Source: Candidatus Electrothrix rattekaaiensis
GTDB taxonomy: Bacteria > Desulfobacterota > Desulfobulbia > Desulfobulbales > Desulfobulbaceae
Direction: 5' to 3'
Assembly (NCBI GenBank): GCA_032595675.1
Contig: JAVQMD010000002.1
Span: 868,001 to 932,000, forward strand
Length of the DNA: 64,000 nt
The translations under genes and the position numbers were made by a program. Position 1 is the first letter of the stretch, and every line of letters starts with the position of its first letter. Shown in pieces: positions 1 through 64,000 of the stretch. The notes under the pieces are model-generated. The model was not told the origin of the DNA. It made no database searches and saw nothing but the letters and a program-made list of their open reading frames with translations.

Positions 1-1
1 G

Positions 2-142
2 AAGATAGTGCTTCTTGATAAAAAGCCTGGGGAGACGGTTCAGCTCAATATCGTCAGGAAGGGTACTATGCTGGATATCAAGGTGGAATTGTCTGATATG
101 GAGAAGGCTGCTATGATGCCGCTTGGGCATCCTAAGAGGTAG
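2..142 (+). CDS. C-terminal end of a PDZ-type protein (partial)
   Basis: An open frame enters from the left edge and stops with TAG at 140-142, giving 46 residues. It contains KKPGETVQLNIVRKG followed by a beta-strand-like tail. The pattern of Pro-Gly-(E/D) plus alternating hydrophobic residues and Arg-Lys-Gly is typical of the last half of a PDZ domain, as in HtrA/Do-like or C-terminal processing proteases and other periplasmic PDZ proteins. The start and any catalytic domain lie outside the window, so the full product cannot be named. It is on the plus strand and convergent with the TPR gene. Confidence 0.5.
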   Translation, partial: KIVLLDKKPGETVQLNIVRKGTMLDIKVELSDMEKAAMMPLGHPKR

Positions 143-288
143 GGGAAAAGCTCTATGTCGTTTATGTATTTGATGAGGAAACCACGAATAATACCGCCCA
201 AAGTGCGGTGGTGAGGCGTGGACACGCATCTGGAGACACTGGTTTAAAGTTGATAAACAGTTAAGTCAAGTTTTTCTCTTTTTTTGCT

Positions 289-348
289 AACAAATCCTCG
301 GCAAATAGTTCACTTGGCAGCATATCCAGTAGCCGGGTAGCGTCTCTC
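289..348 (-). pseudogene. Decayed copy of the hypE 3' end
   Basis: About 55-60 bases match the last codons of the intact hypE at 2683-2740: the shared segments include ACAAATCCTCGGCAA and GGCAGCATATCCAG. A one-base length difference between these blocks breaks the reading frame, so it cannot be translated as the HypE tail. The fragment lies on the far side of the TPR gene and repeat array relative to intact hypE, so those sequences are bracketed by the gene end and its relic. Confidence 0.7.
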
Positions 349-373
349 TGTACGCGCCGCTGCCAAGGACGAA

Positions 374-2086
374 TTACTGCTTTTCGGCCATTTTTTTCTT
401 TAGGGCGTCGTAGTTGGCCTGAAAAGTATCAAGATTCGGATGTCCATCAGGGAATTTTTCCTGCATGATGGCAATGGCGCGTTGATACAACGGCTTTGCT
501 TCTTCGTACCGGCCCTGCGCATAATACAGCCCGGCCAGATTGTTGAGTGAGGTTGCCACATCAGGATGCTCCTTGCCAAGTGACTTTTCCACAATTTCCA
601 GCGAGCGTTGATACAGCGGTTCCGCTTCCTCGTAGCGGCCCTGCGCATCATACAGCCCGGCCAGATTGTTCAGACTCTGGGCCACATCGGGATGATTTTT
701 ACCGAGTTTATTCTCTCTAATCTCAAGCGACCGTTTGTATAGAGGTTCAGCCTTCTCGTAGCGTCCCTGTGCGTGATGCAGCAAGGCCAGATTGTTGAGT
801 GTGGTTGCCACAGAAGGGTGGTCTTTGCCCAGGGATTTTTCCTTTATCTCCAGCGAACGCTTGTAGAACGGCTCCGCTTCCTCGTAGCGGCCCTGCTCTC
901 GATACAGTTCAGCCAGATTATTGAGGCTCTGCGCCACATCAGGATGGTCCTTGCCGAGTTTTTCCTCTCTGATCTCCAGTGCTCGCTTGTAGAGCGGCTC
1001 CGCTTCCTCGTAGCGGCTCTGTGCATGATATAGCAAGCCCAGATTGTTGAGCGTGGCTGCCACGTCAGGGTGGTCTTTGCCCAGGTTCTTCTCATTAATT
1101 GCGAGAGAGCGTTGAAATAGCGGTTCTGCTTTCTTGTAATCGCCTTGGTACTGGTAAAGCGTCGCTAATCTATCAAGAACAAGAGACAGTTTGGAATCTT
1201 CCTTTTTCTCCGCCTTCCTGATCTCCAGCAGTTTTTTCAACCACTCCTGTGCCCGGTTATAATCAGCAACCGTAAGAGCCATCTCCCCGGCAGCTAACAG
1301 GTAATCCGGGTTCTCCTCTTCCAAGGTCACCGCCTTTGTGTACTGCCGCATGGCCTTGGTATAATCCAACCGATCCTCGGCCAGGCGTCCGCTCTGGAAC
1401 AGGGCCTGTGCCGCAGTCTGCCCTGACTCCTCACCCACCCGGTCAAAAAGCTGCTCCGCCAACTCGGTCTTACCCTGTGCCAGCTGTTCTTCGGCCTGAG
1501 CCAGCTGCTCCTTGGGCAGGATGCCAGCCATTTGTTGCAATTTCTTCTGAGCGTCTTGTAATAGTTGCAGTTTTTCCTGATAACTCTCTTCCAGACGAGC
1601 CAGTTTCTCCTCAATCTCTTCCCGTTTCTGCTTTTCCTGAAAGTATCTTTCATGCTGTTCAAGCAGATCGTTCTTGTACTGCTCAATGGTCAGGATACTG
1701 CCGAAGGTCGAGGCTGGGGGATTGCCCTTGTTCTCTGCGGGTTGGCTGCGCATATCTGCCGGAGGGAAGAGATAGACCAGGACAAAGACAGCCAGGGCAC
1801 CACCGGCATGCAGCAGCAGCCGGGCATTGGGCTGCATCTTCAGGTGGATCATGCCGGGGATGACCCCGGCAACCCCGGCAGCAGCCAAGGCAAGGGTGAT
1901 GCGGAAGACCGTGTATTGAAATGTCGTAGGATGTGGAAAACCGATAGCCAGAATGAGCAGAACAGCTACAAAGCAGAGGCCGAAGAAAAAGGCCAGGAGC
2001 TTGGTTCGGGCCTCAAGCATGGCAAGAAATTCTGCCAGCCGGTTGGGTTCGGGCGGCTTTTTCCGAGTTTGTGTCGGAGTTGTCAT
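374..2086 (-). CDS. Membrane-anchored kinesin-light-chain-type TPR protein
   Basis: The product is about 570 residues. The N-terminus has three hydrophobic segments (about residues 30-49, 59-83 and 89-108), then a charged coiled coil (about 145-200). The rest is a TPR array with at least six 42-residue kinesin-light-chain-type repeats built on the pattern A-x-x-L-N-N-L-A-x-L-Y with LGKDHPDVA linkers. TPR_12-type proteins are protein-binding scaffolds; the partner is unknown. I place the start at the second Met (2086), because a GGAG lies eight bases before it, while the upstream Met at 2107 has no clear site. The nearly identical repeats suggest recent internal duplication. It sits downstream of hypE between that gene and a hypE relic. 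Confidence 0.85.
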   Translation of the reverse strand: MTTPTQTRKKPPEPNRLAEFLAMLEARTKLLAFFFGLCFVAVLLILAIGFPHPTTFQYTVFRITLALAAAGVAGVIPGMIHLKMQPNARLLLHAGGALAVFVLVYLFPPADMRSQPAENKGNPPASTFGSILTIEQYKNDLLEQHERYFQEKQKREEIEEKLARLEESYQEKLQLLQDAQKKLQQMAGILPKEQLAQAEEQLAQGKTELAEQLFDRVGEESGQTAAQALFQSGRLAEDRLDYTKAMRQYTKAVTLEEENPDYLLAAGEMALTVADYNRAQEWLKKLLEIRKAEKKEDSKLSLVLDRLATLYQYQGDYKKAEPLFQRSLAINEKNLGKDHPDVAATLNNLGLLYHAQSRYEEAEPLYKRALEIREEKLGKDHPDVAQSLNNLAELYREQGRYEEAEPFYKRSLEIKEKSLGKDHPSVATTLNNLALLHHAQGRYEKAEPLYKRSLEIRENKLGKNHPDVAQSLNNLAGLYDAQGRYEEAEPLYQRSLEIVEKSLGKEHPDVATSLNNLAGLYYAQGRYEEAKPLYQRAIAIMQEKFPDGHPNLDTFQANYDALKKKMAEKQ

Positions 2087-2314
2087 CTGTTGTTCTCCTG
2101 TAGGCATAATTTGCCGTTCGGGGTACTTTTATTGCCGATCCTGTTTCCAGGGGATGCTGTGACAACAGTAGGCAGCTTAATCTTGACAGCATCGACCCTT
2201 GATGCTACCCGTTCCTCCCTCCTCTGTCAAAAAAAATCCCCCGGTTCCCCGCGCACCGGGTTTTCAGGGTGCAAAAATAGAAAAATCTATATTTGCATGA
2301 GCGGGAGCATGTTC

Positions 2315-2440
2315 CGTCATCAGGGGATAATGTCCCGTCACAAGGGGATTGCCCTGCGTCACCTGGGGATTATGTCCCGTCACAGGGGGATTATGCCTCG
2401 TCACAAGGGGATTGCCTTGCGTCACTAGGGGATCGTTCCT
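2315..2440. repeat. Six-unit 21-bp tandem repeat
   Basis: Six consecutive 21-base units begin with CGTCA and contain GGGGAT near the middle. Units 2 and 5 (ending TTGCCCTG/TTGCCTTG) are nearly identical to each other, and units 1, 3 and 4 (ending TATGTCC-like) form a second type. There are no spacers between units, so this is not a CRISPR. The 21-base unit keeps any reading frame, but no supported gene covers it. More degenerate GTCATTATCCCC-type sequence continues to about 2535. Confidence 0.85.
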
Positions 2441-2680
2441 ATCCCTTGGTGAATGATGACGAATTTATGTCGAATTATGACGAAATGCTACCGAATCATG
2501 ACAAAAATATTGTGAAGCGTCATTATCCCCTTCCTCTGAATGCTTCTGCGACAGGTTCGCATGGCTCAGAGCCTCCGAAGAATCATTCTGCGACAGCTAC
2601 GGATCGCTCTGCACAAGGTTAGGAAGGCTCTACGACGCCGCAGGATGACGCGGCTACAGATCAGCGCGACTCAACACCCC

Positions 2681-3757
2681 TCAACAAATCCTCGGCAAGA
2701 GTTCTCCAGGCAGCATATCCAGCAGTCGGGTGCCGCCGATAGCTGTTTCTAACCGAACCTCTGCCTTTCCCGCATCAAGAACCCTGCCGATAATCGTCGC
2801 ATCTTCCCCGTACTTGGTCTGATGCATGGTTGCCAGCACGGCCTCAGCATCCTCTGGGGGTACAAAGGCGACCAGCTTGCCCTCATTGGCGATAAAAAGC
2901 GGATCAAAGCCCAGCATTTCACAGGCAGCCCGGACCGCAGGTTTCACCGGGAGTTTATCCTCCTCAATCAGCAGGGTGACCTGGGATTGCTCAGAAATCT
3001 CCACCAGGGAGGTTGCCAGGCCGCCCCGGGTAGGATCACGCAGGGTATGGATCTCTCCAGCAGCCAGCATAGCCTGAACCAGATGATTGAGTGGGGCCGC
3101 ATCACTGATTAGATCAGTATCAAAGCCCAGATCCTCACGGGTGGCCAGCACGGTGATACCGTGATCGCCCAGAGTTCCGGAAACGATGATCACATCCCCA
3201 GGCCGGGCATTGGCCCCGGAGATCTGCACGCCCTGATCCACCATGCCGACCCCGGAGGTGTTGATGAACATCTTATCAGCACTGCCGCGCTGCACCACCT
3301 TGGTATCGCCCGCTGCAAAATGGATACCTGCCTCCTTGGCTGCCAGCCGCATTGAGGCCAGCACCTGACGGAGGGTGGCAAAGGGGAGTCCTTCTTCCAG
3401 GATAAAACCACAGGTCAGAGCTAGGGGCTTGGCCCCGACCATAGCCAGATCGTTGACGGTTCCGCAGACTGCGAGATGACCGATATCCCCGCCAGGAAAG
3501 AAGAGTGGTTCAACCACATGGGAGTCTGTGCTCAGGGCCAGGCGTTGTCCCTGAAGTTGATCCTGGCCTTGACTTTGGATTGCAATGATTGCGGCATCGT
3601 CCAAGGTCTGAGGGGCTGCTTCACCCAGCTCCGGGAGAAAGACCTGTTCAACCAGTTCCCGACTCAGGGTACCTCCGGAGCCATGTCCGAGCAGGACGGT
3701 TTCTTTGGGACGATGCGGGGTAGGACAGGCAGCACCTGCAAAATCAGGTTGATTCAT
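2681..3757 (-). CDS. hypE: Hydrogenase maturation carbamoyl dehydratase HypE
   Basis: HypE (358 residues) dehydrates the carbamoyl group passed from HypF on its own C-terminal cysteine to give a thiocyanate, the source of the cyanide ligands on the NiFe hydrogenase iron. The sequence shows the PurM-like N-terminal glycine motif (LLGHGSGGTLSREL, about residues 22-35) and the required C-terminal cysteine in the ending LPRIC. Length and ending match the family. It is the last gene of the maturation series, separated from hypD by 62 bases. A GGAGG lies 17-18 bases before the chosen ATG, rather far, so the start is slightly uncertain. The 3' end is also found as a broken copy at 289-348. Confidence 0.95.
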   Translation of the reverse strand: MNQPDFAGAACPTPHRPKETVLLGHGSGGTLSRELVEQVFLPELGEAAPQTLDDAAIIAIQSQGQDQLQGQRLALSTDSHVVEPLFFPGGDIGHLAVCGTVNDLAMVGAKPLALTCGFILEEGLPFATLRQVLASMRLAAKEAGIHFAAGDTKVVQRGSADKMFINTSGVGMVDQGVQISGANARPGDVIIVSGTLGDHGITVLATREDLGFDTDLISDAAPLNHLVQAMLAAGEIHTLRDPTRGGLATSLVEISEQSQVTLLIEEDKLPVKPAVRAACEMLGFDPLFIANEGKLVAFVPPEDAEAVLATMHQTKYGEDATIIGRVLDAGKAEVRLETAIGGTRLLDMLPGELLPRIC

Positions 3758-3819
3758 GATTGTTATGTTTTGTTCCTCCTCTCTGTTGGGGAGGGTTGGT
3801 GTTTGTATTCCGATGATAT

Positions 3820-4902
3820 TTATCGATGGTATCTATAATAGGCGGCGCAGGCCCCTTCTGAGGAAACCATAGGGGCACCGAGCGGGTTTTGCGGTGTGCA
3901 TTTTTTGCCAAAGGCAGGGCATTCCCAGGTCTTTTTCAGACCCTGAAGGATCTCCCCGGCAATGCAGAGGGGAGATTCCTGGCTGATGAGATCCTGGACC
4001 TCGAACTTTAATTCCGCATCAAAGGCGGCCAGCTCAGGGCGCAGGCCCCAGCCACTTTTCGGGATAGTACCGATGCCACGCCATTTGCGGTCAACAGCCC
4101 GGAAGGCAGTCTGAATGCTCTGCTGGGCCGCCTGATTGCCTTGCTCACTAACCGCACGTTGGTATTGATTTTCCACCTGGGCCTGACCTCCTTCCAGTTG
4201 CTTGATAGTAGCGTACAGCCCCTGGAGTAGATCAATGGGTTCGAAACCCGTGACCACGATGGGGACTTGATATTTTTCCGCCAAAGGAAGGTATTCATGA
4301 AAACCCATAACCGCGCAGACATGGCCGGCTGCGAGAAAGCCCTGAACCCGGCAGGATTTAGCCTGGAGAATAGCCTCCATTGCCGGGGGAACACGAACCT
4401 GGGCCGTGATCATGGAAAAATTTCTGATCCCCTTTCGCTGAGCCAGCAGGACAGCCATTGCATTGGCCGGGGCTGTGGTCTCAAAGCCGATGGCAAAGAA
4501 GACCACCTCCTTGTCAGGATGGGCCTCGGCAAGCTGCACCGCCTCCAGGGGCGAGTAGACCACTCGCACGTCGCCTCCCTTGGCTCGCACGGAAAAGAGA
4601 TCCGTGCCGGAACCGGGCACCCGTAGCATATCACCGTAGGAGGTGAAGATAACCTCGGGGCGGGAGGCAATGGTAATGGCCTTATCAATCTGCTCCAGCG
4701 GGGTCACACAGACCGGGCAGCCAGGGCCATGCACCAACTCAATCTGGGGGGGCAGGAGGGCATCCAGGCCGTGGCGGAGAAAGGAGTGGGTCTGGCCACC
4801 GCAGATCTCCATGATCACCCAGGGTTGGCTGACCAGCTCCTCAATCTCTCGGAGCAGGGCCTTGACTTGGGATGGGTCGCGGTATTCGTCAAGATGCTTC
4901 AT
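3820..4902 (-). CDS. hypD: Hydrogenase maturation scaffold HypD
   Basis: HypD is the iron-sulfur scaffold that, with HypC, holds the Fe(CN)2CO unit during NiFe cofactor assembly. The sequence has the family cysteine motifs: CGGQTH near residue 37, [10 protein letters not shown] near residue 65, and the C-terminal cysteine-rich segment with CPAFGKKC and SSEGAC. About 360 residues is normal for the family. I use the ATG at 4902; the codon two upstream is TTG and lies in the same overlap. The start overlaps the end of hypC (stop at 4889), suggesting translational coupling. Confidence 0.95.
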
Positions 4903-5131
4903 CGTCAAAGCGGGAGACCTCCTGAATCAGCTGGATGCTTTCCTCGGCCTCGGTTTTGTTCATCAGGCTGATGGCAAAACCAGCATGGACCAGGGCGTAA
5001 TTGCCCAGCTTTGCTTCGGGCACAAACTCCAGGCAGATCTCCTTGGCAACACCGCCGAAATCGATTTTGGCCATTTTAAGCGCACTTTTTTGATAGATCT
5101 CTGTTATTTTTCCAGGGATAGCAAGGCACAT
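4889..5131 (-). CDS. hypC: Hydrogenase maturation chaperone HypC
   Basis: This 80-residue protein starts with MCLAIPGK. The Cys2 exposed after Met removal is the family's cofactor-binding residue. HypC carries the iron unit with HypD and delivers it to the hydrogenase large-subunit precursor. The conserved A-L-V-H-A-G-F-A segment near residue 50 is present. It lies between hypF (8 bases upstream) and hypD (overlapping), within the minus-strand hyp series. Confidence 0.95.
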
Positions 5132-5139
5132 GGTTTTTC

Positions 5140-7578
5140 TCAGTTTGTCATTTGGTGATGGGCTACAGCGAGCTGGCCCAAGGCCAGGCCGCCGTCATTG
5201 CAGGGAATCTGTTGGTGGCAATAGACCGTCAGCCCCTGTTCTTCTAAGCCCTGACGGACCAGATCAAACAGGAGCTGATTCTGCCAGACCCCGCCGGACA
5301 GGGCCGCCTCGTGCAAACCTGTTGCTGCACATGCCTGAAGGCAGAGGTCAATGCTTAGTTGGGCAATGCTGTGATGAAATTTTGCCCCAATCAGGCCAGC
5401 TGGTTTTTGCCTTTGGACATCCTCAATCATGGCTCGGAACAACTTTTGTAAAGGGACAGCGTTATCCGGTGAATCGACAGGAAATGAGTTGGTTGGATAA
5501 GGTGTTGTCGAGTTCAAATAGTGCCTGGAGAGCACTTCCAGTTCAATAGCGGCCTGGCCCTCATAGCTGATTCGGTTGCGGATGCCGATCAGGCTGGCTG
5601 CGGCATCAAAGAGCCGCCCCAGCGAAGAGGTCAGCGGGCAATTGATCTGTTTATCCACCTGCTGTCGGATAATGGTCAGGGCCTGGGGTTCAATATGATC
5701 GAGAAAGGGCAGCTCGTCAAGCTCTGCGTTTTCTATGCCAAGGGCATGGGCCGCGCCGACTGCGATACGCCAGGGCTGGCGGATGGCCGCCTCACCGCCG
5801 GGCAGGGGTAGGTATTGGAAATGGGCAAAGCGTTCAAAGTCCGTATATGAGGCAATCAGAACTTCTCCACCCCATACAGTGCCGTCCGAGCCGTAGCCAG
5901 TGCCGTCAAAGGCAAGGCCGATGAGCTGCCGATCTTCCAGACCGTTATCCGCCATGCAGGCCGCGATATGGGCGTGGTGATGCTGGACCGCGATGCAGGG
6001 CAGCCCGCTTTGTTGCGCTTTCTGCTGGGCATAACGGGTGGTGAAGTACTGCGGGTGGAGATCATGGGCAATGTATTTCGGCTGGATGCGGAAGAGCTGG
6101 CTGGCCTGCTGCATGCTTGCTTCAAAGGCGGCGCAGGTCGCAGCCTCGTCCATGTCGCCGATATGCTGACTGAGAAAAGCTTGTGCCCCCTCGGCTAGGC
6201 AAAAGGTGTTCTTGAGCTGACCTCCCACGGCAAGCATGGGTTCGACTGGAAAAGGGAGCTGAATCGGGCAGGGGGCATAGCCCCGGCTCCTGCGGAGAAA
6301 AAGGGCTGTGCGGTTCCCTCTGTCTATCCGCAGCACCGAGTCATCGCAACGGCTGTGGATGGGGCGGTCATGAAGAAGCAGGGCATCAGCCAGAGGAGCC
6401 AGCCGGGTAAGGGCCTCCTCGTTCTCTGTCACAATCGGTTCGCCGCTGAGATTACCGCTGGTCATCACCAACAGGGTCGGGGCAGGTTCTTGGGCAAGAA
6501 TCGGGTCTGTCCGGTTAAGCAGGAGCAGGTGGAGCGGGGTATAGGGGAGCATGCAGCCCAATTGGTCCAGGTTGGGGGCAATGGCGGATTCTGTAGGGGC
6601 ACGGCATGCCGTGCCCCTACGTACCTTTTTTTCCAGCAGGACAATAGGTTTCTCAGGCCCCTGAAGAAGTTCTGCCTCCGCGTGGCTGACCTGACAAATC
6701 GCCCTGATCTGTTCCAAATCCGCTGCCATCAAAGCAAAGGGTTTGTCCGGGCGGCCCTTGCGACGGCGAAGTTCCGCAACCGCATCGGGATTATTGGCGT
6801 CACAGGCCAGATGAAAGCCACCCAACCCCTTAATAGCGAGGATCTTGCCTTCGCGTAAAAGACGACGGGCTGCGAGCAGGGTATCCACGGCTGTTGTAGG
6901 GGCAGATCCCCGTGTCTGCCCTACGGTATCAGGGGAAGACAACGATTCCATAGAAGAGGGCGAACACAGGGATTCGCCCCTACGGTAACCGGCATCATGC
7001 AGGGCAAGGCTCGGCCCGCAAACCGGGCAGGCCGAGGCCTGGGCGTGAAATCGGCGATCCAACGGGTTCTCATATTCCTCCTGACAGGCGGGGCAGAGGG
7101 GAAAGGCCTGCATAACCGTGCGTTGGCGGTCCACGGGCAGATCCTGAATGATGGTAAAGCGTGGCCCGCAATTGGTGCAGCTGATAAAGGGGTAAAGGTA
7201 GCGCCTGTCTGTCGGATCAAGCAGCTCCTGCGCACAGTCTGAGCAGAGGGACGCATCCGGGGGAACAGGAGTGATGGGCTGGCGTTTGCCGGGTTGCTCC
7301 GCAGAGGGCAGGATGGTAAAATCCCTGTACCGGTTTTTCTGCTGCTTCGCAGAGGAATCCGGTTCGGTGGTGATGGAATTAATACGAGCCAGCGAAGGCG
7401 CATCTTTCTTGAGGCAGGCGAGAAAATCTTCTATAATTGAGGCCTGCCCCTGAAGAAGGATCTCCACCTCAGCAGAGGTATTACGCACCCAGCCGCAGAG
7501 TCCCAGCCTTGTTGCTAGGCTGTAGACAAAGGGGCGGAAACCCACGCCCTGCACCAAGCCTTGTACTCGGATGAGCAT
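5140..7578 (-). CDS. hypF: Carbamoyltransferase HypF with repeat-derived insertions
   Basis: HypF makes the carbamoyl group for HypE from carbamoyl phosphate and ATP. Domain order is as expected: an acylphosphatase domain (VQGVGFRPFVY at the N-terminus), two zinc-finger units with CxxC pairs (about residues 105-190), a YrdC-like domain (KGLGGFHLACDA) and a Kae1-like domain with HHHAH. At 812 residues it is longer than the usual roughly 750. Part of the excess maps to two places where GC-rich palindromes lie in frame: a segment around 6593-6620 encoding RRGTACRAPT, and a segment around 6896-6983 encoding an Arg/Ser-rich stretch before the YrdC domain. Both fall in linker positions, so the protein is probably still functional. 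It shares one base with the hypB stop (TAATG). Confidence 0.93.
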   Translation of the reverse strand: MLIRVQGLVQGVGFRPFVYSLATRLGLCGWVRNTSAEVEILLQGQASIIEDFLACLKKDAPSLARINSITTEPDSSAKQQKNRYRDFTILPSAEQPGKRQPITPVPPDASLCSDCAQELLDPTDRRYLYPFISCTNCGPRFTIIQDLPVDRQRTVMQAFPLCPACQEEYENPLDRRFHAQASACPVCGPSLALHDAGYRRGESLCSPSSMESLSSPDTVGQTRGSAPTTAVDTLLAARRLLREGKILAIKGLGGFHLACDANNPDAVAELRRRKGRPDKPFALMAADLEQIRAICQVSHAEAELLQGPEKPIVLLEKKVRRGTACRAPTESAIAPNLDQLGCMLPYTPLHLLLLNRTDPILAQEPAPTLLVMTSGNLSGEPIVTENEEALTRLAPLADALLLHDRPIHSRCDDSVLRIDRGNRTALFLRRSRGYAPCPIQLPFPVEPMLAVGGQLKNTFCLAEGAQAFLSQHIGDMDEAATCAAFEASMQQASQLFRIQPKYIAHDLHPQYFTTRYAQQKAQQSGLPCIAVQHHHAHIAACMADNGLEDRQLIGLAFDGTGYGSDGTVWGGEVLIASYTDFERFAHFQYLPLPGGEAAIRQPWRIAVGAAHALGIENAELDELPFLDHIEPQALTIIRQQVDKQINCPLTSSLGRLFDAAASLIGIRNRISYEGQAAIELEVLSRHYLNSTTPYPTNSFPVDSPDNAVPLQKLFRAMIEDVQRQKPAGLIGAKFHHSIAQLSIDLCLQACAATGLHEAALSGGVWQNQLLFDLVRQGLEEQGLTVYCHQQIPCNDGGLALGQLAVAHHQMTN
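6593..6620. repeat. Perfect 28-bp palindrome (REP-like) inside hypF
   Basis: A perfect 14+14 palindrome with arms GTAGGGGCACGGCA and TGCCGTGCCCCTAC lies in the hypF reading frame, where it encodes RRGTACRAP. The GTAGGGGC...GCCCCTAC ends match the other GC-rich elements at 6896-6924, 6958-6983 and 8694-8719, which defines a local dispersed family. Confidence 0.9.
6896..6924. repeat. REP-like hairpin inside hypF
   Basis: The arms GTAGGGGCAGA and TCTGCCCTAC, with one extra G in the left arm, flank a short loop. The element has the same GTAGGGGC outer sequence as the palindrome at 6593. It is translated within the linker before the HypF YrdC domain. Confidence 0.85.
6958..6983. repeat. REP-like hairpin inside hypF
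   Basis: The arms GGGCGAA and TTCGCCCCTAC surround a short loop. This element lies 33 bases from the one at 6896-6924. Together they account for the extra Ser/Arg-rich linker of about 30 residues in HypF. Confidence 0.8.
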
Positions 7579-8288
7579 TATTCGGGGATAATCTCTGCGT
7601 GCGCTTGCTCAACCAGCCAGTCGGTCCAGGCATCCAGACCTTCACCGGTTTGGCAGGAAAGCGGGAAGGTGGTAATGCCGGGATTCAGCACTTCAACGCC
7701 TTGCTGAAAATACTCCATATCAAAGGGGACATAGGGTAGAAGGTCTATTTTGTTAATGATCAGGGCCTGCATGCCCATGTACATGCCGGGATATTTATAG
7801 GGCTTGTCATCGCCTTCCGGGATGGAAGCAATCACTAGGTTGAGATGGGTACCGAGCCGGAAATTGGCCGGACAGATCAGGTTGCCCACGTTTTCCACCA
7901 CCACCAGATCCAGGTCATCCAGGGGCAGTTGGCTGAGAGCATCTTCCATCATCACCGCATCCAGATGGCATTCTCCGCCGGTGTTGACCTGCACCGCAGG
8001 CATTCCTGCTGCAATGGCTCGGTCTGTATCAATGGAGCCTGCCGGATCGCCTTCAATGACGCCAATCTTCAGCCGTCCCTTGAGAGCCTCCAGGGTTTTC
8101 AGCAGGACACTGGTCTTGCCTGCGCCAGGAGAGGCCATGATGTTGATTCCATAGACGTGTTTTTGATGCAGCAGGCTATGGTTGCGCTGGGCGATCCTGT
8201 CATTGGCAGACAAAATTTGTTCTGCAACAGGAACCCGTGTTGTTGTATGGGTATGAGTAGGGTGACTGTGATTATGACCATCGCACAT
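7578..8288 (-). CDS. hypB: Nickel-insertion GTPase HypB
   Basis: HypB is the GTPase that, with HypA, inserts nickel into the hydrogenase large subunit. The 236 residues start with a His-rich leader (MCDGHNHSHPTHTHTT) able to bind metal. The P-loop ASPGAGKTS is near residue 53, then EGDPAGSIDTDR and the GTP-specificity motif NKID. The metal-site cysteine is in NTGGECHLDA. A GGAG lies seven bases before the ATG at 8288. The stop overlaps the hypF start, consistent with coupled translation. Confidence 0.95.
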   Translation of the reverse strand: MCDGHNHSHPTHTHTTTRVPVAEQILSANDRIAQRNHSLLHQKHVYGINIMASPGAGKTSVLLKTLEALKGRLKIGVIEGDPAGSIDTDRAIAAGMPAVQVNTGGECHLDAVMMEDALSQLPLDDLDLVVVENVGNLICPANFRLGTHLNLVIASIPEGDDKPYKYPGMYMGMQALIINKIDLLPYVPFDMEYFQQGVEVLNPGITTFPLSCQTGEGLDAWTDWLVEQAHAEIIPE

Positions 8289-8305
8289 AGTATTTCTCCA
8301 ATAAA

Positions 8306-8638
8306 TTATTCAACATCAATACTGTCCACCTGAAATTCCCGGCCCCCACTGACCCGCACAGCACTACTTTCGCAGGACGGGCAGAGAAAGGTCTCGCTGC
8401 CGGGATGAAAGACGTGGCCGCAGCTGTTGCAGGTCATCTCTCCGGGGATGCGTTTAAAGTGGAGCTGCGCCTCTGCTGCTAGGGTGTCCTTGGCAATAAT
8501 ATCCCAATAAAATTGTACGGAATCATCGACAATGGATGAAAACTGGCCGATCACCAGGTTAACCTGCTGGACCTTTCTGTCCTTGGCGTGTTGCAGGACG
8601 ATATCAAGGATGCTTTGGGTGACGGAGAGTTCGTGCAT
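8306..8638 (-). CDS. hypA: Nickel metallochaperone HypA
   Basis: This 110-residue protein starts with MHEL; His2 is the nickel ligand of the family. A zinc ribbon is formed by Cys70, Cys73, Cys86 and Cys89 (CNSC...CPSC). It works with HypB on nickel delivery. It is 17 bases upstream of hypB. No good ribosome site precedes the ATG; the 77 bases between it and the protease gene are occupied mostly by REP-like hairpins. Confidence 0.95.
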   Translation of the reverse strand: MHELSVTQSILDIVLQHAKDRKVQQVNLVIGQFSSIVDDSVQFYWDIIAKDTLAAEAQLHFKRIPGEMTCNSCGHVFHPGSETFLCPSCESSAVRVSGGREFQVDSIDVE

Positions 8639-8663
8639 GATATATATTATGTTAATGATTTCC

Positions 8664-8719
8664 GTTGGGGCACGACGTGTCGTGACCTTACTCGGGCAGG
8701 CACAGAGATCGGCCCCTAC
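8664..8719. repeat. Two REP-like hairpins between protease gene and hypA
   Basis: Two hairpin-forming elements lie side by side. The first (8664-8690) has arms GGGGCACGAC and GTCGTGACC. The second (8694-8719) starts GGGCAGGCACAG and ends GGCCCCTAC. Both belong to the family seen inside hypF. On the minus strand the GTAGGGGCC end of the second supplies the TAG stop of the hydrogenase protease gene at 8716-8718. Confidence 0.8.
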
Positions 8720-9264
8720 TTGCCAATCAGCCCCAGCACCTTTTGCACAGCCAGCGGCACAGCAGCTGCGATTGCCGGACTGAGCTCTTCCTGGAAATCA
8801 TAGACATGCGCGGCCTCCACCGCGACAATATGCACCTGCGTATTATCAGGCAGGGATTCCCCCATGCTGCGGCCCAGCTTGAGGGCCTGCTTGAGCGAGA
8901 CATCATGGGCCGAGGCAGTGTGGCCGTGGATCAGGTCTTCCATGTCATCCAGAGTGAAACAGACCATCTCGCCCTGGGGGTGCTTGCCGGTGTTCAGGGC
9001 ATCAATGAGGATAACCCGGTCATAGCCGATGAGCCGTTCCATCAGGCTGAGGCCTGCCAGTGAGTAGCACTCAATGGTGATGGGCTGCTGTTCCTGGTCA
9101 TGCAGGCCGGGCAGGGGGGCATCACCCAAGGTAATGCCGCTCTGTTTGCTGACTTCCTCGGCGACCCGCCAGCCCACGCCGTCATCTCCGAGGATGGGGT
9201 TGCCGAGGCCGACTATGAGGGTGTACCGGGGAGATGGTATATCGTCTTGCATGGCAGGATTCAT
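8716..9264 (-). CDS. NiFe hydrogenase C-terminal maturation protease
   Basis: This 182-residue HycI/HoxM/FrhD-type endopeptidase removes the C-terminal tail of the hydrogenase large subunit after nickel insertion. The motif GLGNPILGDDGVGWR near residue 18 and the downstream IDALN and ASAHDVSL segments hold the family's acidic and His nickel ligands. Its likely substrate is MvhA (16143-17609), whose tail after DPCFGCATH fits. The ATG overlaps the stop of the restriction enzyme gene (ATGA), so translation may now depend on the inserted gene. The stop codon is provided by a REP-like repeat. Two further partial copies of its first third lie at 11591-11677 and 12125-12208. Confidence 0.92.
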   Translation of the reverse strand: MNPAMQDDIPSPRYTLIVGLGNPILGDDGVGWRVAEEVSKQSGITLGDAPLPGLHDQEQQPITIECYSLAGLSLMERLIGYDRVILIDALNTGKHPQGEMVCFTLDDMEDLIHGHTASAHDVSLKQALKLGRSMGESLPDNTQVHIVAVEAAHVYDFQEELSPAIAAAVPLAVQKVLGLIGK

Positions 9265-10295
9265 TGCTTTCTTCCCACCCTATAGACTGCTGATGGGGAA
9301 CGTATTTCTACGACGTCCTCTGACCAGTTCAGTGAAATCGGCTGCAATTCTGACAGATCCACATGCTCAATTTTGTGGATAGCCGGTTTGATGAATCGCT
9401 CTATAAAGACAGATATAACCGCTCCTGCTTGTTGAGCCATGTGCTGCCAGGCATCTTCTCCCAGAAAGCATTCTCCGCCGCATGCAAGAAATTTTGCAGA
9501 TAATTCCGTAAGTCTTGCTGAAGGGGTAGAGTCTAAGACCAAAAGAACCGGTTTTAGACCGGCAGCGGCAGCTTCTTCCGGGAAGGACAGCTCTTCAGCA
9601 AAGCGTCCTTGCCCACTTGCTGCGATAGTAACTCGTAATTTGAACTCATAAGCAGTTGATGTTGACGGCACAAGACAGTCGATCTGTCGTCCTTTATCGG
9701 TCGGAATCCCTTGGGCGTCAAGTCGTTTGACAGGCGAGTTTCGGGCACCTACCGGTTTTCCTCCGAGACAGCTTGCAAGCAATGGTTCAAACAGATACCC
9801 TGTTTCCTGAGCAGCCCTGTTGTCAATATCGTAAATCCACTTTCTCCAAACCATCCAGTGGGCTTGGAGTTCAATATCACAGGCACCGAATTCCAGCAAT
9901 GCTCTTGGGCCGATTTGATCCATTGTGGGGAGCGGTTGAAGTCGGAGTATCCTCCTGTATTTCATTCTGCGTCGGTGCAATGCAGCTAAATTTTCAATGA
10001 AGAGGCTGAAGTCGTTATCTTTCTCGAAGCAGTGCTGAAGGTATGATTGGATATCCGATGGATTGGAAGTGCCGACTTTCGTGTTTTCAAACCATGACAG
10101 AGGGATTGTATAGTAATCTGTATCAGGGAGATCAACAGGGGGAATAAGAAGTTTGTCGTGATCCCAGCCGAGATTTAGCAGTGCGAGAAAAATAAGTGCA
10201 TGTAATTCCGCATCTGAGATAATGACTTGTGCGTCTCCGGTTCCATGCATTTTGCATCGTGCATAAAGATCTCGGATAAAGGCGGAACTAGGCAT
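9261..10295 (-). CDS. Probable type II restriction endonuclease
   Basis: The product is about 344 residues and lies immediately downstream of a C5 methyltransferase gene, overlapping its end by 8 bases. It contains a plausible PD-(D/E)XK core in which GRQIDCLV is followed after a short loop by AYEFKLRV (D...EFK). The gene pair and arrangement argue for a cognate type II enzyme. I tentatively recall similarity to the ApaLI-like family, but cannot confirm a recognition site. A longer frame extends to 10373, but that start lies inside the methyltransferase, so I use the ATG at 10295. The stop overlaps the hydrogenase protease start. Confidence 0.75.
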   Translation of the reverse strand: MPSSAFIRDLYARCKMHGTGDAQVIISDAELHALIFLALLNLGWDHDKLLIPPVDLPDTDYYTIPLSWFENTKVGTSNPSDIQSYLQHCFEKDNDFSLFIENLAALHRRRMKYRRILRLQPLPTMDQIGPRALLEFGACDIELQAHWMVWRKWIYDIDNRAAQETGYLFEPLLASCLGGKPVGARNSPVKRLDAQGIPTDKGRQIDCLVPSTSTAYEFKLRVTIAASGQGRFAEELSFPEEAAAAGLKPVLLVLDSTPSARLTELSAKFLACGGECFLGEDAWQHMAQQAGAVISVFIERFIKPAIHKIEHVDLSELQPISLNWSEDVVEIRSPSAVYRVGRKQ

Positions 10296-11580
10296 ATGCT
10301 TTCTCGAACAGGGGTAATTGAATAGATTTTTTTCTGTGTTGCAACCGCAATAAAAGCTCGTTTGTTCGGGCAAGAGCAGGACTCATGGCGTTAGCTTTGG
10401 TCAGCACTGCGGCCAAAAGTTTTCCTTCTGATGATTGCTCAATGTGGAAGCCGTATTGCGTTTTAATGTGGTCGGCCAAAATAAACGCTAAGGCAGGAGG
10501 GATTGCATTGCCTATTTGTCGGATACGTTCTGAGGCACTACCGCAGAATGTAAAAGTGTCCGGGAATGTTTGTATTCTGGCGCATTCCCGTAAGGTTAAC
10601 GGTCTGTCTTGGGTCGGGTGGATCAACTCTCTGGTTGCAGCACCTGTAATCGTGAGGCAGGGTTGATCTGCATGCAGCCTTTTTACTCCAGATGGAGCAC
10701 CCCCGCGTTTTTCCGTCGGCATACCGTCCGCAACCCGTCGATTTGCCCGTTTTTTAAAGGAGTCATGCTGTAATCTCTCGGGCAGGTCTTTCATTGTCTG
10801 ACCGGGCTTGAGGGCGCAAATGCGTTCCTTTTGGATTCCTTGAATACTTGGTGAATAATGGTCATCTACTGTATGTTTTTTTTCTTCTCTGCCGAGAATA
10901 TTATGAGTTATTGGTAGAATCGTGTGTTCTCCGTACGTTTCGGCTGGAGCTGGCAGGTCGGCAATTGCATCTGAAATGGTGTTCTCTGCCTTGTTGAATA
11001 TTCTGCCGCTCACTTTGCTTGTCGGTCGGGGCATTGCAAAGTTCAGCCCCAGTCGGTTACCAAGTATGAACACCCGCTTCCGTCGTTGAGGGATGCCATA
11101 TTCATGGGAATATACTTTCTCAATTCGTATGGTGTATCCCAGCTCGATAAAGGCCTTGGCAGCTTCTGTTACATAGGTTCCTTTGTTTGCGGTAAGCAAC
11201 CCCTCTACATTTTCCATTACAAACCATTTTGGTTTCAATGTCCTGAGAGCGTGTACATAGCTTTTGAGGAGATGATTTCTCGGGTCATCCCAAAAACGGC
11301 TGCCTGCTGTGGAAAAGCCTTGGCAGGGTGGGCCGCCGATGAGGATGTCCAGCTGTTCCGGGAGCAGGTCAAGGTCGAGGAGTAGCTGGTTAAAGTCGAT
11401 GTTCTCTATATCAATCTGCTCGACTTTTGTGTTCGGGAAGTTTTCTTTATAGGTGGTAATAGCGGTCTTGTCGATATCAGAGGCGTATAGAATGTCAAAT
11501 CCATCCTGTTGAAAGCCGTATGAGCATCCGCCTGCGCCGCAGAAAAGGCTTATTGCTGTTGGGTTTGCTGTTTTTTTCAT
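10288..11580 (-). CDS. DNA (cytosine-5)-methyltransferase
   Basis: At 430 residues, this carries all the expected C5 methyltransferase motifs in order: I (FCGAGGCSYGF, residues 13-23), IV with catalytic Cys86 (GGPPCQGFS), VI (ENVEGL), VIII (QRRKRVFILG), and IX/X (RECARIQTFPD and QIGNAIPP). The enzyme methylates the recognition site of the adjacent nuclease, protecting host DNA. Its ATG overlaps the stop of a 63-codon chimeric frame (ATGA), and its own end overlaps the nuclease start. Confidence 0.95.
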   Translation of the reverse strand: MKKTANPTAISLFCGAGGCSYGFQQDGFDILYASDIDKTAITTYKENFPNTKVEQIDIENIDFNQLLLDLDLLPEQLDILIGGPPCQGFSTAGSRFWDDPRNHLLKSYVHALRTLKPKWFVMENVEGLLTANKGTYVTEAAKAFIELGYTIRIEKVYSHEYGIPQRRKRVFILGNRLGLNFAMPRPTSKVSGRIFNKAENTISDAIADLPAPAETYGEHTILPITHNILGREEKKHTVDDHYSPSIQGIQKERICALKPGQTMKDLPERLQHDSFKKRANRRVADGMPTEKRGGAPSGVKRLHADQPCLTITGAATRELIHPTQDRPLTLRECARIQTFPDTFTFCGSASERIRQIGNAIPPALAFILADHIKTQYGFHIEQSSEGKLLAAVLTKANAMSPALARTNELLLRLQHRKKSIQLPLFEKAYA

Positions 11581-11768
11581 TGTAACATGCTGCCTTGTTT
11601 ACTGACTTTTTTAGCTACCCGCCAGCCCACGCTGTCATCTCCGAGGATGGGGTTGCCTAGGCCGACTATGAGGGTGTGTTGCGCTTGGGCAAGAATGTGC
11701 GCATCCTCCAGAGTTTCTTCAGCGCGGTTTATTCGGTGTTGAACCAAGTCGTTTTTCCATTCTGTCAC
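11577..11768 (-). pseudogene. Chimeric remnant: HEPN N-terminus joined to protease fragment
   Basis: This 63-codon frame begins with GTG (11766-11768), overlapping the stop of the MNT gene. The first 28 or so residues (EWKNDLVQHRINRAEETLEDA) look like the first helix of a HEPN-domain protein, the usual partner of an MNT nucleotidyltransferase. It then switches to TLIVGLGNPILGDDSVGWR, the N-terminus of the hydrogenase maturation protease. The catalytic part of HEPN and the rest of the protease are missing. The stop overlaps the methyltransferase start. It probably encodes nothing active, but may still couple translation between its neighbours. Confidence 0.8.
11591..11677 (-). repeat. 85-bp partial copy of the protease gene (copy 2)
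   Basis: It aligns without gaps to 9138-9224 of the intact protease gene over the segment encoding the GLGNPILGDD motif through WRVAEEVSKQ, with roughly a dozen mismatches by eye. It shares the variant TTGCCTAGGCC with copy 3 against TTGCCGAGGCC in the intact gene, so copies 2 and 3 are closer to each other in that stretch. Confidence 0.9.
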
Positions 11769-12088
11769 AGTCTGACTCCCTCTCGCCGCACTTGTTGGTA
11801 AAACGGAACTGACCGGAAAAAAACACTTTTCCAGTCTTCAGAGTTTCTTACAATTGACGAGATAACCTCGCCCTGCTCCCATTCTATTTCATAAAGCCTG
11901 TGGCGGATACGATCTGTGCGTTCATCGCTGATGGGACCAGGAACCAACACAAGGAGATCCCAGTCCGATTCCGGTGCAGCATCACGCCGGGAACGCGACC
12001 CATAAAGAATAGTTTCTGCATCAGGCTCAATTTCCAAAACAGCTTGTTTTATCTGCTCAAGCAGTTTATTGCGTTTGTTGTGACTCAT
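11765..12088 (-). CDS. MNT-type minimal nucleotidyltransferase
   Basis: The product is 107 residues. The signature GSRSRRDAAPESDWDLLVLV (about residues 30-49) has the GS and D-x-D elements of the polymerase-beta-like fold. In HEPN/MNT toxin-antitoxin modules the MNT protein inactivates the HEPN RNase by AMP transfer. Here the downstream HEPN gene is cut after its first helix, so this looks like an orphan antidote. It overlaps the chimeric frame by four bases (GTGA). Confidence 0.88.
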   Translation of the reverse strand: MSHNKRNKLLEQIKQAVLEIEPDAETILYGSRSRRDAAPESDWDLLVLVPGPISDERTDRIRHRLYEIEWEQGEVISSIVRNSEDWKSVFFRSVPFYQQVRREGVRL

Positions 12089-12124
12089 TTATTTGCCTCA
12101 TTAATTTTCGTGAACTGAGCAGTT

Positions 12125-12208
12125 GCTTTGTTTGCTGACTTCCTCAGCGACCCACCAGCCCACGTCGTCATCTCCGAGGATGGGGTTGCCTAGGCCGACT
12201 ATGAGGGT
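12125..12208 (-). pseudogene. 85-bp partial copy of the protease gene (copy 3)
   Basis: Read on the minus strand it encodes TLIVGLGNPILGDDDVGWW and then VAEEVSKQ, the same segment as copy 2 and the intact gene. It has no start or remaining body of the gene. It sits between the MNT gene and the Gabija-like pair, marking the boundary of the two modules. Confidence 0.88.
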
Positions 12209-12296
12209 GGTTTCAGGTGGATGTTGTCGGGGAATGTTGTTATTTTTTGGGGAAACCATTGAGTCATCTTTCGATAAGAATATCTTTTAGCAAATG

Positions 12297-14219
12297 TTAT
12301 AGCTCTATTCCCATCTCTGCCAGAAAACGAGAAGGATGCTTTGACCAACCGAAGACTTTTTCCGAGAAGGTAAGTGTTAAGGTCTCCTGGGCGCGTGTTA
12401 TCGCAACGAAACAATTTCGACGTTCCTCTTGCATTTCAAGTGAGTTGCCACCTTTTTTAACAGCGGCCCAACTGGGTAATTGATCTTCGACGAGTCCCAT
12501 AAGATAGACGTGCTCGAACTCCATTCCCTTTGAGGCATGAATCGTAAAACAAGGAATAGCTTCTGGTGGCTTAGGAGGTGTCTTGGATGTGAGGTCGAGT
12601 TCATGAAGCAACTGATGTAGACTAACATCTTCTCCTTCAAATTTTTTGATTATCTCGGTAAGGAGTTGTTTCCATACTTCTCGCTCCTCCTTGAATTCGC
12701 TGAAGGCATTTTCATGTCGTGATGGGTTTTGGCATATTTCCGCCCATGTCAGAAGCTTTTCTGCGAAAGCATGATAATTAAGTGAATTTAGCAGTGGTTT
12801 GATATCTGTCTCAACTAGTTGTCTTGTACCCCCTTCTAGGGAGGGGCAGAGTTTAACTTCGTCAATCCAGGAGCGTAGAAGGTCTCTGTCGTCCGCAGAA
12901 GCACGGGAGAGGACTGGAGCGAGTTCAATACTTATACCTTCTATTTCGTAGAACGCTTTGGAAAGCCGAGCGAGCGACTGCTTGTCTTCTTTAGAATTAA
13001 CTAGTCGAAGAATCGCATGCAGCATCCTTAAAGGGGCACTCTTGAATTCGTTTTTACGGGTTGCGTAATATACTGGAATATTTGCTTCTTCAAGTTTTTT
13101 TCCAGCCAAGTCAAGAAGTTTTTTTGTTCGAGCGAGAACAGCGCAATCTTTTCGTTCGGTTGAGTTCCTTTGTGCTATATCTTGAGCTATCCATGCGGCT
13201 TCCTTGTTGATGTTTTTGAAGCGGAATATGCGCACAACGTCGCCGTTTTCGCCTTGCTTGACTGCTTTCAATGGTTTTTTCCCGGCAGATCGGTTGAGAT
13301 TTTTTTCAATTAGCGCGTTGGCCATTTTAATAACCAGCGGAGGACAGCGGTAATTTTCTGGAAGCTGTAGTGTCGAAATACTGAAATCATCTCTCAATGC
13401 CTGAATTCTTTTAGGACTGGCACCGTTCCACTGGTAGATAATCTGATCGTCGTCCGCTACGACAAACAGCGTAGAAGGGTCTGGCTGCGCGATAAGCGAG
13501 AGAATACGGTACTGAGAATGATTAGTATCTTGGAATTCATCAACAAGGATAGATTTGTAAACCTTGCGGATGTGTTTTACAAGAAATGGGTATTTACTCA
13601 GAAGGTCAAGTGCTTCAGCGATCAGACTTGGGAAATCAAGAGAATTATTCTGGTGCAGTGCATTACGGTATGCGGCGTAGACACGAGCCACAGGTATAGC
13701 GTTTTCTACGTTAGCTTGCTGGAGAAGAGATTCTGCCTGATCCGTCGGTATACATTTTTCAAGAAGTTGAGTGAGTACTGGAAGGAGTTGAGTAGCCCTG
13801 AAGTGGTTTGGCAATGAATTATCAAGATTTTTGTTTAGTCGAACCAAGACATCGTCCAGCAAAGCTTCGCGGTCGGCATCATTCGAAAGGATTTGGAAGT
13901 CAGGGCGGAAGTTAAGGTGACTTCCGTGTTGTTGAAGCAGCTCGGCCGCATAAGAATGAAAGGTGGTGAGCCGTACCCGACCAAGTTCACTAGGAACCAG
14001 TTCCTCGACTCTGCTGCGCATTTCAGCAGCAGCTTTATTGGTAAATGTTAACGCCAGAATTCGGAAATGCTGTCCTGCTGATTGTTCCAGAATTCGGGCG
14101 ATACGACAAGTCAGAACCCGCGTCTTTCCTGATCCAGGACCGGCGAGCACAAGAAGAGGTCCATTGTCCCATAATACAGCCTCGCTCTGATTTTCATTAA
14201 GTAATGATAAGTCAATCAT
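12297..14219 (-). CDS. gajB: UvrD/PcrA-like helicase, Gabija GajB-like
   Basis: This superfamily 1A helicase of 640 residues has the Q motif (LNENQSEAV), Walker A (AGPGSGKT, residues 26-33), motif II (VDEFQDTNHSQ), motif III (DDDQIIYQWNG), motif IV (LPENYRCPP), motif V (IHASKGMEFEHVYLMGL) and motif VI (FVAITRAQE). The ATG at 14219 is one base after the OLD nuclease stop. That pairing is the hallmark of Gabija antiphage systems and class 2 OLD loci. It is larger than the roughly 500-residue GajB of well-known Gabija loci, so assignment to a wider class 2 OLD-UvrD group is possible. The ORF extends upstream to 14312, but that part overlaps gajA. Confidence 0.85.
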   Translation of the reverse strand: MIDLSLLNENQSEAVLWDNGPLLVLAGPGSGKTRVLTCRIARILEQSAGQHFRILALTFTNKAAAEMRSRVEELVPSELGRVRLTTFHSYAAELLQQHGSHLNFRPDFQILSNDADREALLDDVLVRLNKNLDNSLPNHFRATQLLPVLTQLLEKCIPTDQAESLLQQANVENAIPVARVYAAYRNALHQNNSLDFPSLIAEALDLLSKYPFLVKHIRKVYKSILVDEFQDTNHSQYRILSLIAQPDPSTLFVVADDDQIIYQWNGASPKRIQALRDDFSISTLQLPENYRCPPLVIKMANALIEKNLNRSAGKKPLKAVKQGENGDVVRIFRFKNINKEAAWIAQDIAQRNSTERKDCAVLARTKKLLDLAGKKLEEANIPVYYATRKNEFKSAPLRMLHAILRLVNSKEDKQSLARLSKAFYEIEGISIELAPVLSRASADDRDLLRSWIDEVKLCPSLEGGTRQLVETDIKPLLNSLNYHAFAEKLLTWAEICQNPSRHENAFSEFKEEREVWKQLLTEIIKKFEGEDVSLHQLLHELDLTSKTPPKPPEAIPCFTIHASKGMEFEHVYLMGLVEDQLPSWAAVKKGGNSLEMQEERRNCFVAITRAQETLTLTFSEKVFGWSKHPSRFLAEMGIEL

Positions 14220-14220
14220 G

Positions 14221-15939
14221 TCAACCTCCAGCCAATTGAACAACACGGGCAATGATATCTTGGATTGTTTGTGGAATAGTTTCTGTCCCACGTTGTTTGA
14301 CTTCAGCAGCAATTACTTGAGCAAAGGCCGGTTTGCCGCCCGCCTTCTTAATGGCGGCTTTAATTAATTGCTTTGTTTTTTTTGCATCATCATGGACAGC
14401 ACTTTCAATATTGCTTTTGCTCTGAGAATTAATCATGTCGGTTATGATCTCATTATATCCCGAGTGCCAAAATTCATGTTCGATATCGACATGATCTAAT
14501 TTTCGCGCGTACTCCGTATTATTTTCATCTAGCAGATGTTTTTTTGCACGTTTCAGATAATCACTTCCGGCCTGGTCTCCATCTGCCATTAAAAACCATT
14601 GTATGCCCAGCGCATTGGCAAATTTCATGAGCGGTTCACCTTTGTCAATGACTTGGCTGATTTCAAGAACAGAAAAACTGACTTGATCCTGCGAATATCC
14701 CATGGACTCGAATAGTAATGGCATAAGATGAAAATCTGATTCACCTTCAACCAACAGCCAGCAGCGTGAAAATAGATAATGCCCTCTGGTAAAGCGTATG
14801 CTGTAGTCAATTGCTTGTAACTCTCGATCAGTGAATGAGCCTGTCTCAATACGTCCGATTTTCGTTTCTCCATTATGTTTATATAATCTGCGCAGTGCCG
14901 TGACAGGGACTCGTGAGACAAGATCACCTGAATGACTGGAAACAAGAACTTGACCGGACAGATCTTTCAGGAATGCTCCTAGTGATCGGATCGCAGAAGG
15001 ATGGAGGTGAGCTTCGGGTTCTTCCAGCACTAAAATAGGTGTTGATTCAGTGGTGTAGGCCTCGGATAGATTCGCCGTTACGAACGCTTGAAATAACATC
15101 AGCACAGCAAGGCTTTGAGTGCCTTCGCCATGTCGATGCATGGGAAGTTTCGCCCCGTAACTTGATCTTAAGTGAACTTGAATTTTTCCAACCATGTCGA
15201 AAATGCGGGTAGGGATTGCTTCTAATGCCACAGGGTCGGCTGAGTCCAGCGGAACAAGTCGCCCTGCGTTAGCAATTTTTTCCCTGACTTCAGCCAGTCC
15301 TACGTTTGCACTGATAACAGATGCATTGACTTCCTGAAGCATCTCTTCTATCCGTTGCTGCTGCTCCTCGGGGAGCTGGATAGATTTCAGAAATCCGCTC
15401 CAAAATTGACCTCGTTGCCCGAATTCTTGGGAGGCATCCCGAAGTGCTGAAAGAAAGAAGATAGGAATAAAACGGGAAATCAGATTGATCGGTGTGGCGT
15501 TTTTAAGAGGGAGTTCTGAGTTCCCTAAATCAAGAAAAGCCCATTTGGTTTGGAAGGAACTTGATTCCGCTTGGAAAGATCCTTTTGCCAGCAACCGAAT
15601 ATGATTCAAGCCATTTGTGTCTAGTTGAATTACGTCACTCAGTTGCTGAATAACAGTTTCTGGCCATTCGTCTTCCTGCTTTTCGGCAAAATGCAATATG
15701 ATTGAGATCGGATCAGCTGTTTGTGGTGTAGCTTTAGCATCTTTGAGATGGAAGTCGTATTCAGTAAATTGGCCGCCGCGTCGAACTCCGAAACCACGTT
15801 TGAGAACCATTCTGATGGCTTCCAATACACTTGATTTGCCAATGTTGTTTTCGCCGATGAGCACCGTTAATCCATCAAGAAAAAGGTGTAGCGAGCGGAT
15901 GCCTCGAAAGTTTTCTATTTTGATCTCTATAAGTTTCAT
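14221..15939 (-). CDS. gajA: OLD-family ATPase/TOPRIM nuclease, Gabija GajA-like
   Basis: The product is 572 residues. The N-terminal ABC-type ATPase has Walker A GENNIGKS (residues 29-36) and a Walker B/signature region with LEEPEAHLHPSAI and the SSHSGDL switch. The C-terminal TOPRIM domain has the glutamate motif LVEGESD (near residue 398) and the DGDQAGSD motif (near residue 452). GajA of Gabija is a sequence-specific nicking endonuclease held off by nucleotides and released in phage infection. Length is close to known GajA. A 203-base gap separates it from mvhA upstream; I see no convincing promoter there, so read-through from the hydrogenase operon is possible. Confidence 0.88.
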   Translation of the reverse strand: MKLIEIKIENFRGIRSLHLFLDGLTVLIGENNIGKSSVLEAIRMVLKRGFGVRRGGQFTEYDFHLKDAKATPQTADPISIILHFAEKQEDEWPETVIQQLSDVIQLDTNGLNHIRLLAKGSFQAESSSFQTKWAFLDLGNSELPLKNATPINLISRFIPIFFLSALRDASQEFGQRGQFWSGFLKSIQLPEEQQQRIEEMLQEVNASVISANVGLAEVREKIANAGRLVPLDSADPVALEAIPTRIFDMVGKIQVHLRSSYGAKLPMHRHGEGTQSLAVLMLFQAFVTANLSEAYTTESTPILVLEEPEAHLHPSAIRSLGAFLKDLSGQVLVSSHSGDLVSRVPVTALRRLYKHNGETKIGRIETGSFTDRELQAIDYSIRFTRGHYLFSRCWLLVEGESDFHLMPLLFESMGYSQDQVSFSVLEISQVIDKGEPLMKFANALGIQWFLMADGDQAGSDYLKRAKKHLLDENNTEYARKLDHVDIEHEFWHSGYNEIITDMINSQSKSNIESAVHDDAKKTKQLIKAAIKKAGGKPAFAQVIAAEVKQRGTETIPQTIQDIIARVVQLAGG

Positions 15940-16142
15940 TAATTCAGGCTCATTGCATTATTTGCAATTCCTATAAGCTGGAGAAAGGAACAATTTGATT
16001 GGTCAGTGTCGATAACTGTCAGCTTAAGAAGCGGAAGAGTCCTTGTCAACAAAGGAAAAGTTTGGAAGAAAAAAAGGCGAGGCAGTTGGTAGCAGCAGGC
16101 CAAGATGAGAGAACCCCATCCCGGCCCGTGAAATACAAACAG

Positions 16143-17609
16143 TTAATCCAAAAACTGCGTAATCACATCCACCAACTCACCACGCTGGTCGTGCAGCCGC
16201 ACCTCCAGCGGCATCTGCCCAGGCAGTGAATGAGTGGCGCAACCAAAGCAGGGATCATAGGCCCGGAAGGCCATTTCTACCATATTGAGCAAGCCTTCAT
16301 TGACCTTACCACCCTTAATCAGATGCTGCGCCGCCTTCTTGGTGCTCATCTGAATCGGGGCGTAGTTATTGGTGGTACCCACAATCAGGTTCACTTGAGT
16401 GAGGATGCCCCGCTCATCGGTCCAGTAATGATGGGTCAGGGTGCCGCGCGGGGCCTCGACAATGCCCACGCCTTCCGTCGGAATCTCTGTGGGTTTGCAG
16501 TGGACATCTGAAGAGGTGATATCCGGATCGGTTACCAGCTCCACCCAGCGTTCTGCCGCATAGAGCAGCTCAATCAGGCGGGCCCAGTGGATAGCTAGGC
16601 GCTGATGCACCGGCTTGCCGCCCAGAGTCTCGTACATCTTTTCATAATGTTCCTGAGCCAGCGGGGTGGCCATGCCGTCTGCCGCATTGAGGCGGGAGAG
16701 CGGGGTTGCCATGTACACGCCGGAATCCTTGCCATCAGTAAATCCCTTCCAGCCCACGTTTTTCAAGTAAGGGAACTTGAGATAGGTCCAAGGCTCGACA
16801 TGCTCGGCAAGATGATTCATGTACTCGTTGGGCGCGTACTTGCAAAATTCCTTGCCCTCAGGATCAACCACCCGCACCTTACCATCGTAGAAGTTGACCT
16901 TATTATTCTCGTCCACCATGCCCATATAATAGGTCTCATCGCGGTAGATATCACCGACAATCAGGTCCAGATAGGTTTGGTTGGCTAGAACGATGTCATT
17001 AAATGTCTGAAGACTGAACTGGGCAAACTCAATGGCCCAGCGGCCCATCTCCTCAATCTCTTTGCGCTCTTCCTCGCTGAGGATCTTGGTCACCCCGCCG
17101 GGGATGGCAACAGCCGGGTGGACCTTGCGGCCCCCGATCATCTCCACCACCTTATGACCGAATTTACGCATCTGGATGACCTTGCCGCCGATCTCCATAC
17201 CCACCTTATGGATAACCCCGAGGATGTTGCGCTCTGCTACCGGGGCATCCGGTCCGATGATGAAGTCCGGGCCGCCCAAGGTATAGAAATGGGTGGTATG
17301 GTCGGTACAGTAAAAAGCCATGTAAAGCAGCTCACGCAGTAGCTTGGCTGTGCGCGGCGGTGTGACCTGATAGGCGGCGTCAGCGGCCTTGGCAGCGGCC
17401 ATATGATGGGCTTCCGGGCAGACTCCGCAAATGCGGTTAGTCAGCAGGGGCATTTCCTCAATGGGGCGGCCCACGCAGAAGCGTTCAAAGCCGCGCAGTT
17501 CAGGGATCTGAAAATAGGAATTAGCAACGTCGCCCTTATCATCCAGAAAGATATCAATCTTCCCGTGTCCCTCAAGGCGAGTAATGGGATCAATAGTTAT
17601 GCGTTCCAT
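16143..17609 (-). CDS. mvhA: NiFe hydrogenase large subunit MvhA
   Basis: This is the catalytic subunit of the Mvh (F420-non-reducing) hydrogenase, 488 residues. The N-terminal nickel site is R59-ICGVC (Cys61, Cys64) and the C-terminal site is DPCFGC (Cys454, Cys457). A 28-residue tail follows ATH460 and would be removed by the maturation protease. With MvhG and MvhD it passes electrons from H2 to HdrABC for flavin-based bifurcation. A GAGGTG site overlapping the mvhG stop precedes the ATG. It is the last structural gene of the operon before the inserted defence block. Confidence 0.95.
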   Translation of the reverse strand: MERITIDPITRLEGHGKIDIFLDDKGDVANSYFQIPELRGFERFCVGRPIEEMPLLTNRICGVCPEAHHMAAAKAADAAYQVTPPRTAKLLRELLYMAFYCTDHTTHFYTLGGPDFIIGPDAPVAERNILGVIHKVGMEIGGKVIQMRKFGHKVVEMIGGRKVHPAVAIPGGVTKILSEEERKEIEEMGRWAIEFAQFSLQTFNDIVLANQTYLDLIVGDIYRDETYYMGMVDENNKVNFYDGKVRVVDPEGKEFCKYAPNEYMNHLAEHVEPWTYLKFPYLKNVGWKGFTDGKDSGVYMATPLSRLNAADGMATPLAQEHYEKMYETLGGKPVHQRLAIHWARLIELLYAAERWVELVTDPDITSSDVHCKPTEIPTEGVGIVEAPRGTLTHHYWTDERGILTQVNLIVGTTNNYAPIQMSTKKAAQHLIKGGKVNEGLLNMVEMAFRAYDPCFGCATHSLPGQMPLEVRLHDQRGELVDVITQFLD

Positions 17610-17611
17610 GA

Positions 17612-18604
17612 CTACACCTCATTTTTCTTGAATGCTGGCGCACCCGCTTGGAACAGCGAATCAGCCAGGTTGAAACGATAGAATTGCCCTGTCGGATCAG
17701 GGATGCCGTCCAGGATTTGTTCGATCTCTTCAGGATCTCTGGAGTCAATCACCGAGGCAAAGGCGGTAATCAGACGTGCGCCGTAATCCACTACACCTTC
17801 TGCCGGGCCATAGCAACCAATGCACTGGGCACCGACGCTGGGACAACGGGCCTTGCAGCCACTCCGGGTGGCCGGGCCGTTGCAGGGAACCCCTTGTTCC
17901 AGAATACAGAGTTCCGGGTCAAGCGGGGCTACATCCTGGATACGGCGGAAAGCCTTGATGGCCTTGAGGTTTCGTTGGCGCGGGCATTCCTCACAGACCG
18001 TGGAATGACCAGCTCCGATCACAGCACCTTTGGGTGGCAGTTCGGCCTTGCCCTGGAGAACCTCAATGACCAGGTCAATCACTGCCGCGATCTGGTGGCT
18101 CTCCGGCGGACAGCCGGGCATGAAATAATCCACATCCACGATCTGGGCCAAGGTATGTACCCGGTCCTTCATGGCTGGAATGGTGATCTCACCCTCTGGT
18201 ACCTGGGTTACGGTCTGCGGGCGGATATTATCCGGGTTATCCGTGGTCAGGGTGGTATAGGCGGTGTCGATGAGTTCGGCAACAGGGAAGAGGTTGCCCA
18301 GGCCGGGCACACAGCCCTCGGTGGCGCAGGAGCCAAAGGAAACCAGCAGCTTAGATTTCTTCCGCATCAGGTGAGCCATGTGCTCATTCTCCTCATTGCG
18401 GATGGAACCATTCCAGAGGCAGAGCAGGATCTCCTCATCTTCCAGGGCCTCTACATCCTTGACCTTAGCATCCATAGCCACGGGCCAGAAGGCAATATCG
18501 AAATTGGCATCCACATCCAGGATCTTCTCATGGATATTGATGACCGCAATCTCGCAGCCACCGCAGGAGCCGGACCAGTACATAGCGAATTTTGGTTTGC
18601 TCAT
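17612..18604 (-). CDS. mvhG: NiFe hydrogenase small subunit MvhG
   Basis: This 330-residue iron-sulfur subunit relays electrons from the NiFe site. The proximal-cluster motif SGSCGGCE (Cys14, Cys17), GSCATEG and MPGCPPES are visible, along with further cysteines in the C-terminal half (CEECPRQR, CKARCPSVGAQCIGC). There is no twin-arginine leader, so the enzyme is cytoplasmic, as for Mvh-type hydrogenases. The ATG overlaps the mvhD stop (ATGA). Confidence 0.95.
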   Translation of the reverse strand: MSKPKFAMYWSGSCGGCEIAVINIHEKILDVDANFDIAFWPVAMDAKVKDVEALEDEEILLCLWNGSIRNEENEHMAHLMRKKSKLLVSFGSCATEGCVPGLGNLFPVAELIDTAYTTLTTDNPDNIRPQTVTQVPEGEITIPAMKDRVHTLAQIVDVDYFMPGCPPESHQIAAVIDLVIEVLQGKAELPPKGAVIGAGHSTVCEECPRQRNLKAIKAFRRIQDVAPLDPELCILEQGVPCNGPATRSGCKARCPSVGAQCIGCYGPAEGVVDYGARLITAFASVIDSRDPEEIEQILDGIPDPTGQFYRFNLADSLFQAGAPAFKKNEV

Positions 18605-19083
18605 GCTGTCACCTCCACAGGAGTCTGCTGCGGGTTGTGTTGAGATTTCTCTTGTTTCTCTTGCTGTAGGTTTTTATGCCAAGCCAAGGGGCCTTGGTCA
18701 CGGATCTCCTCAACAAAGGAATTGATGTCCTTGGTCAGCTTTGTCCCCTCAGATGCACTGGTCCAGGTCAGTTTGACCCGCTCCGGGGCAATACCCAGGC
18801 CTTTCAGCACTCGTCGCAGAAGGAGCCAGCGGCTTTGGGCCTTGTAGTTCTGTTCAATATAATGACATTCGCCGGGATGACAGCCCGTGATCAGGACACC
18901 GTCTGCGCCACCGGACAGGGCCTTCATTATAAAGGTGGGGTCCAGGCGACCGGAACACATCAGCCGGACCAAGCGGACATTGGGGGCGTAATGCATTCGG
19001 GCTGTACCTGCCAGATCGGCAGCCCGGTACGAGCACCAGTTACAGGTGAAACAGATGATCACCGGTTCAAATTGTTCGCTCAT
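18601..19083 (-). CDS. mvhD: Hydrogenase delta subunit MvhD/FlpD
   Basis: This 160-residue [2Fe-2S] protein links the hydrogenase to HdrA. The N-terminal motif CFTCNWC (Cys11, 14, 17), MCSGRLDP and CHPGECHY are typical. A good AGGAG site precedes the ATG at 19083. It lies between hdrA and mvhG with a four-base overlap to mvhG. Confidence 0.95.
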   Translation of the reverse strand: MSEQFEPVIICFTCNWCSYRAADLAGTARMHYAPNVRLVRLMCSGRLDPTFIMKALSGGADGVLITGCHPGECHYIEQNYKAQSRWLLLRRVLKGLGIAPERVKLTWTSASEGTKLTKDINSFVEEIRDQGPLAWHKNLQQEKQEKSQHNPQQTPVEVTA

Positions 19084-19095
19084 TATTGACTCCTC

Positions 19096-21102
19096 TTATG
19101 CGTCAGCCAGAGTAACGTCCATCAGCAGGCCGTCGATCTGGGCGAGTATCTGGTCATTGCTAAAGCCGGTGCCGCTGATTGCTCCGGCAGGACAGGCTGC
19201 CACGCAGGTGCCGCACCCTTGGCACAGGGCCGGGTTGATTTCGCTGACCTTGCGGTCTTCCAGGAAGGTGATCGCGTTAAACGGACAGAGGCTGTTACAG
19301 ATGCGGCAGCCTGAGCACTGCCCCTGATAGACGCTGGCCTTGATGGGTTCCAGGGTAACTTCACCGCGCATGATCATATTCAGGACCCGGGCTGCTGCTG
19401 CGCTGCCCTGGGCCACTGAGCTGGGGATGTCCTTGGGGCCGGTTGCTGTGCCAGCAATAAAGATACCCTCGGTCATGGTGGAGATGGGGTCCAGCTTGGC
19501 GTGCTTTTCAGTAAACCAGCCATTGGCGGAACAACCGATACCAAAGAGTTTGCCGGTCTCCTTGGCATCATGACGCGGCTCCATACCAATGGAGAGGATG
19601 ACCATGTCCACAGGAATCCGGCGCTGTTTGCCGATCAGGGTGTCTTCCACCTGGATCATCAGCTTGCCTTCCTCGCTTGCCTTGCGGGCTGCATCCGTGA
19701 CCTGGGCCACCTTGCCCCGGACAAAGAGGGTGCCTTCTTCCAGGACGCGCTGATAGAACTCATCATAGGCCTTCATCGGGGTCCGCATATCAATATAGAA
19801 ATCATAGACCGTGGCCCCGGTGCGTTCCTTGACCAGATGGGCGAATTTCAGGCTCTGCATACAGCAGATATTAGAGCAGTAGTTATTATAATTCCGATCA
19901 CGGGAACCCACACAGTGGATAATACCCACGGTCTTGGGGGTCGTCTTCCCATCCCGCAGGACAATATCACCTGAAGTCGGGCCAGCAGCATTACACATCC
20001 GCTCAAACTCAATGCTGGTAAAGACATTGGGTAAGCGACCGTAACCGTAGTTGCTCATTTTGCGGGCATCAAAGAGATCATAACCTGTGGCCAGGATGAT
20101 ATTACCCACATCCACGGTCAGGAATTCTTCTTTTTGCTCATAGTCAATGGCCTCGGTGGGACAGGACTTCTCGCAGACCTTGCAGGTGCCTTTTTGGAAG
20201 AAGTTGCAGTTTGCTGTATCAATGACCGGATACTTGGGCACGGCCTGGGCCGAGCTGGTGTAGATGGCCTTGCGGTAACCGATACCTGCTTCGTAGCCCT
20301 GATCAACGATCTTTTTCGGGCATTTCTCGACACAGATCCGACAGCCTGTACACAGCTCCTCTTTGAGATAGCGGGGCTTCTTTTTGATCGTGACTGAGAA
20401 GTTGCCCACATAGCCTGCAACGTTGGTTACTTCGCTCCAGGTCATCAGCTCAATATTGGGATGATTGCCCGCCTCAAACATGCGTGGGGTCAGGATACAG
20501 GCGGCACAGTCCAGGGTGGGAAAGGTCTTGTCAAACTGGGCCATGTGACCGCCAATGGAGGCATCCCGTTCCACCAGCCAGACTTTTTTGCCAGCATTGG
20601 CAATTTCCAAGGCTGCCTGAATACCTGCAATACCTCCGCCCACCACCAAGGTGTCCGGGTGGATAGCAACCTTGAGTTCCTCAAGCGGCTCATTCTCAAT
20701 AACCCGCTCAACCGCACCGGTCACTACTGCTTTGGCCTTGGCCGTGGCTGCTTCCTTATCCGTATGCACCCAGGAAACCTGCTCGCGGATGGAGGCCAGC
20801 TCGGTGAGGTAGGGATTCAGTCCTGCCCGTTTACCGGCATTGCGAAAGGTCAGCTCATGGAGATGAGGGGAGCAGGCCGCAACCACCACCCGATCCAGGC
20901 CCAGCTCTTTGATGTCCTGTTCAATCAGCTCCTGACCAGGGCTGGAGCACATAAACTTATAATCACGGGCAATGACGACTCCTTCCGCGCCAAGGCCCTC
21001 AGCAGCCCAGTCCCGCACCTTTTCCACATCCACCGTGTGCGAGATATTGGTACCGCAATGGCAGACATAGACGCCGATCTTTTTTGTCTTGTCGTTACTC
21101 AT
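19096..21102 (-). CDS. hdrA: Heterodisulfide reductase subunit HdrA
   Basis: This 668-residue FAD protein is the bifurcating core. The N-terminal region has the cysteine pair VCHCGTN. The FAD-binding motif VVGGGIAGIQAA is near residue 150. A mid-protein CTGCRICVEKCP and a C-terminal pair CSGCRICNSLCP and CQGCGTCVAACP bind [4Fe-4S] clusters. With MvhADG it couples H2 oxidation to reduction of ferredoxin and of a disulfide at HdrB. The start overlaps the hdrB stop (ATGA). Confidence 0.95.
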   Translation of the reverse strand: MSNDKTKKIGVYVCHCGTNISHTVDVEKVRDWAAEGLGAEGVVIARDYKFMCSSPGQELIEQDIKELGLDRVVVAACSPHLHELTFRNAGKRAGLNPYLTELASIREQVSWVHTDKEAATAKAKAVVTGAVERVIENEPLEELKVAIHPDTLVVGGGIAGIQAALEIANAGKKVWLVERDASIGGHMAQFDKTFPTLDCAACILTPRMFEAGNHPNIELMTWSEVTNVAGYVGNFSVTIKKKPRYLKEELCTGCRICVEKCPKKIVDQGYEAGIGYRKAIYTSSAQAVPKYPVIDTANCNFFQKGTCKVCEKSCPTEAIDYEQKEEFLTVDVGNIILATGYDLFDARKMSNYGYGRLPNVFTSIEFERMCNAAGPTSGDIVLRDGKTTPKTVGIIHCVGSRDRNYNNYCSNICCMQSLKFAHLVKERTGATVYDFYIDMRTPMKAYDEFYQRVLEEGTLFVRGKVAQVTDAARKASEEGKLMIQVEDTLIGKQRRIPVDMVILSIGMEPRHDAKETGKLFGIGCSANGWFTEKHAKLDPISTMTEGIFIAGTATGPKDIPSSVAQGSAAAARVLNMIMRGEVTLEPIKASVYQGQCSGCRICNSLCPFNAITFLEDRKVSEINPALCQGCGTCVAACPAGAISGTGFSNDQILAQIDGLLMDVTLADA

Positions 21103-22112
21103 GCTTTTACCTCCTCTGCGCAGGGTCTTTTGTATTCCGGGGTCTTTGCAGTCTTTCGCATACAGGGCGGCATGGGCAGTCCTTCCTGCTGGTGCTGTTT
21201 TCCTTCAGCAAGGGCAGCTTCCGGGATATCCATGCCGATTCGGGACAAAGCCTTTGCTGTGCTGGTGATCTCACTGCCAAAGCCCAGTTTCTCCGGCGGA
21301 AAGCCCAGGGCCAGTCCCACCAGCTGGGAGAAAAAGACAATAGGCATCTCGTAATCAGTGCCGTAATGGCTGTTGGTCTCGCCCTGATAGGCATCCACAT
21401 TGAGCTGGCACATGGGGCAGACCGTGACCATGATATCTGCCTTGCTCTTTTCTGCCGAGGAAATCAGGCGGCGAATCAGTTCATAGGCCGTGTCCGGGCC
21501 GATCTGGGTCATATGGCCGCCACAGCAGGTGGTCCCGCCTGGAAAGTCTACGACCTCAGCACCAATAGCTTTGAGGACATCAATCAGCTCTGTGGGATGT
21601 TCCGGGTCAGACCAGCGTTTATTATAATCCGGACGAGGGACCATGCAGCCTGTGTACGGGGCAACCCGCAGGCCCTTGAGCGGTCGGACAACCTTTGCTT
21701 TCAGGGTATCCAGGCCGATATCGTTAATCAGCACGTCCAGCAGATGGCGGATATCCAGAGAGCCTGGTGTGTACTGGAGGTTGCCTGCGGCTAAGGCCTC
21801 GTTGACCTTTTTCCCCAGAGCTGGCCGTTCAGCCATGTAATAATCAGCCTTGGCAAGATTGAGATAACAGGCTGAACAGGAGGAAAGGACCGTCTTCTGA
21901 CCCGTCTTGGCAGCCAGGGCCAGGTTACGGGCAATCAGGGAATAGGCAGGGATGAGATTGATGCCCACATACTCGGTGGCACCGCAGCAGTTCCAGTCGT
22001 CGATTTCCTGGAGGTTGATGCCCAGCGGTTGGGCGATCTCCATCAAGGAGTCATAGTAGGCCTTGGCATTGCTTTCCATTGCGCAGCCCGGATAGAAGAT
22101 GTAATCACTCAT
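21099..22112 (-). CDS. hdrB: Heterodisulfide reductase subunit HdrB
   Basis: HdrB is the disulfide-reducing subunit, 337 residues. Two CCG domains are visible: the first around DWNCCGATEY, the second with TTCCGGH followed by VCPMCQLN. These bind the noncubane iron-sulfur clusters that reduce the disulfide. In a non-methanogen the natural disulfide is probably that of DsrC or a related thiol, which is inference. The start overlaps the end of hdrC by 8 bases. Confidence 0.95.
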   Translation of the reverse strand: MSDYIFYPGCAMESNAKAYYDSLMEIAQPLGINLQEIDDWNCCGATEYVGINLIPAYSLIARNLALAAKTGQKTVLSSCSACYLNLAKADYYMAERPALGKKVNEALAAGNLQYTPGSLDIRHLLDVLINDIGLDTLKAKVVRPLKGLRVAPYTGCMVPRPDYNKRWSDPEHPTELIDVLKAIGAEVVDFPGGTTCCGGHMTQIGPDTAYELIRRLISSAEKSKADIMVTVCPMCQLNVDAYQGETNSHYGTDYEMPIVFFSQLVGLALGFPPEKLGFGSEITSTAKALSRIGMDIPEAALAEGKQHQQEGLPMPPCMRKTAKTPEYKRPCAEEVKA

Positions 22113-22704
22113 GGGCCAGCTCCATTTCCTTGGCTTTATTGAGGATGGCTGTGAGTTGGTCCATCCCCTTTATTGTTGTTGGCTTCATGTTGAGACGTCC
22201 TTTTTTCAGCATATCCAGTCCCATTGCAGCTGTACGTATCATACGCAGGGGCGAATGCTTGAGGTAATGGCGGGTTGCGAGGCCGAACTCGTAGCTGCGG
22301 CCATATTTTTCCACCATCTCCACAAAGGTCTCTGAAAAGTCCGGTGCTGATGAGTCGCGGTACTTCTTTTCCTGGATAGCCATAGACTTGAGGGCGTACA
22401 TAACATCGGTGATATGGACGTTTTGTGGGCAGCGGACAACACAGTGGTAGCAGGAAACGCAGATCCAGGGGGTGTTGCTCAGTAAGGCCTCTTCCCGCAT
22501 ACCGGCCCGTAGCATGGCAAACAGGGTGCGCGGGGTGTGATCCATATCCATCTCAGAGGGGCAGGAACCACCGCAGCTTCCGCACTGGATACACATCTCC
22601 AGGCGGGAGACACCGGCTGTCTTCATACTGACTTCATGGAGGAGGGAAAGGTCTTCGTCGTGGTCTAAGCGTGCATGTACATGTTCTACGGGTTTTTTGG
22701 ACAT
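22105..22704 (-). CDS. hdrC: Heterodisulfide reductase subunit HdrC
   Basis: This 199-residue electron-transfer subunit has two [4Fe-4S] motifs, CIQCGSCGGSCPSE near residue 37 and CVSCYHCVVRCPQN near residue 82. It passes electrons from HdrA to HdrB. It is the first gene of the hydrogenase operon and has a strong GGAGG site at 22712-22716. A promoter lies about 110 bases upstream. Confidence 0.95.
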   Translation of the reverse strand: MSKKPVEHVHARLDHDEDLSLLHEVSMKTAGVSRLEMCIQCGSCGGSCPSEMDMDHTPRTLFAMLRAGMREEALLSNTPWICVSCYHCVVRCPQNVHITDVMYALKSMAIQEKKYRDSSAPDFSETFVEMVEKYGRSYEFGLATRHYLKHSPLRMIRTAAMGLDMLKKGRLNMKPTTIKGMDQLTAILNKAKEMELAHE

Positions 22705-22732
22705 AGGGCGTCCTCCGGGGTTGCAGCTTGCA

Positions 22733-22750
22733 TTTTTGAAGGTTCAAAAA
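22733..22750. promoter_or_regulatory. 8-2-8 inverted repeat in hdr-mvh leader
   Basis: The sequence TTTTTGAA-GG-TTCAAAAA is a perfect inverted repeat lying between the promoter and the hdrC ribosome site. It is a candidate operator for a dimeric regulator. The regulator is not identifiable from this window. Confidence 0.45.
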
Positions 22751-22814
22751 AGAAAGGCATTCGTTTTGGTACGATGTGTTACATCTTTGTGGCACGTTGT
22801 GGTTGCAATCGTAA

Positions 22815-22843
22815 ACTATACCTTGTACGTGATATGTTGACAA
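22815..22843 (-). promoter_or_regulatory. Sigma70-like promoter of the hdr-mvh operon
   Basis: On the minus strand, TTGTCA (22838-22843) and TATAGT (22815-22820) are separated by exactly 17 bases, about 110 bases upstream of the hdrC ATG. Each hexamer differs from consensus at one position. Confidence 0.65.
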
Positions 22844-23203
22844 CGGTATTTTGTCGATAGAATTGAGATCGAGACCGGACAATGTCACCTTGGATAATGC
22901 CCTTTTGAATAATAATAGGGGACGTACCCCGTTAAATCCGCACATCATTAACCTCTTCTCCTCCCCCAACCCTACTTCATACATCCACGAACAACCTGAC
23001 CATAGGATTAACCGCTTGAGATTATTTGATCTGGTTCTTGTGTCGCTTTCTTCCCTGTCAGTTGAGAAGCCAACTGATTGATATTGTCATTTTGTTATTT
23101 TTCCGTGCGAGCCACCCTCTCTGTCCTGCCAACCTGCCCCGTTCTGAATAGCAGCAAAAAGCATTTATTCTGCTACTGCAACAAGATCGACAGAAGAAAA
23201 TAT
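22844..23203. other. Divergent intergenic stretch without a gene
   Basis: This region separates the hydrogenase promoter on the minus strand from the promoter at 23204 on the plus strand. The short open frames here have no recognisable domains or convincing ribosome sites. I see no tRNA or CRISPR. Confidence 0.5.
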
Positions 23204-23238
23204 TTGACAGAGAACGAATAATTGATAATAATTATCAA
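23204..23238 (+). promoter_or_regulatory. Promoter overlapped by a Fur-box-like palindrome
   Basis: TTGACA (23204-23209), a 17-base spacer and AATAAT (23227-23232) form a good sigma70-type promoter. A perfect inverted repeat TTGATAAT-A-ATTATCAA (23222-23238) covers the -10 element. GATAAT/ATTATC arms are the building blocks of Fur-type boxes, so repression by an iron- or metal-responsive regulator is a reasonable inference. Confidence 0.6.
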
Positions 23239-23310
23239 AAGGGCGTAGTCTTATTACGAACAACTTCGATTGATATTTAATCTTCACATTAATTCGGGAC
23301 ATTGAGATAT

Positions 23311-23793
23311 ATGGGTAAAATAGTTAGAAAAAGCAGCCAAGTAACACTTGTTCTCGTAACGACCCTGCTGTCAATTTCTCTTGCGTTATTGATCGTATTC
23401 ATCGGTTACAAGGTAATGGACGACCAAATACGAAAAACAGAAATAATAATGACGATCATTGCACCGTTGGTCATTTCATCAACCGTGACTTGGTATCTTT
23501 ATGGATTAATAAAAAGGTTGGAGAGTCTTGAGCAGGAACTGAGACAGAGGATAACAAAAGAGAAGGAAGCAGTATATTTTGCAACGATTCGCGGGGCACA
23601 GCACATTACCAATAACCTTCTGAACGGGCTGATTCTGGTTGATATGGAAATAGAGAAGCATCCTACTTTCAATAAAGAGACGGCAATGTTATTTCATGAG
23701 ATGCTGTATGAAGCAAAACAATTAATTGATAAACTGTCGTCTGTAGATTTAATCACCCCTGAATCAATAAAAAAATCCGTTGAACCAACTTAA
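23311..23793 (+). CDS. Two-TM protein with a histidine-kinase-like helix
   Basis: The product is about 160 residues. Two hydrophobic segments (about residues 12-32 and 42-62) are followed by a charged coiled-coil-like helix. Then RGAQHITNNLLNGLILV looks like a dimerisation/phosphoacceptor helix of a sensor kinase, with a His in the right setting. No ATPase domain follows; the protein ends about 60 residues later. It could be a phosphotransfer or adaptor protein, or simply a membrane coiled-coil protein. I use the ATG at 23311 rather than the TTG at 23302. It stands alone behind the Fur-box-like promoter. Confidence 0.6.
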   Translation: MGKIVRKSSQVTLVLVTTLLSISLALLIVFIGYKVMDDQIRKTEIIMTIIAPLVISSTVTWYLYGLIKRLESLEQELRQRITKEKEAVYFATIRGAQHITNNLLNGLILVDMEIEKHPTFNKETAMLFHEMLYEAKQLIDKLSSVDLITPESIKKSVEPT

Positions 23794-24085
23794 ACAACCT
23801 TTCGTGGCAGTTTGGCACTGGGCTCCAACAGCAGTAAATGCTTCCTTCATGGACGGTGCGGTGTTAACTTAAATGAGCTGACCCAGAAGGACGAGGAGGC
23901 TGTCCGCTACATGCAAAACAATGTCGCCTTGAAATTCTGGCCAAGACGGTAAGGCAGGCACTGCAATGAGAGCCTGACAGCAGATATTTTTTGAATTCCA
24001 TCAGATAAAGTGCTTTTATTGTATGTAGAGCTCCTTTTTCTGTTCCAAACAGCTCAAAAAAGACAACTGCGGAAAAATATAAACA

Positions 24086-25429
24086 ATGAAGCGACATATC
24101 TACACCTTCCTCCTCTGTCTGATTCCTGCCATACTGACCAGCCCCTCTGTTTTCTCTGCTGAAAAAGAAGAGAAGACTCTGTCCGCCTATCTTGAACAAG
24201 CACTTGTCAGCAATGATGCTCTGCTGGCAGCGCGTGCCGAACTCCGAGCCGCCTCGGCAAAGGTGCGTCAGGCTGGGGTACTGCCGGACCCGAAACTTGA
24301 AATCCAGTATTATCTCCAGCCTGTCGAGACCAGAACCGGGCCGCAACAGGCGGCTCTGGGGATCGGTCAGGGCCTGCCTTGGTTCGGCAAACTTCCTCTG
24401 ATGCGTAAACTGAGCAGCCATGACGAGGCCATTGCAGGCGCAAAAATCGCGGTAGTAGAGTTGGATGTGGCACGGCAAATCAAAACAGCCTATATTGAGT
24501 ATTGCTTTCTTGGCCGCTCCCAACAGGTTGTGGCGGATAACCTTGAACTGCTTCGTTACCTTGAAGGGGTGGCCCGTAGTCGTTATACAGGAGGGAAAGC
24601 AACCTATTTTGATGTGCTCAAGGTTCAGGCGGAACTGACCCGAACACAGGATAAAGCCCGGACTCTGGAAGATCAGGCATCTCCTCTCCGAATCCGCATC
24701 AATAATCTGTTGGGCACGGAACCGGAGCAGGCACGGGCCGTGCCAAAGCGTCTGCCTAATGTTGTTCTGAAAAAAAAGGAACATGCTCTTTACACCCTTG
24801 CACTTCAAAATGCTCCCCTGCTCCGGGCAGCACAGGAGCGCATTGCCAAGGCGCGAACCGGCAGGGATTTGGCGGAAAAGGATTTTTATCCTGACTTTCA
24901 GGTGTCGCTGAAAACTATTCTGACCGGATCTGCCGAATACGGCGATCCGCCGGACAGCGGTTCTGATCCGGTGATTGCCGGAGTCAGCATGACCCTGCCC
25001 ATCTTCCGTGACCGCCGCCGTGCCAAGGTGGTTGAACAAAATGCAGGTATCAAGGCGGCCCGATCATTAGAAGAGGAGCAGAAGCGGGGCCTGAAAAACA
25101 GGATTGAGCAGGGCCTGTACGCTTACCGGGATGCGGAGCGCAGAGTGGCCCTGTACAGGGATGAGTTACTTCCCAACGCCCAACAACAGATTGAGGTTGC
25201 GGTCAGCGGATTCCAGAGTGGAAAAAACTCCATCCTGGAAATGATTGATGCGGAACAGAGCCTGCTGACCTTTTCTCTGGCGGCAAGCCGCGCCCTAGCT
25301 GACAGGGCCTTGGCTGTGGCCGGGTTGGAAGCGCAGGCCGGGGTTGTGCTGGCGACCTGGGAAGAGCCGGACGTCGCAGAACCGAACGACGCGGAAGATA
25401 TAAAAGAAGTTGAACCAGGAAAGAAATAA
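24086..25429 (+). CDS. cusC: Outer-membrane efflux protein, TolC/CusC family
   Basis: At 447 residues with a Sec signal peptide (cleavage likely after VFSA near residue 25), this has the long-helix pattern of the outer-membrane efflux protein family in two repeats. Features include A-R-A-E-L-R-A-A-S-A-K and ARSRYTGGKATYFDVLKVQAE, whose twin in the second half is AVSGFQSGKNSILEMIDAEQ. It forms the outer-membrane channel for a metal RND pump. The YHS protein and CusB-like adaptor follow directly on the same strand. The symbol rests on family and context; the exact metal is not determined. Confidence 0.88.
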   Translation: MKRHIYTFLLCLIPAILTSPSVFSAEKEEKTLSAYLEQALVSNDALLAARAELRAASAKVRQAGVLPDPKLEIQYYLQPVETRTGPQQAALGIGQGLPWFGKLPLMRKLSSHDEAIAGAKIAVVELDVARQIKTAYIEYCFLGRSQQVVADNLELLRYLEGVARSRYTGGKATYFDVLKVQAELTRTQDKARTLEDQASPLRIRINNLLGTEPEQARAVPKRLPNVVLKKKEHALYTLALQNAPLLRAAQERIAKARTGRDLAEKDFYPDFQVSLKTILTGSAEYGDPPDSGSDPVIAGVSMTLPIFRDRRRAKVVEQNAGIKAARSLEEEQKRGLKNRIEQGLYAYRDAERRVALYRDELLPNAQQQIEVAVSGFQSGKNSILEMIDAEQSLLTFSLAASRALADRALAVAGLEAQAGVVLATWEEPDVAEPNDAEDIKEVEPGKK

Positions 25430-25496
25430 AGCTGTCTAGGCGGTCGAAACATCGACGGCCTGTTATCCAACCAACATAAACACAAAGGAGTTCATC

Positions 25497-25835
25497 ATGC
25501 GTATTCTTAAAACATGCAGCCTTGCCAGTCTGTGTCTTCTCATACTGCTGAGTTTCGCAGGCAGCGTTTTCGCTGCTGAGCAGACCAAATGTCCGGTCAT
25601 GGGCGGTGATATCAACAAGGAAATCTATGCTGATCATGAAGGAAAACGAGTCTATTTCTGCTGTGCGGCCTGTCTTCCCCAATTCAAGGAAGACCCGGAA
25701 AAATACCTAGCCAAGATGAAAGAGGCGGGCGTTGAGCCGGAGGCTGTCCCGGCGGAGAACGTTGATGCTGCTTCGGTGGAGAGCGGTGATGCGGCCCCAG
25801 TCGAAAACATGGATCATACCGAGCACGTAAAATAA
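25497..25835 (+). CDS. Secreted YHS-domain protein
   Basis: The product is 112 residues with a signal peptide ending near FAAE. The YHS domain (about residues 30-68) has CPVMGGDINKEIYADHEGKRV followed by FCCAAC, with three cysteines arranged to bind a soft metal. A negatively charged Pro/Glu-rich tail follows, ending in MDHTEH. YHS proteins accompany copper and other metal efflux systems as periplasmic binders. A strong AAAGGAG site precedes the ATG. It sits between cusC and cusB. Confidence 0.85.
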   Translation: MRILKTCSLASLCLLILLSFAGSVFAAEQTKCPVMGGDINKEIYADHEGKRVYFCCAACLPQFKEDPEKYLAKMKEAGVEPEAVPAENVDAASVESGDAAPVENMDHTEHVK

Positions 25836-25854
25836 AACCACGAGGAACCGTATC

Positions 25855-27951
25855 ATGCAGGATCTGCTTTTTCGACTGAGTGCTGTTTTCTTGTGCTGTT
25901 GCTTTTTGCTGCTGCCGGGAGGTTTACACGCGGTACACGCGGAAACAGATCCTGCGTCTGGACATGAACAGAGCCCGGAAACCGTCTGGACCTGCTCCAT
26001 GCATCCGCAGATCCAGCTTCCAGAATTCGGCCAGTGCCCTCTCTGTTTTATGGATCTGATTGAGGTCGAAAAGCAGAGCAATGAAGAACGGCAGAGCCTA
26101 CGCCAGATATCCCTGGACAGCAGGCAGAGGAAATTAGCCGAGGTGGAGGTGCGGAGCGTCATTCGAGGGCATAATGATACGGCGGCTGAAATTCAGATCT
26201 TTGGGCGAATTGACTATGACGAGACCAGCGGCAGCACCATCACCTCCTGGGTCGATGGTCGGCTCGACAAACTCTTTATTGATTACACCGGCTCTCCGGT
26301 AAAACGTGGGCAGGCCGTGGCCAAGGTCTACAGCCCGGATCTATTCACTGCCCAATCCGAGCTTATTCAGGCTGCCAGGGAGTTTGAACGCACCAGGCAA
26401 TCGGGCAACGATCTGGTCAAAAAAATGGCCGCCCGAACCCTTGATGCTGCTCAAGAGAAATTGCGTCTGCTGGGTATCGGCAAAAAGCAGCTCCAGGCCA
26501 TGCAACAGCAGCAAAAGCCTACCGATCATATCACCCTGACCGCCCCTTTATCCGGTATTGTGATTGAAAAACATGTCAACGAAGGTATGTATGTCAAGAC
26601 CGGCATGCCCATTTATACCCTGGCAGATCTGACCAAGGTATGGGTGATTCTTGAGGTCTACGAGACCGATCTTCAGGCGGTCAGCATGGGGCAGAAGGTC
26701 GGTTTCACGGTTGAGGCCTATCCGGGGACCGAATTCCAGGGCAAGGTTGTTTATATTGATCCGCTGGTGGATGAAAAAAACAGGACGGTGCGGGTGCGCC
26801 TGAATGCCGATAACAGAACAGGGAAGTTGAAACCCGGCATGTTTGTCCGGGCCGAACTCTCCGCAGTCGCAGACAAAAGCGGGACATCCCGGTTACTGGT
26901 CCCCTCCTCTGCGCCCCTGCTCACGGGTAAGCGGGCCTTGGTCTATGTGCAGGTACCGGATAAACCGGGAACCTATGTGGGCCGGGAAGTGGTGCTCGGT
27001 TCAAAGCTGGGCGAATATTATGAGGTGAAAGACGGACTCAAGGAGGGGGAACTGGTTGTTGTGCGAGGTAATTTCAAAATTGACTCGGCCATTCAGCTCC
27101 AAGCTCGTCCTTCTATGATGAATCCCTATAGCGGAAGTACTGAAAAAGCCAAGGACTCCCTGCCGCAACTTTTTGTTTCCCGGCTGGATCTCCTCAACCA
27201 AGCTTTTGTTGCCCTATCCAGAGAGGCCCATAAAAAGGGGTCTGAGCAGTATCCCACCGCTTTGAAAAAATTCAGCAATGCCCTGCGTGCCATAGGAGGA
27301 ACTGGGATTGACGGGCTTGATGAAGAGACCACCCTAAGTTGGCAGGAGCTTTCCATGCTCCTCAATAATGATATCGTTCTGTTGCAGGAAGCGGAAGGAG
27401 ATAAGGAGATACGGACGCTCTATACCGAGCTTGCAGAGCATTTTCACCAGCTCAGACAGCGTTTTTCTATTGAAGATCTGCCGTCCGCCCATGCCGCTTC
27501 CCCGGAATTGCAGGCAAAGGTGGGTAAGCTCCTCAAAAAATATCTGATTCTTCAACAGAACCTTGCTGCTGATAATGAAGAGGTTGCCAAGAATTCCGTT
27601 GTAGCCCTTGCCCCACTGACTGCAACCTTAGTCACTGCTCTTGAGGAAAACGGGAGCGAGGATGCTGCTGGGTTGGCCCAACGCTTGAGCGCAGGCATGA
27701 AGGAGCTTGCCAGTACGGAAACGCTGGCGGATATCCGAACCGCTTTTTATCCCTACAGTCAGGCCGTGGTCGAGACCGTGGAAGCCTATGGCAGCAATGA
27801 TCATACCTCCTGGTTTGTCCACTTCTGCCCGATGGCTTTTGACAATACCGGTGCCTCTTGGCTGGCTCCGTCAGAAGAGATCAATAATCCCTATTTTGGG
27901 GCTATGATGCTCCGTTGCGGTGAGGTGCGCAAGCAGCTAACGCAGGAATGA
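25855..27951 (+). CDS. cusB: RND metal efflux adaptor, CusB family with extra domains
   Basis: This 698-residue periplasmic adaptor connects CusC and CusA. After a signal sequence (to about residue 28) comes a heavy-metal-binding domain, TCSMHPQIQLPEFGQCPLC (residues 46-64). A HlyD/CusB barrel-sandwich core follows (LTAPLSGIVIEKHVNEGMYV). A C-terminal DUF3347-like domain ends with WFVHFCPMAFDNTGASWL and MMLRCGEVR, giving a second metal-binding site. Extra metal-binding ends of this kind suit Cu(I)/Ag(I) handling. A GAGGAA site precedes the ATG. No pump gene follows; the partner cusA is 10 kb away. Confidence 0.9.
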   Translation: MQDLLFRLSAVFLCCCFLLLPGGLHAVHAETDPASGHEQSPETVWTCSMHPQIQLPEFGQCPLCFMDLIEVEKQSNEERQSLRQISLDSRQRKLAEVEVRSVIRGHNDTAAEIQIFGRIDYDETSGSTITSWVDGRLDKLFIDYTGSPVKRGQAVAKVYSPDLFTAQSELIQAAREFERTRQSGNDLVKKMAARTLDAAQEKLRLLGIGKKQLQAMQQQQKPTDHITLTAPLSGIVIEKHVNEGMYVKTGMPIYTLADLTKVWVILEVYETDLQAVSMGQKVGFTVEAYPGTEFQGKVVYIDPLVDEKNRTVRVRLNADNRTGKLKPGMFVRAELSAVADKSGTSRLLVPSSAPLLTGKRALVYVQVPDKPGTYVGREVVLGSKLGEYYEVKDGLKEGELVVVRGNFKIDSAIQLQARPSMMNPYSGSTEKAKDSLPQLFVSRLDLLNQAFVALSREAHKKGSEQYPTALKKFSNALRAIGGTGIDGLDEETTLSWQELSMLLNNDIVLLQEAEGDKEIRTLYTELAEHFHQLRQRFSIEDLPSAHAASPELQAKVGKLLKKYLILQQNLAADNEEVAKNSVVALAPLTATLVTALEENGSEDAAGLAQRLSAGMKELASTETLADIRTAFYPYSQAVVETVEAYGSNDHTSWFVHFCPMAFDNTGASWLAPSEEINNPYFGAMMLRCGEVRKQLTQE

Positions 27952-27987
27952 CGCAGGAGTGAGGCAGCGTAATTATCCGCTTTTGTT

Positions 27988-28752
27988 TCATTCAAGCAAA
28001 TCCACCCGGGGCTGGTCAGTAAAAAAGCGAACAGCGTTCAGCAGCTCAGGGAAATTATAAATAATATAGTCCGGCTCCGTGCCTTCGTATTTTTGCCGAC
28101 CTTGATTGGATTGGAAAAAGACCGTTTTTAGGCCAAACTGTTGTGCGCCGAAGACATCACGATACATGTCATTACCGACAAAGAGCACCTCTTCCGGTTG
28201 GAGCTGCATAGCCTCCAAGGTCATGGCAAAAAGCCGCTGGTCCGGCTTGCGGAAGCCGTGATCACCGGAAACAACCACCGGGCTGAAATAATCAAGCAGA
28301 CCAACGGCCCGGAGCTCTGGCACGGCCCAGGCAGTTTGCCCGTCCGAGAGGGCTGCTAACTGATAGTGTTGATGCAACTCCTTGATCGTATCTGTCACTC
28401 CCCGGTAGCGTTTCAAACGAAAAAGCGAGGCAGCTCGAAAGGTTTCAGCCAGGAAGAGCGGTAGTTGTTCCAGCTTTGCCGCAGGTAAATTGAGGGTGTA
28501 CGCTGTGGCATGCTGGTCGATTATCTCTTGAAAAATGCCGGTCGCGTTAAACTCAGGATGCTGTTCCCCGCCTGCCTTGCGTTGACTCTTGAGCAGACGA
28601 TTATACAAATCACGCACCTCCTGCTCGCTTAAGGAAATCCCTTGGTACAGGAGCAGGTTACTGAGGACGCGATAAATTTCACTATGCCATTCATTGGTAT
28701 TAATGTCCGTGACTGTACCATTAATATCAAAAATCAGGCCCTTGATGATCAT
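27988..28752 (-). CDS. HAD-superfamily hydrolase with DxN variant motif
   Basis: The product is about 254 residues from the ATG at 28752, chosen because GGAGG lies five bases before it and the start overlaps the upstream gene's stop. The HAD motif I reads DINGTVTD: the first Asp is kept, but the Asp normally two positions on is Asn. Motif II is in LSDG, and motif III/IV is around RKPDQRLF and FVGNDMYRDVFGA. The fold and cap pattern match phosphoglycolate-phosphatase-like proteins. The motif I change may alter or lower phosphatase activity. It is translationally coupled to the kinase-like gene. Confidence 0.8.
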   Translation of the reverse strand: MIIKGLIFDINGTVTDINTNEWHSEIYRVLSNLLLYQGISLSEQEVRDLYNRLLKSQRKAGGEQHPEFNATGIFQEIIDQHATAYTLNLPAAKLEQLPLFLAETFRAASLFRLKRYRGVTDTIKELHQHYQLAALSDGQTAWAVPELRAVGLLDYFSPVVVSGDHGFRKPDQRLFAMTLEAMQLQPEEVLFVGNDMYRDVFGAQQFGLKTVFFQSNQGRQKYEGTEPDYIIYNFPELLNAVRFFTDQPRVDLLE

Positions 28753-29765
28753 ATAACCCTCCGTAGGCATTCTTTAGCTTCGTCGATTAAGCAGCGGCGG
28801 TAATCCTGAGCAATCCAGCTGTTGCGGGCAATACGCAGCAGGGTGATACCCATGTAAAAAGGTACTCTCGCAGTGATAGAATGGAACGCCTTATCTCTGT
28901 CAGGAAAATGGCAGGCATATTCCCAGAGAAAATGGCCGATAAAGGGTTCTGCGGCCTCCTTGCTCCCTGTATCACGCAGGAAAAAATGCTTCAGCTCACC
29001 AGTAATACGGCCTATGTCAAAGACGCGATCATCCCGATGCGCCCGCTCCAGATCAAAGGTGCTCACGTTCAGGCCGCCGGTAAACTTGAAATTTTCCGGG
29101 GTGGCATCGCCATGCACCAGCACCTCTCGATCTTCCCACATCTGCTTTTGCCGGTGCCACTGATTACGCAGCCAGCGCAGTTCATCCGCTTCTTTTTCCT
29201 TAATGCCATGAATCCGCAACAGTTTCCGGATCAGGTGTTCTGTATAATCGCAGGTCGGCGCAAAGTCAACTTTACGACCATTCGCGGTTCGGTTATGGAG
29301 TTTCGAAAAAAAATACGCCAAGGCAGTAAGCCGCTGGAAGAGTTTTTCACGTTCGCCACGATGAATGGCTGCAAGAATCACCGTACTCAACAGCTCGCCT
29401 TCACAGCTTTCTGTGACCAGGAGGGAATTCAGGGCGTAGTTTCGTCCTAAAGGTCGGGCCACATGATGAGGCGCACCGGTCAGTCCACAGCTACGCATAA
29501 CATGGAGATTATTAAATTCATGCTTTAGCCGGGCAGCAGCTTTTGTTGCATCCTTGGTTCGGTCGCAGCGAAAGAATTTGCCTATAAATTTTGCACCGCT
29601 GTATTTTTCTTCATAGAGGAAAACGTCATTGGAGGCGTTAAGGCGGAAGACTCGATATTTTGCCCGATCAGGCGGTCTGCCGACTTGCGGATGAATTTCA
29701 TGCCGCAGGTAGCCGTAAAGCGGGTCATCCCTGCGGACATGGCCAAGATATTGCTCATTGCTCAT
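28749..29765 (-). CDS. Aminoglycoside-phosphotransferase-like kinase
   Basis: The product is 338 residues of the APH/choline-kinase fold. The catalytic loop LVHGDATPENFKF is present, and the metal-binding Asp follows in VSTFDLERAHRDDRVFD. Such enzymes phosphorylate small molecules such as aminoglycosides, sugars or choline, and the substrate cannot be read from sequence. It shares a four-base overlap with the HAD gene, suggesting a kinase/phosphatase pair in one pathway. The pair is on the minus strand between cusB and cusA. Confidence 0.82.
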   Translation of the reverse strand: MSNEQYLGHVRRDDPLYGYLRHEIHPQVGRPPDRAKYRVFRLNASNDVFLYEEKYSGAKFIGKFFRCDRTKDATKAAARLKHEFNNLHVMRSCGLTGAPHHVARPLGRNYALNSLLVTESCEGELLSTVILAAIHRGEREKLFQRLTALAYFFSKLHNRTANGRKVDFAPTCDYTEHLIRKLLRIHGIKEKEADELRWLRNQWHRQKQMWEDREVLVHGDATPENFKFTGGLNVSTFDLERAHRDDRVFDIGRITGELKHFFLRDTGSKEAAEPFIGHFLWEYACHFPDRDKAFHSITARVPFYMGITLLRIARNSWIAQDYRRCLIDEAKECLRRVI

Positions 29766-29817
29766 GATATTCAGTCTGTTTTCTTGGCCTACCTAAAAGC
29801 CCTCTGTGTCGTAATTC

Positions 29818-30372
29818 TTACTGACACCGGATGACCTTGAAGCTATCGCAACGGTGGTGGACCGGATTACAGATGGCATTGTTTGAAATAATCATAGTTG
29901 AGACATTGACTCCCCTATCTTGTACAAAATCCAGAGCCTTGCTGAATCCTTGGCGTTGACAGAAGGCATCAGCCGCAGGTTTTCCACATCCTTTTCCAAA
30001 GGCCATGCACCAGTCGAGCCTATAACCTCGATATGCTGGCATATTAAAGGCGGCATTTTTTTCTTTACATTTTATAATGTTAAAGGAATCGCAGCTATGG
30101 TGTTGCGGATTACAGACAGCATGATCCTGAATGGTCATGGTCTCGACTTGAGACTTTTTCTTGGAGAATTGCAAGGCGGAGGGGTGGCCCAGCATTTGAC
30201 AGAAGGCATCAGCCGCAGGTTTTCCACATCCTTTTTCAAAGGTCTTACACCAGTCAAGGCTGTAACCCCGATTCTGGGGGTTCGGGTAGTCGGTAGCTGC
30301 ACTCAGCTGAGGAAGATAGGCCGAAAAAAAAAGGGTAATAGCCGTAAAGATGAATTTCGTTTTTATTTTCAT
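29818..30372 (-). CDS. Secreted protein with two six-cysteine repeats
   Basis: The product is 184 residues with a signal peptide (cleavage likely after LSAA). It contains two tandem domains of about 70 residues, each starting GY(S/R)LDWC, continuing GCGKPAADAFC, and ending CNP-x-HHxCDSF-x-x-I-x-C, so each has six cysteines with fixed spacing. I recognise this pattern from uncharacterised secreted proteins, but know no function for it. Disulfide stabilisation and export are likely. A GGAGGAG site lies four bases before the ATG, and a promoter is seen at 30480-30508. Confidence 0.72.
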   Translation of the reverse strand: MKIKTKFIFTAITLFFSAYLPQLSAATDYPNPQNRGYSLDWCKTFEKGCGKPAADAFCQMLGHPSALQFSKKKSQVETMTIQDHAVCNPQHHSCDSFNIIKCKEKNAAFNMPAYRGYRLDWCMAFGKGCGKPAADAFCQRQGFSKALDFVQDRGVNVSTMIISNNAICNPVHHRCDSFKVIRCQ

Positions 30373-30479
30373 GAAGCTCCTCCTGTTGATTGGAAATAAT
30401 TTTTGTGCCCCTGAATAACTTAACCTTGCTCCTATAGTCGAGAGTCATGCGAGATAACCGGCAACCTCACTGCTGCTCC

Positions 30480-30508
30480 ACTATAATCTTCCGACTCTCG
30501 TTCTGCAA
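30480..30508 (-). promoter_or_regulatory. Promoter of the cysteine-repeat gene
   Basis: On the minus strand TTGCAG (30503-30508) and TATAGT (30480-30485) have a 17-base spacer. The pair lies about 108 bases before the ATG at 30372. The -35 hexamer matches consensus at four of six positions. Confidence 0.45.
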
Positions 30509-30859
30509 TTGTTTTACATATTATTTTCTCTAAATTATAGGAACCTGGCACCAATCTTGAGAAATGCGTTGTTTACTTTCGTTGTCCTCAAGCAGACCTC
30601 TGTAGCTCGAATTACATTCGACATTTATCCATGCCAGGGATATTGACTTCTTGCCTTGGAAAGCCGAACTCTTTTCCTGAATAATGAATGGCAACGCCCG
30701 GCTCTGGCTCCATTAAAAAGTCTGGAATTATCCACGCCTAAATGTTTTCTTGACGCGCGACATTAAACCAAGTCATAATACCGTCGCAGAATACTGTCGT
30801 GCGTCATTATAGCAAACTTACAGGTTCATCGTTTCCTACTCACTCTTACCCACAACATT
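30509..30859. other. Intergenic stretch without a recognisable gene
   Basis: This region lies between the promoter of the minus-strand cysteine-repeat gene and the plus-strand Fic remnant. I see no open frame with domain features, no RNA gene and no clear repeat. Confidence 0.4.
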
Positions 30860-31413
30860 ATGTCACGCCAAATACCTCCTGAAGAGTTCATGTAATTGTC
30901 CAGGTTCTCGCAGAACATCCCCAAGGGCTCGGAATATCTGCGCTGGAAAAAGCTCTGTCCAGCCATTTGCCGCAGATCAAGCGGCGAGCATTACAACGAC
31001 GCCTCAAGCGACTCTAGGAGGAAAAACGGATCATCACCGAAGGGGAAAGCATTGCCCTGCGTTACAAACCAGCACCAAATATTGTGCAGGGAGAGAACGA
31101 CCTTCCAGTCTCTGTGGAAGGAGGTATTATCAGAGGCCTCGTTCGGCAACCGCTCATCCAGCGTAAGCCTATGGGCTATCATCGTTCTTTCCTGGATGAG
31201 TACGAAACAGGGCGAACCTTTTATCTTACAGAGGAACTGCGCAGCTAGAGCTAGTTTCATGAGATGGGACGTACCCCGGCAGGAGAACGCCCTGCTGGTA
31301 CCTATGCCAGAGATATCCTCAACCGTCTGCTGATTGACCTTTCCTGGTCCTCTTCCCGGCTGGAAGGAAACACCTACAATGATATTCCGAATTATTTTCT
31401 CGTGAGAGAATGA
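30860..31413 (+). pseudogene. Fic-family protein remnant
   Basis: A reading frame interrupted by stops encodes a recognisable Fic protein N-terminal half. It begins MSRQIPPEEFM (30860), shifts frame near 30890, and continues VQVLAEHPQGLGISALEKAL, a winged-helix-like segment. In-frame TAG stops occur at 31015-31017 and twice near 31245. After these comes GRTPAGERPAGTYARDIL and LSWSSSRLEGNTYND, which is characteristic of the region just before the Fic core. The HPFxxGNGR catalytic motif is absent. Fic enzymes AMPylate targets; this copy is dead. Confidence 0.75.
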
Positions 31414-31715
31414 GGGATATACTAAAGTCACGGGAATTACCAGAGAGCCTATTTTTTCTCTCTCCACTGGTAAGTCCCCACAGGAAGGTGTATGCTATTT
31501 TGTCTTCATGCAGACTCGGCAGGCCGAGATTGCAACGTCCCTCAAGAGATGGGCTTTTTGTAAGGGTAAAAAATATACAGAAACTGATTTTTGTAAGGGT
31601 AATTCTTGCCAAATTCAGACTGGATAATCGTTCAATTGAGGGTAAATATGATTCCTGATCCATACCCCATTATGCTTAATCACAGCTCCTTAATAAACTG
31701 ATTCTGAAAGGAATT
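31414..31715. other. Gap between Fic remnant and STAND gene
   Basis: About 300 bases without a supported gene. A short direct repeat TTTTTGTAAGGGTAA occurs twice (near 31556 and 31590). A GGATAAT near 31621 could be a -10 element, but no matching -35 is seen. AAAGGAATT just before the ATG at 31716 is a good ribosome site for the next gene. Confidence 0.4.
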
Positions 31716-34700
31716 ATGTCTACTCCTCCAATCCCAAAAGGCGACAAGGCACGAGAAGCAATCGACTCCTTAAGGGGATATGTTTATCAAATATATCAAT
31801 CGGCTCTCGCATGGATAGAACTTGAGCCTGAAGAATTGCTCTTCTTGGAAGTAGCAGAGGATTATGCTGTCGTCGCTGCTGGTTCCTTGAACGCCGTTCA
31901 GGTTAAAGATACCGGACATAAAGTAACAATCAACACCGAGGATATCGTAGCCTCAATTGACAGCTTTGTTGATCTGTGCCGAAAGAACCCTGCACTCCAA
32001 GTCAAACTGCATCATCTCACCACATCAAAAATAGGAAAAGAAAAGTCGAAAGAGGATCGAATTGGCAGCACACCGACTTTGGAGGTATGGAGGACGCTGG
32101 CAAAAGCTGGTGACCTTGCACCTCTCAGAAAAATTCTTAACGCTTCAAAGCTCTCTGAACAGACGAAGCAGTATATCGGCGAACTCGACGATACAGAGTT
32201 CAGGGAAAACTTCCTCAAACGGATTCATTTTGATTGCGGTGCGCTTAATTCAGAATTCCTGATACGTCAATTGCGCTCTAAGATATCGCAGTTAGTGATT
32301 GCCCGTGGTGGAGTCAACTCGCAAGCGGACGGCTGCCTCAACAGCATCCTCATGACTCTTTTAGGGAAAGCTGCACAAAAAACAGAAACAAGCCGTTGTG
32401 TCGATAGAAACGATCTGGAGAAACTACTTGAGAAAGCTACACACATCTCGGTTAACCGGGATCAATTTGAAATACAAAACCAACTCATCAACAAACTGTT
32501 AGCTGCTTCTGTTCCACAATCGCAAGCAACAAGTCTAGTCGCCACGAGACTGTCTCAACCATCCCCTATTAATGAAGTACTACTTCCAAAAGCAATAGCT
32601 CGCCGGGAGCTTTTGACAGACAATATTTTGTCTTCACTCACCCAATATGGAGTCTGTTGGATTTTTGGAGCTGCCGGGGTTGGCAAGACCACCGTTGCCA
32701 GGGTCGCGGCCCTACGTTTAGGAGGCAATTGGGCCAGCATTAATTTAAGAAATCTTGATGCAGAGCAAACAAAGGTTGTTCTATCCAGTGCCATAGACCG
32801 GCTTGGAGAGCAAAAAATTGCAGGCTTGCTCATAGATGATCTCGAATGCTCACTTGAACCATATCTCGTTGACACCCTGCTGTATCTGCGCGCCGTATGC
32901 AATCGAACCGACCTGTTACTTCTCTTCACCTCTCCCAAGCTTCCCAATTCTGATTTTCTATTCTCCGCAAACCTGCCAGCAGCCATCGGACAAAAAACTG
33001 AAGATTTCTCTGAACAAGATATTCAAGAAATACTGGATGGATTGGGCGTACAGGACAGCAGCTGGGCTCACTACATTTATCTTATTTCAGGAGGCGGGCA
33101 TCCGCAACTCGCTGTCGCAGCAATTCAGAGCATGCAAAACAGCGATTGGGACACAAACGAATTTAAGGCTTTGGATTCATTGCTTATTGGTACTCCAGCT
33201 ATTGAGCAGGTTCGCGCAGGAACAAGGGAAAGGCTGCTAAAAGAATTGCCTGAAGGCAGTCGGCGGCTACTCGAACGTCTGTCACTCAAAGTTGGTGGTT
33301 TCCGGCGGAGTTTCGTTTTGGACATGGCGCAAGTTGATCCTACGGTACCTGATGGCGGGATATTTTTTGATCAATTAATCGGTTCATGGGTGGATCAGCA
33401 GGAACGAGATCAATTCGCTTTGTCTCCGTTGCTGTCAAACCTTGCGGCTAACACGTTGACTGAAGAAGAAAAGCAGAAAATCAACTTTGAAATAGCGAAT
33501 TCGCTTATTAAAGGGAAGATGTTAAACCCCATTGATGCTGATGCCGCATTGCTGGCGGCATTATCTGGAAAAAACGTCAACGCTATAAAATATTTATCTA
33601 TAGTAGTTCTCTGCTCAACCCCAAAAGATCTTAAAATGATCGCTCCGCACCTCAGAGTATTTACGCTCATGGAGACGGATCGTTTTGCATATTATGCTGA
33701 CCCAGCTGCCAGTCAAATATTTCGTGGAGCACAGCTTTTATTGCTTTGCCAAGGTGAGAAAAAAAAGGAAAAAATACAAAAAGCTCTTGATTGCTTTAAA
33801 GATGAAAGCTGTCGTATTAAGCATGAAATGCAAAAAAACATTACACTGCTGATGGTGTATGTTCGTCTGCTGTCCTCTAAAACAAAGTTTGGTTCACTAC
33901 CATTTTTCTGGAAACTTATTAGTGAGTTACATTCATTGTGTGAAAAATTAAAAAAGCACATGCCTCAAGAGTTATCAAATATGTTCATAGACAAGGAAAG
34001 AAATGGCATGGCATTTTGGGGCTTTCTATTTATGAATCAAACGCGACAAATAAGACAGATTAACGAATTACTCCCTGTTTTTAAGTTTCTCGACTCGTGC
34101 GATCCGCCATTTCGACAAAAGCTCTTGAAGCCGTATAGCAAGCCGGAGATCAATACAGATATGCTGCTTTATAAAGCATGTTTGAAGGAACATGAGGCAG
34201 GCACGATAAATGCACCCGATCATTCAGTCGTATTTACCCGATTAGAAGAGTTTTCCAACTCTTGGACGAATACCGAGCTGGCCGTATCTTGCAGGAAGCA
34301 TTGTGCAATCATCGCTGATGAATATGCCAAAGATAAAGATCAGGCCCTTGCGATACTCGATGAAGGGATGAAACTCTATGGCGAGACTAATTCAGAACTC
34401 GTCAGAGCTAAAGCTAAGGTTCTGTATCGTGCTGAAGATCATCAGGCCAGCTTGGAGCTGTCAAAAGCGTTGATTGAAGGAAACACTCCACTTAACGAAA
34501 CCGAGAAAGCGTTCCTTGGCCGCGAGGCTGCCATCAGCGCAGAAAAAAAAGGTGATTACGAGACGGCAAGACGCTATTATCTTTATGGAAGCGATGCTGC
34601 GAAAAAATGTAAATTCCATGAAATGGAAGCCATGCGAGTCGGGTTGCTGACAGACGCAGCTTTAGCAAGCTGGCAGGCCGGTGATCGTGAAACATGCCTT

Positions 34701-35783
34701 CGTGATCTTGTTACAGTTCTGCATGAAGTCAAAAATATTGATCCGAAAAGCAGTCTTCGTGCCGCACATTGTCATGTAGCTTGCCGCCATATTCTGTTAT
34801 GGCTTGATCAGGATGTAACCGGTGAGAAACGGCTGTCAGAAAACGGCGAAGAGTTAAAGGTATATCCTGGCGTTGTCAGCAATCCTGAGCCTCATCCTAA
34901 AATTGGAGAACGGTATATCTTGCCAATTGAAATGGCTTGGTATCTATTGGCTGTTGTGGAAAATCATAGTTGTTTGGATGTAGGAATCACTAAAAACTTA
35001 GGAAAATTTCTATCTAAGGGTCCAGTCTATGAAGGCCAATTTTCGCTAACGCCTTCAAGAATGAGAAAAGCTTTTATGATGCTTGACCCCGTACTTTTCA
35101 TTGAATCATTACGAGAAACTGTCTCGCAATGGGCTTATATAACAAAAACGGGCGCATATCAAAGTGACTCCAAGATGGAGAACGTAACATACGGTATGAT
35201 TCCACCTGCTACGTTGGAACAGCAGGTAGGGCTTTCCGAATTTGCAGAGGAATTTATACTTTGCTTTATTTCAAATTGTATCTTTCTGGAAGATATTACG
35301 AAGGTGGATCAACTGGTAAACATTCTTGAAAAAGAAAATCAAGGCTTCAAGTTCCGAGAAGAACTCTTAGACTCCCTACAAGGAAACAAAGCCGCTATAG
35401 ATTACAATACCTCTTTAGCACAATTACTGGCCGTTCATAAAGATGCTCTTGAAAAGCAGAGCAGCCTGCCACCAACACAAATTTTTGTGTTGGTCTTCAA
35501 AGCAGTTCAACTTGCAGAAAAGACAAATACTCTCCCTGTTATAACGAAACATGCTTTTCACTGGCTTGACAGAAAATGGAGCTTTATTTACGAAAAACAA
35601 CGTTTTTTACTCAAGCATCCTGCTTTCTATGAGGATTCTATTAATCAAGCACGTATTGCAAAAGGGAATTCGTGGACAGAAAAGCTGATCAATCTGATGC
35701 TAGCAATACTTCCAGCAATGGGTATTAGAAAGGAAAGTCAACTAAGCCGGATACTAAACGACTTGCTCAAGGCCAACCGCTAA
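31716..35783 (+). CDS. Cap4/DUF4297-like nuclease-STAND NTPase (AVAST-like)
   Basis: The product is 1355 residues. Residues 20-160 look like a Cap4/DUF4297 PD-(D/E)XK nuclease: GYVYQIYQSALAWIEL, then Glu45 and Asp49 in LEVAEDY, then the QVK triplet (62-64). A STAND-type ATPase follows, with Walker A GAAGVGKTT (318-326, Lys324) and Walker B LLIDDLE (Asp374-Asp375). The region from about 500 to the end is helical and repeat-like and would be the sensor. Nuclease-STAND-repeat order is that of Avs antiviral proteins, in which binding of a phage protein triggers oligomerisation and DNA cutting. I cannot assign a specific Avs type. A TPR-like gene follows after three bases. Confidence 0.8.
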   Translation: MSTPPIPKGDKAREAIDSLRGYVYQIYQSALAWIELEPEELLFLEVAEDYAVVAAGSLNAVQVKDTGHKVTINTEDIVASIDSFVDLCRKNPALQVKLHHLTTSKIGKEKSKEDRIGSTPTLEVWRTLAKAGDLAPLRKILNASKLSEQTKQYIGELDDTEFRENFLKRIHFDCGALNSEFLIRQLRSKISQLVIARGGVNSQADGCLNSILMTLLGKAAQKTETSRCVDRNDLEKLLEKATHISVNRDQFEIQNQLINKLLAASVPQSQATSLVATRLSQPSPINEVLLPKAIARRELLTDNILSSLTQYGVCWIFGAAGVGKTTVARVAALRLGGNWASINLRNLDAEQTKVVLSSAIDRLGEQKIAGLLIDDLECSLEPYLVDTLLYLRAVCNRTDLLLLFTSPKLPNSDFLFSANLPAAIGQKTEDFSEQDIQEILDGLGVQDSSWAHYIYLISGGGHPQLAVAAIQSMQNSDWDTNEFKALDSLLIGTPAIEQVRAGTRERLLKELPEGSRRLLERLSLKVGGFRRSFVLDMAQVDPTVPDGGIFFDQLIGSWVDQQERDQFALSPLLSNLAANTLTEEEKQKINFEIANSLIKGKMLNPIDADAALLAALSGKNVNAIKYLSIVVLCSTPKDLKMIAPHLRVFTLMETDRFAYYADPAASQIFRGAQLLLLCQGEKKKEKIQKALDCFKDESCRIKHEMQKNITLLMVYVRLLSSKTKFGSLPFFWKLISELHSLCEKLKKHMPQELSNMFIDKERNGMAFWGFLFMNQTRQIRQINELLPVFKFLDSCDPPFRQKLLKPYSKPEINTDMLLYKACLKEHEAGTINAPDHSVVFTRLEEFSNSWTNTELAVSCRKHCAIIADEYAKDKDQALAILDEGMKLYGETNSELVRAKAKVLYRAEDHQASLELSKALIEGNTPLNETEKAFLGREAAISAEKKGDYETARRYYLYGSDAAKKCKFHEMEAMRVGLLTDAALASWQAGDRETCLRDLVTVLHEVKNIDPKSSLRAAHCHVACRHILLWLDQDVTGEKRLSENGEELKVYPGVVSNPEPHPKIGERYILPIEMAWYLLAVVENHSCLDVGITKNLGKFLSKGPVYEGQFSLTPSRMRKAFMMLDPVLFIESLRETVSQWAYITKTGAYQSDSKMENVTYGMIPPATLEQQVGLSEFAEEFILCFISNCIFLEDITKVDQLVNILEKENQGFKFREELLDSLQGNKAAIDYNTSLAQLLAVHKDALEKQSSLPPTQIFVLVFKAVQLAEKTNTLPVITKHAFHWLDRKWSFIYEKQRFLLKHPAFYEDSINQARIAKGNSWTEKLINLMLAILPAMGIRKESQLSRILNDLLKANR

Positions 35784-35786
35784 TCA

Positions 35787-36572
35787 ATGCGTCACCTGTC
35801 CTACACGGACAGGATAAACGAGCTTTACATTCAATTCTCTCAAACAAAAAAAAATATGAGTTACCTTAACACGTTCAAATTAATTCAATGCCTTGTCGAA
35901 AGAAAAACGCCAAATGCCAAGGCTTTCCTAGAAGAGGTGGACGAAAACAAAATAATAGCGTCCCTGAAAAGGAGCAAAGACGGGCTTCCTCAACCAATCA
36001 AATGGACAACTGAACCTGTCGAAGAAGAAAATTTTGCAAAATTGTCGGTTGCAGAGAAGAAAGAAATCAATAAAATTCTCCAACGAGTTCATACAGAGCC
36101 GATCAAACAGATTCCCATCTTATTACAACTTAAAGAGAAAAATCCTAATCTTCCGGTACTGTACAATTATCTCGGCGTTGCTTATGAACATTCTCAACAA
36201 CTCGACAAATACAAAGAAATACTCCATGACACAGTGAAATTATTTCCCGATTACCTGTTCGGCAAAATAACGCTGGCAGAATATCACCTCAAGAGAGGCA
36301 ACCACAAGGAAGTACGAACCATTTTTAACAACAAGCTGGAAATACACTATCATTTTCCCGCTTCCCGCACGACCTACCACATCAGTGAAGCCCGTTCATT
36401 TCATTCTATCATCGGCACCTTACATGCCAGATCAGGTAACATGACCAGAGCAATATTTTGTTATCTTCTTCTCCAAAAAATAGATCCGGATCACCCCTTA
36501 TCTCTCCGAGTTGGAAATGAAATACTCCTGAAGGAGATTTCTAAAATCAGGAGAAAGATAAAAAGGAAATAG
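35787..36572 (+). CDS. TPR-like partner of the STAND gene
   Basis: This 261-residue protein starts three bases after the STAND stop, so the two genes are almost certainly co-translated. The middle (about residues 110-175) reads as TPR-like helix pairs: PNLPVLYNYLGVAYEHSQQ and LFPDYLFGKITLAEYHLKRG. The C-terminus has another pair (FHSIIGTLHARSGNMTRAI) and a very basic tail. There are no catalytic motifs. It may regulate the STAND nuclease or bind a phage protein. I do not know an established Avs locus with this partner. Confidence 0.7.
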   Translation: MRHLSYTDRINELYIQFSQTKKNMSYLNTFKLIQCLVERKTPNAKAFLEEVDENKIIASLKRSKDGLPQPIKWTTEPVEEENFAKLSVAEKKEINKILQRVHTEPIKQIPILLQLKEKNPNLPVLYNYLGVAYEHSQQLDKYKEILHDTVKLFPDYLFGKITLAEYHLKRGNHKEVRTIFNNKLEIHYHFPASRTTYHISEARSFHSIIGTLHARSGNMTRAIFCYLLLQKIDPDHPLSLRVGNEILLKEISKIRRKIKRK

Positions 36573-36861
36573 ACCCGTTTCCCGGCTATCTCTTGTCCGC
36601 AAATGCCAGACACTCAAAAAGCGTATTAATATGCCCCTGCTGGGGAAAAATGATAGAAAACAATGACAAGATAACCCCTAACTCCCTGTTCCCATTGCGC
36701 TACGGAACTGACCGCAATCGGCCCGGCAAAGGGCGGAGCCATAACAACTCTGCCCTCCCACATCTTTCCCGTTACGTCCTGAAAGAAATACCGAACAGAT
36801 CAAGGAGTTTGCCATTCAGACAGCCCCAGTGACAAAAAACGCCAAAAGCCCCAGTGATACA
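36573..36861. other. Gap between the TPR-like gene and the orphan gene
   Basis: Nearly 290 bases between convergent genes. There is no open frame with recognisable features. Parts read like a decayed coding sequence, but I cannot name the family. Confidence 0.35.
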
Positions 36862-37404
36862 TCAATGCTCTGTCTGACTCGGATGATAATCCAACTTCGT
36901 AAAACCGGCAGCCATCATCTGACCAGCAATCGTCTCAACCTCCTGCCACGCGTCCTGTACTTCCGAAGACAGCTCAGAGAACATGCGTGGTGTCGGCACC
37001 CAATCACGACATTCACGGCAATAGGCAAGATAGGCAGTCAAGCCTGCAATCCCATATTCATCCAAAAAAGACACCACCTTAGGCGTACCAACAGAAATAA
37101 GAAAGCTGGCTTCGGCAACAGAATGCCAAACATTCACCCATGCTGATTCCATGATACTCGGTGCCGCAGTGATTTTACGATGAATAGGCTCGGTAATGCT
37201 CCGGTATGTTGATCCAGCAGACGGAGTGGTAAATTTCATGCAGGTAATGTGTATTTTTTCAGTGCTGGTCATCTCTGCAAAAACTCTCTGTGCTTCAAGA
37301 GCTGCTTCAATTTCAAACTCATGCACTTCCCTGCCGAGATATCCTTTTTGATACAAGCCCTTGCCACTCTGATTAACCAAAATCAACCAAGTATTTCGTT
37401 CCAT
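36862..37404 (-). CDS. Protein of unknown function
   Basis: The product is about 180 residues from the ATG at 37404 (MERNTWLILVNQSGKGLY). The frame extends upstream to 37437, but the internal Met begins a more natural globular protein. It appears soluble, with no signal peptide or membrane segments. It has a C-terminal cysteine pair (YCRECRDW) and many aromatic residues. I do not recognise a family. It is on the minus strand between the STAND pair and cusA. Confidence 0.5.
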   Translation of the reverse strand: MERNTWLILVNQSGKGLYQKGYLGREVHEFEIEAALEAQRVFAEMTSTEKIHITCMKFTTPSAGSTYRSITEPIHRKITAAPSIMESAWVNVWHSVAEASFLISVGTPKVVSFLDEYGIAGLTAYLAYCRECRDWVPTPRMFSELSSEVQDAWQEVETIAGQMMAAGFTKLDYHPSQTEH

Positions 37405-37935
37405 TTTATATCTCGCTGTTGACTTCCAACTTCGCATACCAACGGTTATGTGAAGCCTTGTTTCTCATTTTCTCTTTTGCCTGTGCTCAGAAAAAATAAG
37501 CCGCACCTTTCTTCGCCTTTTATCTTCACCATCGCCATAAATTGAGCTTTTGGGATTACCTCGTTAAATATATGCCAAGTGCCTTTCACCCTGCATTATC
37601 TTATTATTAAGAATTGCATAATCCATGCCAAGCTAACCCGATTCTTCCTAGGTCTCGCTAGTATCTACTTGAAACTGCTCTCCTAAAAACCGTTAAGTAA
37701 ATTAGCAATAACCAGCCAAATAAAAAATATCAATTGGTAGTTATTATTGAATACTTCAAGATGCAGCAAAAAATTGTCACCAAGCGACATAAAACGTCTG
37801 AACCCACTCCTTAAGACGCCCCTGAACAGGGAAAGAAATAACATTGGAAGATCATATTGTATGCCGTACAATAGCTCAGACTGTTTAAACACTCCGTATC
37901 AGCACGGCAACCAACCATCCTGCCAGACATAAGCA
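37405..37935. other. Gap upstream of cusA
   Basis: About 530 bases, AT-rich by eye, with no supported gene. I see no convincing promoter or ribosome site directly before the cusA ATG at 37936, which fits cusA having been separated from its original cusCB operon. Confidence 0.4.
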
Positions 37936-40900
37936 ATGAATTCTCCAAACCAACACCTCCCCCCAGCCACCTCCCTTGTCAGTGCAATCATTCGCTTCTG
38001 TCTGCTCAATAAGATGGTGGTGGCGCTCCTGCTCTTGGCCGTAACCGGCTGGGGCCTGATGGTCGCCCCCTTTGACTTCAATCTCGGCGGCCTGCCCCGC
38101 GACCCGGTGCCGGTGGATGCCATCCCGGACATTGGCGAAAACCAGCAAATCGTGTTCACTAAATGGGCGGGCCGCTCGCCCCAGGACATGGAGGATCAGG
38201 TCACCTATCCGCTGACCGTGTCCCTGCTCGGTCTGCCCGGTGTCAAGACCGTGCGCAGCTACTCCATGTTCGGTTTTTCCTCCATCTACGTCATCTTTGA
38301 CGATTCGGTCGAGTTCTATTGGTCCCGCTCCCGCTTGCTGGAAAAGCTGTCCAGCCTGCCGCCCGGCACCCTGCCCGATAATGTCAAGCCTACGCTTGGC
38401 CCGGATGCCACCGGCCTGGGCCAGATATTCTGGTACACCCTGGAGGGTCGCACCCCGGAGGGCAAACCCGCTGGCGGCTGGGACCTGGCCGAGTTGCGTT
38501 CCGTCCAGGACTGGTATGTGCGTTATGCCCTGATGGGGGCTTCCGGGATTTCGGAAGTGGCCTCCATCGGCGGTTTTGTCAAGGAGTATCAGATTGACGT
38601 GGACCCGGATGCCCTGCATGATCGGGGCGTGAGCCTGGAGGAGGTCTTTGCCGCAGCGCGTCAGTCCAATATCGATGTGGGCGCACGCACCATCGAGATC
38701 AACCGGGTGGAGTACGTGATCCGGGGCATCGGCTTTGTCAAGAGCATCAAGGATCTGGAGCAGTCGGTGATCAAGGCTGTGGATAATATCCCCATCCGGA
38801 TATCAGACGTGGCAACGGTGAGCCTGGGTCCGGCCCTGCGGCGGGGCGTGCTGGATAAGGCCGGTAGCGAAGTGGTTGGCGGGGTGGCGGTGGTGCGCTA
38901 CGGCGACAACCCGCTGGCCGCCATTGAACGGGTCAAAGAGAAGATTCGGGAGATCTCACCGGGTCTGCCGAGCAAGACCCTGGCCGACGGCACCGTAAGC
39001 AAGGTGACCGTCGTGCCCTTCTACGACCGCTCCGGCCTGATCCATGAGACCCTGGACACCCTGAAGATCGCCCTGAGTGAGGAGATCCTGATCACCATCA
39101 TCGTGATCCTGGTCACGGTCATGCACCTGCGCAGCTCCCTGCTCATCTCCGCCCTTCTGCCCCTGACCGTGCTCATGGCCTTTATCGGCATGAAGGTCTT
39201 TGGCGTGGATGCCAACGTGGTGGCCTTGTCCGGCATCGCCATTGCCATCGGCACCATTGTGGACATGGGTATCATCATCTGCGAAAACATTCTCACCCGG
39301 CTGGACGAGGCCGGGCCGGAGGAATCCACCCTGCGGATCATCTACGATGCCTCGGTGGAGGTGGGCGGCGCAGTCCTGACCGCCGTGGCCACCACTGTGG
39401 TCAGCTTTCTGCCGGTTTTTACCATGCAGGCCGCCGAAGGCAAGCTGTTCAAGCCCCTGGCCTATACCAAGACCTTTGCCCTGATCTCCTCGGTGATCAT
39501 CGCCCTGACCGTGCTGCCCCCCCTGGCCCATGTCCTGTTCCGGCGGAAAAAAGCGGGTAAGGCATCCCGGAAAATCCGCTTTGCCCTGCCTGTCCTGCTG
39601 ATTATCGCCGGGACGATACTGGCCTGGAAGGTGCATCTGCTTGGGCTGGTGGTGGTCGGCTTTGGCCTGTACCGGCTGATTCTCCAGTTCCTGCCGAAAA
39701 AAGTGCTGCCCGTCCTCACCCGGCTGGAGAACTGGCTGGTCATCCTGCTGGTCACGGTTCTGCTGGCCCGGAGCTGGCAGCCCCTGGGGATCGAAAAAGG
39801 AGACTGGGCCAATTTCCTCTTTGTCGGCCTGCTCATCGGTGGCCTGCTGGGATCTTTCCAGGTTTTTCAGTGGCTCTATCCGCACCTGTTGCGCCTGTTT
39901 CTCCGCTGGAAGCTGATTTTTCTGATCTTCCCTTTGCTGGTGGTCATCGGCGGGGCCATGGTCTGGCTGGGTGTACCGAAGCTCACCGGCTGGATGCCGG
40001 ACTCTATCCGCCGGGCCAAGCCGATGATGAGTCTGGCGCACAGCTTTCCCGGTCTGGGCCGGGAGTTCATGCCCTTCCTGGACGAGGGTTCGTTCCTCTA
40101 CATGCCCACCACCATGCCCCATGCCGGGTTGACCGAGATCCAGGAGGTGCTGGCGGCTCAGGATAGAGCGATCACCGCTATCCCGGAGGTGGAGTCGGCG
40201 GTGGGCAAGTTGGGCCGGGCCGAGACCCCGCTGGACCCGGCTCCCCTGTCCATGATTGAGACCATTATCAACTACCATCCTGAATATTTGAAGGATGAGA
40301 AGGGCAATCGCCTTCTTTTCGCCTGGCGGGCGGATCGCAAGGATTTCTGTCGCAGCCCGGAAGGGGTGCTGCTCAAGGCCGGGGACGGCATGCCCTATCT
40401 GGTGCAGGGACGCTTTGAGCGGGATGAGCGGGGTGGACTGATCCCTGCCGCTTCTGATGCCCCTAGTACTGAAGGCAGACCCTTCCGGCTCTGGCGAACC
40501 GCCCTTGACCCGGCTATCAACCCGGACCGCGAGCCCTGGCCCGGCATTGAAGACACCGACGACATTTGGAACGAGATCGTCCAAGCCGCCGAGGTCCCCG
40601 GCGTGACCTCGGCCCCCAAGCTCCAGCCCATTGCCGCCCGGATCGTTATGCTCCAGAGCGGCATGCGCGCGCCTATGGGGATCAAGGTCAAAGGGCCTGA
40701 TCTGGCCACTATCGAGCAGGTGGGCCTGGACCTGGAACGGTTAGTTAAACAGGTACCCTCGGTCTCCCCCCTGACCGTGCTGGCCGACCGGGTGGTGGGT
40801 AAACCTTATCTGGAAATCGTTATCGACCGGGAGGCCATCTCCCGGCACGGCATCAAGCTGGGCAGGGTACAGGAGGTAATCTCGGCGGCAGTGGGCGGTA

Positions 40901-41853
40901 AGATGGTCACCATGACTGTGGAAGGCCGGGAACGTTACCCTGTGCAGGTGCGCTATCAACGGGAGCGGCGGGACTCGGTGGAGGCACTGAAGCGCATCCT
41001 GGTCACCGCCTCCACGGGAGAACACATCCCCCTGGCCCAGCTGGCCGATATCCGCTATGTGCGCGGCCCGCAAATGATCAAGAGCGAGGACACCTTCCTG
41101 ACCGGCTATGTCCTGTTTGATAAGAAAAAGGGTTTTGCCGAGGTGGACGTGGTCGAGCAGACCCGCAGCTTCCTGGAGGAGAAGATCGCCAGCGGCGAGC
41201 TGCGCATTCCGCCGGGTGTCTCTTACACCTTCGCCGGTAATTACGAGAATCAGATCCGGGCGCAGAAGCGACTTTCCGTGATCCTGCCCCTGGCCCTGCT
41301 GGTGATCATGCTGATCCTCTATCTCCAGTTCCGTTCCCTGGGCACCACCATGATGGTCTTTTCCGCCATCCTGGTGGCCTGGTCCGGCGGCTTCCTGATG
41401 ATCTGGCTCTACGGGCAGGACTGGTTCCTGGATTTTTCCCTCTTTGATACCGATATGCGCAAACTCTTCCAGGTCCACGGCATCAATCTCTCCGTGGCTA
41501 TCTGGGTGGGCTTCCTGGCCCTGTTCGGCATTGCCACTGACGACGGGGTGCTGATGGCGACCTATCTGGATGAATCCAAGGCTCGTCTCAAAGATAAGGA
41601 GGGGAAAACCCGGCAGGACATCCGCGACATGGTCCTGCACGGGGCGCAGCGGCGCATCCGCCCGGCCCTGATGACATCGGCCACCACCATCCTCGCCTTG
41701 ATCCCGATCCTGACCTCCACCGGACGCGGCTCGGATATCATGGTTCCTATGGCTATTCCTTCTTTTGGTGGAATGATTATTGCCATGCTAACGGTGTTTG
41801 TGGTGCCTGTGTTGTATTGTTGGGTTGAGGAGGGGCGGGTGAAGGCAACCTGA
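37936..41853 (+). CDS. cusA: Heavy-metal RND efflux pump, CusA/CzcA family
   Basis: This 1305-residue inner-membrane proton-driven pump exports Cu(I)/Ag(I)-like or divalent metals through CusB and CusC. The start region has the family pattern (VDAIPDIGENQQIVFTKWAG). The TM4 motif region is around GIAIAIGTIVDMGIIICEN, and the C-terminal half has EFMPFLDEGSFLYMPTTMPHAG and IATDDGVLMATYLDES. It is some 250 residues longer than E. coli CusA (1047). The extra length includes additional hydrophobic segments after the sixth TM helix (about residues 545-690) and a loop rich in charged residues (about 780-880). It is separated from cusCB by 10 kb. A second, 5'-truncated copy is at 56736-58986. Confidence 0.93.
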   Translation: MNSPNQHLPPATSLVSAIIRFCLLNKMVVALLLLAVTGWGLMVAPFDFNLGGLPRDPVPVDAIPDIGENQQIVFTKWAGRSPQDMEDQVTYPLTVSLLGLPGVKTVRSYSMFGFSSIYVIFDDSVEFYWSRSRLLEKLSSLPPGTLPDNVKPTLGPDATGLGQIFWYTLEGRTPEGKPAGGWDLAELRSVQDWYVRYALMGASGISEVASIGGFVKEYQIDVDPDALHDRGVSLEEVFAAARQSNIDVGARTIEINRVEYVIRGIGFVKSIKDLEQSVIKAVDNIPIRISDVATVSLGPALRRGVLDKAGSEVVGGVAVVRYGDNPLAAIERVKEKIREISPGLPSKTLADGTVSKVTVVPFYDRSGLIHETLDTLKIALSEEILITIIVILVTVMHLRSSLLISALLPLTVLMAFIGMKVFGVDANVVALSGIAIAIGTIVDMGIIICENILTRLDEAGPEESTLRIIYDASVEVGGAVLTAVATTVVSFLPVFTMQAAEGKLFKPLAYTKTFALISSVIIALTVLPPLAHVLFRRKKAGKASRKIRFALPVLLIIAGTILAWKVHLLGLVVVGFGLYRLILQFLPKKVLPVLTRLENWLVILLVTVLLARSWQPLGIEKGDWANFLFVGLLIGGLLGSFQVFQWLYPHLLRLFLRWKLIFLIFPLLVVIGGAMVWLGVPKLTGWMPDSIRRAKPMMSLAHSFPGLGREFMPFLDEGSFLYMPTTMPHAGLTEIQEVLAAQDRAITAIPEVESAVGKLGRAETPLDPAPLSMIETIINYHPEYLKDEKGNRLLFAWRADRKDFCRSPEGVLLKAGDGMPYLVQGRFERDERGGLIPAASDAPSTEGRPFRLWRTALDPAINPDREPWPGIEDTDDIWNEIVQAAEVPGVTSAPKLQPIAARIVMLQSGMRAPMGIKVKGPDLATIEQVGLDLERLVKQVPSVSPLTVLADRVVGKPYLEIVIDREAISRHGIKLGRVQEVISAAVGGKMVTMTVEGRERYPVQVRYQRERRDSVEALKRILVTASTGEHIPLAQLADIRYVRGPQMIKSEDTFLTGYVLFDKKKGFAEVDVVEQTRSFLEEKIASGELRIPPGVSYTFAGNYENQIRAQKRLSVILPLALLVIMLILYLQFRSLGTTMMVFSAILVAWSGGFLMIWLYGQDWFLDFSLFDTDMRKLFQVHGINLSVAIWVGFLALFGIATDDGVLMATYLDESKARLKDKEGKTRQDIRDMVLHGAQRRIRPALMTSATTILALIPILTSTGRGSDIMVPMAIPSFGGMIIAMLTVFVVPVLYCWVEEGRVKAT
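39597..41850 (+). repeat. cusA 3'-half duplication, copy in intact gene
   Basis: This segment of cusA is repeated in direct orientation at 56736-58973. The copies differ by scattered, mostly third-position changes, and by a short indel (intact gene has PAASDAPSTEG, copy has PDPEG, near residue 840). A 275-base stretch (41086-41360 against 58210-58484) is identical. Confidence 0.9.
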
Positions 41854-42005
41854 AGCAAAAAAAAAACTTGACAACGCTTCAGCCAGCCATCATTTTTAAC
41901 AAAATAACTTCGCCCCAAGGGGCAGGGTATTAATTGTGGTGCTGAATTCAAATTGCACTTGCGAGTTAAATCCGCATCGCTGAACAAAATCCAGAGGCCC
42001 ATCTT

Positions 42006-42536
42006 ATGAATCAGCCAACAAGCCAGCATACCTATTCGGAACTCACGCAGCAGAATCCATGTAACGGCTGCCCAGCCCCCTGCTGCCGAATGCAGATTCA
42101 TGCCTGCCTGCCTCCCTCGACGCTGATGAACATTGATCATATTCGTTATTCCCTACTGTTTCCTAATACGGAGCTGACCATAGCCAGAGGTGGCGAGTTT
42201 TCCTACATCCGCTGGGAAACATGCAGCCAGTTTGATGAAAAGGAATGCACCTGTAAACTGCATAATACGTCGCAAAAACCTTTGACCTGTCTGCATTACA
42301 ACCCGCATAATTGTTGGTACAAAAGAAATTTTACCACAGCCACTGCGGAAGACCTGTGTCGGTTTGACAGCCAACGGTTTGAACAATGGGTTGCGAAAGT
42401 TGGGTTCGACGAAGAGGGGAAGGTTATTGATGCCCCGGATTTTGAAGAAACAAAGGCACTGGCTCAGGCTCACCAGATACAACCTCTGTTTAAGTTGGAT
42501 TCGGAACTCCGTAAAGGCAGCTTGCAAACGACATGA
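42006..42536 (+). CDS. YkgJ-type CxxCxxxCC cysteine-cluster protein
   Basis: The product is 176 residues with an N-terminal NPCNGCPAPCCRM motif and further cysteines in ETCSQFDEKECTC and LTCLHYNPHNC. This matches the YkgJ family of small proteins thought to bind zinc or an iron-sulfur cluster. Function is unknown. It is the first gene after intact cusA and is followed after 13 bases by the EEP gene, so it probably belongs to the cluster. Confidence 0.75.
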   Translation: MNQPTSQHTYSELTQQNPCNGCPAPCCRMQIHACLPPSTLMNIDHIRYSLLFPNTELTIARGGEFSYIRWETCSQFDEKECTCKLHNTSQKPLTCLHYNPHNCWYKRNFTTATAEDLCRFDSQRFEQWVAKVGFDEEGKVIDAPDFEETKALAQAHQIQPLFKLDSELRKGSLQTT

Positions 42537-42549
42537 GGAGAGGCAAGAG

Positions 42550-43818
42550 ATGACACAGATATTGTTTTGGAACTTGATGAATTTCTCCATAAAGCGCATC
42601 CAAGGTACAACGAAGGCTAATGCGCCGCTTGCCGCACAGTCGCTTCAAAATATTCTGAGCGCGGTCCAAGGCAATGCTCCGGCTGATATCTTTGCGTTGA
42701 TAGAACTGCCTCCTGGTCCTGGTGGTGTTAAGGCACAGGGAAACCTGATTAAAAAAGGGAGTTCTTCCCAAGGGGTCATCACGCTGATGAGTGATTTGAA
42801 TAAAGCGGCTGGCGGCAAAACAAATCCTTGGAAAATCGTTCCCCCTGTTGTAACCGGAACGGGTGGTAAAGCCGAGGGGCTAGCGGTTTTTTACCGGAGT
42901 GACAAGTTAAAATTTGTGGGACCATGGAAGCATACAGGAATATTAGGTGGAGCTACCCAGTTTCCCGGAGTAAATCCTTCCACCCCCTATCCAAAGCCTT
43001 GGGACAACTGTCTGCCTGCCGGGACGACCCAGGGGGGACAATGGGAGTATAAGGACAGTATCGGTAAAATTATAGAGTATCCTCAGGCGGGCGAAAGAAG
43101 GCCTTGGAGAGTTCAATTCCAAGATAATAATAAGAATGAGTTCGACATATTCGCTTTTCACGCCCCCTTCGGTAAGACTGTTACGATCAGAAGGACCGCT
43201 GCCTTAAGCCTATCAAAGACACCGGATATTATCGGCCCCATGACAGGGCTTAGCTACCCGGCTAAGCTAAATTACGCAAGAATTCTTGGCGGTGATTTTA
43301 ATCTTGATGCGAATGCTCCCCAGGACTTAAACGCCCTTAACTATTTGACCCTTCCTCCAAATGGTCCTTTTACAGGAGAGTTTCTTACATTTATAAAAGG
43401 AGCGGGCTATTATAAAACAAGCATCCGTGCGAATAAATACGCGCTTATTACAAAGGGTAACTACCCTTTTTACGAATATGCTGCAAGTGCCTATGACCAG
43501 ATATTTACAATGCGTCAAAACAACATCCTTCCAATATTAACAGTATCCGGCCAGATGGTCGTCAACCAGGTCATAGGGGCTGATGCTTTACATGCGGGGC
43601 CTCTTCCCCCCAAAGGCGGCGCATACGGTCTTCAAACTACGCTCCCAGGTGCCGGTACAGCTGCCAATGTCAGCTATCCATGCAGAATGGCAAATGACAT
43701 CGCATCTATCTATTCGAATTGGCCAGGGAAAAAAGATGCATGCTTTCGTAATATAAACAACTACGGCCACATCCGTAGAACCAGCGACCATATGGGCGTG
43801 GTCATTGACGTATCGTAA
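42550..43818 (+). CDS. Endonuclease/exonuclease/phosphatase-fold protein
   Basis: The product is 422 residues from the ATG at 42550, chosen because AGGAG lies before it; the frame runs upstream into the previous gene. EEP-fold motifs are in order: ILFWNLMNFS (N-terminal Asn), ALIELP (metal-binding Glu), FDIFAFHAPF, GGDFNLDAN (GDFN motif) and SDHMGVVID (catalytic SDH). Such enzymes cleave phosphodiester bonds in nucleic acids or lipids. There is no signal peptide. It sits in the cluster of large beta-rich proteins and could be its enzymatic payload or an independent gene. Confidence 0.8.
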   Translation: MTQILFWNLMNFSIKRIQGTTKANAPLAAQSLQNILSAVQGNAPADIFALIELPPGPGGVKAQGNLIKKGSSSQGVITLMSDLNKAAGGKTNPWKIVPPVVTGTGGKAEGLAVFYRSDKLKFVGPWKHTGILGGATQFPGVNPSTPYPKPWDNCLPAGTTQGGQWEYKDSIGKIIEYPQAGERRPWRVQFQDNNKNEFDIFAFHAPFGKTVTIRRTAALSLSKTPDIIGPMTGLSYPAKLNYARILGGDFNLDANAPQDLNALNYLTLPPNGPFTGEFLTFIKGAGYYKTSIRANKYALITKGNYPFYEYAASAYDQIFTMRQNNILPILTVSGQMVVNQVIGADALHAGPLPPKGGAYGLQTTLPGAGTAANVSYPCRMANDIASIYSNWPGKKDACFRNINNYGHIRRTSDHMGVVIDVS

Positions 43819-43841
43819 GACATGAGAAGCAGAGATAGAGC

Positions 43842-45167
43842 ATGAGCCTTACAGACTTGGCAAATTTCCTGATCAATCGACTCCCCGAGGCCGGAACAGG
43901 CACTATAATTCTGAACGAGGCAGCACTTAGCACGTCTGAGGGAAGCAACGTGACCGATGTGTTGGCGGATATCAATGCCTATCTCGCGATCCCGGAAGGT
44001 AGCTACCTTGAGATAACGAATCTCAGCCGAAGCGATATCACAGTGCCTGCGGAAGGAGACCCTCTTGTAATAACTATCGGAAGTACCAGCTTTCTGCATG
44101 TGGACATGACGGTAAAAAACTTAAATTTTTACCTGGAAGGTACCACCACCAAAACTCTTCAGGTAGCTCTACAGACCGTAGAGTTCCCGACCGATTGGAC
44201 TCTGGGCACAAGCTTTCCCAGCCTTATCACCTTTCCCGCTCTTGACGGGCATCTCACGAACAACTCCTACATCTTCCTTTCCGGTGCCGACAACAAGACA
44301 GACTGGCCCGTTACCTCGACCGTAACCAAAACTATTGCACGGGGGCTGAACTACTACGGCGAGTTAGGCCTCAATATCTCTCCTCTATCCCAAGCGAACA
44401 ATTTTCTTCGTTTCATCAAAGCCGAAAGCATACCGACAACTATCGGTATATTCGGAACAATAGACCTGAAAAATCCGTTGGAAGGTTTCACTCTTACCTT
44501 CCCGACGATGACCCTCATCTCGGATCCTATCGGTTCAGGTGGCCCTTTTAAACCATTCAGCGTCGTGAACTATGATCAGCTTACCTTAAATAGCCCTGTC
44601 ATCGGAGTCAGGACACTTGAGGTTGAGGTGGAAGAGAGAGAAGGTAAGTATCAGGACGTAACCACGGAACTTCGCTTTGCTGTAGAACTCCATGTCACCG
44701 AGAGTATCGCTCTCGATTTCTCGGCGACTTTAATCGAAGATGCCCAGTTTTTGATGTTCGGTGCCTACGTTACCGATGACGGCAAAGATATATCCCTTGA
44801 TGACATAAAAAATCTTATGCTGGATGAATCATGGGATGAGCATATTCCGGCGGTGTTGAGCGACGCGTTGCAGACCATCCAATTCCAAGGTTTTTCCATG
44901 ACCGCCTTTTTTGACGGATTATCGGAGTTCACTATCAGCACCATATCGGTCTATGTGGGGTCAGACCCATCGAAACCGATAAGGCTGCTACAGGAGCTAC
45001 CAGGCTTTACCGACCGAGGAGACGATTTCATTTTCAACGTGCATTGGACCATGATTAGTCCGACAGATACGACTTACAGACAGAGCATGCTTTCTTTCTC
45101 AACAACCGTGACCATGACTGTGGACGACAAGCCCCAAGAGATCGAGGTGGAGATTGCAGGATATTAA
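43842..45167 (+). CDS. Unknown protein of the DUF6603-like cluster
   Basis: The product is 441 residues, mostly beta-strand pattern with alternating hydrophobic and Thr/Ser residues, and no signal peptide or TM segment. It begins MSLTDLANFLINRLPEAGTG. I do not recognise a named domain. It lies 23 bases after the EEP gene and 46 before the DUF6603-like gene, on the same strand. It may share an elongated beta architecture with its larger neighbour. Confidence 0.6.
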   Translation: MSLTDLANFLINRLPEAGTGTIILNEAALSTSEGSNVTDVLADINAYLAIPEGSYLEITNLSRSDITVPAEGDPLVITIGSTSFLHVDMTVKNLNFYLEGTTTKTLQVALQTVEFPTDWTLGTSFPSLITFPALDGHLTNNSYIFLSGADNKTDWPVTSTVTKTIARGLNYYGELGLNISPLSQANNFLRFIKAESIPTTIGIFGTIDLKNPLEGFTLTFPTMTLISDPIGSGGPFKPFSVVNYDQLTLNSPVIGVRTLEVEVEEREGKYQDVTTELRFAVELHVTESIALDFSATLIEDAQFLMFGAYVTDDGKDISLDDIKNLMLDESWDEHIPAVLSDALQTIQFQGFSMTAFFDGLSEFTISTISVYVGSDPSKPIRLLQELPGFTDRGDDFIFNVHWTMISPTDTTYRQSMLSFSTTVTMTVDDKPQEIEVEIAGY

Positions 45168-45213
45168 CAGTCAGGGACAAGAAATCTTATCCTTTTTTTG
45201 ACAGGAAAATATT

Positions 45214-48200
45214 GTGGTCGAAAAGAACAAAAATTTAATTGTGGAAGGAAGGTTCTACGGAGACCTCAACCTCTGGTCTTTGATGAAGATGCTCGGCGCA
45301 ACTGCAAAACCCGACTTTGACGCCGATCTTTACGAACTTTTTATCTCGGTTCAAACGGGCGATACGCCCAGCTATCATCTGGAGGCAGCCGCTTCGGTGG
45401 ATGTAAACATTGCCGGTTCAGATATTGATCTCGCTATTGAAGGGGCTTACTTTTCACTTGATTATACGAAAGGCCCCCCCGCAACGTGGTCGGTGAACTA
45501 TTCGGGCTATCTCAAGCTGATGGAAACCGGCCTCTATATCTATGGAGCCGTTGGCTCGTCATCGGGCGGGTTGAGCCTTACCGGCACCATTCAAATGGGT
45601 CATGCTGAGTTCAGTGTTGACTTCAGCAAATCAAGCAGCGAAAGCACCATCACCGCGACCATGCAGACTGGCGGTTCAGTCACGCTCCAGGAGATTGTTT
45701 ACGCCCTTGGTTTTAGCGCCTTCAACATACCTACGGAAATTGATCCGAGCTTCCGGTCAGCCAGTATTTCCTACGACTTTGGCTCAGCAAAATGCTTTTC
45801 TCTGGCTGGCTCCCTCACTAATAGAGATGAGGCCGTATTCGCCGCCGTAGAAGATAACGGCAAGTGGATTTACTTCTTCGGCATCAAAATCGCCCAGACG
45901 CTGAACCTTTCAAATCTTCCCCTGATTGGCAAGGAATTAAGCTCTGCCGAGACGCTGATGATTGAGGATTTGCTGCTGCAAGTCTCGTCGGCACCCTTGA
46001 CCGCTCAAGACGCTGCCAGATTTAATGAAGTCATACCGAGCGGCTATCCAGCCGTGCCGTCCTCCGGTTTGGCCGAGGATTTTGCATTTTTCATGACAAT
46101 AAACATTGGGGGAGAGAAGACAACAATTGATGTTGGTAACTCTTCCACAAGTCAATCAGGCGGTTCAACCAATGAAGGTGCGCCAATAACGCCAGGCACG
46201 GCGCAAAATCAAAATCCAAGGTCGCCTACTCCATCTGACAGTATTAAGTGGATCAACATTCAAAAAAATCTTGGCCCCGTCAACTTTCAAAAAATTGGCG
46301 CGCGCTATGTATCTGCGGCGCAATCGCTTTGGTTCGAGATCGACGCCTCGTTGGCGATGGGGCCGCTGACGGTGAGCATGGACGGGCTGGGTATCGGCTC
46401 TTCCATCAAGGATTTCGAACCGCAATTCAGCCTGCAGGGGATGGGTATTGCCTGGTCCAAGCCGCCACTTGAGGTAGCCGGTGCCTTCGTCAATATGAAC
46501 CCGGCAAGTGGTCTTGAATTTGAGGGCGGCGTGACCATCGGCGCGGAGAACTTCGAGCTTCAGGCCTTCGGCTTCTACGGCGATCAGACCGGCTCGCCCT
46601 CAATGTTCATTTTCGGCGACATCGCGCACGATTTCGGTGGACCGCCAGCCTTCTTCGTGACCGGTGCTGCAATGGGGTTGGGCTATAATTCCAATCTGCG
46701 GTTACCCACCGTCGATCAGGTAGCGAATTTTCCCTTTGTTCAGGTACTGCCTAATGCCAACCCGTTCAATAGCAACGCCTTGCATGATGATCGGACGCCG
46801 CTCGGGGTGTTGCAGACCATCATGGGGGCAACCCCGCCGTGGGTGACGGAACAGCAGGGCTCACTGTGGTTTGCGGCGGGCATTACCTTCACCAGCTTCG
46901 ACATCGTTAATTCCCAAGCCCTGGTTGCCGTGGAAACTGGAGCCGACCTGACGATCTCGCTGCTCGGCACCTCCCACGCCCAGTTCCCGCAGCAGGGTCA
47001 GACCCATTACGCCAATATCGTGCTTGATCTGGATGCGGTGTTCAAGCCGGAAGACGGTGAATTCAGCATTCAGGCGGTGCTGGACAAAAGTTCTTTTCTC
47101 ATCGACCCCGCTTGCGTGCTGAGCGGCGGCTTCGCCTTCTGCATCTGGTACGGGGACAACCCCCATGCTGGCGATTTCGTGTTGACACTGGGCGGTTATA
47201 ACCCGTGTTTTGTGCCGCCCAGCTATTACCCGACCGAACCAAAGCTGGGGTTCAACTGGGCGCTTGACTCTTCCATCACCATCAGCGGAAATGCCTATCT
47301 CGCCTTCACCCCGTCGGTCATGATGGCGGGTGGCGAGTTATCGGCTGTCTACCAATCGGGTAATCTCAGGGCGTGGTTTGATGCCCATGCAGATATCATC
47401 GTTCACTGGAAGCCTTTCTGGTTTGATGCTGATATTGGTATCTGTGTAGGTGCTTCCTACCGAATCGACCTTCTGTTTACTTCCTGTACCGTTTCTGTAG
47501 AGCTTGGTTGCAATCTGCAACTGTGGGGGCCGCCCACAGGAGGCAAAGTGCATGTAGATTGGTATATTATTTCATTTACTATCCCTTTTGGCGCAGAAAA
47601 CAATCATAGCATCAAGGAGTTAACTTGGCAAGATGTCGAAAAAATGCTGCCCAACACTGGCACGGCCACGTCCCGCAACATCCTGTCGTTGACACCGACG
47701 GCAGGGGTAATGCCGCCCGGCCAACCCAAGGCGTCCGATATCTGGGTGGTGCGCCGGGGCAATTTTGCCTTTACTGCCAGCTCGGTTGCACCGGCAACGA
47801 CGGCCAGCGCTGGTAATGCACAGTCCTTGCGGCCCTTGAGCGGTAGCAGCTTCAATGTGGCGCCGCTGAACTGGACCGGCGTATCTGCCAGCCATGCCGT
47901 GATCATCACCAACTCGGGTGGCGATGACGCCAGCGCGCACTTCAGCGTCAACCCCATCTACAAGAACCTGCCCGCCTCGCTCTGGGGCACGCCGACGCAG
48001 TCGACACCCACGGGGGATGCCCAACTGGTCATGAATCAGTTGGTCGGCGTTTCGGTCGAGATCAACCCGCCACAAGCCGGAGCCACCGCCGGGCCGGTGG
48101 CGATAGCCAATCTGGCACATGACAACCTTGTCCTGACCGGCGCCGTGTTGCCGATCGACAGCGATGCGCAGCCGGTCGGTAGCGTGCCGGCCTATAGCGC

Positions 48201-48390
48201 CAGCAGCGTCGCTACTATTACCGACGCGAGCAACGGGGTCGCGGCCACGGCCACGATATCCGCCCGGAACGCGATCTTCAAGGCATTGCAGGGGATGGGG
48301 TATGCCCCCGTCACCAACAACAGCGACATGGCCAGTTTCAACACCCAAGTCGGGACGGCCTTGAATGACGAGCCCTTGCTTGTCGCATAA
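45214..48390 (+). CDS. Very large beta-rich protein, DUF6603-like
   Basis: The product is 1058 residues from a GTG start. It is composed of repeating amphipathic strands with many Gly/aromatic turns (GAVGSSSGGLSLTGTIQMG). The segment GAAMGLGYNSNLRLPTVDQV with FPFVQVLP further on resembles what I recall of the DUF6603 family of large uncharacterised proteins. The last 250 residues form an Ala/Thr/Pro-rich region. There is no signal peptide. Possibly a tubular or lipid-binding beta structure; this is inference. Confidence 0.6.
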   Translation: MVEKNKNLIVEGRFYGDLNLWSLMKMLGATAKPDFDADLYELFISVQTGDTPSYHLEAAASVDVNIAGSDIDLAIEGAYFSLDYTKGPPATWSVNYSGYLKLMETGLYIYGAVGSSSGGLSLTGTIQMGHAEFSVDFSKSSSESTITATMQTGGSVTLQEIVYALGFSAFNIPTEIDPSFRSASISYDFGSAKCFSLAGSLTNRDEAVFAAVEDNGKWIYFFGIKIAQTLNLSNLPLIGKELSSAETLMIEDLLLQVSSAPLTAQDAARFNEVIPSGYPAVPSSGLAEDFAFFMTINIGGEKTTIDVGNSSTSQSGGSTNEGAPITPGTAQNQNPRSPTPSDSIKWINIQKNLGPVNFQKIGARYVSAAQSLWFEIDASLAMGPLTVSMDGLGIGSSIKDFEPQFSLQGMGIAWSKPPLEVAGAFVNMNPASGLEFEGGVTIGAENFELQAFGFYGDQTGSPSMFIFGDIAHDFGGPPAFFVTGAAMGLGYNSNLRLPTVDQVANFPFVQVLPNANPFNSNALHDDRTPLGVLQTIMGATPPWVTEQQGSLWFAAGITFTSFDIVNSQALVAVETGADLTISLLGTSHAQFPQQGQTHYANIVLDLDAVFKPEDGEFSIQAVLDKSSFLIDPACVLSGGFAFCIWYGDNPHAGDFVLTLGGYNPCFVPPSYYPTEPKLGFNWALDSSITISGNAYLAFTPSVMMAGGELSAVYQSGNLRAWFDAHADIIVHWKPFWFDADIGICVGASYRIDLLFTSCTVSVELGCNLQLWGPPTGGKVHVDWYIISFTIPFGAENNHSIKELTWQDVEKMLPNTGTATSRNILSLTPTAGVMPPGQPKASDIWVVRRGNFAFTASSVAPATTASAGNAQSLRPLSGSSFNVAPLNWTGVSASHAVIITNSGGDDASAHFSVNPIYKNLPASLWGTPTQSTPTGDAQLVMNQLVGVSVEINPPQAGATAGPVAIANLAHDNLVLTGAVLPIDSDAQPVGSVPAYSASSVATITDASNGVAATATISARNAIFKALQGMGYAPVTNNSDMASFNTQVGTALNDEPLLVA

Positions 48391-48403
48391 CAAGGAATAC
48401 GCC

Positions 48404-50662
48404 ATGAGTGACGACCAATCAACCCGTGCCTTTGCAAAGCTGCAATCGCCACCACCGTTAAACAATATTCAGTTCTACGACGGCTATGTCCCGACACTAC
48501 CGGACGGTACCTATACCATCGGTCTGAAATACACCCTGACGCCGCCAGACACTTCCGAGGTCCAGTCACCTTCTTATACGAAATCACAAAAGTTTACCAT
48601 TCAGGGACCCGAATTTACTCTTGATCCGGCAGTCATCGACACAATCTATCCTCCTCATGGCGGCAATCATAAATACGACCACGATTTACCATTTGTCGTG
48701 CTGAAGGATCCATCACTTCCTTGGGAGCGAAGTCTGGTGCCGGACGCTGAGCCTCAAGAAGGACATACTCCACTTTCCTGGATGGCATTGCTGCTACTTG
48801 CCAAAGATGACATTATTATGCCGACCGGTACGGACAACCCCGTAACAACGACCACCGTAAACGATTTTCTGGCGGCTGATTCGAGTGGCAAGACGCTTAA
48901 GCCGACACTGCCGAGCGGCTGGGTTTCCTCCGACTTGGATAAATCGCAGTGCCAGACCATCACAATTCCCGGCACGGTTTTCAACAAGGTCATGCCCACA
49001 AAAGACGACTTAGCCTATCTGGCCCATTGCCGTGCCGTCAATACCGCTGACGAGGGCGGCCAACTGCTGAGCGTGATCCTGGGTAACCGCCTGGCGGTTG
49101 CCGCCCAATCACCGGTGCGCTATTACGCCCACCTGATTTCGCTCGAGGGCTATGCCGACTATCTGGGGCCCAATGGCACGGCTATCCCGACCCAAACCGG
49201 CGCCAGTGAATTAATGAACGTACAGCTTGCCTCACTCTTTAACTGGAGCTTTGTATCGCAGCCCGAAACGGGCCTCAGTTTCAAGGCCTTGCTGCGGAGA
49301 CTGATTAAAAGCGAAAAGGCAAATAAGGGTTTGCTCTGCCTGTCCATCCCCCAAGGCTCAACGCCGCCAGAGGAGGTAACGGCTCGGCTGAAAGAAGGCT
49401 ATGCGCCATTGACCTTCAATGCTGCTGGCGCCAGAGACCAGAGCTTTGCCTGGTATCGCGGACCGTTTTCCGCTGTCATGCCGCAGGCCCTTCCGAACGT
49501 GGGCGAAGAGCAAACGCCGGTGCTGCAGGCCAAGAATGCTGATGCATTGATGATTTACCTGGAAGCGCAAGGCATATTCGACCTAAGTTATGCCGTGGCG
49601 TGGAATTATGGACGCAGCCTCGCGCTGTCCGACGCCGTTTTCGCGCAGGACCTCTGTGCTTACAGAAAGAAAGCCCATTCGACGACGACCAAGCTGGCGC
49701 AACGACTCTCCATGGGCCGACTATCAAACCAACCACTCGACCGACTCACAGCCCACGACGTAGTGACTCAATATTTTACGAGCCAAATGGTGAACGGATT
49801 GGGAAATAAGATAAGCGCCGCCATGAATGCCGGCGGCCCGGTGGCTGCGGCAGCCTCACGGCCTGCGAAGGTAACACCGCAAGATGTACTGGAGATGACA
49901 GACGCATCAACGGTGCTGACGGACGCGACATCCGAGCTGCAAAGCTCCGTGGTGCACTGGCTGGCGCGGCTACGGCGTTTATCTCTGCTTCCGTTTTCCT
50001 GTCTGGTGCCCGACCCTCGTATGTTACCGGTGGAGTCGATTCGTTTCTTCTATTTAGACCCTACTTGGCTCAATGCGCTGACGGCGGGCGCCTTTAGCGT
50101 CGGCATACACGGTTCCGCCGATGCTGAAATTCAGAGCAAACTATTACCTGCCTTGATGTCGGCGGTGCAGAGCGAAGAGAAGACGCTGTATAGCCGCACC
50201 TATTCCAACGGCGCAGCAGGCACCGGCAAGGTCAGCGGATTGTTGATTCGTTCGCAGCTAATATCTGCCTGGCCGAAACTAGTGGTATCCGCCACGTCTG
50301 GAGGGGCGCCGGTCAACGTCATACGCAACGATTGCCTGGCTCCGAACGTCAGACTCTGCCTGTTCGACGGCATACCCGATACGGTATCACTGGCAGAGCC
50401 CTATCATGGTTTGCAATTTGGCATTGAAGATAACGGCATTGTCCTGCGCAATATAACAACAGCTGGCTCGATCGGTGCTCAAACCAACGCGACACCAGTG
50501 AATCCTAGCTACCGCGATACCTCAAGCGGAATTATTGATGTGGCGGCCACGGCACAAAGCCTTGCCACAGCGCTTAGCACATCAACCATAGGCTCAGGAG
50601 ACTTCGCCTTGCAGATGGTCAAGGCCCTGGAAATGAAGTTGTTTCCGAGCAGTACGAATTAG
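48404..50662 (+). CDS. Unknown 752-residue protein of the cluster
   Basis: The start is the ATG at 48404 (MSDDQSTRAFAKLQ), which has AAGGAA before it; the longer frame begins inside the previous gene. The N-terminal 100 residues look like an immunoglobulin-like beta domain (DGYVPTLPDGTYTIGLKYTL). This is followed by IDTIYPPHGGNHKYDHDLP and PFVVLKDPSLPWERSL. I do not know a function. There is no export signal and no TM segment. It is directly followed by the 1226-residue gene (9 bases). Confidence 0.6.
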   Translation: MSDDQSTRAFAKLQSPPPLNNIQFYDGYVPTLPDGTYTIGLKYTLTPPDTSEVQSPSYTKSQKFTIQGPEFTLDPAVIDTIYPPHGGNHKYDHDLPFVVLKDPSLPWERSLVPDAEPQEGHTPLSWMALLLLAKDDIIMPTGTDNPVTTTTVNDFLAADSSGKTLKPTLPSGWVSSDLDKSQCQTITIPGTVFNKVMPTKDDLAYLAHCRAVNTADEGGQLLSVILGNRLAVAAQSPVRYYAHLISLEGYADYLGPNGTAIPTQTGASELMNVQLASLFNWSFVSQPETGLSFKALLRRLIKSEKANKGLLCLSIPQGSTPPEEVTARLKEGYAPLTFNAAGARDQSFAWYRGPFSAVMPQALPNVGEEQTPVLQAKNADALMIYLEAQGIFDLSYAVAWNYGRSLALSDAVFAQDLCAYRKKAHSTTTKLAQRLSMGRLSNQPLDRLTAHDVVTQYFTSQMVNGLGNKISAAMNAGGPVAAAASRPAKVTPQDVLEMTDASTVLTDATSELQSSVVHWLARLRRLSLLPFSCLVPDPRMLPVESIRFFYLDPTWLNALTAGAFSVGIHGSADAEIQSKLLPALMSAVQSEEKTLYSRTYSNGAAGTGKVSGLLIRSQLISAWPKLVVSATSGGAPVNVIRNDCLAPNVRLCLFDGIPDTVSLAEPYHGLQFGIEDNGIVLRNITTAGSIGAQTNATPVNPSYRDTSSGIIDVAATAQSLATALSTSTIGSGDFALQMVKALEMKLFPSSTN

Positions 50663-50671
50663 GAGAAGAAT

Positions 50672-53600
50672 ATGGCAGATAACAATCCGTTACTTGTTCC
50701 CATGACCGTCGAGGCGCTGGTGGTAAACGATTATGTTCGGGAAAATGCAAATTCTTATGCGGCCTTCGTACGGGCACAGATGCAATATAGCGAGATCGAC
50801 AATAGCGTTACCGGCCCCGGCAACGCCCAAGCCACAACCGCAGACAACGACACAAATTTCACCGCATCGGGCGACATGCCCGATTCAAACACCACAACAT
50901 CAGATTTCTATAACGGGGTGTACCTGAAGTGGCGGCTGCCGAAAGCCTTTACCCGTGGCACACACACCGCAGCGAGTGCCAACACCCAATACCCGCTCGT
51001 GCCGAACAGATGGTTGGTTGTTCGTTATGGCGGCACCAACCTTGCCGACCGCACCGCTACAGCCTGGATCATCGAAAGCGACTATACATGGCCGTTACCA
51101 TTACCTACAGCGCAAAACGCCTCGCAACTCACGACGAGTTTTATGTCCAACGGCGCTACGCCGGAAGAAATACAAATCAGTCGCAATGTTGACGTCACCA
51201 CCACGCCTTGGCGTGAATCAGGTCACAATCTCAAACTCACTGCAATGGGGCCCGGCAATCCGGCTTTTGGCTCCTATCAGCCTCAAAACAAAAATGTTTT
51301 TTCGTTTGTGGATTGCTTGAACGGACAATCAGAGCAAACTTTGAGCTATGCGGTATATGGTTGGTTCTCCAACGCAAATGACGACCCTCTTGCCAACCTC
51401 GGCGCTGCTTCTTTTTCGGACCTTCTCAAATCACTCGGCTGGACGCTTCCAAAAGAAACTGATGCGAACCTGAGCGCAAGCTGGTCCATGCTTTTTGGTG
51501 CGGTAAACGGCGTTCAGTGGCAAACCACCAGTATGCCCAAGGGCGGGGTACCGAGTCCGCAAAATGGGCACTGCCCAATCTCTATCGCGGTAGGCAATAC
51601 CTCGGCTGAAGCTCTTACAGCGCTGATAACAACTCAGGACTCATCCATTGATGCAGATTTCCTCAACGCCTTTCAGCTTGACCTGCTCGATATTCTCGAC
51701 GAGCCCGATGGAGAAGCGGAGCTAAAAGAAAGGTTAAAAGCGAGTTTCTTTCAGAAATATTCCGGCGGACATACATGGACCATTGTCAACGCAGCGGACA
51801 GCACCGAGCAGATTTCTCCTGATGAACTGTCAAAAGAGCGGCAGTGGCTGGCAACTTTAAACCAGAACCAGTCAGATCTGGATGCCGCAATTCTGGAACT
51901 GGCCGAATTGCAAAGGGCGCTCTATGTGATATGGTGGAAGTCTAAACAGCCCTATAAGGTAGTGACCAAATTTATAGACCACAAATTTGAGAAATTACCG
52001 GCCAATCCGAAGCAGCCTGCTCCTTCTTATTTCCAAACTCAATTCGACATGACGAACCAAAGTGGCCTTGCATGGCAAGTTGCACAGCAGAAAACAAAAG
52101 TTCAGAAACTGCTTAACCAAGTGCCGCATGGCGATACGCCGGAAGCTTTGCAGCAAGCGATTACCACCTACGCCCGAGGTCAGGCCCTACCTGCGGCCCG
52201 CGTACTCAAGCGCCAGGCCGCTCCAACCTATTTTGCGCCGAACGATCCGGCAGTCTTGATCACCGGAGTGGGCGCCTCCCAGATTGCAAAAACACCCAAC
52301 TCCATCGAGTGCAGGTTTCCATCGCAACTTGTTACCGGTTTTACATGGGATCATCAGACTATCAATGCACAAACCACCGGTCTGTCCATCCCTCAGCCGG
52401 ATTTGTCCAACATAACCGGCGTACCGTGGAGTGTAACTCTTCTCAATTCCCTGGTGACGGAATTTTTCTTTCTCGACCCAAACAATGCGGGGGCGCTCAA
52501 TGCAGCGGTAGCGGGTAGTGGCAACACACCGGTTTCGGCTACCAATGCAGTTGGAACTTTTCCGGACGCCGTATCATATCAAAACTGGTTACAAAACCCG
52601 TGGCGTCCACTGCTACTTTTCTGGCAAGCCAACTACTACCCGATCGAGTATGGAACCGCAGCATCTCCCAACTGGACGTTCGATGGCGGATACACATGGA
52701 ATGGCGCTAACGCAGCGGTCGGCGAAACTATAGCTTTAAGCGGGATGATCCAGCTGGCTCCAACGGCGGCAAAAAATCTCAATGGCAGGATTACGGCGTT
52801 CTTAAACAACAACCCTAACCTAAGCAACAGCGAAAAAAGTGCTTTCCAGAAGTTGCAGACATACATTACAACGAATAAAGAGAGCGATCTTCTATCGCAA
52901 GCGCTCGATGGCTTTAACAGCCAATTGAGGTTGGCACTGCCGGGAGTCTATCTCAGTCCGTCTTCCTCCTCTAGCCTCGCCGGCTTGATTGGACATACCG
53001 AGACGAAACCGCCGTATTTTCAAGGAGTTGACAGTAAAGGCAATCCTCAGTCTAGCAACTTTCAGCCCTGGCGTGCCGGACAATTTGAATTCACTTCTCT
53101 GGTTGTGGTTGACGAGTGGGGACAGGCCTTATGGCCAATCACCAGCAAAGATGAAGCTACGGAAGATATCTTTATGCCAGCAGATTTAACGCCTGCCCTT
53201 CTGGCACCTGACAACCCTGCTGGCTCAGCCTTAACGGGGAACGCATCCCCGAATACTGGCAAATACCGATTGCAATTGCCACCAGCTTTACTGCAACCGG
53301 CTCGGCTTGACTTCAACCTTATCTCGGCTAGCAATGACAGCATTGTTTGCGGGAATACTCATCCCGACGGCGACCCGATTTGCGGTTGGATCGTTCCCAA
53401 CCACCTCGATGCATCAATCATGGCCTTTGACGCTGCCGGAAATGCATTGGGAGAGATGCTGGTTGATGCGGCCAACACCGTTGTCTGGTTACCGTTACCC
53501 AATTGTCCTGCCAACCTAAATAGCCTGGAAAAGATTTCAATAGCCATTCCCCATTTCGGCCCGTTTCTCTCGCAATTACAGAGCCAGGGCGCCGCTGTTT

Positions 53601-54352
53601 TTAACGATTTTATGAAGGCAATTGACGAAACGCTGTGGACCACCGTGCCGATCGGCACGCACTTCGACAAGAACCTTTCGATTTTAATGGGCAGGCCCCT
53701 GGCTATGGTCCGCGCCAAGCTCCAGTTTTTGCTCGACGGGGCACCCTACCCAGACCCAAGCTGGCAGTATACAAAGGCACCTGCGACGCCGGCGCTGCCA
53801 TCTTACAAATTTGCCATTGAGCTGGGAAACATTGCCAAACTTGAGGATGGCTTGATTGGATATTTCACCAATAAAAATTACGATGCGTTCAACATCGTCG
53901 CACAAGCTTCCTCGTTGAGCGACGGCTACCTGAATACCATAGGCAACAACAATAACTATATCTACCTGCCCTTTGACGGCACAACTTCGATGTATGTCTC
54001 GATGCTAGTCGATCCGCGCGCCGCCGTGCATGCTACGACATCAATCCTACCGGTTGAAGCCCTCAGGATGCCGCCTCGACTGGTCGCCGACGCGCTGGAA
54101 CGGATGACTATGGGGTTCCGAGTAGATGGCATTCTGACGGACCAGACCGTAGATAAATCAGACAACGAGATAGTCTTAATGCCTACGCCCAAAGTAAACC
54201 AGGGGACTTGGTCCTGGAGTGAGAATAATCAGACAGGGTGGACAAACTATGCAACCGGCCCAAATGATCCAGCTGCTCGTCTTTCGAATGTGGCTCCCAT
54301 CTTACGCCGAGGGTACTTGCAGTTGTCGAAGTCAGTAGATGTCAAGAAGTAA
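50672..54352 (+). CDS. Unknown 1226-residue protein of the cluster
   Basis: AGGAGAAG lies just before the ATG. The N-terminus reads NPLLVPMTVEALVVNDYV, then VYLKWRLPKAFTRG and PLVPNRWLVVRYGG. A predicted helical insert lies around residues 340-480, and the remainder is beta-rich. There are no TM segments or signal peptide. Together with the 752-residue protein it looks like a structural component of a particle or fibre. The family has no assigned role that I know of. Confidence 0.6.
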   Translation: MADNNPLLVPMTVEALVVNDYVRENANSYAAFVRAQMQYSEIDNSVTGPGNAQATTADNDTNFTASGDMPDSNTTTSDFYNGVYLKWRLPKAFTRGTHTAASANTQYPLVPNRWLVVRYGGTNLADRTATAWIIESDYTWPLPLPTAQNASQLTTSFMSNGATPEEIQISRNVDVTTTPWRESGHNLKLTAMGPGNPAFGSYQPQNKNVFSFVDCLNGQSEQTLSYAVYGWFSNANDDPLANLGAASFSDLLKSLGWTLPKETDANLSASWSMLFGAVNGVQWQTTSMPKGGVPSPQNGHCPISIAVGNTSAEALTALITTQDSSIDADFLNAFQLDLLDILDEPDGEAELKERLKASFFQKYSGGHTWTIVNAADSTEQISPDELSKERQWLATLNQNQSDLDAAILELAELQRALYVIWWKSKQPYKVVTKFIDHKFEKLPANPKQPAPSYFQTQFDMTNQSGLAWQVAQQKTKVQKLLNQVPHGDTPEALQQAITTYARGQALPAARVLKRQAAPTYFAPNDPAVLITGVGASQIAKTPNSIECRFPSQLVTGFTWDHQTINAQTTGLSIPQPDLSNITGVPWSVTLLNSLVTEFFFLDPNNAGALNAAVAGSGNTPVSATNAVGTFPDAVSYQNWLQNPWRPLLLFWQANYYPIEYGTAASPNWTFDGGYTWNGANAAVGETIALSGMIQLAPTAAKNLNGRITAFLNNNPNLSNSEKSAFQKLQTYITTNKESDLLSQALDGFNSQLRLALPGVYLSPSSSSSLAGLIGHTETKPPYFQGVDSKGNPQSSNFQPWRAGQFEFTSLVVVDEWGQALWPITSKDEATEDIFMPADLTPALLAPDNPAGSALTGNASPNTGKYRLQLPPALLQPARLDFNLISASNDSIVCGNTHPDGDPICGWIVPNHLDASIMAFDAAGNALGEMLVDAANTVVWLPLPNCPANLNSLEKISIAIPHFGPFLSQLQSQGAAVFNDFMKAIDETLWTTVPIGTHFDKNLSILMGRPLAMVRAKLQFLLDGAPYPDPSWQYTKAPATPALPSYKFAIELGNIAKLEDGLIGYFTNKNYDAFNIVAQASSLSDGYLNTIGNNNNYIYLPFDGTTSMYVSMLVDPRAAVHATTSILPVEALRMPPRLVADALERMTMGFRVDGILTDQTVDKSDNEIVLMPTPKVNQGTWSWSENNQTGWTNYATGPNDPAARLSNVAPILRRGYLQLSKSVDVKK

Positions 54353-54394
54353 CAGTCCAGGCAATACGTTAAAACGTGTAAAGGAGATACTCTC

Positions 54395-56608
54395 ATGGAA
54401 AAAACACAGCAGCCAAATCGGCCCAATTGTAGCGTGATCCAGCCAATCGCTGAAAATACAACGCTCACCTATGCACTCCAAACTAACCCCGACCCACTTA
54501 GGGCAGGCTGCAACAAAGCCTCTCTCGAATTTGTCGTAACCAATATCACAGACCAAAATCAAGCGGTGACATCCATTGTTTTTGAACTGCCGGTGGGCGA
54601 TGGCGGACTGGTGCCAACAGTTCAGGGCATCAACACAGAGCTATCAGACACTAACAACTGGAAGGTATCCATTAACCCGTCCAGCGGCATTGCCAACATC
54701 ACGCTGACGCCGCAAAACGGTTACGCCATGCCCGTGAACGCGTCCGTGGTTTTGCAGCTCTACGACTTGCAAACCGTATCATCACCCGGCAATACCAATA
54801 TCACCATCACCGAGAAGATAGGTACAGCGCAGCGTGCCAACGGTGATTTTCAGGTTTCGGTTTTTCCATCGAATTTTTTCTTCGACGGTCTTGTTGCCAA
54901 CATCACTAACGGCAGCCAACTCACGCCGGTTGCTCAGGTCAGCAATGGCGGCGTTGTAACCTTGACCTGGAATTCAACTGTTGCGGACTTGGCCAATATC
55001 ACCATCTATTGGTCAGACCCGAACAAGGACCAGCAGAGTGCCAGCCCCACCGAAAATAGTCAATGGGTATCGCCGGAGTTAACCTTCGATACGGTTTTTA
55101 CCGTCGTGGCAACAGCTCATGTCGAAAATGGACAGTCAATGACCCTGTCAAGGAGCGTTGCGGTTTCGGTGCAGAATCCAGATATATATGCCTCTTTTTT
55201 AAAAGTGAACGGTGGAGCAGATATTAACGGTACGCCAGGTGCTTATCTTCAGTGGAATAGGTGTGAAAATGGAACATGCTCTGGAGGAACATATATCCTG
55301 AATCAAAAAGGATGCCACCCTGGAGGCTTTGTTATCGGAGAGGTGGATACGAAGAATAACGTTACTCCGCAACTCACGATAAACTCTGATGGTTATGTTG
55401 GGATCAACACATCAACACCAATGGAAACTCTGGATGTGGATGGCAATGCAACATTCTCTGGGACACTCCAAATAGGTGCCCCTACTGGTCCTAATAATAA
55501 AGGAGGGCTGTATGTCAATAGTTATGCAGAAATAACTCAGCAAGGTGCGTATCTTCAGTGGAATAGATATGAGAATGGAGTACAATATGGAAAAACATAC
55601 CTCTTGAATCAAAGAGGTAATGGTCCGGGGGGATTTGTGATCGGTGAGGTAGACACAAATAATAACGTTACTGCACAAGTCAATATTGATCCGAATGGAT
55701 ATGTTGGAATTGGCACAGCGACACCAACGGCAACTCTGGATGTGACGGGTAATGCAACATGCTCAGGGACATTCACAGCAGGCAGCATTTCGACGAATAA
55801 AGGAAGTATCAACTGTGGCAATATAATATGCTCAGGGGCGCTCACAGTTAGCGGTGCTGCCCCACGAAATATAGGGCATTTTGGTTTTCTGAATGAGAAA
55901 AATCCAACTGGTCAAAGTCGCTCTGACAGCACTGTTCTTTACTCGATTATAGGAAGTCAGTGCATGACTGCTGTTGAATTTCATGCTACCTCTGATCAAA
56001 GGACTAAAAGAATAATCAGTACCAGCGACAGTAGCCATGATGTAGAAACGATAAAACGCTTTAAAGTAACTGACTTTGTATTTATAGATAAATCAATTAA
56101 AGGAGATAGACCCCAGAAAAAACTTATCGCTCAACAAATAGATGAATTTTTCCCACAAGCTGTTAACAAAACTAATAATGTTATACCTAATGTTTACGCG
56201 CTCAGTCATTCTACACGCTATGACAAAAGTACACATCAGCTTACTATTAAAACAAAAAAACCTCATGAATTCTCTGATGGAGATACTATAAGAATAGTTG
56301 ATGATGTATCCACTCGCGATGTAACTATTTTAGAGGTTTTAGATGAATGTACTTTTGCAATTAACAGTGAAAAAGATATAGATAAAGTTTTTGTCTATGG
56401 AAAATATGTTAACGATTTCCTCGTTATCGACTATGACTCAATATCTGCTCTGCATATCAGTGCAACACAAGAAATTTTACGCCGCCTCGAATCACTAGAA
56501 AATAAATATGAATCAATCAGACAGGAAAACAGTCAACTGAGAGAGTCAATAAAAAAAACACAGTGCGATTCTTGCACTCCGGGATCTGGTTTTAACGATA
56601 TAGAATGA
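54395..56608 (+). CDS. Fibre-like protein with Peptidase_S74 chaperone end
   Basis: The product is 737 residues. Two N-terminal beta-sandwich domains (to about residue 265) are followed by two near-identical 80-residue repeats, each starting GAYLQWNR and ending GYVGI(N/G)T-x-TP-x-x-TLDV-x-GNAT. The C-terminal domain begins at SDQRTKR (Ser533-Asp534) and has KKLIAQQIDEFFPQAV. This is the intramolecular chaperone (endosialidase/S74) seen at the end of phage tail spikes, which folds a trimer and cuts itself off before the Ser. A short coiled coil ends the protein. The last bases overlap the start of the truncated cusA frame. Confidence 0.75.
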   Translation: MEKTQQPNRPNCSVIQPIAENTTLTYALQTNPDPLRAGCNKASLEFVVTNITDQNQAVTSIVFELPVGDGGLVPTVQGINTELSDTNNWKVSINPSSGIANITLTPQNGYAMPVNASVVLQLYDLQTVSSPGNTNITITEKIGTAQRANGDFQVSVFPSNFFFDGLVANITNGSQLTPVAQVSNGGVVTLTWNSTVADLANITIYWSDPNKDQQSASPTENSQWVSPELTFDTVFTVVATAHVENGQSMTLSRSVAVSVQNPDIYASFLKVNGGADINGTPGAYLQWNRCENGTCSGGTYILNQKGCHPGGFVIGEVDTKNNVTPQLTINSDGYVGINTSTPMETLDVDGNATFSGTLQIGAPTGPNNKGGLYVNSYAEITQQGAYLQWNRYENGVQYGKTYLLNQRGNGPGGFVIGEVDTNNNVTAQVNIDPNGYVGIGTATPTATLDVTGNATCSGTFTAGSISTNKGSINCGNIICSGALTVSGAAPRNIGHFGFLNEKNPTGQSRSDSTVLYSIIGSQCMTAVEFHATSDQRTKRIISTSDSSHDVETIKRFKVTDFVFIDKSIKGDRPQKKLIAQQIDEFFPQAVNKTNNVIPNVYALSHSTRYDKSTHQLTIKTKKPHEFSDGDTIRIVDDVSTRDVTILEVLDECTFAINSEKDIDKVFVYGKYVNDFLVIDYDSISALHISATQEILRRLESLENKYESIRQENSQLRESIKKTQCDSCTPGSGFNDIE

Positions 56609-58986
56609 CCCAGCTAGGAAACACTCATCGCCAGCCGCAACCCCACGCTTCCCTGGCAGTAATGGGCAGGGAGGTGCGGCAGGCATATTCCCATTCCGCC
56701 TCTGTGGACAGGCGTAGTGCAGGCCTGGGATATGTTTATTCGATCGTCGTAGGAGCCATTCTGGCCTGGAAGATTCATCTGCTCGGCCTGATCGTGCTCG
56801 GCTTCGGTCTGTACCGCCTGATCCTCCAGTTCCTCCCGAAAAAGATCCTGCCCATCCTCACCCGGCTGGAGAACTGGCTGGTCATCCTGCTGGTCACGGT
56901 GCTGCTGGCCCAGAGCTGGCAGCCTTTGGGCATTGAAAAAGGAGACTGGGCCAATTTCCTCTTTGTGGGCCTGCTCATCGGCGGCTTACTCGGTTTCTTT
57001 CAGATTTTTCAGTGGATGTACCCGCATCTGTTGCGCCTGTTTCTGCGCTGGAAGCTGATTTTTTTGATTTTCCCCTTGCTGGTGGTTATCGGCGGGGCAA
57101 TGGTCTGGTTAGGGGTTCCGAAACTCACCGGCTGGCTGCCGGACAGCATCCGCCGGGCCAAGCCAATGATGAGTCTGGCGCACAGCTTTCCCGGTCTGGG
57201 CCGGGAGTTCATGCCCTTCCTGGACGAGGGCTCCTTTCTCTACATGCCCACCACCATGCCCCATGCCGGGCTGACCGAGGTCCAGGAGGTTTTGGCGGCT
57301 CAGGATCGGGCCATCACCGCCATCCCGGAGGTGGAGTCCGCCGTGGGCAAGCTGGGCCGGGCCGAGACCCCGCTGGATCCTGCGCCCCTGTCCATGATTG
57401 AAACCATCATCAATTATCATCCTGAATATCTGGAAGATGAGAAGGGAAACCGCCTGCTTTTCGCCTGGCGCGAAGACCGCAAGGACTTCTGCCGCAGCCC
57501 TGAAGGGGTGCTGCTCAAGGCTGGGGACGGCATGCCTTATCTGGTGCAGGGGCGTTTTGAGCGGGATGAGCGGGGTGGACTGATCCCTGATCCTGAAGGT
57601 AAACCCTTCCGGCTCTGGCGGGCCGCCCTTAATCCGACCATCAATCCTGACCGCGATCCCTGGCCCGGTATTGAAGATACCGACGACATCTGGAACGAGA
57701 TCGTTCAGGCCGCCGAGATCCCCGGCGTGACCTCGGCTCCCAAGCTCCAGCCCATTGCTGCCCGGATCGTCATGCTCCAGAGCGGCATGCGTGCGCCTAT
57801 GGGCATCAAGGTCAAAGGGCCTGATCTGGCAACCATCGAGCAGGTAGGCCTGGACCTGGAACGGCTGGTTAAGCAGGTGCCCTCGGTCTCGCCCCTGACC
57901 GTGCTGGCCGACCGGGTGGTGGGCAAGCCCTATCTGGAAATCGTCATCGACCGGGAGGCCATCTCCCGGCACGGCATCAAACTGGGCAGAGTGCAGGAGG
58001 TGATCTCGGCAGCGGTGGGCGGCAAAATGGTCACCATGACCGTGGAAGGCCGGGAACGTTACCCGGTGCAAGTGCGCTATCAGCGCGAGCGGCGGGATTC
58101 TCTGGAAGCCCTGGAGCGTATCCTGGTTACCACCTCCACCGGAGAGCATATCCCGCTGGCCCAGCTGGCCGATATCCGCTATGTGCGCGGCCCGCAGATG
58201 ATCAAGAGTGAGGACACCTTCCTGACCGGCTATGTCCTGTTTGATAAGAAAAAGGGTTTTGCCGAGGTGGACGTGGTCGAGCAGACCCGCAGCTTCCTGG
58301 AGGAGAAGATCGCCAGCGGCGAGCTGCGCATTCCGCCGGGTGTCTCTTACACCTTCGCCGGTAATTACGAGAATCAGATCCGGGCGCAGAAGCGACTTTC
58401 CGTGATCCTGCCCCTGGCCCTGCTGGTGATCATGCTGATCCTCTATCTCCAGTTCCGTTCCCTGGGCACCACCATGATGGTCTTCTCCGCCATCCTGGTG
58501 GCCTGGTCCGGCGGCTTCCTGATGATTTGGCTCTACGGTCAGGACTGGTTCCTGGATTTCTCCCTCTTTGATACGGACATGCGCAAACTCTTCCAGGTCC
58601 ACGGGATCAATTTGTCCGTGGCCATCTGGGTGGGCTTTTTGGCCCTGTTCGGCATCGCCACCGACGACGGGGTGCTCATGGCCACCTATCTGGACGAATC
58701 AAAGGCTCGCTTCAAGGATAAGAAGGAGAGAACCCGGCAGGACATCCGCGAGATGGTCCTGCACGGTGCGCAGCGCCGCATCCGCCCGGCCCTGATGACC
58801 TCGGCCACCACCATCCTGGCCCTGATCCCCATTCTGACCTCCACCGGTCGGGGCTCGGATATTATGGTGCCTATGGCTATTCCTTCTTTTGGTGGGATGA
58901 TTATTGCCATGCTGACGGTCTTTGTGGTGCCTGTGTTGTATTGTTGGGTTGAGGAGGGGCGGGTGAAGGGCAGTAAAAAGTACTGA
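56605..58986 (+). pseudogene. 5'-truncated second copy of cusA
   Basis: The frame is 793 residues. The first 45 residues are unrelated to CusA. From about 56736 it follows intact CusA from residue 555 to the end, including the second pore domain and the last TM helices. It lacks the N-terminal half, with TM1-6 and the first porter domain, so it cannot form a pump alone. The ATG overlaps the stop of the fibre gene. The reading frame remains open, either from recency or because it recombines with the intact gene. Confidence 0.88.
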
Positions 58987-59009
58987 TCATTCTGCCTGAA
59001 AAAACTTCA

Positions 59010-59054
59010 TTGACAGTCATTCTCGATGTGTATAAAATAGAAAATAATACACAT
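59010..59054 (+). promoter_or_regulatory. vapBC promoter with inverted-repeat operator
   Basis: TTGACA (59010-59015) and TAAAAT (59033-59038) are 17 bases apart. The inverted repeat ATGTGTAT (59026-59033) and ATACACAT (59047-59054), with a 13-base spacer, begins in the spacer, reaches the first base of the -10, and extends downstream. This is what is expected for autoregulation by a VapBC complex. Confidence 0.65.
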
Positions 59055-59073
59055 AAGATTAAAGGAGGCCGTG

Positions 59074-59265
59074 ATGAGAACAAATGTTGTTGTTGATGAC
59101 AACCTGATGGCGGAAGCAATGCGGTTAAGCTGTATCAAGACCAAAAAAGGTGTTATAGATCAGGCGTTGAGGCTGCTGGTGCAGATTAAAAAACAGGAAG
59201 CCGTCCGTCAACTGAAAGGCAGACTGCACTGGGAGGGCGATCTTGAGAAAATGAGGCTGGACTGA
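59074..59265 (+). CDS. vapB: VapB-family antitoxin
   Basis: The product is 63 residues, MRTNVVVDDNLMAEAMRL, the ribbon-helix-helix-like N-terminus of the VapB family (PF09957 type), with a C-terminal toxin-binding tail. AAAGGAGG (59061-59068) precedes the ATG at 59074; a GTG three bases earlier is also possible. The stop shares one base with the vapC ATG. It represses its own promoter and blocks VapC. Confidence 0.88.
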   Translation: MRTNVVVDDNLMAEAMRLSCIKTKKGVIDQALRLLVQIKKQEAVRQLKGRLHWEGDLEKMRLD

Positions 59266-59672
59266 TGATTCTGGTCGATTCCTCAGTATGGGTAAACTAT
59301 TTTAACGGTCAGGCAACATGGCAGACGGAAATGCTGGATCAACTGCTGCTACAGGTTCCGGTGTATACCGGGGATCTGATTCTGACGGAGGTGCTGCAGG
59401 GATTCAGGAAAGACCGCGACTATGCAAAGGCAAAAGAAGTTATGAGCATACTTCCCTGCAAAGAACTGGGAGGATATGCTGTTGCTGTCGCGGCTGCTGA
59501 GAACTACAGAACGTTACGGAAAAAAGGCGTTACGGTCAGGAAGACTATTGATATGATCATCGGGACATTCTGTATAACGAACACGCTCTCTTTGTTGCAT
59601 GATGACAGGGATTTTGAACCTATGGTTGCCCATTTGGGTCTTAGGGAGGTTTCTTCGGCGATTTTGCATTAA
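59265..59672 (+). CDS. vapC: VapC-family PIN-domain toxin
   Basis: The product is 135 residues with the PIN-domain acidic set: Asp4 (MILVDSSVWVNYF), Glu near 42 (LILTEVLQGF), Asp near 96 (KTIDMIIGTFC) and Asp near 115-118 (LLHDDRDF). These RNases cleave tRNA or rRNA when VapB is lost. It is complete and apparently intact. Confidence 0.9.
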   Translation: MILVDSSVWVNYFNGQATWQTEMLDQLLLQVPVYTGDLILTEVLQGFRKDRDYAKAKEVMSILPCKELGGYAVAVAAAENYRTLRKKGVTVRKTIDMIIGTFCITNTLSLLHDDRDFEPMVAHLGLREVSSAILH

Positions 59673-59864
59673 AATCAATGAGTCGCTGATTGCACACTGC
59701 TCATCAACTTCAGTAAACGGCAGCAGCGAAAATCACCGCATGGGTTGACAGGGATGTGTCATCGGACTGGAGGGGTAGTTTGTGGGGAGTGATATTGTTG
59801 GGTTGAGGAGAGAAAATCGGGATGATTGTGGATTTGCCTCTTTACCTGCACAGAATGATTGCTG

Positions 59865-59870
59865 TATACT
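59865..59870 (+). promoter_or_regulatory. Possible -10 element upstream of Uma2 gene
   Basis: TATACT about 85 bases before the ATG at 59954. The matching -35 (TTTACC, 59841-59846) is poor and the spacing is 18. Confidence 0.3.
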
Positions 59871-59953
59871 GAGATCATGATGAAAATATATCTTGATAAC
59901 TGCTGCATTCCTATAGCGACAACGTTGAACGATATAATCAAGGAGAAGAACTT

Positions 59954-60574
59954 ATGCAGGCGCAGGAGCAGCATCATATCAGCCCTGAAGAATATCTTAC
60001 CGGGGAACGTGATGGTGATATCCGGCATGAATACTTTGCCGGAGAAGTCTTTGCCATGGCCGGGGCAAGCCGGGAACATAACCAGATCTCGACAAATATC
60101 GTCCGCCTGCTGGGCAATCAGCTGTTGGAGAAGCCGTGCAGCGTCTTTGCCAGCGACATGAAGGTGAAGATCCAAAAGAGGAGAAAGTATTCCTACCCGG
60201 ATATCGTTGTTGTCTGTGAAAAAGAGGAGTATGAGGATGAACATAACGATGTGCTGCTGAATCCCGTCGTTCTTATAGAAATCCTTTCCGGCAGCACCGA
60301 GGCCTATGATCGGGGAGACAAGTTCTCCCATTATCAGGAGCTCCCTTCATTTACCGAGTATATCCTGGTTTCTCAGTATACCTTTAAGATGGAACGATTT
60401 GCCCGGCAGGCCGACAATTCCTGGGTGTATACGATATATCAGGGTGAAGAAGATATACTCTCTGTCGAAACAATAGATTGTGAACTGCCGCTGGCCGAGG
60501 TATATAGAAAAGTACGGTTTGCTGAACAGGGAGCGCGAAGAAATCGGCTGACTGTGCGCAGTCTCCCTGATTAG
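59954..60574 (+). CDS. Uma2-family PD-(D/E)XK nuclease-like protein
   Basis: The product is 206 residues. It has the typical N-terminus HHISPEEYLTGERDGDIRHE, then GEVFAMAGAS, the Asp in YSYPDIVVVC, and the Glu in VVLIEILSGST, followed by a Tyr-rich Q(Y/E)LPS segment. Uma2 (DUF820) proteins are restriction-endonuclease-fold proteins with largely unknown roles, often in many copies in cyanobacteria and multicellular bacteria. AAGGAG precedes the ATG. Confidence 0.88.
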   Translation: MQAQEQHHISPEEYLTGERDGDIRHEYFAGEVFAMAGASREHNQISTNIVRLLGNQLLEKPCSVFASDMKVKIQKRRKYSYPDIVVVCEKEEYEDEHNDVLLNPVVLIEILSGSTEAYDRGDKFSHYQELPSFTEYILVSQYTFKMERFARQADNSWVYTIYQGEEDILSVETIDCELPLAEVYRKVRFAEQGARRNRLTVRSLPD

Positions 60575-60675
60575 GGGAAAAGAGGATTATTCGAGTCGTG
60601 ATATTTGATCAGTTGCAGAGTAAAATCTAATTTTATTCTGACCCTTTTTACCGGATAAACGACTCTTTCTTCTTA

Positions 60676-61563
60676 TTAGTCGTCCGAGCGCTCTTTTTCA
60701 ATCTCCTTAATCTCTTCTTCTGACAGGCCCGTCAACTGAGCAATCATTTTGATATCAATTCCTTGCTGAATTCCATTACGGACTATCTCTCTATCTCTTT
60801 CATTCTTACCTTCTTCTTTTCCTTCTACTCTCCCCTCATCAAAAGCAGTATCAAGGGAGTTTTTCATGTCCCGATAATATTTCAGACTCTTCTCATAAGA
60901 ACGCACCTGGTCCGGGGTAAAGCGGGCAATCTCCGCAGTATCAAAGAGCTGCTCAAACACCTGTTCCCGTAGCATGTCTGGTATTCGTTCCAGCCGATTC
61001 AGGTTCCTGATAACGTACAGCCATTTATCAAACCGAGTCTTCAGCTCATCCAGTTTTTTGCTGAATTTGGGCATCTCAAGATAGATAAAAGTCAGTTTAT
61101 CATAAAACACCCGATTGGTTTCAATATCAGACAGCTTAACATCATAGCGGTACTTTTCCGGTTGGTTCTTATCCTCGTCAAAGACAAAATCCAGGATAGC
61201 CACCGTATAGACGGCCTTGAGCTGAAAATTCCAGTCGCCCCGTTCCGCCTGCTCGCGGATGGGAAAGGTGGAGTAATAAAGTGCTCGGTCCTTGAAAAAA
61301 TTCTGTTTGCTCTTCTGGAGTTCGACAATGAACTTCTCACCCCGTTCATTCTCGCAGTAGAGATCGAAGATCGCCTTGCGGTCGATATCGGTGTCGCCGA
61401 GCTGTTCGGTCTTTAGATAGGTCAGATCTCGGATCTCTCCCTGTTCTTCTTTGAGCAATTCGTTGAGAAAATCCAGGAGCAGGTTTTTATTCGGCTCTTC
61501 ACCGAAGATCTTCTTAAATCCGTAATCAGTGAACAGGTTGATGTAGCGTTCTTTGCTGGCCAT
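60676..61563 (-). CDS. Rpn-family recombination-promoting nuclease-like protein
   Basis: The product is 295 residues. It has MASKERYINLFTDYGFKKIFG at the N-terminus, AIFDLYCENERGEKFIVELQ in the PD-(D/E)XK core (Asp, Glu-x-Gln), and a C-terminal charged GKEEGKNERDREIVRNGI region ending in a small helical motif. This is the Rpn/PDDEXK-transposase family, which promotes RecA-independent recombination in E. coli. It is complete. Such genes are often multicopy and mobile. Confidence 0.88.
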   Translation of the reverse strand: MASKERYINLFTDYGFKKIFGEEPNKNLLLDFLNELLKEEQGEIRDLTYLKTEQLGDTDIDRKAIFDLYCENERGEKFIVELQKSKQNFFKDRALYYSTFPIREQAERGDWNFQLKAVYTVAILDFVFDEDKNQPEKYRYDVKLSDIETNRVFYDKLTFIYLEMPKFSKKLDELKTRFDKWLYVIRNLNRLERIPDMLREQVFEQLFDTAEIARFTPDQVRSYEKSLKYYRDMKNSLDTAFDEGRVEGKEEGKNERDREIVRNGIQQGIDIKMIAQLTGLSEEEIKEIEKERSDD

Positions 61564-61880
61564 TATGTATGTTTTTCACAGGTTGCCGAGTATTCTAGTG
61601 CCGTTGAGCACAACGCACTCTTTCTTCATGATCAATGTCGGCAGTATATTCCTCTTTTCCCGGAAGTACAACCGGTGCTTTTGGGCAGGGAATGTGTCGG
61701 GGAGCGAGGAGGTGTAGTTTGTGGTTTTATCCTGAACGAGAAGCTCGGGCCTGTGGCGCGGGAGGTTGGGGTGCTGACGAGATGAAAAGGGAGATGTAAT
61801 TTTTTCTGCAAGGTGTTTGAGCAAGCTGATCTGATAAATTCCCTTGAGGCGCAAGGGAATTTGCCCCTTTAAGACAGCAG
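61564..61880. other. Gap upstream of the inverted-repeat element
   Basis: About 320 bases without a recognisable gene. Short frames here lack domain features. Confidence 0.35.
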
Positions 61881-61890
61881 TCTATCAGAA

Positions 61891-62124
61891 CTGGATATTC
61901 GACATAAGGTCTGTGTGAGATTGTCGAAAGCCAGTAATAGGCAACCAAATGATTTTTAAACAAGTACTAAGGTGCTACCCTACGTCGAAAAACGCTTAAA
62001 AATCAATATATCGCAGACCAAATATAATTCATAATAGCTGCACGCTGTATCTTGTGCATGCCTATCCACTCAACCACAAGATAGTGCATACTCGAAGGCT
62101 TGAATCCTTATGTCGAATATCCAG
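61891..62124. mobile_element. MITE-like element with 19-bp inverted ends
   Basis: CTGGATATTCGACATAAGG (61891-61909) is exactly inverted as CCTTATGTCGAATATCCAG (62106-62124), giving a 234-base interval with perfect 19-base terminal repeats. An inner hairpin is formed by TATCTTGTG and CACAAGATA (near 62049 and 62078). No transposase frame lies inside. The size and structure fit a non-autonomous transposable element; a structured RNA is the alternative. Confidence 0.55.
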
Positions 62125-62313
62125 ATCAGAAAGTTATTCTTGACAAAAAAATCATAATTGTCATACTAGTTGGGCCGTAACAGTATGGAAGATGGATTGC
62201 GTGAATTGGTTTTTCGGGTTCGTGTTATTCTTTATGTTTTTAGTGAAAAATATGATCTTCTCCTCTTTTCCCCAATCATGCTTTGCGCAACCTGATAAAA
62301 CAAAATCAGTTAT

Positions 62314-62847
62314 ATGGAATTGATATCGATAATTTCTGGTGTTGCATCATTGGTTGCATTTGGGTATGCGATTTGGCCTAATTTTACAAATCGAAAAATA
62401 AGGAATCGTCGTTCTGCATGGTATGCACTTTTAATTTTTCTTGTACTATCTGGCTCCATTTTCTTTTTTCAAACTAGCGACCAGCGGACCGACATTAATG
62501 ATAAATCATTTTCAGAATCTAAGAATAATCAAACACTGGGAAATCAATCTATTACTAATGAGATCTCTACCTCCTTATTCCTGTCTCAGCTTAACAAATT
62601 TGATTTAGATTCAGATAAAATTAAGTACATAAGGGAGTATAAAAAAATTATGAATTCAAAAATCACATTTAATGAATTTAACAATATTTTAAGCGAAATG
62701 AATCAATCTTCAAACAAGATAATAGTTGCAACACATTTAATTAGTTACACGATAAAGCCCCAAAAAGATGAATTAGACAAGTATATGAGTCAATTTCATA
62801 TGGATTCATACAAGAAGAAAGCATTAGATATCATTTACAAAAAATGA
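62314..62847 (+). CDS. Small two-TM protein of unknown function
   Basis: The product is 177 residues. Two hydrophobic segments (about residues 3-20 and 36-53) are joined by a basic loop, followed by an Asn/Ser/Lys-rich soluble domain. The ending MDSYKKKALDIIYKK is helical. It is AT-rich in base and codon use, unlike the genes before 61 kb, which suggests recent transfer. It probably forms a unit with the secreted-protein gene 36 bases downstream. Confidence 0.6.
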   Translation: MELISIISGVASLVAFGYAIWPNFTNRKIRNRRSAWYALLIFLVLSGSIFFFQTSDQRTDINDKSFSESKNNQTLGNQSITNEISTSLFLSQLNKFDLDSDKIKYIREYKKIMNSKITFNEFNNILSEMNQSSNKIIVATHLISYTIKPQKDELDKYMSQFHMDSYKKKALDIIYKK

Positions 62848-62883
62848 TTAAAATATAAGACTTCAACTTTATATGGTTTATTT

Positions 62884-64000
62884 ATGAAAGTATATATTGC
62901 TATATTATTTTTTTTATTACTTCCTCTAGTAGCTAATGCAGACGACTCTAAAAATGTTGACAAAGCTATTTCTTTTTTACATGCTGCTTGTGTAACAGGT
63001 GGGGAAAAAGTTACCTTTGAAGTTAATGGGGTTAGCGGGATAACACTTCAAAAATGGAAAGAAAATAAAATTGAAGGGGAAGTATCATTTAAAAGAGAAG
63101 AGTTAAAAGGAATAACTGGAGAATTAACAGAATTTAGTTTAATGCAAGCTCAGGATATAAGAGATTGTATGAAACCTCATATCAAAAAGATAATCGATTT
63201 TTTGCTTGATTCGCCAAATATGAGTAAAAAAGACAAACAGGTAAAGAGATATCTCGCTTCGCTAATTAACGAAATTCGCCTTACTGTCCATGTTAACATA
63301 CCGCTTAACGAACCATTTTTTGATAGTATAAAAAAAGATATTATTGCATTTAATGATGAAATGCCTGAGTCTCCATCAATGAAGGTAGGAAGTATACAAT
63401 TTGTTGGTTGGAACACTATAAATCATAAACATAACTATAAATTATATTCAAAACTAGAAAATCTTATAAGACCATTTTTCAACTACGCATTTATTTTCTA
63501 TAAAAATTCTGATACTCCTATCCACTGCTTAGAGGCAAGAGAAGAATGCAAGCCTGATATGTTTTTTCAGTTAATGGCTGAGGAGGATATAGGTAAGGAT
63601 GGTATCCAATATTCAATAAGAATGACAAAAAATGATAATCCATTACTGCAGGTAAGTATAGAAAAGGTTTATCTCAAAAATTTTGCAGCAGGGTTAGAAA
63701 TACAATCATTAGATGATCTCCGAGGTAGCATTATGTATATAACTGGCCCTACTGGATTACGCCCCAGCGCTGACTACTTTAATTTTTTTAATAATTGGAA
63801 TATTAGCAGATTGATTATTTACACAGGCAGAGGGCTGAATCTTCAAGTAAGTGATTCCGATAAGATTAAACATACAGCATATGAAACTGGGATGCCGCGT
63901 GACCAATGGAACGCATGCGTATGGGACTGGAACGACTTCGAAAAAGGAGCAGGGAAAATCAGGATGAGAATCGACAAAATTCAATTTCCCAAAAAATCAG
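62884..64000 (+). CDS. Secreted protein of unknown function (partial)
   Basis: The frame opens with ATG at 62884 and stays open to the window edge (372 codons visible). The start encodes a classical signal peptide (MKVYIAILFFLLLPLVANA). The mature part has scattered cysteines (HAACVTGG, DCMKPH, HCLEAREECKP) and aromatic-rich strands. No named domain is recognised. Base use is AT-rich, as in the preceding gene. Confidence 0.65.
   Translation, partial: MKVYIAILFFLLLPLVANADDSKNVDKAISFLHAACVTGGEKVTFEVNGVSGITLQKWKENKIEGEVSFKREELKGITGELTEFSLMQAQDIRDCMKPHIKKIIDFLLDSPNMSKKDKQVKRYLASLINEIRLTVHVNIPLNEPFFDSIKKDIIAFNDEMPESPSMKVGSIQFVGWNTINHKHNYKLYSKLENLIRPFFNYAFIFYKNSDTPIHCLEAREECKPDMFFQLMAEEDIGKDGIQYSIRMTKNDNPLLQVSIEKVYLKNFAAGLEIQSLDDLRGSIMYITGPTGLRPSADYFNFFNNWNISRLIIYTGRGLNLQVSDSDKIKHTAYETGMPRDQWNACVWDWNDFEKGAGKIRMRIDKIQFPKKS

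Follow-up and report, generated by a model that had tools for sequence, protein, structure and literature searches.

A candidate modular protein assembly encoded by a conserved three-giant gene cassette with exchangeable fibre tips and enzymes

A gene cluster of Candidatus Electrothrix rattekaaiensis, located in a 64,000-nucleotide stretch of DNA (the window), belongs to a cassette found in 86 loci of at least seven phyla. The common core consists of three giant genes in the order DUF6603 giant, p752 and p1226. Even chances are given to the reading that the proteins of the cassette together build a modular assembly not derived from phages, whose tips bind a target and which carries or displays an enzyme. 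The first-pass annotation of this DNA had called the cluster an orphan, a description which the 86 loci overturn.

Genes of the cluster

Seven same-strand genes had been claimed, and all seven open reading frames were present in the window as called. The features are as follows.

42006..42536, + strand, cysteine-cluster protein (CxxCxxxCC), 176 aa, 11 Cys; membership doubtful; stop 13 nt before the EEP gene
42550..43818, + strand, enzyme slot: EEP-fold (endonuclease/exonuclease/phosphatase) enzyme, 422 aa; Pfam E 7.5e-5
43842..45167, + strand, 441-aa gene for the N-terminal portion of the DUF6603 giant, separate in this locus; match to the fused protein of locus L011
45214..48390, + strand, core 1: DUF6603 giant, 1058 aa; PF20248, 510 bits; beta-meander model
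48404..50662, + strand, core 2: p752, 752 aa; 22 invariant columns
50672..54352, + strand, core 3: p1226, 1226 aa; relative in 86/86 loci; well-scored model
54395..56608, + strand, fibre gene, 737 aa
54395..55189, + strand, conserved N-terminal adaptor module of the fibre, ~250 aa; from alignment
55190..55990, + strand, fibre shaft (beta-fibre), with two 78-aa repeats at 55234-55468 and 55540-55774; from self-comparison and a match to the PDB fibre Bd2133
55991..56608, + strand, fibre end: S74 intramolecular chaperone with SDxxxK motif; predicted cut after Ser533

Intergenic gaps measure 9-46 nt, and a purine-rich stretch resembling a ribosome-binding site precedes most starts. As had been noted earlier, signal peptides are absent (no hydrophobic N-terminus or membrane segment in the seven proteins), and none of the seven has a sheath, tube or baseplate domain. 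No Pfam match to an RHS or Tc domain was obtained for any window protein at E 0.5, and the PADLOC defence families gave no match of weight.

Two genes lost the place in the cluster that they had been assigned. Relatives of the cysteine-cluster protein were sought in the 86 cassette loci and found in none, and its gene is probably not a cassette component. The 441-aa gene had been counted as a component of its own; by sequence comparison it encodes the N-terminal stretch of the DUF6603 giant, split off here into a separate gene. It matches the fused 1482-aa protein of the SAR324 locus L011 (E 2e-12) and aligns weakly with other fused relatives. In 45 of 80 relatives the DUF6603 giant is a single protein of at least 1300 aa.

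Conservation of the core

A first genome scan with a single window protein as query gave no match. Loci were seeded by p1226, and an alignment-based genome scan yielded 145 loci. Core order and strand are identical in all 80 loci that hold the three core genes, and the distance matrices of the core proteins correlate at 0.93-0.97. For adaptor versus core the correlation is 0.89-0.91 (permuted maximum 0.11). Of 247 Streptomyces genomes, 29 have DUF6603, and the 16 with p1226 all belong to these 29 (Fisher p 1e-17); one further p1226 match (genome G668, E 3e-4, 37 positions) was treated as spurious. Random association of the core genes, which the first-pass annotation had named as a refutation of its reading, is rejected by the order, the distance correlations and the Streptomyces co-occurrence, and the earlier treatment of these genes as one unit holds. 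On these comparisons the core genes are co-inherited. Phyla are intermixed in the core trees.

The remaining 13 of the 29 DUF6603-bearing Streptomyces genomes lack p1226. On inspection for solo genes, several proved to hold a divergent p752 (hhalign E 1.6e-5, 72 columns), followed by a protein of 1500-2000 aa with no match to p1226. Judged from these genomes, a second cassette class seems to exist.

The giant proteins

The 1058-aa protein, previously described as DUF6603-like, scores 510 bits with the DUF6603 profile (PF20248) against a gathering cut-off of 27. Its model is a long beta meander (pLDDT 76, pTM only 0.59). Comparison with outer-membrane beta barrels gave VIA Z up to 14.9, but with an rmsd of 12-17 A and a model TM-score of at most 0.15. 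Foldseek likened the meander to ApoB100, and the meander may touch membrane or lipid. The family occurs in Gram-positive hosts without a signal peptide, and fungal DUF6603 proteins exist. The DUF6603 alignment has no stretch of sufficient conservation for a viral-contig scan. No described role for DUF6603 was found in the searched literature.

Relatives of p752 are present in all 86 loci, with 22 invariant columns in the alignment. The p1226 model is well scored (pLDDT 85.7, pTM 0.83). As a whole it found nothing below E 1 in PDB with Foldseek (best VIA Z 5.0) and nothing below E 0.2 in a viral fold library. The p752 and p1226 families are unnamed in every searched library. Profile comparison detected no homology between p1226 and p752 or between p752 and DUF6603, and sequence profiles of the three giants gave no solved-structure relative of weight. 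Judged by their models, neither DUF6603 nor p1226 looks like a known translocator.

The upstream enzyme slot

The window enzyme had been assigned the EEP fold. Its Pfam score of 23 bits lies just under the cut-off of 24.5, while its Paenibacillus relative (L081) scores 26.1; the catalytic residues N, E, H, GDFN and SDH are all present, and PDB matches are to DNase I, though weak. An EEP relative also fills this slot in SAR324 (L011) and in Paenibacillus (L081), and the catalytic residues are invariant among the three.

Across loci the slot holds EEP, MBL-fold, subtilase, trypsin, TAGT-like (glycosyltransferase-like), DUF4135, ADP-ribosyltransferase-like and hemopexin proteins. The distance to the DUF6603 gene ranges from -134 to 63 nt and is mostly 6-27 nt. 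Among five related cores, the window's and the four nearest to it (50-61% identical), four kinds of upstream gene occur. For many Streptomyces loci the slot may be vacant, since the gene found upstream is not recognisable as an enzyme and gene starts are doubtful. The first-pass annotation proposed a payload or processing factor, and the upstream enzyme swaps as a payload would. It may be cargo.

Fibres with exchangeable tips

Adaptor-bearing fibre genes come after the core in 78 of the 86 loci, with 109 proteins carrying the module. The adaptor is single-copy in the window's own genome, and the Paenibacillus plasmids L004 and L007 are without an adaptor fibre. Tips on the adaptor are mutually unrelated: S74 in the window; collar, discoidin or propeller elsewhere; over all loci F5/8 type C, Collar, S74, propeller, bactofilin-like repeats and phage spike. 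Tandem fibres of five loci (L003, L008, L013, L056, L063) are 78-89% identical in the adaptor and 21-34% in the tips. Random tip pairs (0.291) are no more alike than shuffled sequence (0.292). The adaptor is kept while the tips are replaced.

The self-processing S74 end claimed for the window fibre scores 17.4 bits in Pfam, under the cut-off of 22, although the catalytic SDxxxK motif is present (SDQRTK, residues 533-538, with Ser533); self-cleavage is predicted. The fibre end also matches PHROG tail fibres and, in PDB, MyRF.

Comparison with known systems

Contractile systems and ordinary phage tails were both rejected, as the earlier reading of the cluster had anticipated. No sheath gene lies near DUF6603 in 25 genomes, whose sheath matches sit elsewhere; in the window's own genome the nearest is 272 kb from the cassette. 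The core is without relatives among 50,697 phage records (INPHARED; p1226 and DUF6603) and 2.9 million viral contigs (IMG/VR; p1226 and p752). No name for the cassette was found in the searched literature, in line with the earlier suggestion that the system may be undescribed.

The fibre is closest in plan to the mosaic adhesive trimer (MAT) fibres of Bdellovibrio. These are trimeric beta fibres that begin with a signal peptide and a conserved N-terminal domain and bear exchangeable tips; their ends may be of S74 type or not, and SDxxxK is their self-cleavage motif (PMC10769870). Unlike MAT fibres, the window fibre lacks a signal peptide. MAT fibres have no giant core (PMC10769870); the cassette has a core of three giants and, in addition, an enzyme slot. 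The cassette adaptor probably belongs to another family than the MAT N-terminal domain. Like eCIS, the cassette combines a fixed core with a binding fibre and a cargo that both vary, and eCIS too are reported with S74 and hemopexin partners (PMC8213781), but its proteins match no sheath, tube, baseplate or DUF4157 family and its core proteins are unrelated. The combination of large beta-rich proteins with a variable part recalls in broad outline the Tc toxins and RHS polymorphic toxins, where that part is toxic (PMC3482391); no window protein has an RHS or Tc domain, however, and what varies are separate genes and the tips of fibres rather than a toxin at the C-terminus. The likeness to MyRF and endosialidase S74 proteins, which includes the Ser-Lys dyad (SDQRTK) and the matching C-terminal segment, is limited to the last 204 residues of the fibre.

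Proposed assembly and alternatives

In the proposed assembly, the three giants would form an invariant core on which one or more fibres dock via the adaptor, leaving the exchangeable C-terminal tips exposed to bind a target. In many copies the core would carry or display the exchangeable enzyme encoded just upstream, which in the window would be an EEP-fold nuclease or phosphodiesterase. The S74 end of the window fibre would trimerise the fibre and then cut itself off after Ser533. The cassette proteins may make one physical complex, and action outside the producer is suggested because the tips resemble receptor-binding and lectin-like domains. Release without signal peptides would perhaps occur by lysis. 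The cassette lacks any secretion signal, and genes for lysis, export or immunity are not recognisable in it, which counts against the assembly. So do the possibly vacant slot of many Streptomyces loci, the Paenibacillus plasmids L004 and L007 with no adaptor fibre, the low pTM of the DUF6603 model and the unlikeness of both giant models to known translocators.

An apparatus for surface adhesion or cell-cell recognition, in which the core holds fibres on the producer, the enzyme is a separate processing factor and nothing is delivered, would account for tips that are binding-type domains and not toxins. Among solved fibres, those of the Bdellovibrio surface and MyRF come nearest, and MAT fibres are adhesins with exchangeable tips (PMC10769870). 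This explanation is nevertheless considered unlikely, since signal peptide, membrane segment and anchor are absent, whereas MAT proteins have a signal peptide (PMC10769870), and since the slot swaps among unrelated hydrolases and transferases. The missing secretion signals would suit an intracellular system (conflict, storage or lipid-related) with giants acting inside the producer and fibre-like modules binding internal ligands, as would the ApoB100 likeness and the CATRA and CHAT conflict genes near one copy (L003). However, tips of the S74, collar, discoidin and propeller kinds are what one expects of extracellular fibres, and rapid tip replacement suits variable external targets; such a system is judged distinctly unlikely.

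A further alternative is an extracellular, cellulosome-like complex, its tips binding an environmental polymer and its enzyme digesting or modifying this for nutrition. Proteases and hydrolase folds in the slot, lectin-like and discoidin tips and the many soil hosts fit such a complex. Against it stand the EEP, MBL-fold, DUF4135 and ADP-ribosyltransferase-like proteins, none of them a usual polymer-degrading enzyme, and the absence of signal peptides, which leaves it quite improbable. A degenerate phage tail or prophage remnant would explain why phage tail-fibre families match the fibre end, but it is given very little credence in view of a core conserved across phyla, without relatives in the phage and viral collections and without neighbouring sheath genes.

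Implications

To our knowledge, known bacterial protein-delivery particles all trace to phage tails or Tc/RHS scaffolds. The modular assembly proposed here may, with a probability somewhat short of even, represent an undescribed class of delivery particle with a three-giant build unrelated to phage tails, Tc toxins or secretion systems, with interchangeable tips and enzymes, and horizontally spread over at least seven phyla. If so, the cassette would be an independent solution that follows the same plan, a fixed scaffold with exchangeable aim and enzyme, on an unrelated core. It would be a mobile cassette, and its hosts include antibiotic-producing actinobacteria, Paenibacillus and others. DUF6603, together with two large families unnamed in the searched libraries, can now be studied in a context open to testing.

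Gene content of the cassette

Features of the window and its cassette are listed below.

452-1138: several overlapping internal repeats (180-490 bp, 73-77% identity)
9134-9224, 11587-11677, 12124-12209: an 85-90 bp element in three copies that share 88-94% identity
31716-36572: a 1355-aa protein with a weak nSTAND3 NTPase match, then a TPR protein; a possible STAND-type defence pair
37936-41853: full CusA-like pump gene
42006-56608, plus strand: cysteine-cluster protein, EEP enzyme, proteins of 441, 1058, 752 (p752) and 1226 (p1226) residues, and S74 fibre
56758-58969: second, 5'-truncated copy of the pump gene (copies 90.5% identical)
60679-61563: PD-(D/E)XK family transposase gene close to the cassette, with PIN and Uma2 genes intervening

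The pump genes flanking the cassette would reflect an insertion accompanied by a duplication, or else a recombination event in the pump gene.

All seven open reading frames named in the first-pass annotation are present and closely packed, and ribosome-binding-like sequences precede most of their starts. The 1058-residue giant is assigned to DUF6603 with certainty by its Pfam match (510 bits). The EEP enzyme and the S74 chaperone end of the fibre score slightly under the Pfam cut-offs, though both keep their catalytic residues; the fibre also matches phage tail-fibre families. p752 and p1226 gave zero matches in Pfam, PHROGs, NCBIfam and PADLOC. A hydropathy scan detected no hydrophobic N-terminus or membrane segment in any cassette protein, in agreement with the reported absence of signal peptides.

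Two of the seven assignments need correcting. The 441-residue protein corresponds to the N-terminal region of the DUF6603 giant: it aligns with residues 58-316 of a fused 1482-aa SAR324 protein (E 2e-12). In 45/80 relatives one uninterrupted open frame spans 1300 aa or more; in the window the gene is split. For the cysteine protein, none of the 86 cassettes contains a relative, and it probably does not belong to the cassette.

Distribution and gene order

The cluster had been described as an orphan, but its core was found in 86 loci from at least seven phyla: Actinomycetota, Bacillota, Pseudomonadota, Bacteroidota, Acidobacteriota, Chlorobiota and SAR324. These loci comprise 80 fetched out of 145 from an alignment-based scan, plus plasmid loci; a protein search located the three genes on Streptomyces, Embleya and Paenibacillus plasmids. 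Because p1226 served to find the loci, the weight rests on the constant presence of p752, adjoining p1226 in 86/86, and of DUF6603, present in 80/86. Five of the other six contigs end too early to show the gene; from the sixth, a Paenibacillus plasmid, it is seemingly absent.

The proposed grouping was tested against random association by co-occurrence, and it held. The order DUF6603-p752-p1226 on one strand is kept in all 80 loci having the three genes. Of 247 Streptomyces genomes, 29 carry DUF6603 and 16 carry p1226, each of these 16 being among the 29 (Fisher p 1e-17). The remaining 13 appear to represent a second class in which p752 is divergent and a different giant is present. In second-class loci (L148-L161, L163, L167) DUF6603 is often ~960 aa, hemopexin or WD40 propeller genes lie upstream, and several have the divergent p752 (~840 aa) followed by a 1500-2000-aa protein without p1226 match. 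A Chitinophaga locus (L162:2905-12531) encodes DUF6603 in a 3208-aa open frame, then p752 (two frames), p1226 and a fibre.

Within the phylum of the window, DUF6603 was found in the window's genome alone among 395 genomes sampled, as was p1226 among 96 near relatives. Phyla are intermixed in the p1226 tree, where the window branches with Marinomonas, Sphingorhabdus, a Bacteroidetes bin and an Acidobacteriaceae bin (support 100); since bins may include stray contigs, the pattern as a whole is more secure than any individual placement. The mixed tree, the plasmid copies and the rarity in the window's phylum indicate horizontal transfer. Pairwise distances correlate at 0.93-0.97 among the three core proteins and at 0.89-0.91 between fibre adaptor and core (permutations <=0.11 in both cases). 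Such values are inflated by shared descent, but the intermixing of phyla suggests a cassette that moves as one unit.

Fibres and upstream slot

Proteins encoded 3' of p1226 carry a conserved N-terminal module of ~250 residues, the adaptor, in 78/86 loci (109 open frames, in tandem arrays of up to four). Of the eight loci missing it, six have short or truncated downstream sequence and two, Paenibacillus plasmids, truly do not have it. The C-terminal tips vary: S74 in the window, phage collar in Marinomonas, and elsewhere discoidin domains, propellers, bactofilin-like or haemagglutinin-like repeats and a phage spike. In tandem fibres from five loci the adaptors are 78-89% identical and the tips 21-34%, and pairs of tips drawn at random score the same as shuffled sequence (0.291 vs 0.292); by this sequence comparison, the tip is replaced while the adaptor is kept. 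In a gammaproteobacterial bin (L088:5116-9957) the adaptor is contained in the open frame for p752 (1613 aa), a hint that p752 may be the partner on which the fibre docks.

Directly before DUF6603, mostly within ~60 nt, lies a variable gene. It encodes an EEP enzyme in the window, SAR324 and Paenibacillus HGH0039; a metallo-beta-lactamase fold in eight Pfam hits and two further cases recognised by motif alone; and elsewhere subtilase, trypsin, DUF4135, hemopexin-repeat proteins, a glycosyltransferase-like family (weak TAGT match, E 0.011) or, in Streptomyces palmae, an ADP-ribosyltransferase-like protein. Many high-GC loci have uncertain gene starts and an upstream gene not recognisable as an enzyme. 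Across the window and the four loci closest to it in the core, four kinds of upstream gene occur, and the glycosyltransferase-like family turns up in three distant core lineages, so the slot changes independently of the core.

Structure models

The p1226 model (first 1194 residues) is confident (pLDDT 85.7, pTM 0.83); comparison with the PDB and with viral folds gave no match of weight. DUF6603 is modelled as a long beta meander (pLDDT 76, pTM 0.59), best matched, at low TM-scores, by ApoB100 and outer-membrane barrels; this suggests an extended, perhaps amphipathic sheet and nothing beyond.

Relation to known systems and proposed function

As first annotated, this is not a contractile system: no sheath, tube or baseplate gene lies in or near the cassette. 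A phage-sheath family gene 272 kb away in the same genome (G000:C2:1186617-1187273) belongs to a separate contractile system or prophage. That absence distinguishes the cassette from eCIS, which it resembles in plan and which also use S74 and hemopexin-containing partners. The fibres of the Bdellovibrio MAT work alike but have a signal peptide, whereas the cassette fibre has none and is accompanied by the core. RHS or Tc domains were not found in the cassette proteins, and the published open-access papers searched make no mention of DUF6603 or PF20248. Set against that literature, the cassette appears to be of an undescribed kind.

Its anatomy, co-inheritance and exchange are established by these comparisons. 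An invariant core of three proteins, a constant adaptor bearing interchangeable tips and an interchangeable enzyme together match the pattern of targeting or delivery systems; we hold the reading as a modular targeting or delivery system at about an even chance. Complex formation, location, delivery and target are inferred. The S74 end is predicted to bring the window's fibre into a trimer and then to release itself by cleavage after Ser533. As the tips are binding-type domains, the assembly would most likely meet surfaces outside the producer; as signal peptides are absent, release would be by lysis, as in eCIS and tailocins, or else by an export route unseen here. In such a modular system selection would alter aim and activity while the chassis is retained.
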